Shown here: piece by piece, positions 1-64,000 of the stretch
How the letters are laid out: each line of letters starts with the position of its first letter
Position numbering within the stretch: position 1 is the first letter of the stretch
Assembly: GCF_907164915.1 (NCBI RefSeq)
Contig: NC_061867.1
Location: 36,865,338 to 36,929,337 of the forward strand
Reading direction: 5' to 3'
From: Impatiens glandulifera
Lineage: Eukaryota > Streptophyta > Magnoliopsida > Ericales > Balsaminaceae
Length of the DNA: 64,000 nt
Program-made: the position numbers and the translations under genes
Notes under the pieces: model-generated
What the model was told of the DNA's origin: nothing
Database searches by the model: none
The model's input: the letters and a program-made list of their open reading frames with translations, nothing else

Positions 1-351
1 CATCGTCAAATTGTGATTTAGATCATTGTGGCCTTAGGTAAAAATTATAAACACATTTTTTTCCAAATCATGATCAACATCAACAATTTTCATACCAAAA
101 CGGCCTGATTCATTCTCCATAGATTCACTAGCATCAAAATTCTCAACAAATGATTTCTTTTCCCTTTCATTTCTTTTGTTATCCATCCATTATGGTGCCC
201 CCCAAACGAGAAAAATATTATCAGTGCAGGAACAATGTTAGCAATAAATTCTCTAAGGGCACCATTAATGTTAACTGCCTCAGCTTAATTTGTTGTGATT
301 GATTTAGTCTTCTTTATTGGACTTGAGAGAAAGAAAAAAAAAAACACATAC
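1..351. other. Intron 2 of the receptor kinase and unassigned sequence at the window edge
   Basis: This stretch lies downstream (minus strand) of exon 2 of the receptor kinase and most simply is its intron, the rest of the gene being outside the window. On the minus strand, about 285 down to 40, two short open stretches look coding-like: one reads VNINGALREFIANIVPAL, the next is charged and contains SMENESGRFGMKIVDVDHD. They are in different frames and I recognise no family. They could be a gene fragment within the intron or chance open frames. Confidence 0.3.
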
Positions 352-790
352 AGTTCTTTGGTGTGTAGATAGCCATCATCCTTCGTCGTGTTGTAACAAA
401 TAACTCCAGTCCAATTTGATGCGCATGGTTCATTGCCCCTCCAGTTACTTAGGTTTTGATTTGGATCAATCAAGCTTTTTCTAATAGCTTGCAATGCCTT
501 AACTGCATTTTTTTAAATGTATGTGTCAGGACCACTTAATAAGGTAAAGGTAGTGAGGCAGGGTGAGATATAGTGTACTAAGTATTGAACTCAATGTCAG
601 ATATCATGTAGAACTACAATTACATCCATAAAACATAAAATAAGAGCACAAGAAAAGTATAGCTCATTGAAGCAGTACCTTCTTGAGGATCCATGACATC
701 TTGGCCATGAACTTGAGTAATCAGTACAGAAGATAAACATAACAAAGCACCAAAATACGATCCAAGCAACCAAACCCTTGACCAGGGCAT
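352..790 (-). CDS. LRR receptor-like protein kinase, 5' exons only (signal peptide and LRR N-cap)
   Basis: Partial plasma-membrane receptor kinase, minus strand. The start codon is 788-790. Exon 1 codes 679-790 and exon 2 codes 352-502. The first residues form a signal peptide, with hydrophobic core WLLGSYFGALLCLSSVLI followed by THQ-like polar residues and GQDV. Exon 2 encodes the leucine-rich repeat N-terminal domain, with LQAIRKSLIDP, LSNW and the paired-cysteine segment PCASNWTGVIC. The splice phase is consistent: exon 1 ends in phase 1 before GTACTG, exon 2 starts after TGCAG and ends before GTATGT. The wording matches the plant LRR VIII-1 kinases typified by Arabidopsis At1g06840; that is recalled, not searched. 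A minus-strand 5'-UTR intron is likely from about 913 to 813, with acceptor TCTAGCAG shortly before the start. The LRRs, membrane span and kinase lie beyond position 1. Confidence 0.8.
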
Positions 791-1448
791 GATTATGTTG
801 CAATACTTACCCTGCTAGAAGGAAGAAGAAATCTGAACAACTTACTTTAAGTTCCAAAACAAGAATGAAATTTGCAGTAAATGAAAATCAAAGGAAGACC
901 CAAATGTTTAACCTTGATGTAGATGGTGGATAGTAGAAAACCTAGAGGAATAAGATGAGGCTGGCTGGGAGAGAGGAAGTAGAGAATTCGAGTTGTGCTG
1001 ATAATTGGCCGTGATAAAAAACAATGCCGAAGAGTAGATAGAGAAAGGTAGAAAATTTCTTGACCAGGTCGCCATGACGGGAGCAGTTAAGACTTGAGCA
1101 AAAGATGATAGGAATGACAGCGACGATGATGGGAGCAGACATGTTTTCGGGTAGTAAAACTCAATATAATATGCCATTGCTTAAAGAAAGATGTTTTGAC
1201 TTTTGTTGTAGATGGTTCTTCAGCTCAACCGTTCTTTCCTCGTGTTGGAGATTTTGTCTTTGTGAGACTGGGAGAGAAAGAGAGATAATTGTTTTTCTTT
1301 CTCGTTGGTTGTTTAGTATGGGGTCCTGTAAGATTTTCATGTTTAGTTCAGGGGCTTTGTTTTAACTTTTACTTTTATTTTTTTCCGTTCAAGTCCAATT
1401 TCTAATATATATATTTAATTCGCGAAAATTAGTCATATTCTAAATAAA
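791..1448. other. 5' UTR, 5'-UTR intron and promoter side of the receptor kinase
   Basis: Read on the minus strand, the sequence has an acceptor-like TCTAGCAG at about 813-820 and a donor-like CAAG/GTTAAA near 910-915, which would make a leader intron. Above that is a pyrimidine- and serine-codon-rich leader. Open frames here on both strands have no recognisable product, and I treat them as leader or promoter sequence. Confidence 0.45.
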
Positions 1449-1975
1449 CTAGTATGCATCCCGTGCATTTGTACGAGTAATAATATAAAAAACTGTGAAA
1501 AAAATATTACGGTAAAATTTTTATGGGCGGGTCAACCCATAATCCGACCCAAGTATCCATTTACTCTCACATATATTCAAATTAACCATAGCTCTCGACC
1601 CGGCAATCCGGACACTTTAAAAATTAAGCATCATTATATATATATATAAATTAGTTAGTTAAAAAGTTGAACTTATATTGTTAAAATGTCACGCGTTTAT
1701 CAAATTTTAGGTTGAATTTAAAATATAAAGTGTTATTAGTTTAGTTGCTTAAAAAGTTGTACTTATTTTGTTAGGTTGCAAGTTCGAACCATACCTATAG
1801 CATTTTTAATTTTATTTTTAACCGTTTTAAGTTTATGGGCAGGTCAACCCACAATCCGATCCAAGTATCCATTTATTCTCACATATATTCAAATTAACCA
1901 CAATTCTGAACACTTTAAAAATTAAACATTATTTTATATATATATATATATATACTTTGAAAAGGAAAGAAAACC
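1449..1975 (-). repeat. Two copies of the tRNA-like 310-bp repeat with a Helitron-like 3' end
   Basis: About 1.5 units of the same repeat that forms the array at 53330-56510, here in opposite orientation. Each unit has the phrase with GGGTTGACCCGCCCATAA (minus strand), an AT-rich part and a tRNA-like part. The plus strand at about 1737-1797 carries an A-box-like TTAGTTGCTTAAAAAGTTG and a B-box-like GGTTGCAAGTTCGAACC. On the minus strand the block ends in a short GC-rich hairpin (TGCACGGGATGCA) followed by CTAG at 1452-1449, and the next base is T. Hairpin, CTRR and a following T are the hallmarks of a Helitron 3' terminus. No matching 5' TC end was located. Confidence 0.55.
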
Positions 1976-4900
1976 AACATTATAAAAAAAAAAATATTTA
2001 TTATTTTTATTTATTTATTTATTTATTTTTTAAAAATATTTCCAAATAGGGTCCATTAAAAAGATATTTATTTTGGATTATTATCAATTTATGGAGCTTA
2101 AATGTAAACTTGACCACATCATTCAAAACCCTAAAGACTTGTTTGATTTTGTGTTTTTATAGAATTTTTCATGAATTTGTTCAAAAGAAAAAAATAATTA
2201 TTTAAAATTTATTTAAGATAAATTAGTCAAATATGGATGTATTTAAATTTATATTTAATAAAAACAAATAATGATATTTTAGTTAATAAATTAAGTTATT
2301 TAATAATTAAAATATAATAATATAATAAAAAACAAAAATTAAAATATAAAAAAAAAGGTAAAAAAAAAAAACAATAAATTAACCTATATTAAACTAAAAC
2401 TAGCTAGCCATGTTGTTTAAATACTTTTTCCTTGAGTTAACCATCTTTAATTTATCCCTTCATCAGTTCAATATATCAATTAAATTACTTTTTCTTTTTA
2501 TTCTAAGATTAATTTTTCTTTAATAATTAATACATGTAAAAGTTTAGTAGCTTCAAATTAATTTTATAAAATTTTCAATTATTTTATTATTTTATATTCA
2601 AGTTAATTAACAGATCCTATAAATAAAATAATAAAGGCTTTATGATCACAAATTTGGTATAAATTTTAAGCAAAAACGGTAGGTAGGTATATCATGTGAG
2701 TAAAGGCATTCAATCCTGTTTTTTCTTTCTTTTTCTATCATGAAATAATTCATATTATTATATTAATTTTTGTATATATCAAATTTAATGCATATATAAA
2801 TTAAATATAACATCGTATCATTTTATATAAAATTTAAAATAATATATATTTTAAAATTTTACTAAATATAACTGAAAGAATATAATTTATATAAATATAT
2901 TAATGTCAGTGTTTAATGAAATTTTATAAATATAAATTAATTTTAAATAAGTTTTGTTTTTAATTAATATTTATAAAATTTAACTTGTTAAATATTATTT
3001 TTTTATTTATTATTATTTTATTTATTTTTATCATGAGAAAATGTATATATATAAATAAATTAATTTAAAAAATTATTATTTTTGAGTTCCTGTTAAACAT
3101 TATATTTATTAAGTAATTTTTATTATTCAATTGAAAGAATATTTTAGTTTAGATATTCATATTATTAGTGGTGAGATGAACTTAAGTCCAAAAAAAATAT
3201 ACAGTAACAGTGACCTTCCTCTAATCTCCTAAATTTTTAAATGTTTATCAATAAAATATTTAATTAATTTTTTCATTTAATTTTTTAAGTCTATTTTAAA
3301 TATTTTTCAAATATACTCTAACTTTAATTACTTGATTTGGTTTTTTAACGCAGTATAATCCGTAATATAAACAAATTTAATTTATCAAAAAATCCTACAG
3401 AATACAATTTACCATCTCTTAAGCTCTATCATACTCAGTATTGTTCTGATTTTTCTATATAAAATAATTTATCTTGACATTAATCCTAATCAAACAAGCT
3501 CCAAATGTTGATAATAGGATAAGGCCTAAAATTTATAAAAATACAATCAAACTTTTTAAGGATTTTTCTGTAAATAAAAAGTCAAAGTCGTAAATTGCCC
3601 AATATCAACACTTACCAACCACTATTAATAACATAATTAGCCTCAATTGGCAGTTGCCTGTCTATTTCGTGATTTAATTTGTACATTTTTTTCCTTATAA
3701 AAACATTTGATTGAGTAGACAATAATATATTATATGAATTAAGGAATTTTTTTTTTTATTAAAATACAATGACAGACATTTAAATATAGCGACATAATTA
3801 TGGAACAAATAAATATTCCGGTGGACGAAACATCAAGTACTATAATTGAAAGTATTATGATTCATTTATAGTGAAATAATCTATTAGGAAATAATTGAGA
3901 TGTTTATCTAAAAATTGAGACCTAACTTATCTCAAAATTCTCAACAATTTCTCAACTCTAGTTATCAGCCAAACTTGGGCAGTACAAAAGATGATGACAT
4001 GTTGATTTCACCTCAATAGTAACATTTGACAATAATGTGTCATAATTCAATCATTTTCATGCACATGTAATTAGTCAAAAATTCACTATGTATGAATAAT
4101 TTTACTAAAGAACGAGATTTTTTTTTAAATCTTTTATTCCCAAAAATTCTCCCAATATAGAAGACATACAAAGAAACAACTTAATGAATAATAATGTTAC
4201 ACATAAAACATATTCATGTCATGTCAATGTATAATAACTAGATGTAGACACTCTCTTATATCTTATCGAGATCAAATTCATACATAAAATATCTTCTTTG
4301 ACATCATAATCAGATTTAGAGTTCAATAATTTCTTAATAGACACCTCGTGAATGAAAACTAGTCGTTTAGGGCTTTTAGTCTCACGTGACCATTTTTTGT
4401 TTTTGACGACTTAGTGCTTCCTTATTGAATAACAATCCGAAAAAAGGATATGAGAATAGTAACCATGGGGCTTCGTAGAAAATCACATGATGTAGCAATT
4501 AGCATATTACACCATATTATGACCTAAAGAGAGTCATTTAACGCAACGTTCAAATCAGACTCCAAAAAGTAAGACATGTCCACACTCTCCCTTTTCTACA
4601 TCTAAGATGTCAACAAAACCCGAGGTGTGTGGAGACAAACATTTGAACACAACCTCACGAACCCGTTTGCCTAGATAGTCTATCCTCAAGCTACATAACA
4701 TCCCTCCAGACTAGATCAATCTCCTCAAATTAGTCATCTCAATAACAAGCAGTTCAACGTCCTCAAAGCCTGCCATAACAATAATTCATGAAAAATGGGG
4801 TTATCACCCAATCCCTAACTTATCTTAACGAAGTCAATAACCTCATCAAGGGAGAGATCAACTTATACACGCGAGTTCCATTGTTTACATAGATAAATTC

Positions 4901-5051
4901 AAGATAACAAAGATGTGGATCAAGCTAATATACCCTAACTCTAACTTAACTGTCCTCCGCAAACTAATTTCCTAACCGAGCTCATCAAATCCACCAAGAT
5001 CAATACCCATCAGACTAAAATGATCGTGATTCCAAATATCCATTGACATTC
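1976..5051. other. AT-rich intergenic spacer
   Basis: Very AT-rich sequence to about 4100, with no open frame of note and many short TA runs. The part from about 4300 to 5051 has more even base composition and may be an old, unrecognisable element, but I could not assign any reading frame. The copia element interrupts this sequence at 5056; it resumes at 9952. Confidence 0.5.
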
Positions 5052-5056
5052 AAAGC

Positions 5057-5322
5057 TGTTGAATATACTTGAATAGTTGGGTCTTCTTAATGGGCCGACC
5101 CAATTTTCTATTTGTTAGGGTTTCTGTATTAGGGTTTCAGGAGACCGAGTGTTATATAAACTCGTGTTATAACTCTAGTTTGTTATATCATCTCTGCAAA
5201 CAATCTTCACAATAATAATCTCTCTCTTCTGGGTGGACGTAGCCAAGTTCTATCTTGGTGAACCACATTAAATCTTTGTCTTTTTTATTGTTTACATCAT
5301 TCTCACGTGTTCCGTTCTAACA
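5057..5322 (+). repeat. 5' LTR of copia element 1
   Basis: 266 bp, starting TGTTGAATA and ending TTCTAACA. It contains a TATA box in GTTATATAAAC, which would drive element transcription, and is followed after three bases by the primer binding site. Confidence 0.93.
5152..5161 (+). promoter_or_regulatory. TATA box in the 5' LTR
   Basis: TATATAAA in the sequence GTGTTATATAAACTCG. Identical copies of this box occur twice in the right LTR because of its internal duplication. Confidence 0.6.
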
Positions 5323-5325
5323 AAC

Positions 5326-5343
5326 TGGTATTAGAGCTTCAGG
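5326..5343 (+). other. Primer binding site (tRNA-Met type)
   Basis: TGGTATTAGAGCTTCAGG lies three bases after the LTR. It differs by one base from the usual TGGTATCAGAGC complementary to the 3' end of initiator tRNA-Met and would prime minus-strand cDNA. Confidence 0.85.
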
Positions 5344-5371
5344 CTATTCGATTGTTTATTCTTCAACTGAG

Positions 5372-8300
5372 ATGGCAGCAGTGAACATTAAAATCGACAA
5401 GTTCAGGGGGAGAAACAATTTTAGCATATGGCAGATCAAGATGGGGGGCTTTTCTGAAACGACAGGGCCTATGGGGGCACTAAAAGTGTCATCAAGAGCA
5501 GATATAACCGCTGAGATGGCCATTCTGGAGGAGAAGGCGCATTCAACAATAATGTTGTGTCTTACAGACGATGTTATCATCGAGGTCTCAGAGGAGGAGA
5601 AGGTCACTGGGTTATGGTTGAAGTTGGAGAGTCTCTATATGACAAAGTCACTCACCAATAAGTTGCTTCTGAAGCAACGTTTGTTCACTCTACGAATGTA
5701 GGAAGGTATGCAAATCAGAGAACACTAGATCAATTAAATTCTATTATGTTAGAATTAAGAAATATTGATGTTAAGGTTGATGATAAAGATGCTGCATTAA
5801 TCTTGTTAGTATCTTTGCCTCCATCATATGAAAATTTTGTCCAGTCTTTCATTATTGGGAAAGATACAGTAAGTCTGGAAGATGTCAGGTCTGCCTTCAT
5901 TCAAGGGATCTACGTCATATAACGTCTAGTACAATTACAAATAGTCAAGCTTCAGGGTTGTTTACCAGCGGAAGTAATGGGCGAGGGAAAGAGAAGAAAC
6001 GTGACAAGGCGTTTACTTCAAAGGGTCCTAAGCCGACTAATATCTGCAATTACTGCAAAGAGAAAGGACATTGGAAGAATGAATGCCCTTTGAAGAAAAA
6101 TCCACAAAAATTTGATTCTGGTTCTGCAGCTGTTGCAAAAGATAATATATTATCTAACGATGACATTGCTCTAGTGGTAGATGGTCATACTCATCAAACT
6201 GATGCATGGGTTCTTGATATCGGAGCTTCATATCATATTTGCCCTCGAAGAGAGTGGTTTGAATCCTACAAACAGGTAGATGGTGGCAGTGTTTTTATGG
6301 CTAATAGTTTTGTTTGTAAGGCAGTTGGGATTGACTCAATCAAGATTAAGACACACAATGGTAGATTCTGTACACTAAATGAGGTTAGACATGTTCCACT
6401 TATCACTAAGAACTTGATATCTCTAAGTATGTTAGATAGTAAAGGATTCTGATTCAACGGTGAAAGTGGAGTTTTGAATGTGTGTAAGGGTTCTGATGTT
6501 ATTCTGAAAGGTGTCAAGAATGACACTTTATATTTTTTGCAAGGTTCTACTGTCTCAGGTTCTGTTTCTGTTGTATCCTCAGAGATTCACAAGGATGATA
6601 TAACTAAACTTTGGAATATGAGGCTTGGTCATATGAGTGAAAGGGATGCAGATTCTAGCAAAGGAGGGTCATGGAGGTCACAAGATCACGAGTCTTGACT
6701 TCTGTGAGCATTGTGTTTTTGGAAAATTACATCGCAACAAGTTTCCAAAGGCTATTCACACGATAAAAGACACACTTGAATATATTCATTCAGATTGTTG
6801 GGGTCCAGTTAGCGTTGAATCTATCGGAGGTCATATATACTTCTTGACAATTATTGATGATTTCTCAAGGATGACTTGGTTGTTTGTCATGAGAAATAAA
6901 GGAGAAGCCTTGAGATATTTCAAAGAATAGAAAACGTTGGTGGAAAATCAAACTAGAAATAAAAATCAAAAGGTTGCGAACTGACAATGGTCTTGAGTTT
7001 TGTTCATTTGATTTCAATCAGTTCTGCAAGGATGCATGGATTTCTCGACATCACCCGGTAAGACATACGCCACAGCAGAACGGTATAGCTGAAAGAATGA
7101 ATAAGACATTACTAGAAAGAGCAAGGTGCATGCTCTCTAATGCAAAGTTTGATAAAAGTTTTTTGGCAGCGGTAGTGACTACATCATGTTATTTGATAAA
7201 TCGTAGGCCTCACACCGGGATTAACTGTAAAACACCTTATGAGGTATGGTCTAGAAAATCTGTTGATTACTCGGGTCTAAAAGTCTTTGGTTGCACAGTT
7301 TATTATCATGTTAGTGATGGTAAACTAGAGCCAAGAGCGAAGAAAAGAGTATTTGTGGGCTATGGAGATTGTGTAAAAGGATACAAAATATTGTCTCCAT
7401 CTGTAAAAAGAGTTATTCTGAATTGAAACGTCATCTTTGATGAGAACTCTATACTTAACTCTATTGAGAAATCTGTAGCAGAAAGTAGTAGTGCTAATAA
7501 ACAGGTGGAGTTAGAAACTACTTTACAAAAGGAAAAAGAACCCTACGTTGAGGGTCGGCTGCTAGAGTCTGAACAATTAGATTCTCAATCATCTGAAGTT
7601 ATTCATGAGAGTGTAGCTGAAGGTCGGTTAAGGAGGATTGGAGTTACACCACCTCAAAGATACGGTTATGAAGATATGGTTGGTTATGCACTACAGGTTG
7701 CTGAGGAGGAAGTGAATACGTCTGTACCATCCACTTACAAAGAAGTTGTATCCGGGTTTGAAGTTGTGCAGTGGTTCACAACAATGGGAGATGAGATGGA
7801 ATCACTTCACAAAAATCATACTTGGGAGTTAGTCTCTTTTCCTATAGGGAGAAAAGTTATTACCTGCAAATGGGTTTTCAAGAAAAAGGAAGGTATAACA
7901 GCTGTTGAAGGAGTCAATTTTAAGGCTCGAGTTATTTCATGGGGGTTCAATCAGAAGGTGGGAGTAGACTATAACGAAATTTTCTCACCCGTAGTCAAAC
8001 ATACTTCTATCAGGGTATTACTAGCAATAGTGACACATCAGGATTTGGAGCTCAAACAACTTGATGTGAAAACAACATTTCTACATGGAGAGTTAGAGGA
8101 AGAAATATACATGACTCAGCCAGAAGGTTTCCAAGTTCCAGGAAAGGAAAAAATGGTTGCAAGTTGAAGAAGTCTTTATATGGACTTAAATAGTCTCCAA
8201 GGTAGTGGTATACGAGGTTTGACAACTTTATGATGTCTCTTAACTACAAGAGGAGTGCATATGACTGTTGTGTGTACTACAACAAGTTGAAGGATGACTC

Positions 8301-9240
8301 GTTCATCTACCTAGTCATGTATGTAGATGACATGTTGGTAGAAGCAAAGAGCAAAACAGATGTTCAGAAGCTAAAAGATCTTCTAAATGCTGAGTTTGAG
8401 ATGAAAGATCTAGGAGCAGCTCGGAAAATTATAGGAATGGAGATTCTTAGAGATAGAGGCCAGAAGAAACTTTTCTTATCACAAAAAGGTTACATTGAGA
8501 AGGTGCTGTCAAGATTTGGGATGTCATCAGCTAAACCTATAGATACACCTTGTGCTACTAATATCCATCTTACTACATTGTTTGCTCCTCAGGCAGATGA
8601 AGAGAAAAAGTATATGACTCGAGTTCCTTATTCTAGTGCAGTAGGGAGTTTGATGTATGTTATAGTTTGTACAAGACCAGATCTGGCACAGATAGTGAGT
8701 GTTGTGAGAAAATTTATGGTACAACCAAGGAAGGATTATTGGTAAGCTGCGAAGAGGATATTCAGGTATCTACGGGGAACTTTTGATGTTGGTCTCATAT
8801 ATGGAGGTGATACACAATGTGTTATTATTGGGTATTCAGATTCTGATTATGTTGGAGACGTTGATAGTAGAAGATCTATGGCTGGTTATGTATTTACTCT
8901 TGGGAGCTCAGTTGTTAGTTGGAAAGCAACTCTGCAACCTACTGTGACTGTCTACAATTGAAGCAGAGTATATGGCATTAACAGAAGCTGCTAAAGAGGG
9001 AATATGGCTGAAAGGACTAATTAGTGATCTGGGCCTACATCAGGATCAAGCAACTGTCTTATGTGATAGTCTGAGTGCTATATACTTAGCCAAGATCAAG
9101 TTCATCATGAACGGACTAAGCATATTGACGTGTGATATCATTTCCTAAGGACTGAGAAGAGGATAAAGGTGAAAAAGGTAGGAAGTGCTGACAATACTGC
9201 TGATATGTTCACCAAGCCAGTTCGTCATAGCAAGTTGCAA
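5372..9240 (+). pseudogene. Copia gag-pol polyprotein, interrupted
   Basis: The start at 5372 opens a gag of UBN2 type (AAVNIKIDKFRGRNNFSIW). Next come a zinc knuckle near 6046-6090 (CNYCKEKGHWKNECP) and a protease site near 6214 that reads DIGAS instead of the usual DTGAS or DSGAS. The GAG-pre-integrase segment has LWNMRLGHMS. The integrase core shows HSDCWGP, RTDNG and QNGIAERMN, giving D, D and E. Reverse transcriptase follows with DVKTTFLHGELEEEIYM and YVDDMLV (about 8320). RNase H has VGSLMYV, TRPDLA and EAEYMALTEA. The frame is broken near 5700, 6450, 6697, 6930, 7424, 8165 and 8743, and shifts around 8950. These breaks make it a pseudogene. Confidence 0.93.
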
Positions 9241-9321
9241 CATTGTTTGGACTTGCTTCACGTCAGAAACTGTTAGTTGCCCTAGGGGCAAGTTTAGAAG
9301 AGAGAGATAGAGAGGATTGAA

Positions 9322-9575
9322 CATCTGGGCATTGACTAATGCATTTGGGCCATCTGAGCATTGACTAATGCATCTGGGTCATCTGGGCATTGACTAATGC
9401 ATCTGGGCATTCACTAATGCATCTGAGTCATCTGGTATTGACGAATGCATCTGGGCCATCTAGTATTGACTAATACATCTGGGTCATCTAGCACCGGCGA
9501 GTGCATCTAGGCCATCTGACATTGACGAATGTATTTGGGAGATCTAGGCATTGACTAATGCACTTGGGACATCTG
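9322..9575 (+). repeat. 28-bp minisatellite in the copia 3' untranslated region
   Basis: About nine imperfect copies of a unit close to CATTGACTAATGCATCTGGG plus eight variable bases. They lie between the RNase H end and the polypurine tract. ACTAATGCAT is the best kept part. The array is not a coding repeat in the pol frame. Confidence 0.85.
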
Positions 9576-9588
9576 AGAGAATTCAAGT

Positions 9589-9601
9589 CAAGGTGGAGAT
9601 T
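9589..9601 (+). other. Polypurine tract
   Basis: AAGGTGGAGATTT directly precedes the right LTR and would prime plus-strand synthesis. The same core (AAGGTGGAGATT) is seen in copia element 2. Confidence 0.85.
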
Positions 9602-9951
9602 TGTTGAATAAACTTGAATAGTTGGGCCTTCTTAATGGGCCGACCCAATTCTCTATTTGTTAAGGTTTATGTATTAAGGTTTCAGGGAACCGAGTGTTAT
9701 ATAAACTCGTGTTATAACCCTAATTTGTTATATCATCTCTATTTGTTAGGGTTTATGTATTAGGGTTTCAGGGAACCGAGTGTTATATAAACTCGTGTTA
9801 TAACTCTAGTTTGTTATATCATCTTTATAAACAATCTTCTCAGTAATAATCTCTCTTCTGGGTAGACGTAATAAAATTCTATCTTGGTGAACCACGTTAA
9901 ATCTCTGTCCTTTTTATTGTTTACGTCATTCACACGTGTTCTGTTCTAACA
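9602..9951 (+). repeat. 3' LTR of copia element 1 with an internal duplication
   Basis: 350 bp with the same ends as the left LTR. A segment of about 86 bp starting CTCTATTTGTTA (about 9650-9735) is repeated directly at about 9736-9822, so it has two TATA boxes. The left LTR has a single copy. Confidence 0.92.
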
Positions 9952-9956
9952 AAAGC

Positions 9957-10559
9957 AATAAAATTCAAATACCCTCCCAATAAGAAAATGAAACGGACGA
10001 CCTCATGGCGTGTTCGTTCAGGCACAACAACCATGTATGGTTCAACAACCATATTCATAACCTCAAAATTCTCAATACTAATCGGCCTACCATGAACTAG
10101 TCGTCGAATCCCTTTCTCGACTTAGAAATAGGCATGCATGATGCATTTTGTTTTAAAATCGTTATATAAAGCAACACACCTATCTCAAAACTTAAAACAC
10201 ACCAAAAATACACAATTAGGTTGGAGGCATATGCACAATCGGTATCAAGTTGACGTCTAAATAGTATAATGTAGCATATTCAAATGGTTGGCGTCTACGT
10301 CAATCAATCTCCTTTTGAAAATTCTTTACTTTTGAAAAACATGATTTTGTCTCCCAAACTCACCGACGCCGCAAAGGTATGAGGTTCAACCGCACGAAGA
10401 TTCGATTGCAGCATGTCGAACCCAACGTGTTGCTTAATCTTGGGTCTAGCGCATGTGATTGGCTTGGATAAGAAGGGCTGAAGCTCAAAAAAAAAATCTT
10501 TTTAAGAAATTCTCTTTGTTTAGGGAAGAGAACATAATAAGTATACACTAAAAAGAAAG
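9957..10559. other. Spacer, continuation of the pre-copia sequence
   Basis: Continues the sequence interrupted at 5056. No convincing reading frame or RNA gene. A purine-rich tract of AAAGAAAGAAAAAAAGAG type lies near 10550. Confidence 0.4.
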
Positions 10560-11710
10560 AAAAAAAGAGAAAATAAATAAAGGTAGGGCTTAATATTGAG
10601 AGTTTCGGCGATACAATTATATAGTCGTGCGATACTGATTTTGGATTGAATCATAAGTGATGAATCCTCACGGAGTTCTCTACAATTTGACCAATCTAGA
10701 TATTTGTTTGGACTTTTCTTAAATACTCGTTTTAGTATTCCAATTTAGTGAGATTTATTATTTTTCTTGTTTTTATAATCTACTATTAACGGTGACTATT
10801 AACGGTGAAGATTTTGTATTAATGAACTTATATGGTGTTAAAAGAAGACTTTGGTGTAACTCAATATAATATAATGAATGTGCTTTTAAGAGACATACGA
10901 GTCTTGCAATTTTTTATCCTTGTTGAATTTTTCACGCTAAAATTGACGTGTCTCTATGTGCTTGATTTTATTGCTTGCAATTTGATTTGATTTTATTTTA
11001 TTGATTATCTCATTGTTCCATACAAAGAGAAATAAAATTATTCTGCAATTGTTATTAAGTTGGTTTCCCCAACAAGTGGTATCAGAATATTCGATTGGCT
11101 AAAACAATTAAAAAATAAAAAATAAAACATTCGATAGACTAATAAAATTTATTGTGTGCTAAATGGAGGATCAAATTCGTAGGATGATTAAATTAACCTT
11201 GATAAACTTTTTAGTGTGGAAATGCAAGTGACTTGATTTGTTGATGTGTATATTTATTTGGCATGTACAAGTCATGAAAAAGGCATACACTATGAGCGAT
11301 GAAGATTGAAAAATTATAAATTCGAAAGCAGATACTACGATCAAGTAGTGAGTTGACTAAAATATATTTCACTACATTGTACAAGAGAACGACGCACAAA
11401 CTCTTTTGAAAAATTAGAGTCGATATTCGAAAAGGGTTATAAGAACAAGGCGATAATAATTCAACGACTCATGAACTTGACGTACATAGATAATGGAAAC
11501 ATGACAAACCACAATTGAAAGTTCATCTTCTTGGTGAGTCAGATGACATTGATATTGGAAATGACTCTAAATGATGAGCTATAGGCTCTACTACTTCTCA
11601 ACTCGTACACGGACAACGGTAAAAAGTTGGTGATTTCATTGAGCATTTCAATGACTTGGTTAAATATAGTCTTTTCAACGAAGATGCTAGAAGAATGAGA
11701 CTAAATAATT
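10560..11710 (+). mobile_element. Degenerate copia remnant: LTR end, PBS and decayed gag
   Basis: The sequence up to 11074 ends TTCCCCAACA and is followed by AGTGGTATCAGAATATTCG, an LTR end plus a tRNA-Met primer binding site (11077 onward). Beyond it, frames broken by many stops still read like copia gag: FEKGYKNKAII, RLMNLTYIDNGNMT and LNDEL near 11410-11620. The right half is missing after about 11710, where the sequence becomes plain AT-rich DNA. The left LTR start is not clear. Confidence 0.6.
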
Positions 11711-13507
11711 ATATATATATATACGGAAACTTTTGGTCCAATATACGTTATAGATAAAAAAAAAATTATTTTTGTAAAATAATTTTGTTCTTTCAGTTGG
11801 TCATATTAATTTAAATAATCTTGAATATCATTATTTATAACTTTAATAGTTAAGTGCAAGATAATTTGTTCAACCAATTATTTTATATAAAATCTGAAAT
11901 AATTTAATTTATATGAAAAATAATTAATAAATCCTCCACTTGCATATCCAAATATAGGAGAAAAGGTTCATCCTTCCTTAATGATCTATTTTATACTAGG
12001 ATTTGTGACTTTTCAATGTATTTGTTTGTTTAGTTTATTTGTTGTTTCGTCATCTGTTGAACCGTTTATATAGTCAAATTTATAAAAAATGTTAGGAAAC
12101 AATTGGATATTTTTGGGGTAAGCTAATAAGTAATACATAGTACAAGTTTGAGGTAATTGTTTTTTACCCTTTTAGAATATTGTGTGTGAATCCAGCGATT
12201 AGGTGAGATATTCTGGCAATAAAATATATAATAAATTATTATAATTATAACAATGGATCGTAGGAAGGTTGGTTTTAATAATGGCCTTGGAAAGTGGTTG
12301 CCTGTATTAATCAAAACTAATAAATATGATGACAGATTGCTTGCTCCATTATTTCACATGCCAATAAATTAACTGTACGTATCATTTTTGTATATGTATA
12401 TACTTTATGATAATTTTATACAACTTTTATTAAATTGATATGTTTTGGTTTATTCTCTAATTGCTTAATATGTTGAAATTCAATTTATTCAATTCAATTG
12501 ATTTGTTAATAAGTTATGAAGATATTAAGAGAATAAATAAGAGATAAAAAGAAATTGCTAAGAGGTATTAACGCTTAGTAGAGACAAGTCCATTCAAAAC
12601 AAAAAATAATAATATGTTTGACTTTTAACTAAAATAACTTTATATCTTACCTATTTTATGTTAAAAAAAGTAATCTTATTGTCCTAACTTTTCTTTTAAA
12701 AGATTATTGTCCGTTGAATAAGATTTTATTTACATTTCATCCAATTTGCATTGCAATCAATTATGAAATAACCATGATATAAAAAAAAATTAATTATATA
12801 TATATGAAACATTAATTATGATAAATATATATCATCTCTTTTATAGTTTTGAAATGTTACCTTATTGAAATTATCATTAATATATGACATATTGTAAGAT
12901 TACTTTATTATTTTGAGTTATATTTTAATATTTAATAAATCAATCATCCTTTCGAGGTACAATTGTTTTATGATTTTAAAATAAATATATTATTATCATT
13001 TATTTATCTACTTATCTATGATATCAATATCCGTCATGCGACAAATTCTACGCCTAGTTAAATGGTTAAATATGTTTACGGGCTATATACTTAATTCGTT
13101 GTCTCTTATAATATCAATATGAATCCTCTCAAAATGATTGATCATATTATTTAGGTCATAATTTAAAAATGAAAAACAGAAGAAAGGTGATCAATTTGCC
13201 AATTCTTATTCAAATAGTTTTGTTCATGTGTTTTTTAAAATTAGTTTTTTTAGTACCTAATGTTGACAATAAATTAAGACGAGACTTGACTCTATGGTTT
13301 AAAATTAGATTTCATGTAACATCAAGTTGTCAAAACATTTTATATATTATTTTTTAAAATAATAAATCATTTTAATTTAAATAGCATTCAAATTAATTTT
13401 AGATAATATATATAATAATTAATGCGAGAAAGAACACAAATTCCTCTTGTTCATGCAAGAAAGAACCCTGACACATTTTGGTGACGCGAATAAAAAGTTT
13501 AACACAT
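11711..13507. other. AT-rich intergenic spacer
   Basis: No gene seen. Contains short TA runs (for example near 11710 and 12795). Small open frames near 12123-12314 and 13169-13357 are AT-rich and have no coding signature. It ends at the left end of the MULE. Confidence 0.5.
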
Positions 13508-13990
13508 CTTATTGACCATCCAGATCTTCTGCTATCGATTGTCGTGTTCCTCTGTGGCGGACCAATCAGATTGCAGCAATAATATTTTAATAATAAATCA
13601 ATCTGGGTAGGAGACGGAGGGAGGGAGAATCCGGAATCCGGGTTTCATCCCGGGTTCACACAAGACGCCGTTAACGGAAGCGCCTGTTAACGCCAGGAAA
13701 TAATATAATAATCATATGATACCCAAATAAGATATCTTCGCTCCGGGCACCGTGTCAGAGGGAAGGGTGAGATGCGATGTGAGCGAAGATTTCCACGCCC
13801 GTTGCCCTGACCCTCATGTAAACCCCCCATACCCACCCATGAGAAGACCGCTTGCCTTTCATGAAAATACACTTACACGTCTATGTAAAGACCAATTTTA
13901 CATGGATTTTATATTTCCGTTTATTAAAAATTAATTTAATTTATTGAAAATCACATGCAGCGATATAATATTCGCTTCAATTAATTCATT
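13508..13990 (+). repeat. Left terminal inverted repeat of the MULE
   Basis: Matches the reverse complement of 35066-35554 with roughly nine bases in ten conserved by eye. Shared landmarks are CTTCTGCTA, GGCGGACCAATCAGATTGCA, GGAATCCGGGTTTC, ACGCCGTTAACGG, GGGCACCGTGT and GAGCGAAGATTTCCA. TIRs of several hundred bases are usual for MULEs. The inner border fades into subterminal repeats. Confidence 0.92.
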
Positions 13991-13999
13991 CATATTTTT

Positions 14000-14900
14000 G
14001 TTTTTTTTCATTTAATTTTTTTGGCCTTCAGACCATCAGGAGCGAAGATATATTTGCTTCAATTAATTTTAATAATAACCTCATGTAAACCCCCCAACCC
14101 ACCAATGAGAAGACCGTTTGCCTGCCATGTGAATACACTTACCCGTGCATGTAAAGACCAAAATGACATGGATTTTATATTTCCGTTTATTAAATATTAA
14201 TTCAATTAATTGAAGATGACATGCAGCGATATAATATTCGCTTCAATTAATTCATTCATATTCTTTTTGTTTTTTTTATTTAAAATTTTTGGCCTGGAGA
14301 CCCTCAGGAGCGAAGATATATTTGCTTCAATTAATTTTAATAAAAACATCATGTAAACCCCCCAACCCACCATGAGAAGATCGTTTTCCTGCCATGTGAA
14401 TACACTTACCCGTGCATGTAAAGACAAAAATTACATGGATTTTATATTTCCGTTTATTAAATATTAATTTAATTTATTAAAGATCACATGAAGCAACCGA
14501 ACAAATCTTCGCTTCAAGTACTATACTATTTTTTTTTTATTAATTTAATATTTCCGTTTATTAATAAATGTTAATTCAATTAATTTAAAATGACATGCAT
14601 GAAACGACCAAATATTCTCTTTAATTAGTTCACTCTCATTTTTTTATTTTTTTTACGAGGAGACGATTGAAAGCGAATATTTCTTCGTTTCACACATTTT
14701 TAGGCTGACGTTCATGTAAAACCCCCTTCCTTCCCATGAGAGGACCACTTGCCTGTCATGTAAATTCACTTACACGTGCATTTACATCCCGCGAATAAAT
14801 CTTCGCTTCGAATAATAGTATTTATTTTCAATTTCTTTTATGAATTTTTTTAAGAAGTTACGATATCGAACGAATATTTATTCGCTTCCATTACTTGTTG
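14000..14900 (+). repeat. Left subterminal tandem repeats of the MULE
   Basis: Three to four imperfect units of about 260 bp. Each has the block CATGTAAACCCCCCAACCCA, then CATGAGAAGACC, then TGTAAAGACCAAAAT, then TTTCCGTTTATTAA, then ACATGCAGCGATATAATATT and a copy of the AGCGAA...TTCGCTT palindrome. The related right-end units are at 34090-35065. Confidence 0.85.
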
Positions 14901-15058
14901 TTATTATTTCAATTTCCCGCTACAATCCCACTCTCCATCATTTTCATTTTCATAAGCAACTGTTCATATTTTTCTCTCTCTAACTCCCGACGATCATCCA
15001 AACACTCAACACCGAAACCCTAGAGATTTATTTTATTCTACAAGGATTTCTTCTGAAG

Positions 15059-18000
15059 ATGTCAGAGAACCAAGTGAACAACATGGAAGTGGATACCAAC
15101 GACTCCCGAGAGGTCGTCTTGCAAGTCTGTAGGAGCATAAACGAAAACGAAACTGCCCCCAATCCTGCATCCAACGTCAATCCCCGCAATAAACCAGAGA
15201 GGTAGGTTAATCTTATTGTGTTTATACTAATTTTACACATGTTTATTCAATTTATTTAGTTGAATACTGATTTATGCTATCCCACCAAAAATAATCACTT
15301 CGAGGTTTAATAACTTGGTTTATGAAAGGAAGAGGAAGAGAAATCCGAAGACGAATACGAAGTCGTCATCGACTGCTGAATCAGTTTTCACAGTTGCTGT
15401 CGAAGCTACTGATATTTCTGCAGGTACTCAACATTTTGATGAGATTATACCACCACCTTTTCCCCCTCCCAAAAAACCCAATGTTATTCCTACCTCCACT
15501 CCAACAGTCGATGAAGATTTACCAGAACCACCCCCAGAAACCACTAATCTTTCTCCGTGTACTACACCATTCGATGAAGAGTTACCACCATCTCCCCAAA
15601 AAAACAAAACCATGAAGAAACGTAAACTGACATTTCTAACAAGATCATCACCTCATGGCCTTGCTCAACTGATTCCTAAATTGAGCGTAGAATAGAGGGA
15701 AGCCGTGAAGCAAATCGGGTTTGGTTCTCTTCTTACAATGGGTGCCTCCAAGTGCCCTGCGCATTTTTCCAGACACGTAATCCAAGCTTTTGACCAGGAT
15801 AAGAGTTCTCTGGTATTGGCCAACGGTGAGGAGATCCTTATCGATGAAGATCTCGTACAGCTGGTGATGAACCTCCCTAGAGGGGCAATGAACGTAGTTG
15901 AGTCCGTTGGGGGGGACAAAACTAAGGACCCTGATTTTTATAATTTCTTGAGGGATTGGAAGACCAGATGGACCGGGGAAGACTCAAAAGCTCCCGAAAC
16001 ATCCCCAAGATATTAAGTAACACAAGTGCAGACAACGATTTCAAAATCGACTTGTTGTCTTTATTGTCTCAAGTTTTTTATGTCCAGTTCAAAATTCACG
16101 AGCCAGGTAAACATGTATTCAAACCTATTATATATCTAATTGTATTTGTGAATACTGACACATGTATTTTTTTCATTTCAGGTTCAAAATTCTCAAATCC
16201 TTAATGGATGTTGATAACATAAAGGAACTGAACTGGTGCCACTTCACACTTCAACGATTGCTTGACAGTGTAAGAAATTCGAAAGAAAAAGCAAGTAAAG
16301 ATAAAAATCCATATTTCGATGGACCTATAACCCTTTTATTGGTAAGTAATGTTGCCTCTCTTGTATATGATTTATAGATATCAAATATTTTCAAACATGT
16401 TTCCCATTCCTTTACTCCAGATTTGCTACCTAGATGGTGTTTTTGTGGAAGGTGAACGTCTGTCCTACGAAAGAAAATTTCCAATAATCTCTTGTTGGGA
16501 TGACGTCACAGTGTTAGAGTTCACCAACTTAGAAGTTCGTGCCGGTGGTTTTGGGCTGGGCAGGGCAAGGGCGCGCCTAGCAGGTAAACAACCCGAGAAT
16601 CCAGTTGACTCGGTTGAAGTAAAAGAAGACGATAATGAGGTATGTGGAAACAATAAATTGACTCCCATTGTTCTTTATTATCCTATTTTCAAGATTAATG
16701 AAATCTGTTTTTCATAATGTACAGATGTTGACATCCAAAATCCTGCAAACTTTTAAAGATACAGCCCAACAGCTGAATTACCTATCAGGGGAGTTGGAGA
16801 AACGCAACATCGATCCGAAGCCCATTTTTGAGGTCGGTTTCATGAACCTAAGAGAGTCTGAAGGGTTCATGAAACACTTGAAAGTGGTGAACGATGGTGA
16901 GGTTCGTGTAGGTGTGGAAGATCCTCCAAGGGAGGCACTTGGGGACACTTTACAGTGTGCGGGCTTGAAAATCAATAGTCCCTGGGTTGATTACACATGT
17001 GAGACTGTAGTGGAGGACAATGCAGACAATCCACCAGCACTGGTTGAACTGAATGATCTCGATGATGTCGTTCTGCCCAATGAAGCTCAGTCACTCCCTG
17101 TTCAACCGAAAGATCTTGAGGATGTAGGTCAGGACATTGAAGATCAATCACTCCTTGTTGAACAGGAAGATGTAGACGCTGCATTTCAGCACATTGAAGC
17201 CAAATGATCAGGGTGAAGGGAAGGAACATGTTGCGGAACCCCAAGCTCAGTCTGTTGCACCAAATGATCAGGGTGAAGGCAAGGAACAGGTTGAGGCTTC
17301 TAAGGCCGTTGAATCTTCTGAAGATGAAGATGAAGATGATGGGGGGGGGGACGCATCAACATTAGAGAATATCCTAAGAGGAAGATCACGAAAATTCCTG
17401 TGCACCTTCGATCCCCTTACATGAAAGAGGTTACGGATATGTTGGACCACAAAATAACCAACAAGAAACAGAAATTCGCCGATTTTGTGTTTGATCAAGA
17501 CCTGCCTCCATTGTAAGTTACTTCGCATGCTTTTAGAAATTTGAAATATGAAATTAGTTAGTTATGGTCTTCTAACTGAATCTATTTTGCAGTGACGTTC
17601 TGTACGAAGGTGCACCGGGTAATATCACCCGTCATCTATTTCGTACAATGAAAATGGGTGAAGTAATTGCAAGCGAAGTGGTGGACGCTTGGTCCATAAT
17701 TGTGCACTCCAAATGCCGTAGGTTGCCAAGGCATGAACCACGAATAATTTGTTTTTCATCAATTTCACATGTAAGTGCTTCTCTTGTTTTGTGCTATGAA
17801 TCCTACAATGTTCATGACTTTGAGTCTCCACCCTTATTTTACAGGTTAATCTGCAGTATGATTGCACCTTATTTTGTCAATCCCTTGAAGAAGACATGAG
17901 AAACTACCATGTCACAAAAGAAGACCTCATCTTCGCTGACCTGGTATGTACATATCCCTCAATTCCAAGTAACGAGAATGCCATAAAATAATAAATGTTT

Positions 18001-18545
18001 ATGTTCTTTTTGCAGATATTCCTACTTGTCGTCATTTCCCGACATTTCTTTCTTGTGTGTGTGAATATCAAAGACTCCCACATCACTATACTAGACAACT
18101 CCGGTCGTCCGCATCGAATGAAAATTTTGGACAAGTATGTACATTTGAGGAAACAACTAGATAGTTTTTCGACTTTCTTGGAAAGGCAAGGCATACAAAG
18201 AATTGCAGAAAAGGTTAAAAATACAGGATCATGGCCCCAAAGTTGCCTTGGCAAGACCAAACAAACAAGACAGACTGTGGGGTATATTTAATGAGACATA
18301 TGGAAACATATAGAGGAGTGACGAAGGGTTGGTCTATTGACATCAACGATAATAATGTAAGTGTTATACCATATGTTATTCTCTGACATTTAACAATTTG
18401 AAATGTTCTTATACTTTCTCTTGTTCTTTTGAAGGCCGAAGAAGCTTTGAGTACATTGAGAATAAAATATTTATACAGAATTCTTATGTCGGAGCACAAT
18501 GTCAATAGGTTTAAGTTAAAGACTGCAATTAGATCAAGATATTAG
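15059..18545 (+). pseudogene. Ulp1-like cysteine protease gene A (disrupted)
   Basis: SUMO-protease-like (C48) gene of the kind carried by MULEs. Apparent exons: 15059-15201, 15329-16106, 16182-16341, 16421-16639, 16725-17512, 17593-17770, 17845-17943, 18016-18356 and 18435-18545, all with GT-AG borders and shared positions with gene B. The N-terminal part has basic RKRKRNP and the conserved IGFGSLL...DEDLVQLVMNLPRG domain. The C-terminal catalytic domain has RHFFLVCVNI (His), ITILDNS (Asp) and LPWQDQTNKTDCGVY (Gln, Cys). Lesions: TAG at 15693-15695, where gene B has Gln; a frameshift in exon 2, whose length is off by one; a shift near 17200; a shift at the G10 run 17341-17350; and a shift near 18230 between the Asp and Cys. 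It is therefore a pseudogene unless the homopolymer shifts are sequence errors. The 5' leader at 14940-15058 is pyrimidine-rich. Confidence 0.85.
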
Positions 18546-18689
18546 AGATTTGTATGTGTTATACGGAATTATACTTGTACAGTAATTCTTATGTTTACAC
18601 AGGTCAATTGAGATATTTTTAATGTATGGATGTTTGATATGTAATTATAACTTATAATGTATTGATGTTTGATATGTCTTCTTGTACCC

Positions 18690-19330
18690 ATACTTTTAAA
18701 ATCACAAACGAGGTTAATTTTGTAAGTGTATGTTTTAAATTCTTAAACGAAGATATATTCTTAACTACATGTTTTCAAGTTTATAAACGAAGATATATTC
18801 TTATGTCTTCTTGTGCCCATATTTCTAAAACCATAAACGAAGATATATTCTTATGCCTTATTGTGCCCCTATTCTTAACTATATATTTTCAAATTCCTAA
18901 ACGAAGATATATTCTTATGTTTGTTTTTGGTGCAATCCATATTTTGAAAATAAGAGACGACTACATCTTCTTCACTATATGTTTGCAAATTCCTAAACGA
19001 AGATATCCTCTTAACTATAAATTTTCAAATTCCTAAACGAAGATATCTTCTTATGTTATTTTTTGGTGTAATCCATATTTTGAAAATAAGAGACGAAGAT
19101 ATCTTCTTCAATATATGTTTGCAAATTCCTAAACGAAGATATCCTCTTAACTATAAATTTTCAAATTCATAAACGAAGATATCTTCTTATGTTGTTTTTT
19201 GGTGTAATCCATATTTTGAAAATAAGAGACGAAGATATCTTCTTCAATATATGTTTTTAAATTCCTAGACGAATATATATTCGTAACTACATGAACTAAA
19301 AATTATAATACGAAGATATCTTCGCAACAT
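18690..19330 (+). repeat. Tandem array built on AAACGAAGATATATTCTTA
   Basis: About a dozen copies of the palindromic core GAAGATATCTTC or variants GAAGATATATTC, spaced 40-65 bp apart. Some are grouped in a higher-order unit of roughly 170 bp with TTTTTGGTGTAATCCATATT. The core is a relative of the dispersed MULE palindrome. An open frame over 18662-19036 is only the repeat read in one frame. The array lies between the Ulp1 gene A and the mobile domain gene. Confidence 0.85.
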
Positions 19331-19414
19331 GTAATGCCCTTACCGGAGTTATGTATTTATGTCAATTCAAGAATGAAAACTCATTTATTACTTCAACTAC
19401 TGCTGTATCAACAT

Positions 19415-19483
19415 CATCACTCTCATACCCTCACTCTCACTCTCACTCTCACACTACACTCTCACTCTCACCTCTCTCTCTGT
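19415..19483 (+). repeat. CTCACT microsatellite in the leader of the mobile domain gene
   Basis: Pyrimidine-rich run of CTCACT and CTCTCT units about 75 bp before the start codon at 19556. Such tracts are common in plant 5' leaders, so it probably belongs to the promoter or 5' UTR. Confidence 0.6.
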
Positions 19484-19555
19484 TTTGACTCTTTCCTTCC
19501 CAAATCTCTATCTACCGGTGTCTTTCCTTCAGTCATTTAGTGTAAAACTCATAAG

Positions 19556-20720
19556 ATGGATGTAGAGATGGACCCAGACATGCTGGTTTTATCGCAGCAG
19601 TAGCTGGAGCGATACTTAAGTCTGATCAACGATGACCCTGTCCCTTTTAGTGTCTATCATGTAGATGAGATTCTACCTCTATTACGAATAAAAATTCACG
19701 ACGGACTGATGGCCCACATGCAAAGCAGATGGAATACGGACTCTCGTTCTTTTGTTATTGGGGAAATGCACATATGCCCGACGATAGAGGACTTTGCTTC
19801 AATCCTTAGGTGTGGTAGTCTTGCACTCATGATTTTGCCTGTCAATCAAGATCCTCATATAGCCTTCCACATTTACGACAGCTTCTATGGATGTACAATG
19901 TTTGATGCTCTTTTGTTTACCCTCCAACATGGATTTCTCAATATGACAAACATAGACGAGTACATTTGGCGTGTCCAGGGAGCTGAGAGGACCATCAACC
20001 ACACACAAAGCAAACTGATCATGCTTGTGGTTCTGGCTCATTTTTTTATGTCCGGCTGCAGGACGACGGCCTTCGGATAGGATCCTGCAGGTAGTTCCTG
20101 CACTGATGGGAAACGCCCCAAACCTGGCTAGCCTTGTACTTGCTGAGACATTACTTGGTCTTAATGAATTTGTTTCAGAGGAAAACAACTATTCTCGCCG
20201 TGGATCACCTTTGGTTCTCTACCTGTGGTTGTTAGACAAGTTGCATTGGTTGCCCCGTCCTTCAATTCCCCACACTTCCTTCGCCAATCTACAAGTGCAA
20301 AGGGTCAATGGACTCGTGCCTCCGAATTTTATTTCGGATATTCACCCAATTAGGTTCATTGTTCCGTGGTATCTTTTTAGTGTAATGATGTACGAGATGA
20401 GGGGTTCTCCATTCATCATTTTGTTGGGCCTTGAGGGAACTACCTCCTACTGCACAGCTGTCATATACAGACAATTTGGCCTACGGAATCCCCTACCTTC
20501 GAATGGACTCAATCCTCCGACGGAATTCATGCTTACTCCTCACAATCTTTACCTAGAGTACGCATCAATAATTGAAAATTCTTTTACGGTTTCAATCCCC
20601 AACCGATGGATCAATGCTGTGAACGAAGCCATTCAGCTATACATTCCACCCGTCATCGAACATGAGATCGTGTCGCTGACAGGACCGATTGACGAGTCAT
20701 CCTCTCATGAATCAGACTAG
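19556..20720 (+). pseudogene. Plant mobile domain (PMD) protein, interrupted
   Basis: Intronless gene with a PMD of the MAIN/MAIL1 type, a domain shared by plant transposons and a few domesticated nuclear proteins. The start codon is 19556-19558. Conserved parts are LMAHMQSRWNTDSRSFVIG near residue 50, then MHICPTIEDFASIL and, after the shift, NNYSRRGSPLVLYLWLLDKL and IRFIVPWY. Full length would be about 388 residues. Two lesions: TAG at 19601-19603, directly after CAG CAG and so perhaps a mutated CAG, and a one-base shift at or near the T7 run 20041-20047. It lies between the two Ulp1 genes on the same strand with its own leader. The acidic, serine-rich end (DESSSHESD) is intact. Role in the element unknown. 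Confidence 0.8.
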
Positions 20721-21665
20721 AGCTTCATTTGTATTTTTGAACAGCTCTTTTGTTGGTTAATCTGTGTAGTACTTATGTAAACGGATTATGGAATGTTTTT
20801 GTGTATTCAACAATATTATGAAGTTATGTTTGATTATAGTCTGAAGTTATATTTTACATTATGTAGTTAGTTTATTCTGGAGTGATATAAATCGAATCAT
20901 TGTCGTTATGTTTGATTGTTTGATTGCAATTTGGATGTCATTATCAATTCAAAGTATAATGTAAAACAACTGATGTGTTCATGTAAACCCCTTACATTGA
21001 TCCATCGATTGGTTGTTCGCTTCATTACACAGTATCTAATTAGTAAATCGAACGGACATTTCTTCGTTTGTTTGTTAGTGTATTACTTTTAACCATGTGA
21101 TTGAAAACGAAGATGAAGTCGCATCCAATCTTTGAAGTTACATATTATTGTATTTGTGCCACTTTCATGTCATACTCTAATGAATTTGAAAACGAAGAAT
21201 CATTCGCCTGTAAGTTTCTATATTAAACCCAACATTGTTACGAAACAAAATACAATTCGCTTGATATTCATATTTGAGGTCGACCACATTGAAAGAAAAT
21301 GTATTCGCTTGTATATTAAATCCAATGAATGGTTGAATGATTGAAGAAGCGCCAAACATTTTACATTACATGTCACGTCAGATTACAATTATGGCAATGA
21401 TTTCACTTATGGGAAACGTATACTTAGCTAGAAGAGTAAATATTATAATACTTTATTATTTATAATAAATTCGTTATTTTATAAATGTTTAATGACATGT
21501 GCATGAAAATATAAATAACAAATAATTATTATAATTCGACGTACAAAATTTCATTACAAGTTTCATAAACATTTCTACGTTTCATAAACAGTTGTACATT
21601 TTAACAATATTCATCTGCATCTCCAGCTTCAAGGCATCTCCATTGAAGCGACCACAGCGGATCTC
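20721..21665. other. MULE noncoding spacer with palindrome half-sites
   Basis: 3' side of the mobile domain gene. Contains degenerate copies of the palindrome (for example CGAACGGACATTTCTTCG near 21048 and AACGAAGAATCATTCGCC near 21188) and one CATGTAAACCCC block near 20980. A frame over 21132-21344 is repeat-derived. Confidence 0.55.
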
Positions 21666-21956
21666 TCACGCATAACTGGGGTCATACACCTGTTGAGTTA
21701 TCTCTTGAGATGTTTTCCATCCCAGGGAATCTCCCAAAGCTGGCGCTTCCCACCAGCAGTGGACACGAATGATCTTCATTTGATCGGTAGTTTCTACTTG
21801 AGGTATCAAGCATTCGTGGTAACTGAAGATGTTTTCCACCAGTTGATCTTCATTGTATAAGTTTTCCATCACATAGAATATCCCAAATGATACATCCCAA
21901 CAAACTATCTGAAAAAAACACGCACTCTCAACAACAACGCTCACGAAATATTTCAT
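21666..21956 (-). CDS. Unrecognised 96-residue protein, tentative
   Basis: A single open frame on the minus strand with a normal ATG (21954-21956) and even, coding-like residue use unlike the AT-rich frames around it. It begins MKYFVSVVVESACFFQIV, has an acidic middle (YNEDQLVENIF), and the end contains HCWWEAPALGDSLGWKTSQ and DPSYA. I recognise no family. It is the only minus-strand frame in the left part of the MULE. It may be a small gene, a fragment of a captured host gene, or an exon of a longer gene whose other exons I did not find. Downstream (below 21666) the sequence stays GC-richer for about 60 bp, like a 3' UTR. Confidence 0.4.
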   Translation of the reverse strand: MKYFVSVVVESACFFQIVCWDVSFGIFYVMENLYNEDQLVENIFSYHECLIPQVETTDQMKIIRVHCWWEAPALGDSLGWKTSQEITQQVYDPSYA

Positions 21957-24672
21957 GCTGCCGACGAAGATTGTTTATGTAATCCCTACATTTATAGCAA
22001 ACAGAAAATCTGTTTTCTTAATAAAATATTTATATTTATTGATTCAGAAAAAGTAAATTTCCCGTGATCAAATATCAAATCAGAACAGTTTGCAGTCTTT
22101 TGGTCACATCATGAAAAAGTAATTTCATTAACGAAAAAGTAATAACACTTATATTAAATAAAACAAATAATTCAATATTGTCATTAACATTATATTAAAT
22201 AATAAATTATTTCTACATTAATAAAAATATTTTCATAAATAATTATAAAATTATATTCAATATAATATTATTGCTATATGAAGAAAATTATGTTCAATAT
22301 AAATAAGAATTAAAATATATTTTATTGAAAACATTAAGCGTGAAAACATTTTAATATCCCACAAATTACCAAAATTAACATGAATTTTGAAGTTTCGTGT
22401 ATCATATAAAAAAATTAATTCGAACAGCGAAGAGATCTTAGCTAAAATAACTTCATGTTTATGTTTTAATTTTTTCAAACATCATTATTTACGGGGAGTC
22501 GTTCATAAGCGAAGAAATCTTCGCCACAATTGTTTTCCACCTGTCCCCCGTGTACACCCCCCAACACAACCATGAGAAGCCCGCTTGTCTGTCATGGAAA
22601 GACACTAACCCGTGTATGTGAAGACCAAAATTAAATGTATTTTAAATTTCCGTTTATTAAATATTATAGTAAATTATTAAAAATGACATGCAGCGAACAA
22701 ATATTCGCTCAAATGACTTGGCGGAACAGTAGGCAGTCCTTTGTTTTGTCACATCATTAATAAATTATATTTCATCATTGAAAAAGTAATGTGTTTTTGT
22801 ATAAAACCCTATAAAGAAATCATTTCATATCTATGGATTCAGAAAAAGTATTAAGCCCGTGATCATATGTCAAATCGGAACAGTGTGCAGTCTTTTTGTC
22901 ACATCACATAAATGATTAAATATTATATTTTAATAAAGTATTTATATTATATTAAATATTTCATTATTGATAAAGTATTGTTACAATAGTGTAATTAACA
23001 TTATATTTTATTAAATATTATTTCTATATAGATAAAATTATGTTTGGAAATAAGTATAAATTTTTATTATATATACTATTATTTCTATATGAGCAAAATC
23101 ATATCGAATATAATTTAGATTTAAAATATTATTAATTAAAGAAATTCATATAATTCAATTATAGCGTCAGAACAATTTAATAAAAGACTTGGAAATGACA
23201 TGCAGCGAGTAAATCTTCGTAAACATATTAACATTTTGATTTTTTGAAACATGCTTTCTGTACGGGGTGTGGGTCGGAAGCGAATAAATGTTCGCTTCAT
23301 TATTTTCATGGAAACACACTAACCCTTGTATGTAAATGCCAAAATTAACATTAATTTTTTGTTCACTTTTTTTACACATGAATTCATCTAATTAAAGATG
23401 AAAAGTAGCGAACATATATCCGTGTTCAATGAAAATTGCAATTTATGAGAGGCTTATATGAAGCGAATAAATCTTCGCTTCAATGAATTCTAAGCTGACG
23501 TACATGTGAAACCCTCAACCCTTACATGAGAAGACCTTTTACCCCTGATGTAAGTACACCAACGCATGTATGTGAAGACCAAAATTATTAAGGAATGTTG
23601 GAGGAAAAGACACGCAGCAAATAAATCTTCGCTAAAAACAATTTTTCAATTTTTATCCCTTAAATCACATTTCATTTTTATTTATAATTCATTACTGAAA
23701 TGTTTTTGTACGGTATATCATATCTTAAAGTAATCATTAAATATCGAATCGGACCAGTCTTCAGTATTTTTGACAGGAAACATCATTCATAATTTATATA
23801 TTGTTAATGAAAAAGTAGAAACAAAAATTAGGTGCTGTTTGATCTTGGTGTGTTTTATTATCGAAACAAAAAATTTATAGAAATAAAGGCTCAATCATCC
23901 GCTCATAAATCAAAAAATTACATTTAATATAATTAACATTATATGAAATATTAAATTATTCATACATAAAAAACATTATATTTATTACATCAGTGTAAAA
24001 GTAAAATATATATATTGTTATTTATATTTGAAGAAAAAGAAATTAAATTTAATTCACATCTCAATTATAAATTAAATAAATAAAATCAAGCGCCAAAAAC
24101 TTTTTGACATGTCAATTCAACTGTCACAAAGTCCCAGGCTTTGTGACCACGGCAAGTCATTTCCACCGCTACCATCCAATCAAATGTCAATCCTTTAGAT
24201 TGGATACGATCTCTTAGATTTGCTGATCGAAGATTTGTTCGCTTCTTCCGCATGTAGAAGCAAGTAGTTGGTCAACTTGTGGGAATTTTTTTTCAAATCA
24301 TGTGAAACGAGTAATACATGTCCTAAGCGAAGATATATTCGTACAATGCGGCATTCGGCACGAATACATCCTCGCCTATTCTAGTATGTTTCTTTTCATA
24401 ATGCCGAATTACATGTCACATTCCATGAGCGAAGATCGCTTCTACTCATACGAAGTTCATGAGAAACTCCTTATTCATGTTTGTCAAAACCGATATGGCC
24501 TCATGAAAATACATTCACACTAACAGAGCACTTTACAAAGTAAAATATCTCAAGCCCGACTCCGGCCGTCATACACCCAGGTTATTCTACCATCTGACCT
24601 AGCGCTGTCGTCTCCGGCCTTTCGACTACGAATCCATTTCTCTTCCGGTTAGTATCTTCTACTGCTGCGAAA
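21957..24672. other. MULE noncoding spacer rich in palindromes and CATGTAAACCCC blocks
   Basis: AT-rich spacer with palindrome copies near 22508, 22692, 23203, 23279, 23461, 23617, 24228 and 24328, and the second repeat block near 22543-22630 and 23500-23585. The last 150 bases are the leader of Ulp1 gene B and include pyrimidine-rich CCGGCCTTTCGACTACG. Small frames here (for example 24302-24523) look repeat-derived. Confidence 0.6.
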
Positions 24673-27600
24673 ATGGTAAGAAGTGTTTACGGTTGCATGC
24701 TTGGGTCTATTTCGTTTTCTTATTTTTGTTCGTTCGAATCTAAATGTAACTCTATCATCTCAGAATCAGGATTCCGATATGCAAATAGTTCCATATACTG
24801 AATCCACGACGGAAGTTAACACACTAAGGTAATTACGCTAATGTTAGAAAATGTACAAATTTGCCTATATTGGGATTATGGAAGTAATCGAATTTGCTAA
24901 TGTTAATGTAGTGTTCAACAAAGGAAAAGAAAACCCGAGGCATCAGGCACGCCCACGACACCACTGGATATTCTGGCAAACGCGGCTAATGAAGCACTTA
25001 ATGAGAACCAGGTTAAGAAGAAAAGAAGAAGGACTCGTGACCCTGATGTTGATTTCAAGAGCAGAACCTCTCCATCGTTACTTCATCACCTGATTAACAG
25101 GTTATCCGATGAACAGAAGCAGGCTGTGAGGGACATAGGATTTGGTTCCCTTCTTTCACTTGGCATATCAAAATGCCCACTTCAATTCTCACGGTGCATT
25201 GTGAGTCTATTCAATCCCAGAAGGAGGATCATCGTCCTACACAGTGGAGAGGAGATGCAGATTGATGAAGATGATGTTCAATGTGTATTGAACATACCCA
25301 GAGGGGAATTAGTAGTGGCAGAGTGTTTAGGAAATCACACGGACGACAAGGTGTACAAGGACCATCTCACGGCGTGGAGAAGGAGATGGGGATTCGAGAA
25401 CAGTGGAGGTCCTTCAACCTACCAAATGCCTGACAAAATTCTACAGAACACAGCAGGAGACAGTAACTTCAAGATGGACTTCGTGGTGTTTGTTGTATCC
25501 AGTTTTTTGTGGACATCCCAAAATCCACAGTGCAGGTATACCCAAAGAACCTAGCATTAATTCTGTGATTTCATTTAGAACTTCAATGTCATTTTAAATG
25601 GCTTGAGTCACTCCTTTTTTATGTACAGATTCAAAGTACTGAAATCCCTCCAGGATGTATCTAAAATCAAAGACTACAACTGGTGCAAGTTCACGTTAGA
25701 CGGGCTAGTCGACAATGTTTATAAGTGGAAAGAAAAGAAGACATCCTATTTCCATGGACCATTAACGTTTCTTTTGGTGAGTGTAGAAATCTATTTGCTG
25801 TAGGTTGTACCTTCATAATTTTTCATGAGTTTGAACGTAACATATATTTGTTCATGCTAATGTATCAGTTGTGCTACTTGGACCGTGTGGATGAGTTCAA
25901 GGTAAACAGTCAGATCTCAAGGAGTTTTCCTATTTTAGGATGCTGGGACGAGAAGAAGATGTACGAAAGGGTTGAGTATGAGGCTACACAGGGGGGGTTT
26001 GGACATGGTAGGGTAGTTGCTCGCATAGCCATTCCGAATAAGCAACCAACGATTCAACAAAATGTGGAGCCAAAACCACAACAATCTGGGGATGACAATC
26101 TTACTGAACACGCTCCAATTCCACAAAACCTGGCATCATGTTTGAGGAAGGTTGCGGCCGCTGCAGACGAATTGGCACAAGGGGCTAAATATCTGAATGA
26201 GATGCACTAGATAAACGCCATGGAACTTGTACAGTCTGCATTTGAGCAATTGGCCACTGTACTAAACTCCCATTCAATCCTGAGGGAAGGGTTACAACGG
26301 AGCTTGGACAAAACTAAACATCAGCAGCCAAGAGGAAGTGGCACTTACCCCAACACAGAAACTACCACCCAAGCGAAAGCAGACATCCTTCCTCCCAAAA
26401 TCCATGCCAACACCACTCCAACGACCCCAGCAAATAAGAACACATTAACCCCCACCACCGAAACAAAGACAAAAGCCAACCCCACACCAACGGCCCCATC
26501 CAACAAGAGCATCCTTTCTCCCAACATCCAAAAAAATATCAACGCCAACAACCAAGCCAAATCCAACACCCTTCCTCTAAACACCCAAGACAACACACAA
26601 ACCACCCTCACACCAACGTCCCAATCCCACAAGAACCCCATTCCACTCAAAACAGAAACCAAAACCACAGCCCCAACCCCTCCAATGGCACAAGCCAAAG
26701 CCAACCCCATTCCTCCACTCTAAACCCCAACCCCTCCAATGGCACAAGCCAAAGCCAACCCCATTCCTCCACTCAAAACCCCAACCCCTCCAATGGCACA
26801 AGCCAAAGCCAACCCCATTCCTCCACTCAAAACCCCAACCCCTCCAATGGCACAAGCCAAAGCCAACCCCATTCCTCCACTCAAAACCCCAACCCCTCCA
26901 ATGGCACAAGCCAAACCCAAACCCATTACTCTAACCACAACCCCAACCCCTCCAATGGCACAAGCCAAACCCAAACCCATTACTCTAACCACAACCCCAG
27001 CCCCTCCAATGGCACAAGCCAAACCCAAAGCCAACCCCATTACTCCCAAAACAGAAACTCACACGAACACCAGCACTCCAACAACCCCAGCCTTGCCTCC
27101 TCCCCAAATTATCCCAAAAACAGAAGAAGCCGGACCTTCAAATGCCTTAAATGTCTGCAAAAAAGTCCCCCGGAATTTGAAAACGGATTGGTTAACCAAT
27201 GTCATCAACACCGAAACCAACAACAACTCCCCTTCTTTGGCGATAGTAAAAATTGAACCGGGAGAATGCATCTCCAGTCTACCACCGCCACTTCAAACTG
27301 CCTCTTCTCGTCCACAAATGCAAATTAAAGAATGGCTTAAAGTAGTGGAATTGCCTCCAGCTTTGAAAACCCCATATTTCAATAAAATGTTTAGGGATGT
27401 AAAACAAATGACAAACATTCATAAGATTTTTGTGGGTTTCATATTTGCTACAGGACTTGAGAAAAGGTAATGTTTCCTGGACATACTTACTTATTCATAA
27501 AAAATGTAAGTTGGAACTCATTCTGAAACATGTTTTTCTGGTTTCATGTAGTGAAATGTTATTTAGTGGGGAGAAACTAAGTCTACACGTGACGCGCGGG

Positions 27601-28548
27601 GACATGCTTACAATGGCTGATCAAACCTGGGTAGACAGTATGATTATTGACATTTGGTCATACATGTTGCACGACCTGGGTAGGAAAAATGTAAAACGTC
27701 GTTACAATAAGATTTTCTACACAACCGTGCTCACCGTAAGTTGTACTAGCACTGTTATTTATCAATTATGTTATTCTTGTGAGACTAAAGACTGCTGTAA
27801 ACAGATTTTTCGTGAAGGTGGGATCACTAACCGAGACCAATTCAATGAAAGGTTCTGTCGTGAAGGTCGGACTTTCCAAATTTCGAAAAGGGACCTCATG
27901 GATGTGGACCTCGTAAGTACATCTATCTCTGTGATACCTTATAATAGCATGTAAAACTCAGTTTAAATCTAATTTGTTTTAATTCTATCCACAGCTGTTT
28001 TTCCCAATCATTGATGACAGACATTTCTACTTGGTTTGCTATAACTTCATACAAAGGCAATTTCAAGTAATTGACAACAGGCAAACACCTATGTAATCGC
28101 CCTTCGAAAGAAGATATAAGAATGCACAAATCTTGGTATGACACTGCAATTAAATTTTCAACTAGTTCAATGATTGAATTCTAGTAGCACTAAAATACAT
28201 TACATCATGTGGTTTGTAATGATGTATCAGGATGACTACATTCAACAATATATGAACGACGTAGACCCCGCTCTTGCAGATAAGTATGGCGGTTTGGAAA
28301 AGATATGTTTGAAATTGTCATGGCAGGATTCCAAGAATTACACTGACTGCGGCATTTTTTGCATGAGACACATGGAGACGTATGAAGGTGAGGTGAAGGG
28401 TTGGAAAAGTGGCTTTGGCGTTAAAAAAAATGTACGTGAACAAATAAAGACCTTGAGGATGGGATATTGTTGGCGTGTCATTGGCTCGGAGCTCAACAAA
28501 GCCAGGAGCAAGGTCTACAAGTCCTGCATGAAATGGATAAATCAATGA
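24673..28548 (+). pseudogene. Ulp1-like cysteine protease gene B (three in-frame stops, otherwise intact)
   Basis: Paralogue of gene A with the same exon plan and no frameshift. Exons: 24673-24675, 24764-24828, 24924-25535, 25629-25776, 25869-27466, 27552-27735, 27805-27912, 27995-28135 and 28231-28548. All borders are GT-AG and the phases agree, giving about 1058 codons. The start codon is the last codon of exon 1. Order of parts: basic KKKRRRTRDP; the IGFGSLLSLGISKCP and DEDDVQCVLNIPRGE domain; a proline- and threonine-rich low-complexity middle with an 18-residue repeat; then the catalytic domain GEKLSLHVTRGDM, RHFYLVCYN (His), FQVIDNR (Asp), LSWQDSKNYTDCGIF (Gln, Cys). Stops: TAG 26208-26210, TAA 26721-26723 and TAA 28094-28096, the last just before the Cys-bearing exon. 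The final intron seen in gene A is absent. Likely role: SUMO-like isopeptidase of the element, now inactive. Confidence 0.87.
26660..27050 (+). repeat. 54-bp minisatellite coding an 18-residue proline-rich repeat
   Basis: About seven head-to-tail units within exon 5 of Ulp1 gene B, each encoding a variant of TPTPPMAQAKANPIPPLK. The first four units are nearly identical in DNA; the later three read PKPITLT at the end. The unit length is a multiple of three, so copy changes keep the frame. One unit has TAA where the others have AAA. The opposite strand is open through the array, but that is an effect of the repeat. Confidence 0.9.
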
Positions 28549-29418
28549 ATTTGGAAATGTATACAGATTGTGTAATTAAATTTTACAAATAATTTTAGTT
28601 GACATTAGTATGCCTACAGATTGGGTAATTAAACTATTCATATAATTTTAACTCACATTTGTACAATATTGAATATGTTGTGTAATTTAAATTTTCAAAA
28701 AATTTTAATTCACATTTTGACAATGGTGAATATGTATATATGCAGATTGTTTTTTAATGAAATTTGATTTTCAAATACTTGTTCATTTATGTATTAAATG
28801 AATAATTGAAGTGAAAGAAACATGAGGCGCATAAATATTCGCTTCAAACACTTTTTGTTTATTTAAAAAATTATGCTAAAATTTATATGTGAAGCCCACA
28901 CAACCCATGAGAAACCGAATTACTTGTCATGTCATTGCACTTACTCTAACAGGTAAATACCAAATTCCACAAAAATCTCAAATACTACTTTTTATTGAAG
29001 CGAATAAATATTCGCCTCAAATTATTGTTCATGTAAAACCACCAACCCAACCATGAGAACCCGGATTAATTGTCCTGTCATTACACTTACCCTGACATGT
29101 GAATACCAAATAGTACAAAAATATCAATTTCAAGCAAAGAAATATGAAGAGAATAAATATTCGCCTCATATACTTGTTTTCATTTAAGCGAATACATATT
29201 CGCTTCAGTTTTAGGTTTTAAATTCTGAAATATTAATTAAAAGGATACTTAATAGGAGTCGACTGGGGGCGAATAAATATTCGATTGATTTAGGTATTTG
29301 GATTTTTAGAAATTAATTAGTGTTTTCATTCATTTGTTATTACATAAAACATCACATGCATACATTCTACCTTCTTCTCAGTTTCAAATCAAATATACAT
29401 ACAAATACATTTCGGATT
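28549..29418. other. Central MULE spacer between converging genes
   Basis: Holds the sharpest palindromes of the element (near 28827, 28998, 29148, 29186 and 29265) and two copies of the second block (28880-28950 and 29028-29110). It is flanked by the 3' ends of Ulp1 gene B and of the transposase, so it is also the shared termination region. Confidence 0.65.
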
Positions 29419-32050
29419 TCACATGAAACTGGAATTCGATAGTTGAGATGACAAAAGAACAGTGAACGGAGTATTGGCGTCCATGCTGAAACTTTTGTCC
29501 CATTGTTGAGGAGTTGAGAACTGAGGAGTGGTCGTTGGCATTGCATTTGATGGCTGGAAAGGTATATCAAATTTATTTAAAAGTATGTTATTAAATGAAT
29601 ATTAATAACCCAATTATTAGTAAAGAAGGTAAGTCAGCAAATTCATACCGGAATCTGTGATTCGCTAGTTATTCTTGTTGATTTTCTTTTTCTTGAGTTC
29701 TTCTCCAGTCCACCTTTCCTTCTCTTACCAGACTTTGTTGGCTTCTTAGTTTTGATTCCTTTCGCTTGAACAGGGGCACCCGCGGCAGAACATGATACAC
29801 CGGTTGGTGGAGTTTGCATATTTATACTCTCCTGTAATTTTTTATCCACAAACGTACACTAGCTAAGCATAATTTCTCTGACATGCTTATAAGTGTCATC
29901 TCTTTCGGCTGCCTTGGTAAATAAATGCATGGACAAGACACACAAATCTCTGTATCTTATGTTATGAAGCTCACTCGGATCAACATTACTACTGTCCACG
30001 ATGGGATCAGTTCCAAATATTCCATCTTTGGCTGTTCTTGTCCACCTCTTCAATATCAACGCCGGAGGAATCTTCAACACGTCAATCGTTGTGAAAATCT
30101 TTAGGATGTGAGCACACAAAATCCCTCCAAATTCAAATTTACAGCAGCTACACTCGATATTCTTATCATCATTCTTATGAACTGTAACTGTATGAGAGCA
30201 TCTCCTAGTGTGGGGTGTTACCTTATATTTTCTGTGTGTGTCGACATCCTCTAACATTTCTACACCACAATCATGCGACATAAACCATTGTTGTTCAAAG
30301 CACTTAAATACCTCTGGGGTGTAAACTTTGCAGGCATCCTTTAAGATCAAAACTGGATAGTTCAGACTTGGTTGGCTGGTAATTGATTTGAAATCAGCCT
30401 TCAACACATCATATCTTCTTTCATCGATTAGTCTTTCAAAGTGTTTGAAAAATTCTAAAAACTTGTGTTTGTAGGAGCAGTACCTTTTCAACAAACTGTT
30501 CATACTCTCACTTCTTTGTGTTGTCGTCATATCAGCACAAAACATTTGTCGTCCATAGACTAATGCCCACTTTCGCCTAATGCTAAACATGCGTTTCAAC
30601 CAGTCGTTGTTTTCAAGCCCGTAGTTTGTCAACATTTGATTCCAAGCTTCAACAAACTCTATCTCTTCTTCAAAATCATATATACAAGAAGAAAAATCCT
30701 TAGAAAATTTTCTGTAATTATGGAACACGGAGCTAAGATGTATGGCTGCATTTTGAAATATGTGCCAAATACAGAGACGATGATTTGTTTCGGGCCATGT
30801 AGACGCCAAGGCCTTAGCCATGGCCGCGTCTTGATCTGTAAGAATGGTTTTTGGTTTTTTCCCACGCATAGCTTTGGTGAAAGCCTCAAACAACCAATCA
30901 AAAGTCATCGCAGTTTCATCGTATAATAGAGCTGCTCCAAAAATAATTGATTGTTTGTGATGATTGACACCTACAAAAAGCGCAACTGGACGACCTTCAT
31001 TATTCTTCTTGTATGTGGTGTCAAAACTGACAACGTCTCCGAAGTATGAATAATCGGACCGCATGTTGGAATCACACCAAAAAATATTCGTTGTCAAATC
31101 GTCCGCATCAAGTTGAAAAGCATTATAAAAACCAGGATCATTGGATTGTTTTTTCTGCAAATACTCTAATACACCCCCTGTTTCCCCAAAATTACACTCT
31201 CTGGTTCTTTTCGTGCGCAGGTAATTTTTGTAATCCTCAGGAAGAAAACCTAGATTCTCCCTTCCACCGATTTGTTTAGACATTAAAGCATGTGATGACT
31301 TAGGAGGAATTCCCACGTTAGTGGCCATCTCGATATGTAAGCCTGCAACTGCAGAAATATTCCTATGGCATCTATACATGTGAGTTTTCTTTGGACTTGC
31401 AAGAGGATGACTATGATCACTAATAAAATTTACCACTTGGAACTTTCCATTGTCTGACCTCTTTATCCTCAATTTCGCTTCACAACCGAACCTCGTCACA
31501 GAACGGCTACGTCTCACATAGACATCACGTTTGTCTATTCCCCGTTCACCCTGTGCACTACAACAAAAAACTCTATCCAGTATTTTACCATCGTTGTCTA
31601 CATGTTTTGAACTGCGCCTTATACCAAATCCTATTAGTTTAGCGTATGCTAAGTAGAATACGCCTTCTTCTTCACTCTCAAATTCCCTACCTAAATGTGG
31701 AATTAAGTTGGCTTCGATATCCTCCAAAGGTTGGCTGTTTCCATCGAAATTTAATTGACGACGACAAGTAGCAGATTCGCTGTTCAATTGGAACACGTGG
31801 AAAATAAAGGTTCAACTAACCAGAACTTGTAAATTATTGAAAAATGAAGACAATATAAGCGAAGAGAGCTTCACTTCAACATTAATAACATTGTAATATT
31901 AGGCGAATATAGTTTCGCTTTATAAGATATTATCAAAAAAGCTATTAGTGAAGAGATCTCCGCTTACATATGCACGGAAAAAATTAGAGAAGTTAAACCA
32001 TGTTACCTTAAATCATTAATATCATTCTCGTTCATATCATTCTCGCTCAT
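29419..32050 (-). pseudogene. FAR1/MudrA-type MULE transposase with one in-frame stop
   Basis: Three exons on the minus strand: 32007-32050, 29649-31779 and 29419-29553, with agreeing phases. The start codon is 32048-32050 (MSENDMNEND). Parts in order: FAR1 DNA-binding zinc finger (FCCSAQGERG, RFGCEAKL, ISDHSHPL); MULE DDE core with VVSFDTTYKKN (D), ILTDQDAAMA (D) and the RLCIWHIF motif; then a SWIM zinc finger (IECSCCKFEFGGILCAHIL). After about 654 residues there is TAG at 29859-29861. The same frame stays open for 70 more codons with a basic KTKKPTKSGKRRKGG segment and splices to a Q/S/T-rich end (SMDANTPFTVLLSSQL), as in FAR1-related proteins. The main domains precede the stop, so a protein ending there might still work. 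It would bind the element ends and catalyse cut-and-paste transposition. Confidence 0.88.
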
Positions 32051-32789
32051 ATGTGTTCATTCCTGATAATAAACCAGAACAGAACATTTCATGTCGAGTA
32101 TTCAAAAAACATAAAAAAGGTTGGGACGAAAAGTAAAGAAGGTATAGATGACATTCAAAAACATACCATTTTTTAATTTAGGAAGATGGATTGATATTAT
32201 AATGAAGTCTCCGGCGAAGGAGAGGTCGATGGTAGACAATGGAGTATCACTCCGGCGAAGAAATGGTCGTACAGGTGAGAGAGAGAACAGTACAAACTTT
32301 GTCTAACTTAGCAGCATGGCTTGCTCCATGCATCATTTAATGAAAAGGTGGCAGGTGTTAGGTGGCGGTGAGGTGACTTGTTAAAAAAATTATTTCATTT
32401 TAAAAATTAAATGACTAAAATTATTATGAATTAATATTAATAAATCAATCAATCAATCAGTAAGCGAAGATTTCTTCACATTATTATTTTGACAATTATT
32501 TTAGAAAGATTATTTTGACAGTTGTTTTAAAACATATTAATTATTTATCACATTAGGGGCGATTAACTTACATAGATTGCTATGTATTAATAAATGAATA
32601 AAAATTTATACTTCAAGTTATACATTATTTCTTCAAGTTTCAAGATTTAGTTTAATATAAGGCTGGTGTTTTAAAAAAACACAATTCGAAGAACAAAAAA
32701 GATCAATCTGAAATCAAATATGACATTAACAAATTCAAGAATGCAAAATATTCAAATATTCAGTAACAAATTCAACCAACACATGTCTA
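32051..32789. other. Transposase promoter side and 3' side of the BRCT gene
   Basis: AT-rich MULE spacer. The part 32200-32330 is GC-richer, with CTCCGGCGAAG repeated at about 32208 and 32251, and probably is the transposase leader or promoter. A degenerate palindrome lies near 32462. The rest shows no gene. Confidence 0.5.
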
Positions 32790-33962
32790 TTACAACAACA
32801 AAGGCTGCAAATCACAAGCAGCAATGGATTCTAGCAAGCTTGTGTGAGGAACACCAAACACATCCAAATATGTCTTCAAAGGATTCTCTGCCTCAAATAC
32901 CCAAACAAGTTCATTAACATCGTGCCGAGACTTGTCGTATACAACTATAGTTTTGTCGTCCTCGGGCTCGACAAATGGATTCTCCATTTCTTTAGTTGTA
33001 CCTCCTCCAGCAATTACAAACCCCATAAGATCCAGTTTGTAAGCCGGGATGAATTCCCCTGCAAATATGAAGGTGTAACTGTCGAACAGTTTCAGCAGCT
33101 GAAAGAAAATACAAAACATTTTTAGTAATCATGGAGAATTGAATATCATATGGAGGAGGAGTAGGAATAAGACAAAACTTACATTGTTCAAATACCGCAT
33201 TCTGCCAGCTCTTGGACCGCCCACAGTCCCATGATTATCTCGCTGCACCTCGTATGGTTCCTCGTCCACGTAACAGTTAAATCTGATTGATGATTTTATC
33301 CCTGTACAAAAGCAATAGGTGTTTTTAGTTTAATATATGTGAAAATGAATATTGAGTTAAAAGTAAAGGGTTACGAATAACAGAGTCTCACAATCAATGG
33401 TAAGGACCCAACTCCCGTTCAATATTCCCTTCAATACTTTGATAGTGCGACCGCATCCACCATTAGAATCGGTGGATGCTATGACGTGGGTCACATCGTC
33501 TCGCCACCTCATTGTCACCGTGGCACCACATGTGTTAGCATATTGTTGCATCAAGTGCTGTTTAAGAACAATCATAAATATTTCAGATAAACAGGATGAA
33601 AACTTAAACAATATGGAAAAAAGGGAGAAATGTCAAGAAGAGTACTATCTCTTCACTTGTTAATTGATTTGGGCATAAAATGCAGTCTTTGCCAAAGTTT
33701 TGGACGGATGCTGTGGCGGTTGCCTGCACGTGCATGAAAAAAAAAGGTCTTTGTTAGTATGTACTAGGGTTTCATGGAAATAATATCCCAAAACCTAACA
33801 CTAGGTAAGTTTTCCTAAATACGATGGATTTACATTGAAGGTGACATTTTGAGAGTAGGGTTTCCTAAAGATTAACGAGACAACAACATCACATAACAGA
33901 ATCTAGTTTAGTAGTTCCATAATCCTAAATATGAAAAGTTACTATTCAGGAATACGTACCAT
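32790..33962 (-). CDS. Tandem-BRCT protein of BRCA1/BARD1 type carried by the MULE
   Basis: Five coding exons on the minus strand: 33960-33962 (start codon only), 33646-33723, 33392-33557, 33183-33301 and 32790-33098. All borders are GT-AG, phases agree, and the 675 coding bases give 224 residues without a stop. First BRCT (about residues 5-95): CGATVTMRWRDDVTHVIAST, RTIKVLKGILNGSWVLTIDW. Linker: DEEPYEV, then GPRAGRMRYL. Second BRCT: KLFDSYTFIFAGEFIPAYK, VIAGGGTTKEM, and the end SLLESIAACDLQP. This linker and end are typical of plant BRCA1 and BARD1 C-termini. In those proteins the BRCT pair binds phosphopeptides and works in homologous recombination; RING and ankyrin or PHD parts are absent here. 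The T-x-K of the phosphate pocket is present, but the usual serine near residue 20 seems replaced (CPNQLT). It keeps introns, so it was taken up as DNA. Function in the element is unknown. Confidence 0.85.
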
Positions 33963-34089
33963 TGTGGAGTCGTGAAGATGTTGATTCTGGTTTGGTCGAC
34001 GGGGAGCCGGTTGCGAATCGCCGTGAAAGGAGGCAGGAAGAGAGAGAGATGAATCGGGCGGAAATGATTATAAAATAATCATATTAGGG

Positions 34090-35065
34090 GGTATATATAT
34101 TCATGTAACCGGGGCGAACATGTCTTCTTTCGAAAAGCGACTATTCATTCCATGTCACATGACACAGGGACTAGGGGCGAATAAGTGTTCTCTCGAGAAG
34201 CGACTATTCAATCCATTTTACATGGAACATGGTCTAGGCGAACAAATATTCTCTACCAGCCAAAAAATTTAAATAAAAAAATAAAAAATATGAATGAATT
34301 AATTGAAGCGAATATTATATAGCTGCATGTCATTTTAAATTAATTGAATTAACATTTATTAATAAACGAAAAAAAAATAGCCAGTAATTGAGGCGAAGAT
34401 TTGTTCGGTTGCTGCATGTCATCTTCAATTAATTGAATTAATATTTAATAAATGGAAATATAAAATCCCTGTCATTTTGGTCTTCACATAGACGGGTAAG
34501 TGTCTTTCCATGGCAGGCAGGCGGTCTTCTCATGGGTGGGTTGGGGGGTTTACATGATGTTTTCATTAAAATAAATTTAAGCAAATACATCTTCGCTCAT
34601 GAGGGTCTCCAGGCCAAAAAAATTAAATAAAAAAAACAAAAAAATTTAGAGCCCAGTAATTGAAGCGAATATTATATCGCTGCATGTGATTTCCAATAAA
34701 TTAAATTAATATTTAATAAACGGAAATATAAAATACATGTCAATTTGGTCTTTACATAGATGGGTAATTGTATTTTCATGGAAGGCAAGCGGTCTTCTCA
34801 TGGGTGGGTATGGGGGGTTTACATGAGGTTTTTATTAAAATTAATTGAAGCAGATATATCTTCGCTCCTGAGGGTCTCCAGGCAAAAATAATTAAATAAC
34901 AAAATTAAATAAAATTAATAAAAAAAAATATGAATTAATTGAATTAATATTTAATAAACGGAAATATAATTATTAAAATTAATTGAAGCAAATATATCTT
35001 CGCTCCTGAGGGTCTCCAAGCCAAAAAAATGAAATAAAAAATTAAATGAAATTCCTAAAAAAAAA
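34090..35065 (-). repeat. Right subterminal repeats of the MULE
   Basis: Inverted counterparts of the units at 14000-14900, including GGGTTGGGGGGTTTACATGA, GGTCTTCTCATGGG, TTAATAAACGGAAATATAAA and several palindromes (34300, 34392, 34660, 34850, 34990, 35085). Units are duplicated and partly deleted, so the array is not regular. Confidence 0.82.
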
Positions 35066-35554
35066 ATGAATGAATTAATTGAAGCGAATATTATATCGCT
35101 GCATTCGATTTTCAATAATTAAATTAATATTTAATAAACGGAAATATAAAATCCCTGTAATTTTGGTCTTTACATAGACGGGTAAGTGTATTTTCATGAA
35201 AGACAAGCGGTCTTCTCATGGCTGGGTATGGGGGGTTTACATGAGGGTCAGGGCAACGGGCATGGAAATCTTCGCTCCCATCGCATCTCACCCTTCCTTC
35301 TAACACGGTGCCCAGAGCGAAGATATCTTATTTGGGTATCATATGATTATTATATTATTTCCTAGCGTTAACAGGCGCTGCCGTTAACGGCGTCTTGTGT
35401 GAACCCGGGACGAAACCCGGATTCCGGATTCCCCCTCCCTCCGTCTCCTCCCCAGATTGATTTATTATTAAAATAATAATGCTGCAATCTGATTGGTCCG
35501 CCACAGGGGAACACGGCAATCGGTAGCAGAAGATTTGGATTGCTTGGGGATAAG
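35066..35554 (-). repeat. Right terminal inverted repeat of the MULE
   Basis: Reverse complement of the left TIR with scattered substitutions, many of them C/T or G/A. The outer border is near ATAAG at 35550-35554. Open frames on this strand (35124-35586) also exist in the left TIR and are not conserved in reading, so they are not genes. Confidence 0.92.
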
Positions 35555-35663
35555 ACAACATTTGGAAAGAGGTTTGGATGTCTCAAAGAAGATAATATAT
35601 GAAATCTAATGCAATATTTGAGAATTAGTCGAAATTAACTTATCAGCAACAACCAATGTCATG

Positions 35664-35975
35664 TAGATAAGGACCAAGTCAAGTCAAATGCGATGTTGAA
35701 CAGATCTTTCGTCATTTCACTAAGGATATAAATGTTTGACGTATGTCAAAACAGTTTGATCATCTGTTGGATAAGGAATATGTCAAGTCAAACACGATGT
35801 TAGACAGATCCTACGTTGGTTTACCAAAGATAACAATGTTTGACGGATGTCATAACACTTTGATCATGATTTTGGATAAAGATCAAGTCGAGTCAAACAC
35901 GATGTTGGACGAACCCTACGTTGCTTCACCAAGAATAACAACACAACATTGGACATATACCATAATGATTTTACA
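35664..35975 (+). repeat. Three imperfect tandem units of about 106 bp
   Basis: Units share AAGTCAAACACGATGTT, AGATCCTACGTTG and AATGTTTGACGGATGTCA. The sequence lies directly outside the MULE and has no link to its repeats. An 83-codon frame across it is incidental. Confidence 0.7.
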
Positions 35976-35979
35976 TATC

Positions 35980-36545
35980 CGTCAGATTCTTTAGTCTAAA
36001 TCTTTAATTCTTAAGTTTATAATCTTTATACTCTATTTCGATAAATTGAGATAAATTATAATTGCGGAAACTTACATGAATCTTTAATGATGAACGATTC
36101 ATTAAGTCATTCTTCAGATCTTCTCACGATCTTGGATCTCCCAGTTCTGAATCTGGACCTAGATTAATAATGAATGATGTAAGTGGGGGTATAAATCATC
36201 CAACCCTATATCGATAACTTATAAATGTTCTTGAGAGATGAACACGCCTCTACCTTTTTGTTTGATGCGTTTAACCTAATATGTAGACTATTTATATGTG
36301 TTGGGACCTAACCCTAATATACCCATTTACTATTCGACTCATCAATGAAATAGTAAATTATATTTACGTCTCTGCACAAATATGTCCCCATATTTATTAT
36401 AAATATATAAATAAGTCCATAATCTTTATATTTTAATAGATTATTTTATTTGGACTTTAATCTTTATAAGATAAAAACTAATATACAATTACTAAATATT
36501 ATATATACCCAAATATTAGAAATAATTCTAATAATTTCCCACTTG
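35980..36545 (-). mobile_element. Probable degenerate LTR (minus strand) with polypurine tract
   Basis: On the minus strand 36545-36520 reads GACCCAAGTGGGAAATTATT, very like the AAGTGGGAGATT polypurine tract that precedes the 3' LTR of many plant copia elements. Below it is AT-rich, LTR-like sequence to about 36000. The internal coding region and second LTR are not found, so this is a fragment or altered solo LTR. Confidence 0.35.
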
Positions 36546-36639
36546 GGTCATATATATATTCCAACGTTTTATGTAAGTTGGGATCGATCTAGATCACGAA
36601 ACAATTAGTTAGCTAGGGTTAGGTCAAAAGGTTAGAAGA

Positions 36640-37486
36640 ACATCATGTTTCTGCTATTAACGACGCATAGGACCGAGAAAACGCACCCTAGAGCGAGCGA
36701 ACACTGCATCCGACCGAGAAAAATGCATCAAAGAGTGCGCGCGGATGTCGGTTGATCAAGAAGCCTTGCACATGCAAAGAGCAATACCTTCCCAGCGCTT
36801 CTAATGGTTCCTACTACTCATCTAGCGAGCGACCAAGGAAATTAGCCAGATCTCGCATATGGCTAGGTTTCCCGACATATCCAATCATTGATCGCTTCTT
36901 CTCGTGTGCTATTGTTGCTAATTTTCACCCGATAGCTAATAGTCTCCACCCGACCGAGAGCAAAGTTCCATGACTCATTTTCCTATCACTTCCGATCGAT
37001 GAAAGAATCCACCCGATGACTGTTGTTGCTGGTTTCCATCTAACCAAGCAATGGAAATACCATACTAGATTTTACCAGGCATTAGACGGTTAGATCATCC
37101 TTAAGTTTATATTTTTCTACACCATGTAGTTAGCCTCTTAAGGCTACTTTGTGAACCCGATGGAGACCCGCTTCTCGCGTAAGACTACCTAGAGGCTGCT
37201 GCACGTTAGAACTAAGGGTCTACACTCGATCGAGCAGCTGGAGGCGCTAATTTCTATACCCGACTGAGGGGATGAATGTGATAAACTTGCACCTAATAAG
37301 AACCTACTACACACCCACGATCGAGAGCCTTCAACCACCGCTGCTGAAAGCCGACTGACGTCCGTTGCACCCTAGGACCTAGAGGAAGAGTTGTTGCACT
37401 CTACTTGATTAAGAAGACTAGATGTTGACTGAAGACCGAATCTTGCTGCACACGAAGACCGAGGAACGAAACTTGTTGCACTCAAG
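36640..37486 (+). repeat. GACCGAG-rich degenerate repeat, left part
   Basis: Much less AT-rich than its surroundings, with loosely repeated words such as CCGACCGAG, GACCGAGGAACG and TTGCTGCAC, spaced about 27-30 bp near the right end. The same repeat continues at 38292-38460 and 42386-42490, so it once was one block, later split by a LINE and a copia element. No reading frame is supported. Confidence 0.55.
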
Positions 37487-38291
37487 GACCAAGGAGAGCT
37501 GAGGACAATGGGAAGCTGGTATTGAAGAAAATATGGGAGGTAATCCGGGAAAAAGCGCAGAAAGTAGAATGGGCTCCTCTTGTATGGTCAACGAAGATTA
37601 TCCCTCGACACCAGTTCATCCTATGGCTCGCCTTCTGGGAAAGACTCAACACACGTGATCGTATCAGTAAGTATATGAGCATCCCGGACGCGAGCTGTCT
37701 TCTATGCATAGGAAATAAAGAAACCATAGATCACCTATTCGGGAGCTGTTGTATTGCTTCGGAGCTTTGGGACAGATTCTATAAAAGCCTGGAGCTGATC
37801 AGTTTCCCGAGCGAATGGAATGAAATCAAAGAAGCGGCACTACTCAAAGCCAAGGGAAATAGATTTGCAACAAGCGTGTTCAAGTGCGGCTTTGGAGCAG
37901 TGGTGTATAACATTTGGCAAGAACGGAATGCAAGGGTATATGACAGAACCCACAGGAGCATTGACGAGTTATGGAAAGATATTGTATCGGATTGCAGCGC
38001 CCTCGCGGGAACGTGGAGAGGAATTCCAAGCACGGAGCAGAACTGGAATATCTGCAGGAACTGGAATTTACCGTTTTTTAAACTCACTAGAATTGAAAGC
38101 ATTGTAAACAGATAATTCATTTACGTTTTTAGCTTTTATTCAGAATGTTACGACTTCAAAATCATTCTAGGCCTGTCTAGAATGATCTCTTAAATTCGTG
38201 GTATTTTTTTTCCCGTTTTTGAGAATTTTTAATGAAATGACGCTAAGTCGTTTTCCCAAAAAAAAAAAAAAAAAAAAAAGACCAAGGAGAG
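37487..38291 (+). mobile_element. 5'-truncated L1-type LINE with poly(A) and 12-bp target duplication
   Basis: Body 37499-38279. Target duplication GACCAAGGAGAG at 37487-37498 and 38280-38291. It holds only the 3' end of ORF2, a 3' UTR with AATGAAATGACGCTAAGTCG and a tail of about 22 A. The same 3' UTR phrase, in variant form, ends the LINEs at 52375 and 59470, so the three belong to related L1 lineages. Confidence 0.9.
37522..38115 (+). pseudogene. C-terminal end of LINE ORF2 (zf-RVT domain), truncated
   Basis: Open frame of 197 residues without the reverse transcriptase core. It has the reverse-transcriptase zinc-binding domain of plant L1 elements: PRHQFILWLAFWERLNTRDR, then the Cys/His cluster CLLCIGNKETIDHLFGSC, then the tail VVYNIWQERNARVY. 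The frame is open to its own stop, so the copy is fairly young, but it cannot act on its own because endonuclease and polymerase domains were lost at insertion. Confidence 0.85.
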
Positions 38292-38460
38292 ACGCATGTT
38301 GTAGCCGTGGACCGGGGAGCGACGCCCGCTATAGTCGAGGACCGAGGAGCGATGCTCGCTACACCCAAGGATTGAGGATCAATGATCACTGTACCGAGGA
38401 CCGATGATTGATGCTCGTTATACTCTAGGACCGATGACCAACGTTCGCTGCACCCGAGTA
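38292..38460 (+). repeat. GACCGAG-rich repeat, middle part
   Basis: Five or six units of about 29 bp, such as GACCGAGGAGCGATGCTCGC and GACCGATGATTGATGCTCGT. This is the clearest part of the repeat and is cut at 38465 by copia element 2. Confidence 0.7.
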
Positions 38461-38465
38461 CCAAG

Positions 38466-38794
38466 TGTTGGGAAAAACTCTGACAGAAACACAAAAGAAG
38501 AAAACAAACTGAAAGAACACTAACAGAGTTTGATAACGGAGTTCGGCCAAAATGTTGCCTACGTCTCCGAGTACTAAGGCTATCAATTAATAAGGAAGAA
38601 GAGATACAAATTTGGGTGCACTAAACCAAAGAGAGGAGAGTTTCTTTTATACACTAAAAAACTTCCCCAACTCCGATCATCTTCCGATGTGGGATTTATA
38701 CTAATTGTGAATATAGTTTCTTTTATATACTAAGAAAACTTCTTTCACTCCCATCATCTTCCGATGTGGGAATCTAATTGTGCCAAAAACAACA
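38466..38794 (-). repeat. 3' LTR of copia element 2
   Basis: 329 bp. On the minus strand it includes TATAAAAG, the likely TATA box. Two copies of CATCTTCCGATGTGGGA lie near its inner end, a small internal repeat also present in the other LTR. Confidence 0.92.
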
Positions 38795-38886
38795 AATCTC
38801 CACCTTGGCACAATATTCAAATACTAATCTTCAATATTAAAAAAATAAACCTTCAGTGCTTCCAATTGGCGCTCTTCAGCGCCGAC

Positions 38887-41807
38887 TCAAACGCAGAAGA
38901 TGTTTACCAAATCTAAACAATTAAGTTTGGTTTTCCCCATGTCTTTCATCTCGAACTCTTTACCCAATTGAGCCTTCAATTTGTCAACTTCATATTGGCT
39001 CTTTGATGCTATCAACATATCATCAACGTACAAGAGTAGATAGATGTAAGACTCATCTTGCAACTTGCGCAAATACACACATAAACTGAATCTGCTTCTT
39101 GTGTACTTGTGCTCCATCATAAACTTGTCAAATTGCTTGTACCATTGTCTCGACGATTGCTTCAACCTGTACAATGATCTATTCAACTTGCAAACCCAAT
39201 TTTCTTTATCAGCAACATTGAATCTATCTGGTTGATAAATGTAGATTTCCTCGTTTAAATGACCGTGTATATCTGCGGTCTTCACATCTGGTTGAGCTAG
39301 CTCCAAATTCATCTGCGCTACTAAGGACAACAAAATTCCAATGGAAGAGTGTTTAACAATATGAGAAAGTACTTCATTATAGTCACCTCCTTCCTTCTGA
39401 GCGTAGTTTTTAGCTACCAATTTTGCGTTGTAGCGAACATCAAATTTTTCGGAAAATCCTTTTTTCTTAGCAAAGATCCATTTACCACCAATAACCTTCT
39501 TCCCTTTTCGTAGATGCGTCAACTTGCATGTCTCATTCTTCTGAATAGATTGCATCTCATCTTCCATAACACCTCTCCTTTTTCCATTTTCAGTATTTCG
39601 ACTGACATCTGGAAAAGTGGATGGAACATCATCTACGACTAAAAGTGCATAGGCCACCATGTCAACAAACCGACCTGGTTTTTGAATAACTCGTCTTGGC
39701 CTATTCAAAGCAATTGATTCACTTTGTTCTGAAGGTTCTTGGGTCAGAACCTCTTCCACATTTAACTCTTTGTCTGTCGTCGGAGAGTCACTTCTAGTTG
39801 GGCTTATCTTTATCTGCTCAAACTTCACCTGTTGCGGAGTACAATCAATCTTGTCTAGTGTTACCTTATTCAACATTGAATAATCATCAAAAGTAACATC
39901 TCTTCTGATAATGGTTTTCTTTGCATCCAAACATCAGAGGCGATATTCATTAACTCCCGTATTAAATCCCATAAAAAGAGCCTTCTTTCCTTGTGGATCC
40001 AACTTTGATTCAAATACATGATAATATGCAGTAGAACCAAAAATATGCAAAGAATCATAATCAGTTGCAGGTTTTCCAGACCATACCTCTAATGGAGTCT
40101 TACCACCAAGTTCAGATGATGGTAGGCGATTTACCAAATGTTGAGCGTATGACACAACTTCTGCCCAAAATTTCCTATCTATCCCAACATTAGACAACAT
40201 ACATCGAACTTTCTCCACCAATGTCCTGTTCATACGTTCCGATACTCCATTCTGCTGTGGTGTTTGTCTGACTGTGAAGTGTCGAAGTATGCCACACTCT
40301 TGGCATAACTTCTGTAAATGGATCATTCTTGTATTCTCCACCATTATCAGTCCGGAGAATTTTGATCTTTCTTCCTGTCTCGTCTTCAACTTGAGTTTTC
40401 CATTTAAGAAAAATCCCAAACACTTCACCTTTATTCTTCATAGTAAACACCCATACTCTTCTGGAAAAATCATCAATAAAAGTAACAAAATAATGTCTAC
40501 CTCCAAGAGAAGGAGTCTTGGCAGGTCCCAAGACATCTGAGTGCACATAATCCAAAATACCCTTGGTGTTATGGATAGCAGTGCCAAATTTTAATCGCCT
40601 TTGTTTTTCCAGAATACAATGTTCACAAAAATCTAACTTACAAACTTTTGTACCTTTCAACAATCCTTGCTTGACAAAAGTTTGCATAAATTTCTGACCA
40701 GCATGCCCCAATCGCATATGCCATAGCTTTGTTGCCTCTAACTCCTTACTGCTCCCGAAAGTTGATACACATGATGTCCCATTAACTGTACTACCTTGAT
40801 AGTAATACAAATTATTACTCTTCCTGATAGCTTCAACATCACTAGCGCTCCAGATATTACCCTAAGAACTCCATTTTCCAATTTCACATGTAGGCCTTTT
40901 GACTCCATGGCCCCCAAAGAAATAAGATTCTTTTTCATATTCGGTATGTACCGAACATCTCTAATAATTCTGGTGGATCTGTCATCATTCCTCAGCTTTA
41001 TTGAACCTATCCCCTTTATTTTACATGTATTAGTATCTCCCATGTAACAACTCCACCATCTAGCTCCTTAAAGTCAAAGAACCACTTTCGAACTGGTGTC
41101 ATATGATAAGTGCAGACTGAGTCCAATATCCACGCATCAGGATGTGATGTTGTGTGTGACATCGATAAAGAGTATTCTGAATCTGCATCACCTTTGTTTT
41201 CTGCAACATTCGCATCTTCAGAATCTTTCTTTTTCTTCTTCAACTTTGGGCAGTTAATCTTCCAATGTCCTTTCTCACGACAGAAAGCACATTCATCTTT
41301 GGCAACTCTACTTTCAGATCTTCTTCCTTTCCCTTTTGATTTGCTCTGCTGACGGCCCCTGACCATCAATGCTTCATCTGCTGCACCTACTTTGTTTTTC
41401 CTTTTATCCTGCTTTCTCAATTCATGACTATATAAAGCAGAACTTATAGCATCAAGAGAAATATTTCCCTTCCCATGAAGTAACGTTGTTTCTAAGTGTT
41501 CAAATTCATCAGGAAGGGACGATAGTAACATCTACGCAAAATCTTCATCCTCAAACCTAACGTCAAGGTTTAACAGATCTGCTACTAATTCATTAAACTT
41601 AGTTATATGCTCATTCATAGTAGTACCTGATTGGTAATCAAACCAGAACAATCGCTTCTTTATAAGGAGCTTATTCTGACCACTCTTCTTCAGAAATTTA
41701 TCCTCCAATGCTTGCCACAGTTTCTGTGCAGAAGTTTCATTCTTCACAGCATACTTCTGCTCTCTCGACAGGAATGATTGAATTGTGCCGCACGCCAACC
41801 GATTCAT
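38887..41807 (-). pseudogene. Copia gag-pol of element 2, interrupted and lacking RNase H
   Basis: Read from 41807 downward. Gag (SREQKYAVKNETSAQKLWQA, RLFWFDYQSG) is followed after a TAG near 41532 by LLSSLPDEFEHLETTLLHG, a zinc knuckle CAFCREKGHWKINCP and a protease site that reads DSVCTYHM, where DSGAS/DSACT is usual. The GAG-pre-integrase segment has LWHMRLGHAG; the integrase has HSDVLGP, RTDNGGEY and, after a shift near 40270, QNGVSERMN. The reverse transcriptase ORF 38887-39930 has WIFAKKKG, DVKTADIHGHLNEEIY and YVDDMLIAS. It then runs from EFEMKDMGKTK into a few unrelated residues and stops, which marks the deletion of the polymerase end and RNase H. The element could not retrotranspose without help. 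Confidence 0.92.
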
Positions 41808-42032
41808 GATACTCCATTCTTTTTATTCTATACCATCTGGCTTTCCGACCTCAATAGCAACATCTAGACCCTGCTGAAAAAGACAATACAGAACATCACC
41901 TTGCTACATGCCGAAATGCCCAGTTCCATTAAAGATTTCCACTGCAAACTTCAAATTCGACATCGGTGTCCTCGTCCAAGATGACGAAGGAGTTGATGCC
42001 CCTTTTGAAGACTCCACCATGCCAGGGACGAA

Positions 42033-42050
42033 CCTTCGGCTCTGATACCA
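42033..42050 (-). other. Primer binding site of copia element 2
   Basis: Minus strand TGGTATCAGAGCCGAAGG, next to the right-hand LTR; complementary to initiator tRNA-Met. Confidence 0.88.
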
Positions 42051-42052
42051 CT

Positions 42053-42380
42053 TGTTGGGAAAAACCCTGACAGAAACACAAAAGAAGAAAACAAACTGAA
42101 AGAACACTAACAGAGTTTGATAACGGAGTTCGGCCAAAATGTTGCCTACGTCTCCGAGCACTAAGGCTATCAATTAATAAGGAAGAAGAGATACAAATTT
42201 GGGTGCACTAAACCAAAGAGGGGAGAGTTTCTTTTATACACTAAGAAACTTCCCCAACTCCCATCATCTTCCGATGTGGGATTTATACTAATTGTGAATA
42301 TAATTTCTTTTATATATTAAGAAACTTCTTTCACTCCCATCGTCTTCCGATGTGGGATTCTAATTGTGCCAAAAACAACA
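42053..42380 (-). repeat. 5' LTR of copia element 2
   Basis: 328 bp, nearly identical to 38466-38794. The minus strand has TGTATAAAAG near 42231-42240 as likely TATA box. Confidence 0.92.
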
Positions 42381-42385
42381 CCAAG

Positions 42386-44487
42386 AACCGACCTTTGCTG
42401 CATAATGCGACTGAGGGCATGACCGCGATCAAGCCTAGTGCATGTTCTACATTCACGACCGAGCTAGGTTCACACTCTGACTGGAAGCAAGTTTTGCTGT
42501 CGTGGAGGCTAACCATAGTCCTCTATGTTTATTTTTCACATATATTTTTTTTTGTTCTAGGTTTATGATTTATTTGGTTTTAGTTGGCCTTTTCCTTTTT
42601 GTTGGCTTGCGCATTATTTGATCATAGGGTAGCATCAAATATTTAAATAGTATAAAGATTTAAAAATTTTAAAAACAACCAAAATTAATTAGTAGAGACT
42701 TTCTAGACGTTTTGAGACATATAGTCTAAAAAACCATTTCTTACACGTAACCAAACACCAATCTCATTTTTCTTAATTTCCTATTTCCTTAAAAATTAGG
42801 GTGCGACTCTCTAGTTGTGAGGATAATTAAAATCGAAAAAAAATCAAAAGAAGGCATATGACATGCTTCCCTTTAAATATCTCAATCTCTATTAAATTTG
42901 ACGGAATTGTATGTTATGGAGTTACCTATAAAACCTCGTGTTTCTGTAATTTATTGATTCGATAACCTTAAAATTAAATACCCTCACATTACTTTTTTTT
43001 TCAAAATCAGCATACATGAGCATCCTATATATTTATCAAACTGGGAACGACGTTAAGTCGATCACAAATAGTATTGTGACAATCGAGAAGATTTATGGAA
43101 ATGTGAAAAAACATTTTTTTAAACTGATTTGATACCGTTCGTTTAAGCTTATAATAGTTTTGATCAAACATATTATATGTTGTTTCGATTTGATTCTAGA
43201 GATAATGATGAGGATTATGTATGATTTTATGAGGATAATTCAGTTACGTGATCTCTAGTTGATAGTACGTCGGCTAATCGACGATAATTCATATTTGATT
43301 ATGTAACTTTTTTTTTTGTTTATTAAGGAGACCCTATCATGATTGATTAACTCATATGCTTTCTGAAGCAAAGCTGTTACGTTATTAGACATTTAGGGAG
43401 GATATATTGTTTCTTTGTTTTCTAATCGTTCCTTTCGGAAGTCCTAACCAAAATAGTAATCATTTTTGTATAATTCTCGCCTAAATATGTCTCCTATGCT
43501 TAAATCATAACCTAACTTATATCCTTCGACTTGATCAAGTACTTCGATAATCAATGGATCATAATAACATTCATGAACGTACAAGTGAGTTGAAACATAA
43601 GAATTCAGGATTTAGCCTAATCTATGTGACAGTGGCCAATATTCTAATTACTTTTTTCATCTCTTATACTTACAAGTTTGTTCTACATTGAAAAATGTTT
43701 AGGTGTTCAAAATTTGTAAAGATGTAATTAGACTTTAATGGTGTTAAATTATATGAAATTTGTATATAACTCATTACGTAGTCTTTTTTTTCAAAAAAAT
43801 ATTAATTTTGAAAGAAATAATTAAAGAATTTAAGAGTGAGGCGAGAGAAACTGGTTAATGCTCAAGCTGACAAAGCCTCCCAAATGTGTAGATGTTTTCG
43901 TAGGTGAAACGCACAATAGAGTAATAATGAGACATAACAAATTTCTGGGTTTCAGGGACCTGACACAGACCCGAACCGAACCCGAATGTACCCGGAAAAA
44001 ATGGATATTCAAATCACCTGAAATATACAAAGTGTAATGAACTGAATAATACTTAATTTCTGATTAGAATAAAAAATTTCATAAATATTTGTAAAATAAC
44101 TAAACTAAAAGACAATCAAACTACAAATTTCTAATGAAGTTAGTGATCGTTGAACTCTACGATACTCATACGAGTAATATTCTCATGTATGACATTAAGC
44201 GATAAACCCATTGTCAATGGGTTCATAACCATAGAGTTTGTACATTAATATTTTATAAAAATCTATCTATTTTGTATTATTTCTTTCATAATAAAATCTT
44301 ATGTCAATATCACCTAATTTGATGCCTAGTAACATGTCACAAATTTCGCTCTAATAGTGGATGAAGCCGTAAGTGTTTGTTTGACACTTCTTAAAAAATG
44401 AATAAAATAATTAGTGAAAATGTAACCTGAAATGGATTTTTATACGATATTGATATCTCGTAAGATCAGAGTCACCCACATATAAAT

Positions 44488-44535
<48 letters not shown>

Positions 44536-45467
44536 TTACTCCCAATAAACTTGTGATACAAATACACAAATAATTAATTAAATTCATATCAAAATCAAAA
44601 GAGAGAATTATTTTGTGAAATTTATGATACCACTAATGACTGGTACGAATTTAGAAAATATAGGTAGGGTGAGCTTAAAATAAAATTAAATATTTTTTTT
44701 GAATTAGGTCAATTTTTTTTTTTTAAATTAGCTCAAAAAAATTAAGAGAAAGATGATATTTTAAATTATCATTGTATCAGCAGGTAGTAAAATATTGTTA
44801 TTATTATTATTATTTTTGAAATATTGGTATATGTCTTTTAAGGATATACATTAGGTTAATTATTTGTTTAAAATTAGTAATTTATTATAAATATTATTTG
44901 AACATAAAACAAATAATTCAAGAGATAGAAAACTACCTAAAAAACTATTATCTAAATAATTATAATCAAATAAACTTATATATATATATATTAATAATAA
45001 TAATAATGAAAACATATTATAGTTTATTTTTTTCGGAATTTTTACTCAAAATTTAATATTTTTACATTTCATTTTATTTATCTCATCATTTCTTTTATCC
45101 ATGAAATAGTAAGATACTCTTTATTTATTATCTTTTATTTTATCTTTATATTTCATATATCTAAAAGTATAATCTTATCTTCTTATGTATTTAAAAGATA
45201 ATTAATAAATTTTGAAAACTAATTTAAAAACAAATAAATTCAAAAAAACTTTTTATACAAAACTCAGCTAAAACAAAAATAAACAAACTTTCTCTCAAAT
45301 CTCACATAAATATTAATTCTCTCTCAAATTCTAATACATCAGCTAATAGTAAACTGGCCTCAACCTAAGTATTCATCCCTGACTGATGAGACACTTTTTA
45401 AGTGCATAGATGAATTTCTTTAATTTATAAATCATATTAATTTAGTCTCTCAATACAAAGTTTACTC
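42386..45467. other. End of the GACCGAG repeat, then AT-rich spacer
   Basis: The first 100 bases continue the repeat broken at 38465. From about 42500 to 45467 the sequence is AT-rich with no supported gene. An AT microsatellite of about 45 bp lies at 44488-44532. Short frames (42331-42568, 43830-44030) show no coding signature. Confidence 0.5.
44488..44532. repeat. (AT)n microsatellite
   Basis: About twenty AT dinucleotides with one interruption (TATATTTATATA). Likely variable in length. Confidence 0.9.
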
Positions 45468-45947
45468 GTTACACCCAAGGGTGGAGCCAGTAACAACTAC
45501 AGCTCGGAGGGACTTGTGGTCAAAATAGGGGTGAGTCGGTACGGTATACCTTAATATTTTATCCATACCTTATACCATACCGAAAATTTTGATATGCAGT
45601 TAATGCATACCTTTACCTTACCGAAAATTTCGGTATGCAGTTAATGCATACCTTTACCTTAACTTGATTTCGGTATACCTTAATTTCGATATACCTTAAT
45701 TTCGGTATACAAAAAAATTATACATTTACCTTACCTTAATTTCGGTATACCTTAATTTCAGTAAGGTATCGGTATTATACTTTGATACCTTAAAAGAATA
45801 TTAACTTAAAAAATAACAATCTCATCGGTAAGGTAGATATTTCGTATATTGAATAATATTTCACTATAATTATATTTTGATATTATTCAAAAACTATATT
45901 TTCTATAATTAAATTAATATCAAATCTATTTAATTATTTACTTATAA

Positions 45948-47942
45948 AGACTATCCAAAGTAGGGTATCAAATTTTTTCATTTAATACCCTGCCACGTCA
46001 GCTTAACACCTATTTTAACACCCACTTTTTAGTATATCCTACAACAGAGTGTTATTAAATGTATCAAAATTACTTTTTCACTTTCTCTCACTTCCACATC
46101 ATTTATACATAATTTCATTTTTTTTAACCACAAACAATATTATTCATCACTTGGTAAATCAAACATACAAATATATTTAAAACGAAGAAGAAAACAAACA
46201 CTCTAAACATTGGTAATTTGTTAAGTAGTGTTTTTAAAACTCTAATCGAGAGTTGTTCCAAATTTATTCCAAATGTGCATGACAAGATCTTTCTTCAATT
46301 GAATATGTTGTGCTTTGTCACGTAGATCGACCCTAGTATGAATATTTGATTCAGATCGGCCTTGAACATGCACTTGAAATTGAGGTAGCACTTCTCTTTG
46401 GACATTAACTGAGGAACTAGACCCAGAATTATTCGAACGTTCGAAGTCGATATTTTCCCAATTTCGTGAATACGAATCTCGTTCATCCTCCACAATCATA
46501 TTATGTAAAATTATGCATGCCCTCATTATTTTATCTAGGCCATCAATATTCCACATCCTAGCTGGTTGGTGAATAATAGCAAACCGTGCTTGAAGTACCC
46601 CGAATGCACGTTCTACATCCTTCATGCACGCTTCTTGTTGTTTTGCAAACAACTGCGCTTTGTATCCTTGGGGCATTTGAATTGATTATACAAAGATGGG
46701 CAATTTAGGATAGATTCCATCAGCAAGATAATAGGCAAGATTGTATTGTCGACCATTCACAATGAAGTTTACAGCAGGAGCTTCGCCATACTCAATGTCG
46801 TCAAAAATTGGTGACCTGTCTAATACATTAATATCGTTCAATGTTCCGGGCAGGCCAAAAAAAGCATTCCATATCCACAAATCATAAGATGTCACTACCT
46901 CGAGGATAATTGTTGTTGTGCCCTTGTGTCCATTAGTAATCTTCCCTTGCCAAGCCTTAGGACAATTCTTCCACTCCCAGTGCATGCAATCAATACTTTC
47001 AATCATTCCAGGAAAACCGCGCTCTTGTCCAACTTGGAGTAACCTCTGCAAGTCTTCCCCATTTGGTCGTCTGAAGTATTCATCTTGAAACAAGGCAATT
47101 ATTGTTTCGCAAAAAATACGGGTGCACTCAAGTGTAGTGATTTCTCCAATTTTCACATATTCATCACAGGCATCCCCGACTACTCCATATGCAAGCATGC
47201 GTATGGCAACTGTACACTTCTGGATCGGTGTCAATCTAAGCTTTCCTGCATTATTCCGCCTTTGGGTGAAGTAATGGTTGTAATTTGTTATGGCTTCTAC
47301 ATTTCGAAGAAACAATTGCCTTCTCATACGAACTCTACGTCTAAATTGCATTTCAGTATAAGTGCATGGCTCATCGAAATAGTCGGCCATGAGCCTCTTA
47401 TGGGCAGTTCCATGGTCCTTGTTTATAGAATTTCTTTTACGTGATCGATTGTTTCGCCTTTGAAGCTCTTCGAGAAGTTCTTTTTGCCTTTTGAGTAAAG
47501 ATTCCTCCAACTCTCATTGTTGTTGAATCTCTTCGAGATTGAAAGGGTTTGGGGGAATATCCATATGATGATATGAAGAAAGGTGATACAAACAAGGATG
47601 ATAATATGGTGGAAAATTTCAGAAATTTTTGGTGTCCAAATGACACAAACCAAGTCTCTATTTATAGATCTCGAAAAATAAAAAATAATGATATTTATAT
47701 ATATATATATATATATTTTGATCAATTATTATGCAAAAGTGTATTTGAAAAAGAAAACAAAAACAAAAAAGTAACCACCGGCGCTGCCACTTGGCACGCT
47801 GTGATTGGGCCACATCAAACTTGGTCCCGTATCAAAATTTGATACCCATATTTTAACACTTAATTTTGATACTATGCCGCACCATTTGATATTATTTTAA
47901 CACCCATTTGATACCTTATTTGACACCCTACTGTGGATAGTA
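45948..47942 (-). mobile_element. PIF/Harbinger element of about 2 kb
   Basis: Lies inside the foldback element. Ends share an inverted ACTATCCAAAGTAGGGTATC (left) and ACTATCCACAGTAGGGTGTC (right, minus strand). A TAA trinucleotide on both sides (45945-45947 and 47943-47945) fits the 3-bp duplication of the family, but the outermost two bases differ, so borders are approximate. Only a transposase is present; the companion MYB-like protein of autonomous elements is absent. Confidence 0.75.
46242..47564 (-). pseudogene. PIF/Harbinger DDE transposase with two in-frame stops
   Basis: HARBI1/ALP1-like nuclease, 441 codons from the ATG at 47562-47564. One frame runs throughout, broken only by TGA (47514-47516, after CAA CAA CAA) and TAA (46686-46688). 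N-terminal coiled, basic part: LEESLLKRQKELLEEL and NRSRKRN. DDE core: IESIDCMHWEWKNCP (D), LPGTLNDINVLDRSP (D), and after the TAA, KDVERAFGVLQARFAI (E). The last part carries LRDKAQHIQLKKDLVMHIW, typical of the plant family end. Both stops could come from single C-to-T changes (CGA to TGA, CAA to TAA), though AAA to TAA is possible for the second. Would have cut the element at its ends. Confidence 0.88.
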
Positions 47943-48171
47943 TAAGTATTATATATTATATATATTTTAACTTATAAATACTATTTTGGTATATCTCGAT
48001 ATACCAAAATTTTACAAATCTCATACCTTTACCGTAACAATAATTTCGATATTGGTATCATACCTTACATTTTCTTCGGTATACCTTAAAAATCGATATT
48101 TTTGATATACTACGGTACAATATTTTCTATATACTTTAATATCGGTAATTTTTTCCACCCCTAAGTCAAAG

Positions 48172-48791
48172 TACTATTATATTATATAATATATAATTAT
48201 ATAACTACTTAAATTATTAATTTCTACCTAATAGCCCGCCCGGAGGCCCATCATACTAATTAATATATTATATAATATATATAATCTATCTAAACATCTA
48301 ACCAATCTAACTAATATATTCTATAATATATATTTATTATATTTGAACAATCTAAATCTAGTTTATTAACTCATAAAAAAATAAATAAAAATCCAACTAG
48401 TCAATAATAATATATTATATAATATATTTATTCATAATTAAAGAAAATTTCAATTTATTAATTTCTAAATAAATAATCCACTAAATAATATATAATCAAT
48501 CACTTCCTAATTAAAAAATATCTAACTTATTCGTTCCTAATTAAATCTAGTTACTTACCATTGAGCTACATATAATTTATTGAGCTTAACTAAAAAAATA
48601 TGTCCCTGACAATAATAGTTACTTTGAAAATTTGAATTCTTTTCTCACTAGTCATTAGGTCTCTATAATTTGTAAGGCTAAACAGAAGACCACAATTTGT
48701 CGGCTTAGATTAAAGTTTATTCTCTTACTAGGTTTGTTTAATTTCAATTCTGCATGTTTATGATACCACGTATGTAACACTCAATAAAAAA
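48172..48791. other. AT-rich interior of the outer hAT
   Basis: Mostly TATA and TAAT runs; the part 48230-48260 is GC-rich (AGCCCGCCCGGAGGCCC). No gene. Ends where the LINE was inserted. Confidence 0.45.
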
Positions 48792-51700
48792 ATATATAAT
48801 GTTTATGATACCAATGTTTGCCAAAGTCAAGTCGCTTTTCTCCAATGATCAAACAATACTGGTTGGGGTCAAGGAAAAAATCACTAGAATTGAGTTCCAA
48901 CTTGCTATCGTCTATGGTAGCAATTCCAGTACCGAGAGAAGACTACTCTGGAGTTGTCTTAGGAACTGGATTGATGGTGATAAACTGTGGGCTGTCCTTG
49001 GTGATTTTAATGCTACGATAAGCAAAATTGACCGAAATTCCAGCGTCTGATATTACCCAAGATATGATTGACTTCAACGATTGCATCAGAGACATAGGAT
49101 GCATCAGAGACATAGGATGCATCGAACCAACCAACTCAGGGAACTTCATAACATGGTCATCAACTCGAGGAGATGAACATATTCGGAAAAACAGAATTGA
49201 TAAAAGTCTTATCAATGAGAAGTGGATTGCTTAATTCCCGAAAGCCAACTACACGTTTTGAATCCTGGAATTTCGGATCACAACCCTATCAAACTCTTCT
49301 GGGAGAAGGAGGAGAGGTTCAAAAGACCTTTCAATTTTTTTAATTTTTAGATGGAGAGTAATAATTTCAAAGATATACTAGGTAAAATGTGGGTCGAAAA
49401 TATGGAGGGATCAAACATGTTCAGGGTTTCTGTAAAGCTTAGATTTCTAAAAATCTAACTGAAAAAATTTGACAAGAAAAAGTTCATTAACATCTCTAAA
49501 CGAGTCCAAATAACTAGAATTGAGTTAGAAGAACTCCAAAGCAAGTTATTTGGGGGAGGAAATGATGAACAACTTAACAAAAAATAAAAAGATGCCCTTG
49601 GAAATTTTAGGAAGATGAGCTTATTAGAAGAGAATTTTGTGAAACAGAAATAAATACAGAATTGACTCTCTCGGTAACAAGAATACTACCTTCTTCTATG
49701 GAAAATTTATGGCTAGGAATCCGAGGAACAATATTTACATGCTGAAGAATGATGAGAGTGAATATGTATAGGGACAGAAAGGGGTACAAGATCTCGCCAT
49801 CAACTTCTATAAAGAGCTTATGGGTACAAAGAAAGTGAAACCAAGTCATCTGAACACCTTATACCAGATTATCGATAAAAGGGTTTTTGCTGAAGAGAGT
49901 CAAGATCTAATCAGGATTGTCACATGGGATAAAGTAAAAGAGGCTTTGTTTAGCATCAACGACAATAAAAGCCTGGGTCCAGACAATTTTAATGCTCAAT
50001 TCTTTTGGCCGGTTGTGGGTCACAATATTATAGACGGGGTTCTGGAATTCTTTAAGAACATGAAGATCTTCAAGCAGTGGAACACTATTGTCCTGACTTT
50101 TATACCCAAAACCTCAATTCCCGAAAAGGTTCAAGATTTCAGACCGATTTCATGATACAATGTATTTTACAAAATAATTTCAACAATTCTTTCAAAATGA
50201 TTTAAAAATGTCATTGGTAAAATAGTTAGTTTAAATCAATCTAGATTCATTCTGGGTTGTACTATCTCACATAACATTATGCTCATGAAAAACCTCCTCA
50301 AAGGTTATGGGAAGAGAAAAATATTCCCGAGAGTGGCTTTCAAAATTGATATAAAAAAGCCTTTGAATTTGTTAGATGGGAATCCATTCAGGACTTTATG
50401 GTTCGTATAAGGTTTTCCAATGATTTTTTTAGAATGGATCATGCAATGCGTTTCTACCTCTCGTTTTGTAGTTAGCGTCAATGGGATCCACATAGACTAC
50501 TTAAAAGGTGAAAAGGGCGTGAGGCAGGGAGATCCCCTATCATCTCACCTTTTCGTCATCATCATGGCGGTCTTTGAGAGCATCTTTATGATGTTCCGAA
50601 ATAATCGACCATACATTTTCCACCCATTCTGTGAGAAGGAGGAGATCACCCATTTATTCTTTGTTGACGATTTGTTCATTCTCACGCATGCTGACGTTCA
50701 TTCCATAAAACTATAAGAGTTGCACTAACATTTTTTTCTTGAGGTTACATGTTTGACTATCAACAAGAATAAGAGCTTGGCATTCTACGGAGGAGTAAAA
50801 GAGGAAAGAAAACATCTACAATATCATGGGAATAACAGAAGGAAGCTTCCTAGTAAGATACTTAAGGCATACCACTCACGGAAAAACATATCCAAATCTC
50901 GCACTACAGACCACTGATCAAGAAAGTGAAAAACTCAATTTCCGGCTGGGCAACAAAGAAACTTACATACACTAGAAGAATTAAGCTGGTCAAAAGCATG
51001 GTAATGAGAATCATCAGTTACTAGTCATAGTAACTCGTGCTCTTGAAGAAGGTAATGAAAGAACTTGGTGCGCTAATGAGAAACTTTATTTGGGAAAGCA
51101 GCGGGAGAGGCGAGAAGAAGATTAAGTGGACCACACTTTTCAAACCAGATGAAGAAGGCGACATAGGGCTCAAGAACTGTGTTGAATGGAATAAAGCATT
51201 GACGTATAAGCACCTATGGGCCATCGAGAGTAGACAAGAATCACTCTGGATCAAGTGGGTCCTCACCTAGTTTATGAAACACGAAGCAAGCGTTTGGACA
51301 TCCAAAATAAGAGAAGGTATGAGATGGTCGTTACAAAAAATCCTTAAGCTAAGAAACAATATTGCATGACTTTTTGACATTCGTTAGGGAGACGGTAAAA
51401 ACACACTATATTAGCATGATCCCTGGTATGAGGACCAACCATTAATCAATAAAGAGGAATTCAGAAACGTGAGGATTAGACAGGACTGCCTAGCTTCCAA
51501 GGTTAGAGACATTAAAGACGGGCTATGGAATTCGCTCCTTAGACGAATACTAGTGGGGTGGCACATTCTCAAACATATCAGTAACATCCAATTCAACGAA
51601 AGAACACACGTACACCAATGGAAAGTCGAGGAAAATGGGAAGAAGATTTCTAGCAAAGTGTGGAACACCATTTGAGAGAATGAGCAAACAATAAATTAGA

Positions 51701-52387
51701 CTAGTCTGGTCTGATCGTCAAAGGTTATCCGAGACACCAATTCATCTTATGGCTTGCATTTTGGGAATGGATAAATACGAGAGATTGCGTTAGGAAGTAC
51801 ATAGAAATTCTGGATCCAAGCTGTCTTTTATGTGAAGGGAATGAAAAAACAATAGATCACTTATCGAAGCTATGGAAGAAGTTTCCAGAAGCATGAAAAT
51901 GGTTAGCCTGGCTAAAGAATATAAAGAGATGAAAAAGGAAGTCGTACACAAAGCAAAGGGAAAAATTTCAAGTCTAGTGTTCTCAAAAGTAGTTTCGGTA
52001 CAATCGTCTACCACATATGGCGAGAAAGGAACACAATGGTGCACTCGAGAATAAGAAGAAGTGTAGAGGAGACATGGGAAAACATAGTATTCGACAACAA
52101 CACAAATCTACAAATGCTGAAACAAGTACCCATGACTGAGCATAATTGGAAACTAAGTTGGAACTAGAAAATCACATCCAAAAAAATCATAGAATGGAAT
52201 TTTTTTTAGTTAGATAAACGCTTTCATTAGTTTGTGTGTTGTGTAATTCATTTGTTTCAGACTGTTACGAACTAAATTTTCCTAGGCTTGTCTAGGAAAA
52301 TACAGAAACTCATTTGTTTTTTTTCCTTTTTGGGATTTTTTTAATAAAATAACGTTAAGTCATTTTTCCCAAAATATATATAATGTT
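48792..52387 (+). mobile_element. 5'-truncated L1-type LINE with 12-bp target duplication
   Basis: Body about 48804-52375, with target duplication ATATATAATGTT at 48792-48803 and 52376-52387. It starts inside the endonuclease domain, has the reverse transcriptase and zinc-binding parts of ORF2, and ends with a 3' UTR of the type AATAAAATAACGTTAAGTCA. The A tail is only four bases. Confidence 0.88.
48825..52170 (+). pseudogene. LINE ORF2 (endonuclease, reverse transcriptase, zf-RVT), decayed
   Basis: Endonuclease end: LAIVYGSNSSTERR, AVLGDFNATIS (48995) and ITWSSTRGDEHIRKNRIDKS. Reverse transcriptase: SINDNKSLGPDNFNAQFFW, TFIPKTSIPEKVQDFRPIS, GVRQGDPLSSHLFVIIM, and THLFFVDDLFILTHAD near 50650, with FVDD where FADD is usual. 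Then WATKKLTYTRRIKLVKSM-like connection and zinc-binding remnants after 51700. Many stops and shifts (for example near 49232, 50153, 50714 and 51268). A short direct repeat, GACATAGGATGCATCAGA, occurs at 49090-49125. No longer functional. Confidence 0.85.
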
Positions 52388-52429
52388 CTCACTAGATATA
52401 ATCTAGAAACTAATAATGTGTGAGGTCAT

Positions 52430-52760
52430 AAATATGATGGTGCTTGTAATATGAGTGGTATTTTAATGGTTTGCAAGCTTTATTTTTTAAGGATTGCCCT
52501 TATGCGTATGATGTGCATTTTTTTGCTCATTTACTACATCTAGCATTAATTATCGCATATGATTAGGAGATCTTTATAAGACTTTTCTTTTCCAATCTAA
52601 CGACTATTATAAATATTATTACATCTTCTTTAAAACACAATACCGATTTACAGTTAGCTCAAGCTAATGAAATTGCTCGTTCTATTGTTGATGGTGAACG
52701 TGAGATTGGACGAGGAACTAATTGCATTCTTTGTATCGTTGTGTGCTTAAACGATTCATA
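52430..52760 (+). pseudogene. Fragment of a hAT transposase (ZMYM1-like)
   Basis: Broken frames read KYDGACNMSG, then NGLQALFFKDCPYAYDVHFF, AHLLHLALI, then FFSNLTTIINIITSSLK, LQLAQANEIARSIVDGE. This is the middle of the plant hAT transposases annotated as zinc finger MYM-type protein 1-like (GYDGASNMRG...NGLQALFL). Stops and shifts interrupt it. It is the internal remnant of the outer hAT and lies 100 bp inside its right end. Confidence 0.65.
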
Positions 52761-52872
52761 TTTTTAAATATATCATGGATTATTTAAAAAACATCATGTT
52801 ATATATTAGTTTTTCTGAAAATATTTTTAACCCGTGTAGACTTGAAATTCTAACTCCGCCCTTGGTTGCACC

Positions 52873-53329
52873 AAATTATTTATCAATGTCTACATTGTGA
52901 AACTCTTTAACATCTATTTTGGTGAAACTCCATATCAAAATATACAACGAGCGCCATAAATTATCCTTAATCCTTAAAGAATTATTTGATTAAACTGGAT
53001 TGTCGAAAAGATAGTAGATTTTGAGGTTGTTGAGTTTGTACTTAATGAATTTGATCATCAATAGGAATAAAATCCTCATCAATGTCAAAAACATTTGAGA
53101 TATGAATCAAATATTCCTTAATAGAAATTATTGATCTAAATCATCTTCAAAGAAAAAACCATTTCTCTCTCAAACTCAATATCCTAAAAAATATATTGTA
53201 GTCTAGTCTCAAAATAAATTATCTTTAACTTGACATCATAAAAAATATTATAACCCTTAATCACTTAGAATATACAATAAAGTAAGTTCTCACATTTTAA
53301 TCTTAAGTAACAACTAATATATATATATA
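52873..53329. other. AT-rich spacer
   Basis: No gene seen. Ends at the first tRNA-like repeat unit. Confidence 0.45.
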
Positions 53330-54878
53330 TATAGAGATAATGATGCTTAATTTTCAAAGTGTCCGGATTGTCGATTTAAGAGTTGTGGTTAATTTGAATA
53401 TATATATATGTGAGAGTAATGGATATTTGTGGCGGATTATGGGTTGACAAATCCATAAACTTAAAATATTTAAAAATAAAAATAAAATGTTATAGATATG
53501 TTTTGAACTTGCAACATAACAAAACAAGTATAACTCTTTAACAAAAAAGACTAATAAGACTTTATATTTTAAATTCAACACCAAATTTGATGAACGCGGA
53601 ACATTCTTAACAATATAAGATCAAATTTTTAACTAACTAATCTATATATATATATTTAATGATGCTTAATTTTCAAATGTACAGATTATCAGGTCGAGAG
53701 TTGTGGTTAATTTTAATATATATGTGAGAGCAAATGAATATTTGGGTCGGATTGTGGGTTGACCCACCCATAAATTTAAAACGGTTAAAATAAAATTAAA
53801 AATTCTATAAGTATGTTTTGAATTTGCAACTTAACAAAATAATTAAAACTCTTAAACCAACTAGGCTAATAAGACTTTATATTTTAAATTCAACACAAAA
53901 TTTAATGAACGCAAAATATTCTTAACAATATAAGTTCAACCTTTTAACAAACTAATCAATATATATATATATAATGATGCTTATTTTTTAAAGTGTTCGG
54001 ATTGCCGGCGGAGTGGTTAATTTGGATATATATGTGAGAGTAAATGAATACTTGGGTCGGATTGTGGGTTGACCCGCCCATAAACTTAAACGGTTAAAAT
54101 TAAAATTAAAAAATGTTATATGTATATTTCAAACTTGCAACCTAACAAAACAGTCCACTATATATATATAATGATACTTAATTTTCAAAGTGACCGAATT
54201 AGGTCGAGAGCTGTAGTTAGTTTGGATATATAGTGAGTAAATTGATACTTGAGTCGGATTGTGGGTTGAACCACAATAAACTTAAAACGGTTAAAAATAA
54301 AATTAAAAATTTTATATGTATATTTCGAACATGCAACCTAACAAAACAAGTATAACTCTTTTACCATCTAAGCTAATAAGACTTTATATTATAAATTTAA
54401 CATCAACTTTGATTAACGCAGAACATTCTTAACAATATAAGTTTAACTTTTAACTTACAAATATATATATATATAATGATGCTTAATTTTTAAAGTGTCC
54501 GGATTGTTGGGTCGAGAGTTGTGGTTAATATAGATATATATGTGAGAGTAAATGGATACTTGGTTGGATTGTGGGTTCATCCGTTCATAAACTTAAATTG
54601 GCTAAAAAAAATGCAATACGTATGTTGTGAACTTGCAACCTATAATAAAAAAAAAATCCTTTATATATATATATATATATATATAAGGAATGCTTAATTT
54701 TCAAAATATCTGAATTACATAGATGAGAGTTGTGGTTAATTTTGATATATATGTGAGAGTAATGAATACTTGGGTTGGATTGTGGGTTGACCCACCAATA
54801 AATTTAAAACGGATTAAAATAAACGTAAAAATACTATATGTATGGTTCGAACTTGCAACCTAACAAAACAAGTACAAT

Positions 54879-54912
<34 letters not shown>

Positions 54913-56510
54913 ATGATTCTTAATTTTCACAGTGTCCGGTTTGTCAGGTCGAGAGTTTTAGTTAATTTGAATATATATGTGAAAGTAAATGGATACTTGG
55001 GTCAGATTATGGGTTGTCCCGCCCATTAAATTAAAATGGTTAAAAATAAAATTAAAAATAATATTTGTATATTTCGAACTTTCAACCTAACAAAATAAAT
55101 ACAACTCTTTAACCAACGAGGATAATAAGACTTTATATTTTAAATTCAACACCAAATTTTATGAACACGAGACATTATTAACAATATAAGTTCAATTTTT
55201 TAACTTAATAATCTATATATATAATGATGCTTAATTTTTCAAGTATCTGGATTGCCGAGTCAAAAACTATGGTTAATCTAGATATATATGTGAGAGTAAA
55301 TGAATATTTGGGTCGGATTGTAGGTTGACCCGTCCATAAGCTTAAAACGGTTAAAAATAAAATTAAAAATGTTATATGTATATTTCGAACTTACAACCTA
55401 ACAAAATAAGTACAACTCTTTAACCAACTAGGCTAATAAAACTTTATATTTTAAATTCAACACCAAATTTGATGAACACGGGACATTCTTAACATTACAA
55501 GTTCAACTTTATATATATATATAATAATAATATTTAAAGTGTCCGGATTGCCTGGACGAGAGTTGTGGTTAATTTTGATATATATGTTAGAGTAAATGGA
55601 TACTTGGATCGGATTGTTAGTTGACCCACCCATAAATTTAAAACAGATTAAAATAAAATTAAAAATTCTATATGTATGTTTCGAACTTGCAACCTAACAA
55701 AATAAGTACAATTATATATATATATATATAATGATGTTTAATTTTAATAGTGTTCGATTTGTCGGGTCGAGAGTTTTGGTTAAAAGGATACTTGGGTCAG
55801 ATTGTGGGTTGTCCCGCCCATAAAATTAAAATGGTTAAAAATAAAATAAAAAATGTTATATGTATATTTCGAACTTGCAACCTAACAAAATAAATACAAC
55901 TCTCTAACGAACGAGGATAATAAGACTTTATATTTTAAATTTAATACCAAATTTTATGAACACGGGACACTATTAATAATATAAGTTAAACTTTTTAACT
56001 AACTAATCTATATATATAATGATGCTTAATTTTCTAAGTGTCTGGATTGTCGGGTCAAGAGCTGTGGTTAATTTGAATATATATGTGAGAGTAAATGGAT
56101 ACGTGGGTCGTATTTTGGGTTGACTCGCCCATAAACTTAAAACAGTTAAAAATAAAATTAAAAATGTTATATGTATGTTTCGAACTTGCAACCTAACAAA
56201 ACAAGTACAACTCTTTAATCAACTAGGCTAATAAAACTTTATTTTTTAAATTCAACATCAAATTTGATAAACGCGGGACATTCTTAACATTATAAATTCA
56301 CTTTATATATATGTATATATATATATATAATGATGCTTAATTTTCAAAATTTCCAGATTGTCGGGTCGAGGGTTGTGGTTAATTTGAATATATATATGTG
56401 AGAGTAAATGGATACTTGGGTCGGATTGTGGGTTGACTCTCCCATAAACTTAAAAATGATATATATATATATATATGTTTCGAACTTGTAACCTAACAAA
56501 TCAAGTACTA
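53330..56510 (+). repeat. Tandem array of a 310-bp repeat with tRNA-like Pol III boxes
   Basis: About twelve units, several shortened to near 200 bp. Each has TATATATAATGATGCTTAAT, GTGTCCGGATTGTCGGGTCG, GTGAGAGTAAATGGATACTT, GGGTCGGATTGTGGGTTGAC, TTAAAACGGTTAAAAATAAA and a conserved part near TTCGAACTTGCAACCTAACA. On the minus strand the last part reads like a tRNA: A-box-like TTAGCCTAGTTGGTTAAAGA and B-box-like GGTTGCAAGTTCGAACC, with about 45 bases from A-box to GTTCGAA, the tRNA distance. Conserved parts lie near 53510, 53815, 54325, 54845, 55070, 55380, 55680, 55865, 56175 and 56480. Spacers between units are TA microsatellites. Confidence 0.82.
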
Positions 56511-56902
56511 CATTTTAACGAAGTGTGATTAGGATGTGGTTTGCCAAGGGATAATAGGCCTGTAACAATTGAAAATAGTTAAAAAAATATAAATTAAATA
56601 TTTGATTGACCAGAGTGTGAGGGCACAATGCTAAATATTTAAAAATATGAATCAAATATTAGATAGACCAAAGTAAAAGTATAAGGTCACGAGATGAGAG
56701 GTTCATTGAAAAAATATGTGATAAGATATGAGAAAAAATGAGTTGTTTTACCGAAATGAATAAAATGTGAAATGAGAGTGTTCTATTTTTTATTTTAATA
56801 TATTATTCGTGATTTATTAAAAAATTTAAACATTGAATACATATTATTATATTTTTTTTGTTTATAGTTTTATATGTGTGCATCGCACGAGAGTTTTCCT
56901 AG
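56511..56902 (+). mobile_element. Helitron-like 3' terminus following the array
   Basis: After the last unit a unique AT-rich tail ends in the hairpin GTGCATCGCAC, then GAGAGTTTTC and CTAG at 56899-56902, followed by T. This is the order of a Helitron 3' end, as also seen in inverted orientation at 1449. If the array is inside the element, the 5' TC end should be near or before 53330, but I could not pin it down. No helicase gene, so it would be non-autonomous. Confidence 0.5.
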
Positions 56903-57109
56903 TATTCAAATAATGATTTATCCCATCTCAAAATACATAATGCAACATTAATATTCAATTTTTAGACAATAATATTAAATGATAATAGTATTTTGTTATA
57001 ATAATAAAAAATGTCAAATAATCAATCTATATTTGGATGAATTAATTATTCACATAAATTAGACTTTATAATTATTACATGTTTATCCTCACAAGTATTT
57101 ATAAACGAC
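56903..57109. other. AT-rich spacer
   Basis: No gene. The sequence ATGTCAAATAATCA near 57010 resembles GTGTCAATTAATCA after the LINE tail at 59472 and may be its worn target duplication. Confidence 0.4.
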
Positions 57110-57302
57110 ACGATTGGCACGATCAACACGAACAGAAAAACAACATGATCAACACAGTATCAAGGTCACGATTTCGCTTGTTGTGGTCGCGATTGCTAGT
57201 CGCTCAAAGTCGCATATCAATTCAAGAACGTGCGCACAATCGGCACGATCGACACAATCAGCACAATCAGCACAATCGACACATCAACACGAACGACACG
57301 GT
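57105..57302 (+). repeat. Minisatellite of CACAATCAG-type units
   Basis: GC-richer stretch with repeated CACGATCGACACAATCAG, CACAATCAGCACAATCAG and ACACGAACGACACG in about 9-11-bp steps. It may be the 5' UTR of the following LINE. A 68-codon frame rich in SAQ is the repeat in one frame. Confidence 0.7.
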
Positions 57303-59470
57303 ATCTACTCTAATAACTAGGTCGTTTGTTCATCTGCAAAGCTTGGTTGGAAGGTTAGGGTTTATAATTTACCATGTTCTGTAATAGTTAGGGTTTCTAG
57401 TGTATCCTATTCTGTTATTGCTCTATTTTGTTATTGTGTTCTGCTATTCATCAAAATGGGAAGAAAGAAAAACAATAAGAATAAGGAAGTCAGAGAATTT
57501 GTGATGAAAGGTTTAAGGGAGGTAGATGAAAAGGAAATCGATAGAATTGCTAAAAATATTATCCATGAAATACAAGAATGCAGCAAAGGTAAAGAACCAA
57601 TTACTGATATAAATTCTGAAGAAAATGCAACAGGAAAACAAGGGGAAAATGAAGTAATATGGAAGGTTGAGTATAATGAAAGAGCAAACCTCTTTGGACT
57701 TAAAAATCAAATCACAAAGTTACTGATGCATGCAAAGAAAGGAGAGATTGTGCTCAACAAAGAGAAAATACAGCAAACAACCGTCCAATTGAATATACAT
57801 TGTCTTCAAGATTGGAACATACTGAAGAAGGAAGGATACAAAAAGATAGTAAACTGGTCAGTGGAAAGAATGAGGGAGCTAATAAAGTCTTCAAAATCAA
57901 AGACCTATACTATCAGGAGTAATTCCAACTGGAAGATAAATGAAGTATGGAAAAAGAATGCAGAAAAAAAGTAGAAGATCATTCATACAAAGGTCAAATC
58001 TACTTGGGTGAGTTTAAAACAAAAGTTGAGATTCTCAACTCTCCTTTTGAATTTAAATTGTCCACTGAAGTGGAGGAGAAATGCGTCAAAGAATGAGAAA
58101 TGTAGTTGTTGGGAACTACATAGGAAAGCACCGTGTATCTTTTCCAAACACTAAGGAATCACTAATGAAACAATGGGAGCAGAAGGGACTGAAGAAGATT
58201 TTTACAAACATCCATGATCTCTATTTTATACAATTCAAAAAAGGAACGAACTTGGATGATATTCTGAAAATTGGGAATACTTATATTGAATCTAACTATA
58301 TGAAGTTGAAGAGATGGTCTGAAGAATTGAGCCTTCTAAGCAAGCCAAAGAAAACAACTCAAATATGGTTCCAACTTAAGAACATCCCAACACACATGTA
58401 CAATGCAGAAGCTCTAAGTCACTTTGCTAGTCTATTGGAGAAACCATTATATATGGACCCAATTACAGAGAGAGGAGAGCACCTCACTTTTCCTAGAATA
58501 AGCATTGAAGTGCATCCTCAAAGTAAACTGCCAAATAACATGACAGTTGTTGATAGGAATGGAAAGCTCACAATCATGGAAATATCATATAAATGTAAGC
58601 CAAACAGGTGTGCTTTCTGCAATACTTTCCAACATGTTAGTACTAAATATTCAAAAGCAATTGAGGAAGAACAGAAAATAATGAAAGCACGGGAAGCAAA
58701 AAAAGCAAGAAAATGAAACGGAAGAATCAAGAATGGAAGAGCATATTGTGGAAGTTAAGGATAGTGATAAAAGAAGACAAAAATAAGGAAAATGAAGAGG
58801 AAGAAAGCAAGAATGATTCTGAGAAAAATGAAAGCAGCGAAAGAAAGAATGTAAATGGAATCAAGGTGAAGAGGAAAAGAAAATTTTCTGTAATGCAAAG
58901 GATTAGGATGAAAATGGAAGATGAACATCAAGTTATTGAGGAAACTTAAGAGGAAAACACCCAAAATTTCAAAGCTGAAATAGAGAATTCTAAAGCCGAT
59001 AAAGAAGATTCTAAATTTGATGTGGAGTCTGAATCCGAAGCTGAAGATAATGAAGACAAGAATACAGAAATTCAAGTTGAAGATAACAAAGGTAAAAGCC
59101 CTGAAAATCTAAGAAATAATTCTTTTTATCAAATCAGAGCGGGCCCGTACAAAGAGAGAATTAAAAATAAGAATTAACAATACTCATCATCCTCTTCAAT
59201 ACAATCTCCTTTTATCGTTAGAGGAAGAGGAAGAGGAAGGGGAAGAATGCATCTCAATGAAAATAGATTGCATGCAAAAATCACAGGTTGGGATGGTTAG
59301 GTTTGAATCTCTGTTTTTTAGAATGTATAAATGCTACTAATCAATTTTTTTAGGGTCTTTTGATTATCATTCTTAATCATACCTAGAGTTTGTCTAGCTT
59401 TGATTTCTGACCCTCCCACTTTTGGGATTTTAATGAAATGGTTTTAACCGTTCCCCCCCTAAAAAAAACT
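57110..59470 (+). mobile_element. LINE with ORF1 only (no ORF2)
   Basis: ORF1 begins at 57456, and 3' UTR sequence with TTAATGAAATGGTTTTAACC and a short A tail follows at about 59390-59470. Between the end of the ORF1 tail (about 59300) and the 3' UTR there is no endonuclease or reverse transcriptase. The 3' UTR is related to those of the two other LINEs in the window, so this is an L1-type element that lost ORF2 or spreads as an ORF1-only form. Confidence 0.75.
57456..59300 (+). pseudogene. LINE ORF1 protein (DUF4283 and zinc knuckle), interrupted
   Basis: RNA-binding ORF1 protein of plant L1 elements. The first segment (57456-57974) is basic and rich in lysine (MGRKKNNKNKE). The second (58081-58716) carries the DUF4283 fold: IHDLYFIQFKKGTNLDDIL, QIWFQLKNIPTHMYNAEAL, KPLYMDPITERGEHLTFPRI. 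A zinc knuckle follows (CAFCNTFQHVSTKY) whose last cysteine is a tyrosine. The third part is an acidic and lysine-rich tail split over frames, ending near 59300 in an RGRGRGRGR stretch. Stops or shifts near 57972, 58714 and 58947 break it. Confidence 0.8.
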
Positions 59471-61178
<1,708 letters not shown>

Positions 61179-61339
61179 ATTATTATAGGAGTGCAAACAA
61201 TAATACATCATTAATTGACTTGAAACCCTACACATCTTATTATTCTATAAGTGTTCCCAGCAACTGATCTTCACTTGACAAGAAGATGTCATCCTGAAAT
61301 TTTGAGATTAGAGAGATGAATTAAGTGACGGAACCTACA

Positions 61340-62201
61340 TTAGACAAACAGATAAGAAATAAAATAGTTGGAGGGAGGATGAGTAATAAATGTGCCTGAA
61401 ATATTTGGTGGGTTGGCGACATAGGAGGAGCAAACTTGGTTAATGGTGTCATTGATTTGCTTAACAGTGGCTTTATTGGCAAAGATATAATTCCTCTTCA
61501 CATGATGGATGCAGTTAAGGACCACCGACTTTGTATAATCCCCACACCCATTTTGCTGGCAATATTCAGCTGCATCTGTTGGATCGACATTAATAACTCC
61601 CGCCTCTGTTAGGTTGTACTTCGCCGGACAAGGGTTTGGTGGCTTGTACTTAATTCAATCAAACCACTTAGAGTAAGTTTAGAGAAAATAGAATACCTTA
61701 TACAATAATTCACGTATTATGTTTTTTTCTATAATGATAAAAAGAAAGATATAGTATGTTTTACATATAAGATGCAGAAGTGGGCACTTCTCCACTGTTC
61801 GAATGGAGAAAGGTTTACATTTGACGTGGGGAGAGTTTTGTCTGAAAACACAAGAACGTGAGTTCAATACTTTCGGTTACTATGTAAAAAGAAAAAGAGA
61901 AATGATTGGGAGTGAGAATTTGTGGGAGGAATGATGTGACGCAATTTAATTAACAAAAAAAAATAACAAAATTTCTTTTTTCTCTCTCTCCTCACCTTTT
62001 ATCATTTTTTCAACATGTAGTGTCATATCATTCTCTCCCCATTCACTCCCTCAAATTCCCTCTCCCTATCACCCTCAAAGAAAAACACAGAGAAATTGAG
62101 AGCTTACTCTCTGCTATGGTGCAGCCAAATAGGAAGACGACACAGACACTCAAAATGAGGCAAATAAGTAAACTAGGTTTACTACCATTATTGTAGTTCA
62201 T
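61340..62201 (-). CDS. Small secreted cysteine-rich protein, DUF7731-like
   Basis: Host gene on the minus strand in three exons: 62108-62201, 61765-61841 and 61340-61648, with GT-AG borders and agreeing phases, about 159 residues. The start at 62199-62201 gives a signal peptide with core LLICLILSVCVVFLFGCTIA. Exon 2 has VNLSPFEQWRSAHFCILY. Exon 3 has PNPCPAKYNLTEAGVINV, AAEYCQQNGCGDYTKSVV, LNCIHHVKRNYIFANKATVK and INDTINQVCSS. This order of cysteines and the KRxxxFANKATV segment match plant proteins I recall as DUF7731, of unknown function, secreted or membrane-anchored. The last 20 residues may be wrong if a GC-AG intron starts at about 61392. No lesion is visible. The nearest mobile element is the LINE 1.9 kb away. 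Confidence 0.65.
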
Positions 62202-64000
62202 GATGTTTATCAAAAATTTGTGGTCTAAGAATAGATGATTGTGTTATGTATAGAAGAAGAAGTAATTTAGAGTCTAGAGATTATGGACAATAAAAGAACA
62301 AGTCATAGAGACGTCTCCTTGAAAACTAGGAAAAAAACTCTGCCTTGTCTTGTAACACTAGTATATCCCCTGAATATACATATAATAAACATATGGAGAT
62401 GAAAACAAGAGAAATAACCAAATTATGAGGCAAGAAAAAGAAGAAAAAAGAAACAAGAACAATGCAACAATTAAAAAACTGATTCCAGCTTCAAATGACT
62501 CACCCATTACTTTTATTACCTTTGGCCTTTTCCTGTAAAGTGGATAAATTCTCCTACCCTGTTCTTAATATGCATGTGTTCAACAAATTAATCAAATAAA
62601 AGATAGGGAGTCAGAAAAAGCTAGTACTCTTAATAAAAATAAAATTTTAGAGATATAAGATAAACTACATAAAGTTAAATACTCACAAGTATAAAAAAAA
62701 CTATATAAAATAAAAATAAGAATAGTGATAATAGTGGAATTTATAACCAGAGTTTCGTTTATAAACAATATTATTTATAATAAATAAATATATAAAATAA
62801 TAATTAATAAAATTATTGTTATAAAAATAAATAAATATTTTTTAATTAAAATATTAAACTATTTAAAAATATATATATTGAAAATAATTATATATAATAA
62901 TAATAATATTAAAACTAAATAAAATATATTAATATATTATATAATAATAAGTTATATATATATTAATAAAAAGTATAATGATATATTAAAATTAAGTGAT
63001 ATAAATAAAATGTGGAACCTAGAGATATTAGTTACAATTTTATATAATTATTAGGTATAAATTAGTAAAATTTTAACAAACATTATATAAAAACACTATT
63101 AATATAGTTTATACTATACCAAAAAATGTGTTTATTATTACGTATAAAAGTGTAGATAAAGTATAGTTGTATATACAGTAAATTATATTTGGTTATTTGG
63201 TGGATTAGAATTTATATATACAATAATATATGGATATAAATTATACCTTGAGGTAGCGTTTGTTATACTGTATTATTTATATAGGTATTAATTGTAAGGG
63301 TTATAAATTGTAAAGGGGTAATGAGAGGTATAAGTTATGTATGTTATTTGTATTTGGTTGAAAGTATAAGAAGGTATAAATTGTATAGATTTTATAATTT
63401 TGTTTTTGGTTGATAGTATAAAAATGTTGTATAAAATGTAAAAGAACATTTTTGCCTTTTATATTTATATTAATTTAATTTAATTGTTAAATTAATATTT
63501 ACTTAACTTTTTTTTTATTTCTCTCTATTTATATGTTTTTTTTTTTATTTCTTGTATTCTATGATCACATTTTGTGGGAACCACTAAATGAGATTAGTAT
63601 AAAATTACATAAACCAGTAAGTTATAATGCAGATAGGGACAAAGGGGAGAGTTTTCAGAAATAGAAAAGTTATAAAGTCATAATATACCAATGAGTCTGA
63701 TTGGAGAAAGAAATCAGAAAAAAAATTAATGATGTTTCGATCGAATAGACTAAGACAAAGAAAAGTTGCTACACAGAAAGACTTCTAATTCTCATAAGAA
63801 GTCCCTAGATAAAGAATATAAGCTAAACATGGGCTTCCATGCTAAAGAGCGAAGGAAGAAAGCAATATAGTTGGGAAGATAGCTAAATTACTGGCTTAAA
63901 TGAATCAAGAACTAACCATCAACATTTTAGTAAAATGGAAGAGAACCACATAATAGATTCTGAAAATATACTTAATTTGGGTACAAGAATCATATAGCAG
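62202..64000. other. Promoter side of the DUF7731-like gene and AT-rich spacer
   Basis: No further gene seen. From about 62630 to 63130 the sequence is nearly pure A/T. Around 63180-63440 words such as GGTATAAATTGTATA recur loosely, which may be a worn MITE, but ends could not be found. Confidence 0.45.

Follow-up and report, generated by a model that had tools for sequence, protein, structure and literature searches.

Host gene fragments are known from several kinds of MULEs. Pack-MULEs hold transduplicated pieces of host genes within MULE ends, as the element described here does. In another group a captured Ulp1 domain (KIU) is strongly conserved in eudicots, and its function is unknown (PMC13317346, excerpt). 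These Ulp1-carrying elements, KAONASHI/KIU of the VANDAL group, are like the present case in that a host domain was captured and has been kept across element lineages, and the captured domain is likewise one of several element genes (PMC13317346, excerpt). Unlike KIU, the part captured here is the BRCT pair of BARD1 with host introns, and it is common to two MULE families (A and B) with unlike transposases; these BARD1-carrying MULEs are known here from the one genome examined. The capture resembles the Ulp1/KIU captures but is a new case.

The two carriers resemble described MULE groups. In the excerpted tables of a MULE survey, the Jittery plant sub-group has FAR1 and SWIM domains, a target site duplication (TSD) of 8 bp, one open reading frame, and terminal inverted repeats (TIRs) of 39 to 292 bp (PMC6446971). 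Family A resembles this sub-group in the tabulated features of FAR1 N-terminus, SWIM domain, and 8-bp TSD (the last read by eye in one copy, L027), but it has more genes and longer ends, with terminal repeats of ~560 to 580 bases in the same copy. Family B resembles MuDR-type MULEs by description, with DBD_Tnp_Mut and SWIM domains, TIRs of ~650 bases in L014, L019, and L021, and TSDs of 8, 8, and 9 bp in these three copies, read by eye. In these copies, as in L027, inverted termini and a duplication in the 8- to 11-bp range of MULEs are present. The main text of the survey, as excerpted, names neither BRCT nor BRCA1 nor BARD1 (PMC6446971), and among the matches listed from the open-access literature, in excerpted form, no MULE was reported to contain BRCT or BARD1. 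One paper that names BRCT and Mutator-like elements together was set aside as a precedent, because the BRCT there stands in a reference title on MEI1.

On the host side, the closest described gene is plant BARD1 (ROW1), which has the same BRCT region and intron positions and is sister to the element gene in the tree. BARD1 has a RING domain, an EPHD, the Ser of phosphoserine binding, and the BRCT2 Trp; the element gene is without these.

The BRCT gene and its element

The window, that is, the whole stretch of 64,000 nucleotides analyzed, is located on contig C6 of a 654-Mb genome. A sequence-only reading had found in it a captured BRCT gene of five exons with GT-AG borders and 224 residues, and this gene structure was confirmed: 224 codons are open after splicing on the minus strand, from 33962 to 32790 (Table 1). 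The layout of exon 1 also occurs in the family B BRCT gene, and exon 2 encodes LCPNQL in place of the FCGSAL of host BARD1. The protein has a BRCT profile match (PF00533; E value of 6e-11; score of 42.9 bits, where 21.3 is the cut-off) over residues 14 to 88. Its closest PDB matches are to the BARD1 BRCT (1.7e-13), the best BRCA1 BRCT match being 6.7e-12. Of the two BRCT repeats that had been read, the first is supported by Pfam. The second is not matched separately by Pfam in the window copy and rests on alignment, in which it is 51% identical to host BARD1 exon 5. A structure model of exon 5 alone was weak (pLDDT of 68), and a fold search with this model gave no matches at an E value of ≤0.001.

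Table 1. Features of the BRCT gene and the surrounding family A element in the window
Feature	Position	Strand	Remarks
BRCT gene exon 1	33960..33962	-	coding part is ATG only, GT directly after
BRCT gene exon 2	33646..33723	-	78 nt; start of BRCT 1
BRCT gene exon 3	33392..33557	-	166 nt; core of BRCT 1; length and phase as in host BARD1
BRCT gene exon 4	33183..33301	-	119 nt; BRCT linker with EEPYEV and GPRAGRM; length and phase as in host BARD1
BRCT gene exon 5	32790..33098	-	stop codon included; BRCT 2, alpha-2 region uncertain
Transposase	29862..31811	-	FAR1, MULE, and SWIM domains; 650 open codons
Convergent second element gene	24848..28545	+	several frames; proline-rich repeats mid-gene
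Subterminal tandem repeats, right terminal region	34262..35252		inverted partners at 22540-22722
Right element end	35543		similarity to copies L026 and L027 ends there
Left inverted repeat, remnant	22540..22722		inverted partner of right-end repeats

The BRCT gene lies about 1 kb upstream of the family A transposase on the same strand; the MULE domain of the latter matches PF10551 at 1.6e-29. The claim that the BRCT gene is the sole element gene without a stop or shift was roughly right: the transposase frame is open for 650 codons, but the stop that ends it is missing in 16 of 18 other comparable family A copies, and the plus-strand gene runs over several frames. The several frames of the plus-strand gene may reflect introns or damage. 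We took this gene to be Ulp1-like from its catalytic motif DCGIF alone, and a Pfam scan of its pieces left the Ulp1 identity unsupported. A tandem repeat with a 54-base period (window positions 26612 to 27097) encodes its proline-rich segment. The true left end of the element was looked for within the window and was not found.

The window also holds remains of other mobile elements. Within 38459 to 42324, direct repeats that are LTR-like and 97% alike (38459 to 38737 and 42046 to 42324) flank a set of frames; these frames and those at 5832 to 8742 are presumably copia-like, judging from the look of their translations. A Plant_tran transposase frame (PF04827, 5e-64), which we take to be of PIF/Harbinger type, lies on the minus strand at 46689 to 47513. 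Frames with zf-RVT and DUF4283 at 37429 to 38112 and 58069 to 58713 are probably remnants of non-LTR retrotransposons. The frames at 19604 to 20717, which lie outside the BRCT element, match DUF7745 at a score short of the curated threshold and may be what is left of a plant mobile domain.

Copies in two MULE families and relation to host BARD1

Genome-wide, a 28-base pattern from exon 5 with up to 3 mismatches marks 369 family A BRCT places, and a pattern of the same kind from the transposase marks 484 family A transposase places; reversed patterns used as controls gave 0 places. The gene is therefore present at hundreds of places by pattern count, rather than absent from other copies of the MULE, the case that the sequence-only reading had named as telling against it. 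Exon 5 matches of the BRCT protein to the genome were 90 to 99% identical among the matches listed (150 of 1,574 candidates scored). On contig C1, 48 of the 75 exact family A transposase places are preceded within 4 kb by an exact BRCT place of the same orientation, and 48 of the 64 exact BRCT places there are accompanied by a transposase (median of 1,267 bases between the patterns); searches on the wrong strand and on the wrong side gave 0 pairs each. The other 27 transposase places, which have no exact BRCT pattern upstream, represent pattern decay or true absence. Five family A transposase places (L070 to L074) were chosen for being absent from the listed BRCT matches and were fetched; four of them (L070, L072, L073, and L074) contain the BRCT gene, which was not found in the fetched interval of L071.

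A second carrier emerged among 20 places picked from the list of PF00533 matches, 18 of which belong to family B and 2 (L026 and L027) to family A. The best two PF00533 matches in the genome, L001 and L002, were dropped as sources because they resemble other host BRCT genes; from the appearance of their translations we assume these to be TopBP1/MEI1-like and CTD-phosphatase-like. The family B BRCT gene has 293 pattern places (0 with the reversed pattern), a profile match at 2.3e-15 (PF00533), the same five-exon layout, and the same relative place in the element, and it aligns with the window protein at 48 to 71% per exon (single-exon alignments). The family B transposase, read in L020, is of MuDR type, with DBD_Tnp_Mut, MULE (PF10551, 5.5e-23), and SWIM domains; it shares 18.7 to 21.4% identity with that of family A over partial alignments, and the domain types differ. 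Convergent to it, at 7824 to 8924 of L020, is a 367-codon Ulp1 frame (Peptidase_C48, 1.4e-32), and homology between this gene and the convergent gene of family A was not significant (best E value of 0.031). In a DNA comparison of window positions 22001 to 35543 with L020, taken from the left end as far as base 9901 and so without the family B right end, the sole match was the BRCT gene (window positions 33576 to 32799, 67%). The transposase is present in the fetched stretch of 20 of the 22 family A copies (partial in L058 and L027) and 16 of the 18 family B copies (partial in L021). Since most fetched copies of both families encode it, these are not families of the nonautonomous Pack-MULE type. 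What is chiefly new here is that the BRCT gene occurs in two MULE families whose transposases differ in type.

The source of the gene was assessed in a maximum-likelihood tree. Its 45 rows comprised 20 BARD1 and 10 BRCA1 proteins, two short BRCT proteins from plants, and 13 element copies; BARD1 and BRCA1 labels follow source names or our reading of the database match list. The BRCTs of families A and B group together (100/99), with Impatiens BARD1 as the sister of this clade (100/99), and BRCA1 forms a separate clade. The proposed branching within plant BRCA1/BARD1 was thus borne out, with the position inside BARD1, and BRCA1 was rejected as the source. Impatiens glandulifera BARD1 is also the closest long-protein database relative (50% identity, 3.1e-55). 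When 5.8 billion collected proteins were searched, the 2, 86, and 10 matches returned came from plants and animals; many of them are named BARD1 or BRCA1, and others are unnamed short BRCT proteins.

The host BARD1 exons lie on contig C5. Exons 3 and 4 measure 166 and 119 nt in family A, family B, and host BARD1 alike, and in the host a GT-AG intron follows each of these exons; the equal lengths and the host introns in place indicate that genomic DNA, introns included, was captured. Pfam identifies RING and EPHD (PF13771) in the host BARD1 protein (P0003), whereas the 224-residue element frame has BRCT only, with no RING or EPHD, and is therefore a BARD1-derived fragment and not a BARD1.

Capture of the gene by a MULE, as originally read, was upheld, but the suggestion that it was recently gained was rejected. 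Synonymous divergence (pairwise NG86) was 0.60 and 0.73 for two A-B pairs, with dN/dS values of 0.49 and 0.45, and reached 0.89 between family A and host BARD1 and 0.88 between family B and host BARD1 (one pair each); dN/dS ranged from 0.42 to 0.49 over the A-B and element-host pairs. The dS of ~0.9 to host BARD1 instead indicates an old capture. Together with the single A and B clade as sister to host BARD1 and the shared introns, it makes one old event probable, in which the piece of BARD1 was taken up a single time and then passed between MULE families; for the tree, a single origin from the BARD1 of the balsam lineage suffices.

A different history, in which a BRCT-only duplicate of BARD1 was maintained by selection in the host and entered families A and B in separate captures, seems rather unlikely to us. 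It would accommodate the finding that the compared A and B elements have nothing but the BRCT gene in common, and the free-standing layout and CPNQL change common to both. A query with the BARD1 N terminus finds one full locus, on C5, which is a weak argument against such a duplicate as the query is blind to BRCT-only genes; selection among family A copies, described below, calls for an element-level cause.

Residues of phosphopeptide binding

In human BARD1, S575 and K619 have been implicated in phosphoserine binding (PMC12805184, excerpt). In our alignment the S575 equivalent is Asn in all 27 family A copies and in 17 of 18 family B copies; the remaining copy, L028, has Cys, and its 5' part is foreign sequence. 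The K619 equivalent is retained in 26 of 27 family A copies (Ile in L070) and in all 18 of family B. The BRCT2 signature Trp, near-invariant in relatives, is Ser in 27 of 27 family A copies, and each of the 18 family B copies has Lys or Arg there. Judged from these residues, canonical phosphopeptide binding by the element protein is doubtful. The sequence-only reading had conjectured competition with host BRCA1/BARD1 for partners at breaks, which for phosphorylated partners is unsupported: the Ser is replaced and the BRCT2 Trp is gone in 45 of 45 copies, so that simple competition is open to doubt and models other than a plain decoy are to be preferred.

The fragment could nevertheless interfere in a dominant way, blocking host BARD1/BRCA1 on chromatin or in repair and, for example, freeing the element from silencing. 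In favor of this, the fragment is without the RING and EPHD (PF13771) of host BARD1; in Arabidopsis, BARD1/ROW1 acts as a repressor bound to chromatin (PMC9659954, excerpt), and MULEs already make use of anti-silencing proteins (PMC13317346, excerpt). We nonetheless consider interference improbable, as the phosphoserine-binding Ser is replaced in both families. Moreover, TE reactivation in atxr5 atxr6 Arabidopsis was not suppressed when BRCA1 was lost (PMC10657422, excerpt), so that a link between BRCA1 and TE silencing is not established there.

Selection among copies and possible role

The main family A sample comprised 23 copies (the window, L026, L027, and L029 to L048, the last group chosen from the listed BRCT similarity matches). 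The BRCT frame is intact in 20 of them (ATG, no stop, no frameshift), and splice sites are also complete in 13. Under a codon model, dN/dS was 0.365 (23 rows; 2dlnL of 32.3 against dN/dS = 1) and 0.474 (2dlnL of 9.9) for exons outside the copy choice. The four copies found by their transposase gave 0.341 (2dlnL of 19.6), with three of the four intact, all splice sites included, and all 27 copies together gave 0.386 (2dlnL of 39.3). The value for the family A transposase was 0.492 (2dlnL of 43.0, 20 rows). Purifying selection thus acts on the BRCT protein of family A, and its strength equals or exceeds that found for the transposase. Values of dN/dS were also computed with broken copies kept, and one version omitted family A copies L027 and L048, family B copies L022, L025, and L028, and a duplicate reference row.

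Family B gave a different picture. Its BRCT frame is intact in 11 of 18 copies, 10 with complete splice sites as well, and dN/dS was 1.08 for the BRCT gene (2dlnL of 0.15, 18 copies) and 0.81 for the transposase (2dlnL of 3.15, 15 rows). A dN/dS of ~1 indicates that the B copies are mostly in decay after insertion; for family B alone, recent selection on the BRCT gene is without support and the copies look neutral. The suggestion that the gene may be under selection therefore holds for family A, where dN/dS is well below 1 among copies, and not for family B. Among changes common to several family B copies (L009 to L025 and L028), the ratio of nonsynonymous to synonymous changes per site was 1.19; relaxed or changing selection between family B sublineages is possible.

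In simulations of neutral change, 0.4% of frames were still free of stops at 0.3 substitutions per site and 47% at 0.03. Neutral survival since the split of A and B is therefore unlikely, and intact frames in young copies prove little. Distances between copies in the BRCT gene and in the transposase were correlated in family A (r of 0.83, 0 of 2,000 permutations, 20 copies, exons only) and less clearly in family B (r of 0.46, 58 of 2,000, 15 copies, exons only); without L028, dropped for its foreign 5' part, the family B value was 0.72 (1 of 2,000). A Mantel test on whole genes with flanks gave an r of 0.85 (0 of 2,000) for A and 0.24 (296 of 2,000) for B.

It is possible that the BARD1 fragment is a transduplicated passenger, amplified by hitchhiking with the MULE and without function, which is the commonest fate of captured genes (PMC13317346, excerpt). 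The neutral appearance of family B would fit this, as would the one family A transposase place in five (L071) without the gene in the fetched interval. We give this explanation a minor chance overall and disfavor it for family A, where dN/dS is 0.34 to 0.39 with strong likelihood ratios, including copies not chosen by BRCT, and remains low on exons outside the copy choice; in addition, most frames there are intact, and frames are still open over an A-B dS of 0.60 to 0.73. That copies merely look conserved for having been picked by BRCT similarity, as the first family A sample was, is very improbable given the values for exons not used in picking and for the four transposase-picked copies outside the listed matches, small as that sample is.

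We therefore consider it somewhat probable that the BRCT part of BARD1 was captured, passed between MULE families, and was retained because its protein helps the element. Capture into one MULE would have been a single event, after which the gene would have passed to the other family, or both families would have received it from one intermediate. In family A, retention would follow from a benefit of the protein to the element, and the tail kept intact by selection in this family suggests that the transposons use it. Excision of Mu and MULEs produces double-strand breaks (PMC11511760, excerpt), and in atxr5 atxr6 Arabidopsis the recruitment of RAD51 to unstable loci needs BRCA1 (PMC10657422, excerpt). 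As a conjecture, the BRCT protein could be a nuclear adaptor that, where the element excises or inserts, engages the machinery of the host for break repair or chromatin; we infer such a role rather than observe it. It might, for example, favor template-copying repair of the excision gap and so lead to higher copy number, and its adaptor surface would probably be other than the canonical phosphoserine pocket. More tentatively, and with less than even confidence, we suggest by analogy that the BARD1-derived BRCT may be an accessory module that moves from one MULE family to another, even between different types of transposase, and makes transposition more successful by serving as a repair or chromatin adaptor. 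In this it may be likened to the anti-silencing proteins, which serve VANDAL elements to the same end.

Decay is the usual end of captured gene fragments. Here, one transposon family has kept a reader domain of DNA repair under selection. With its hundreds of natural copies, the case lends itself to testing directly whether DNA transposons use stolen parts to recruit the repair machinery of the host.
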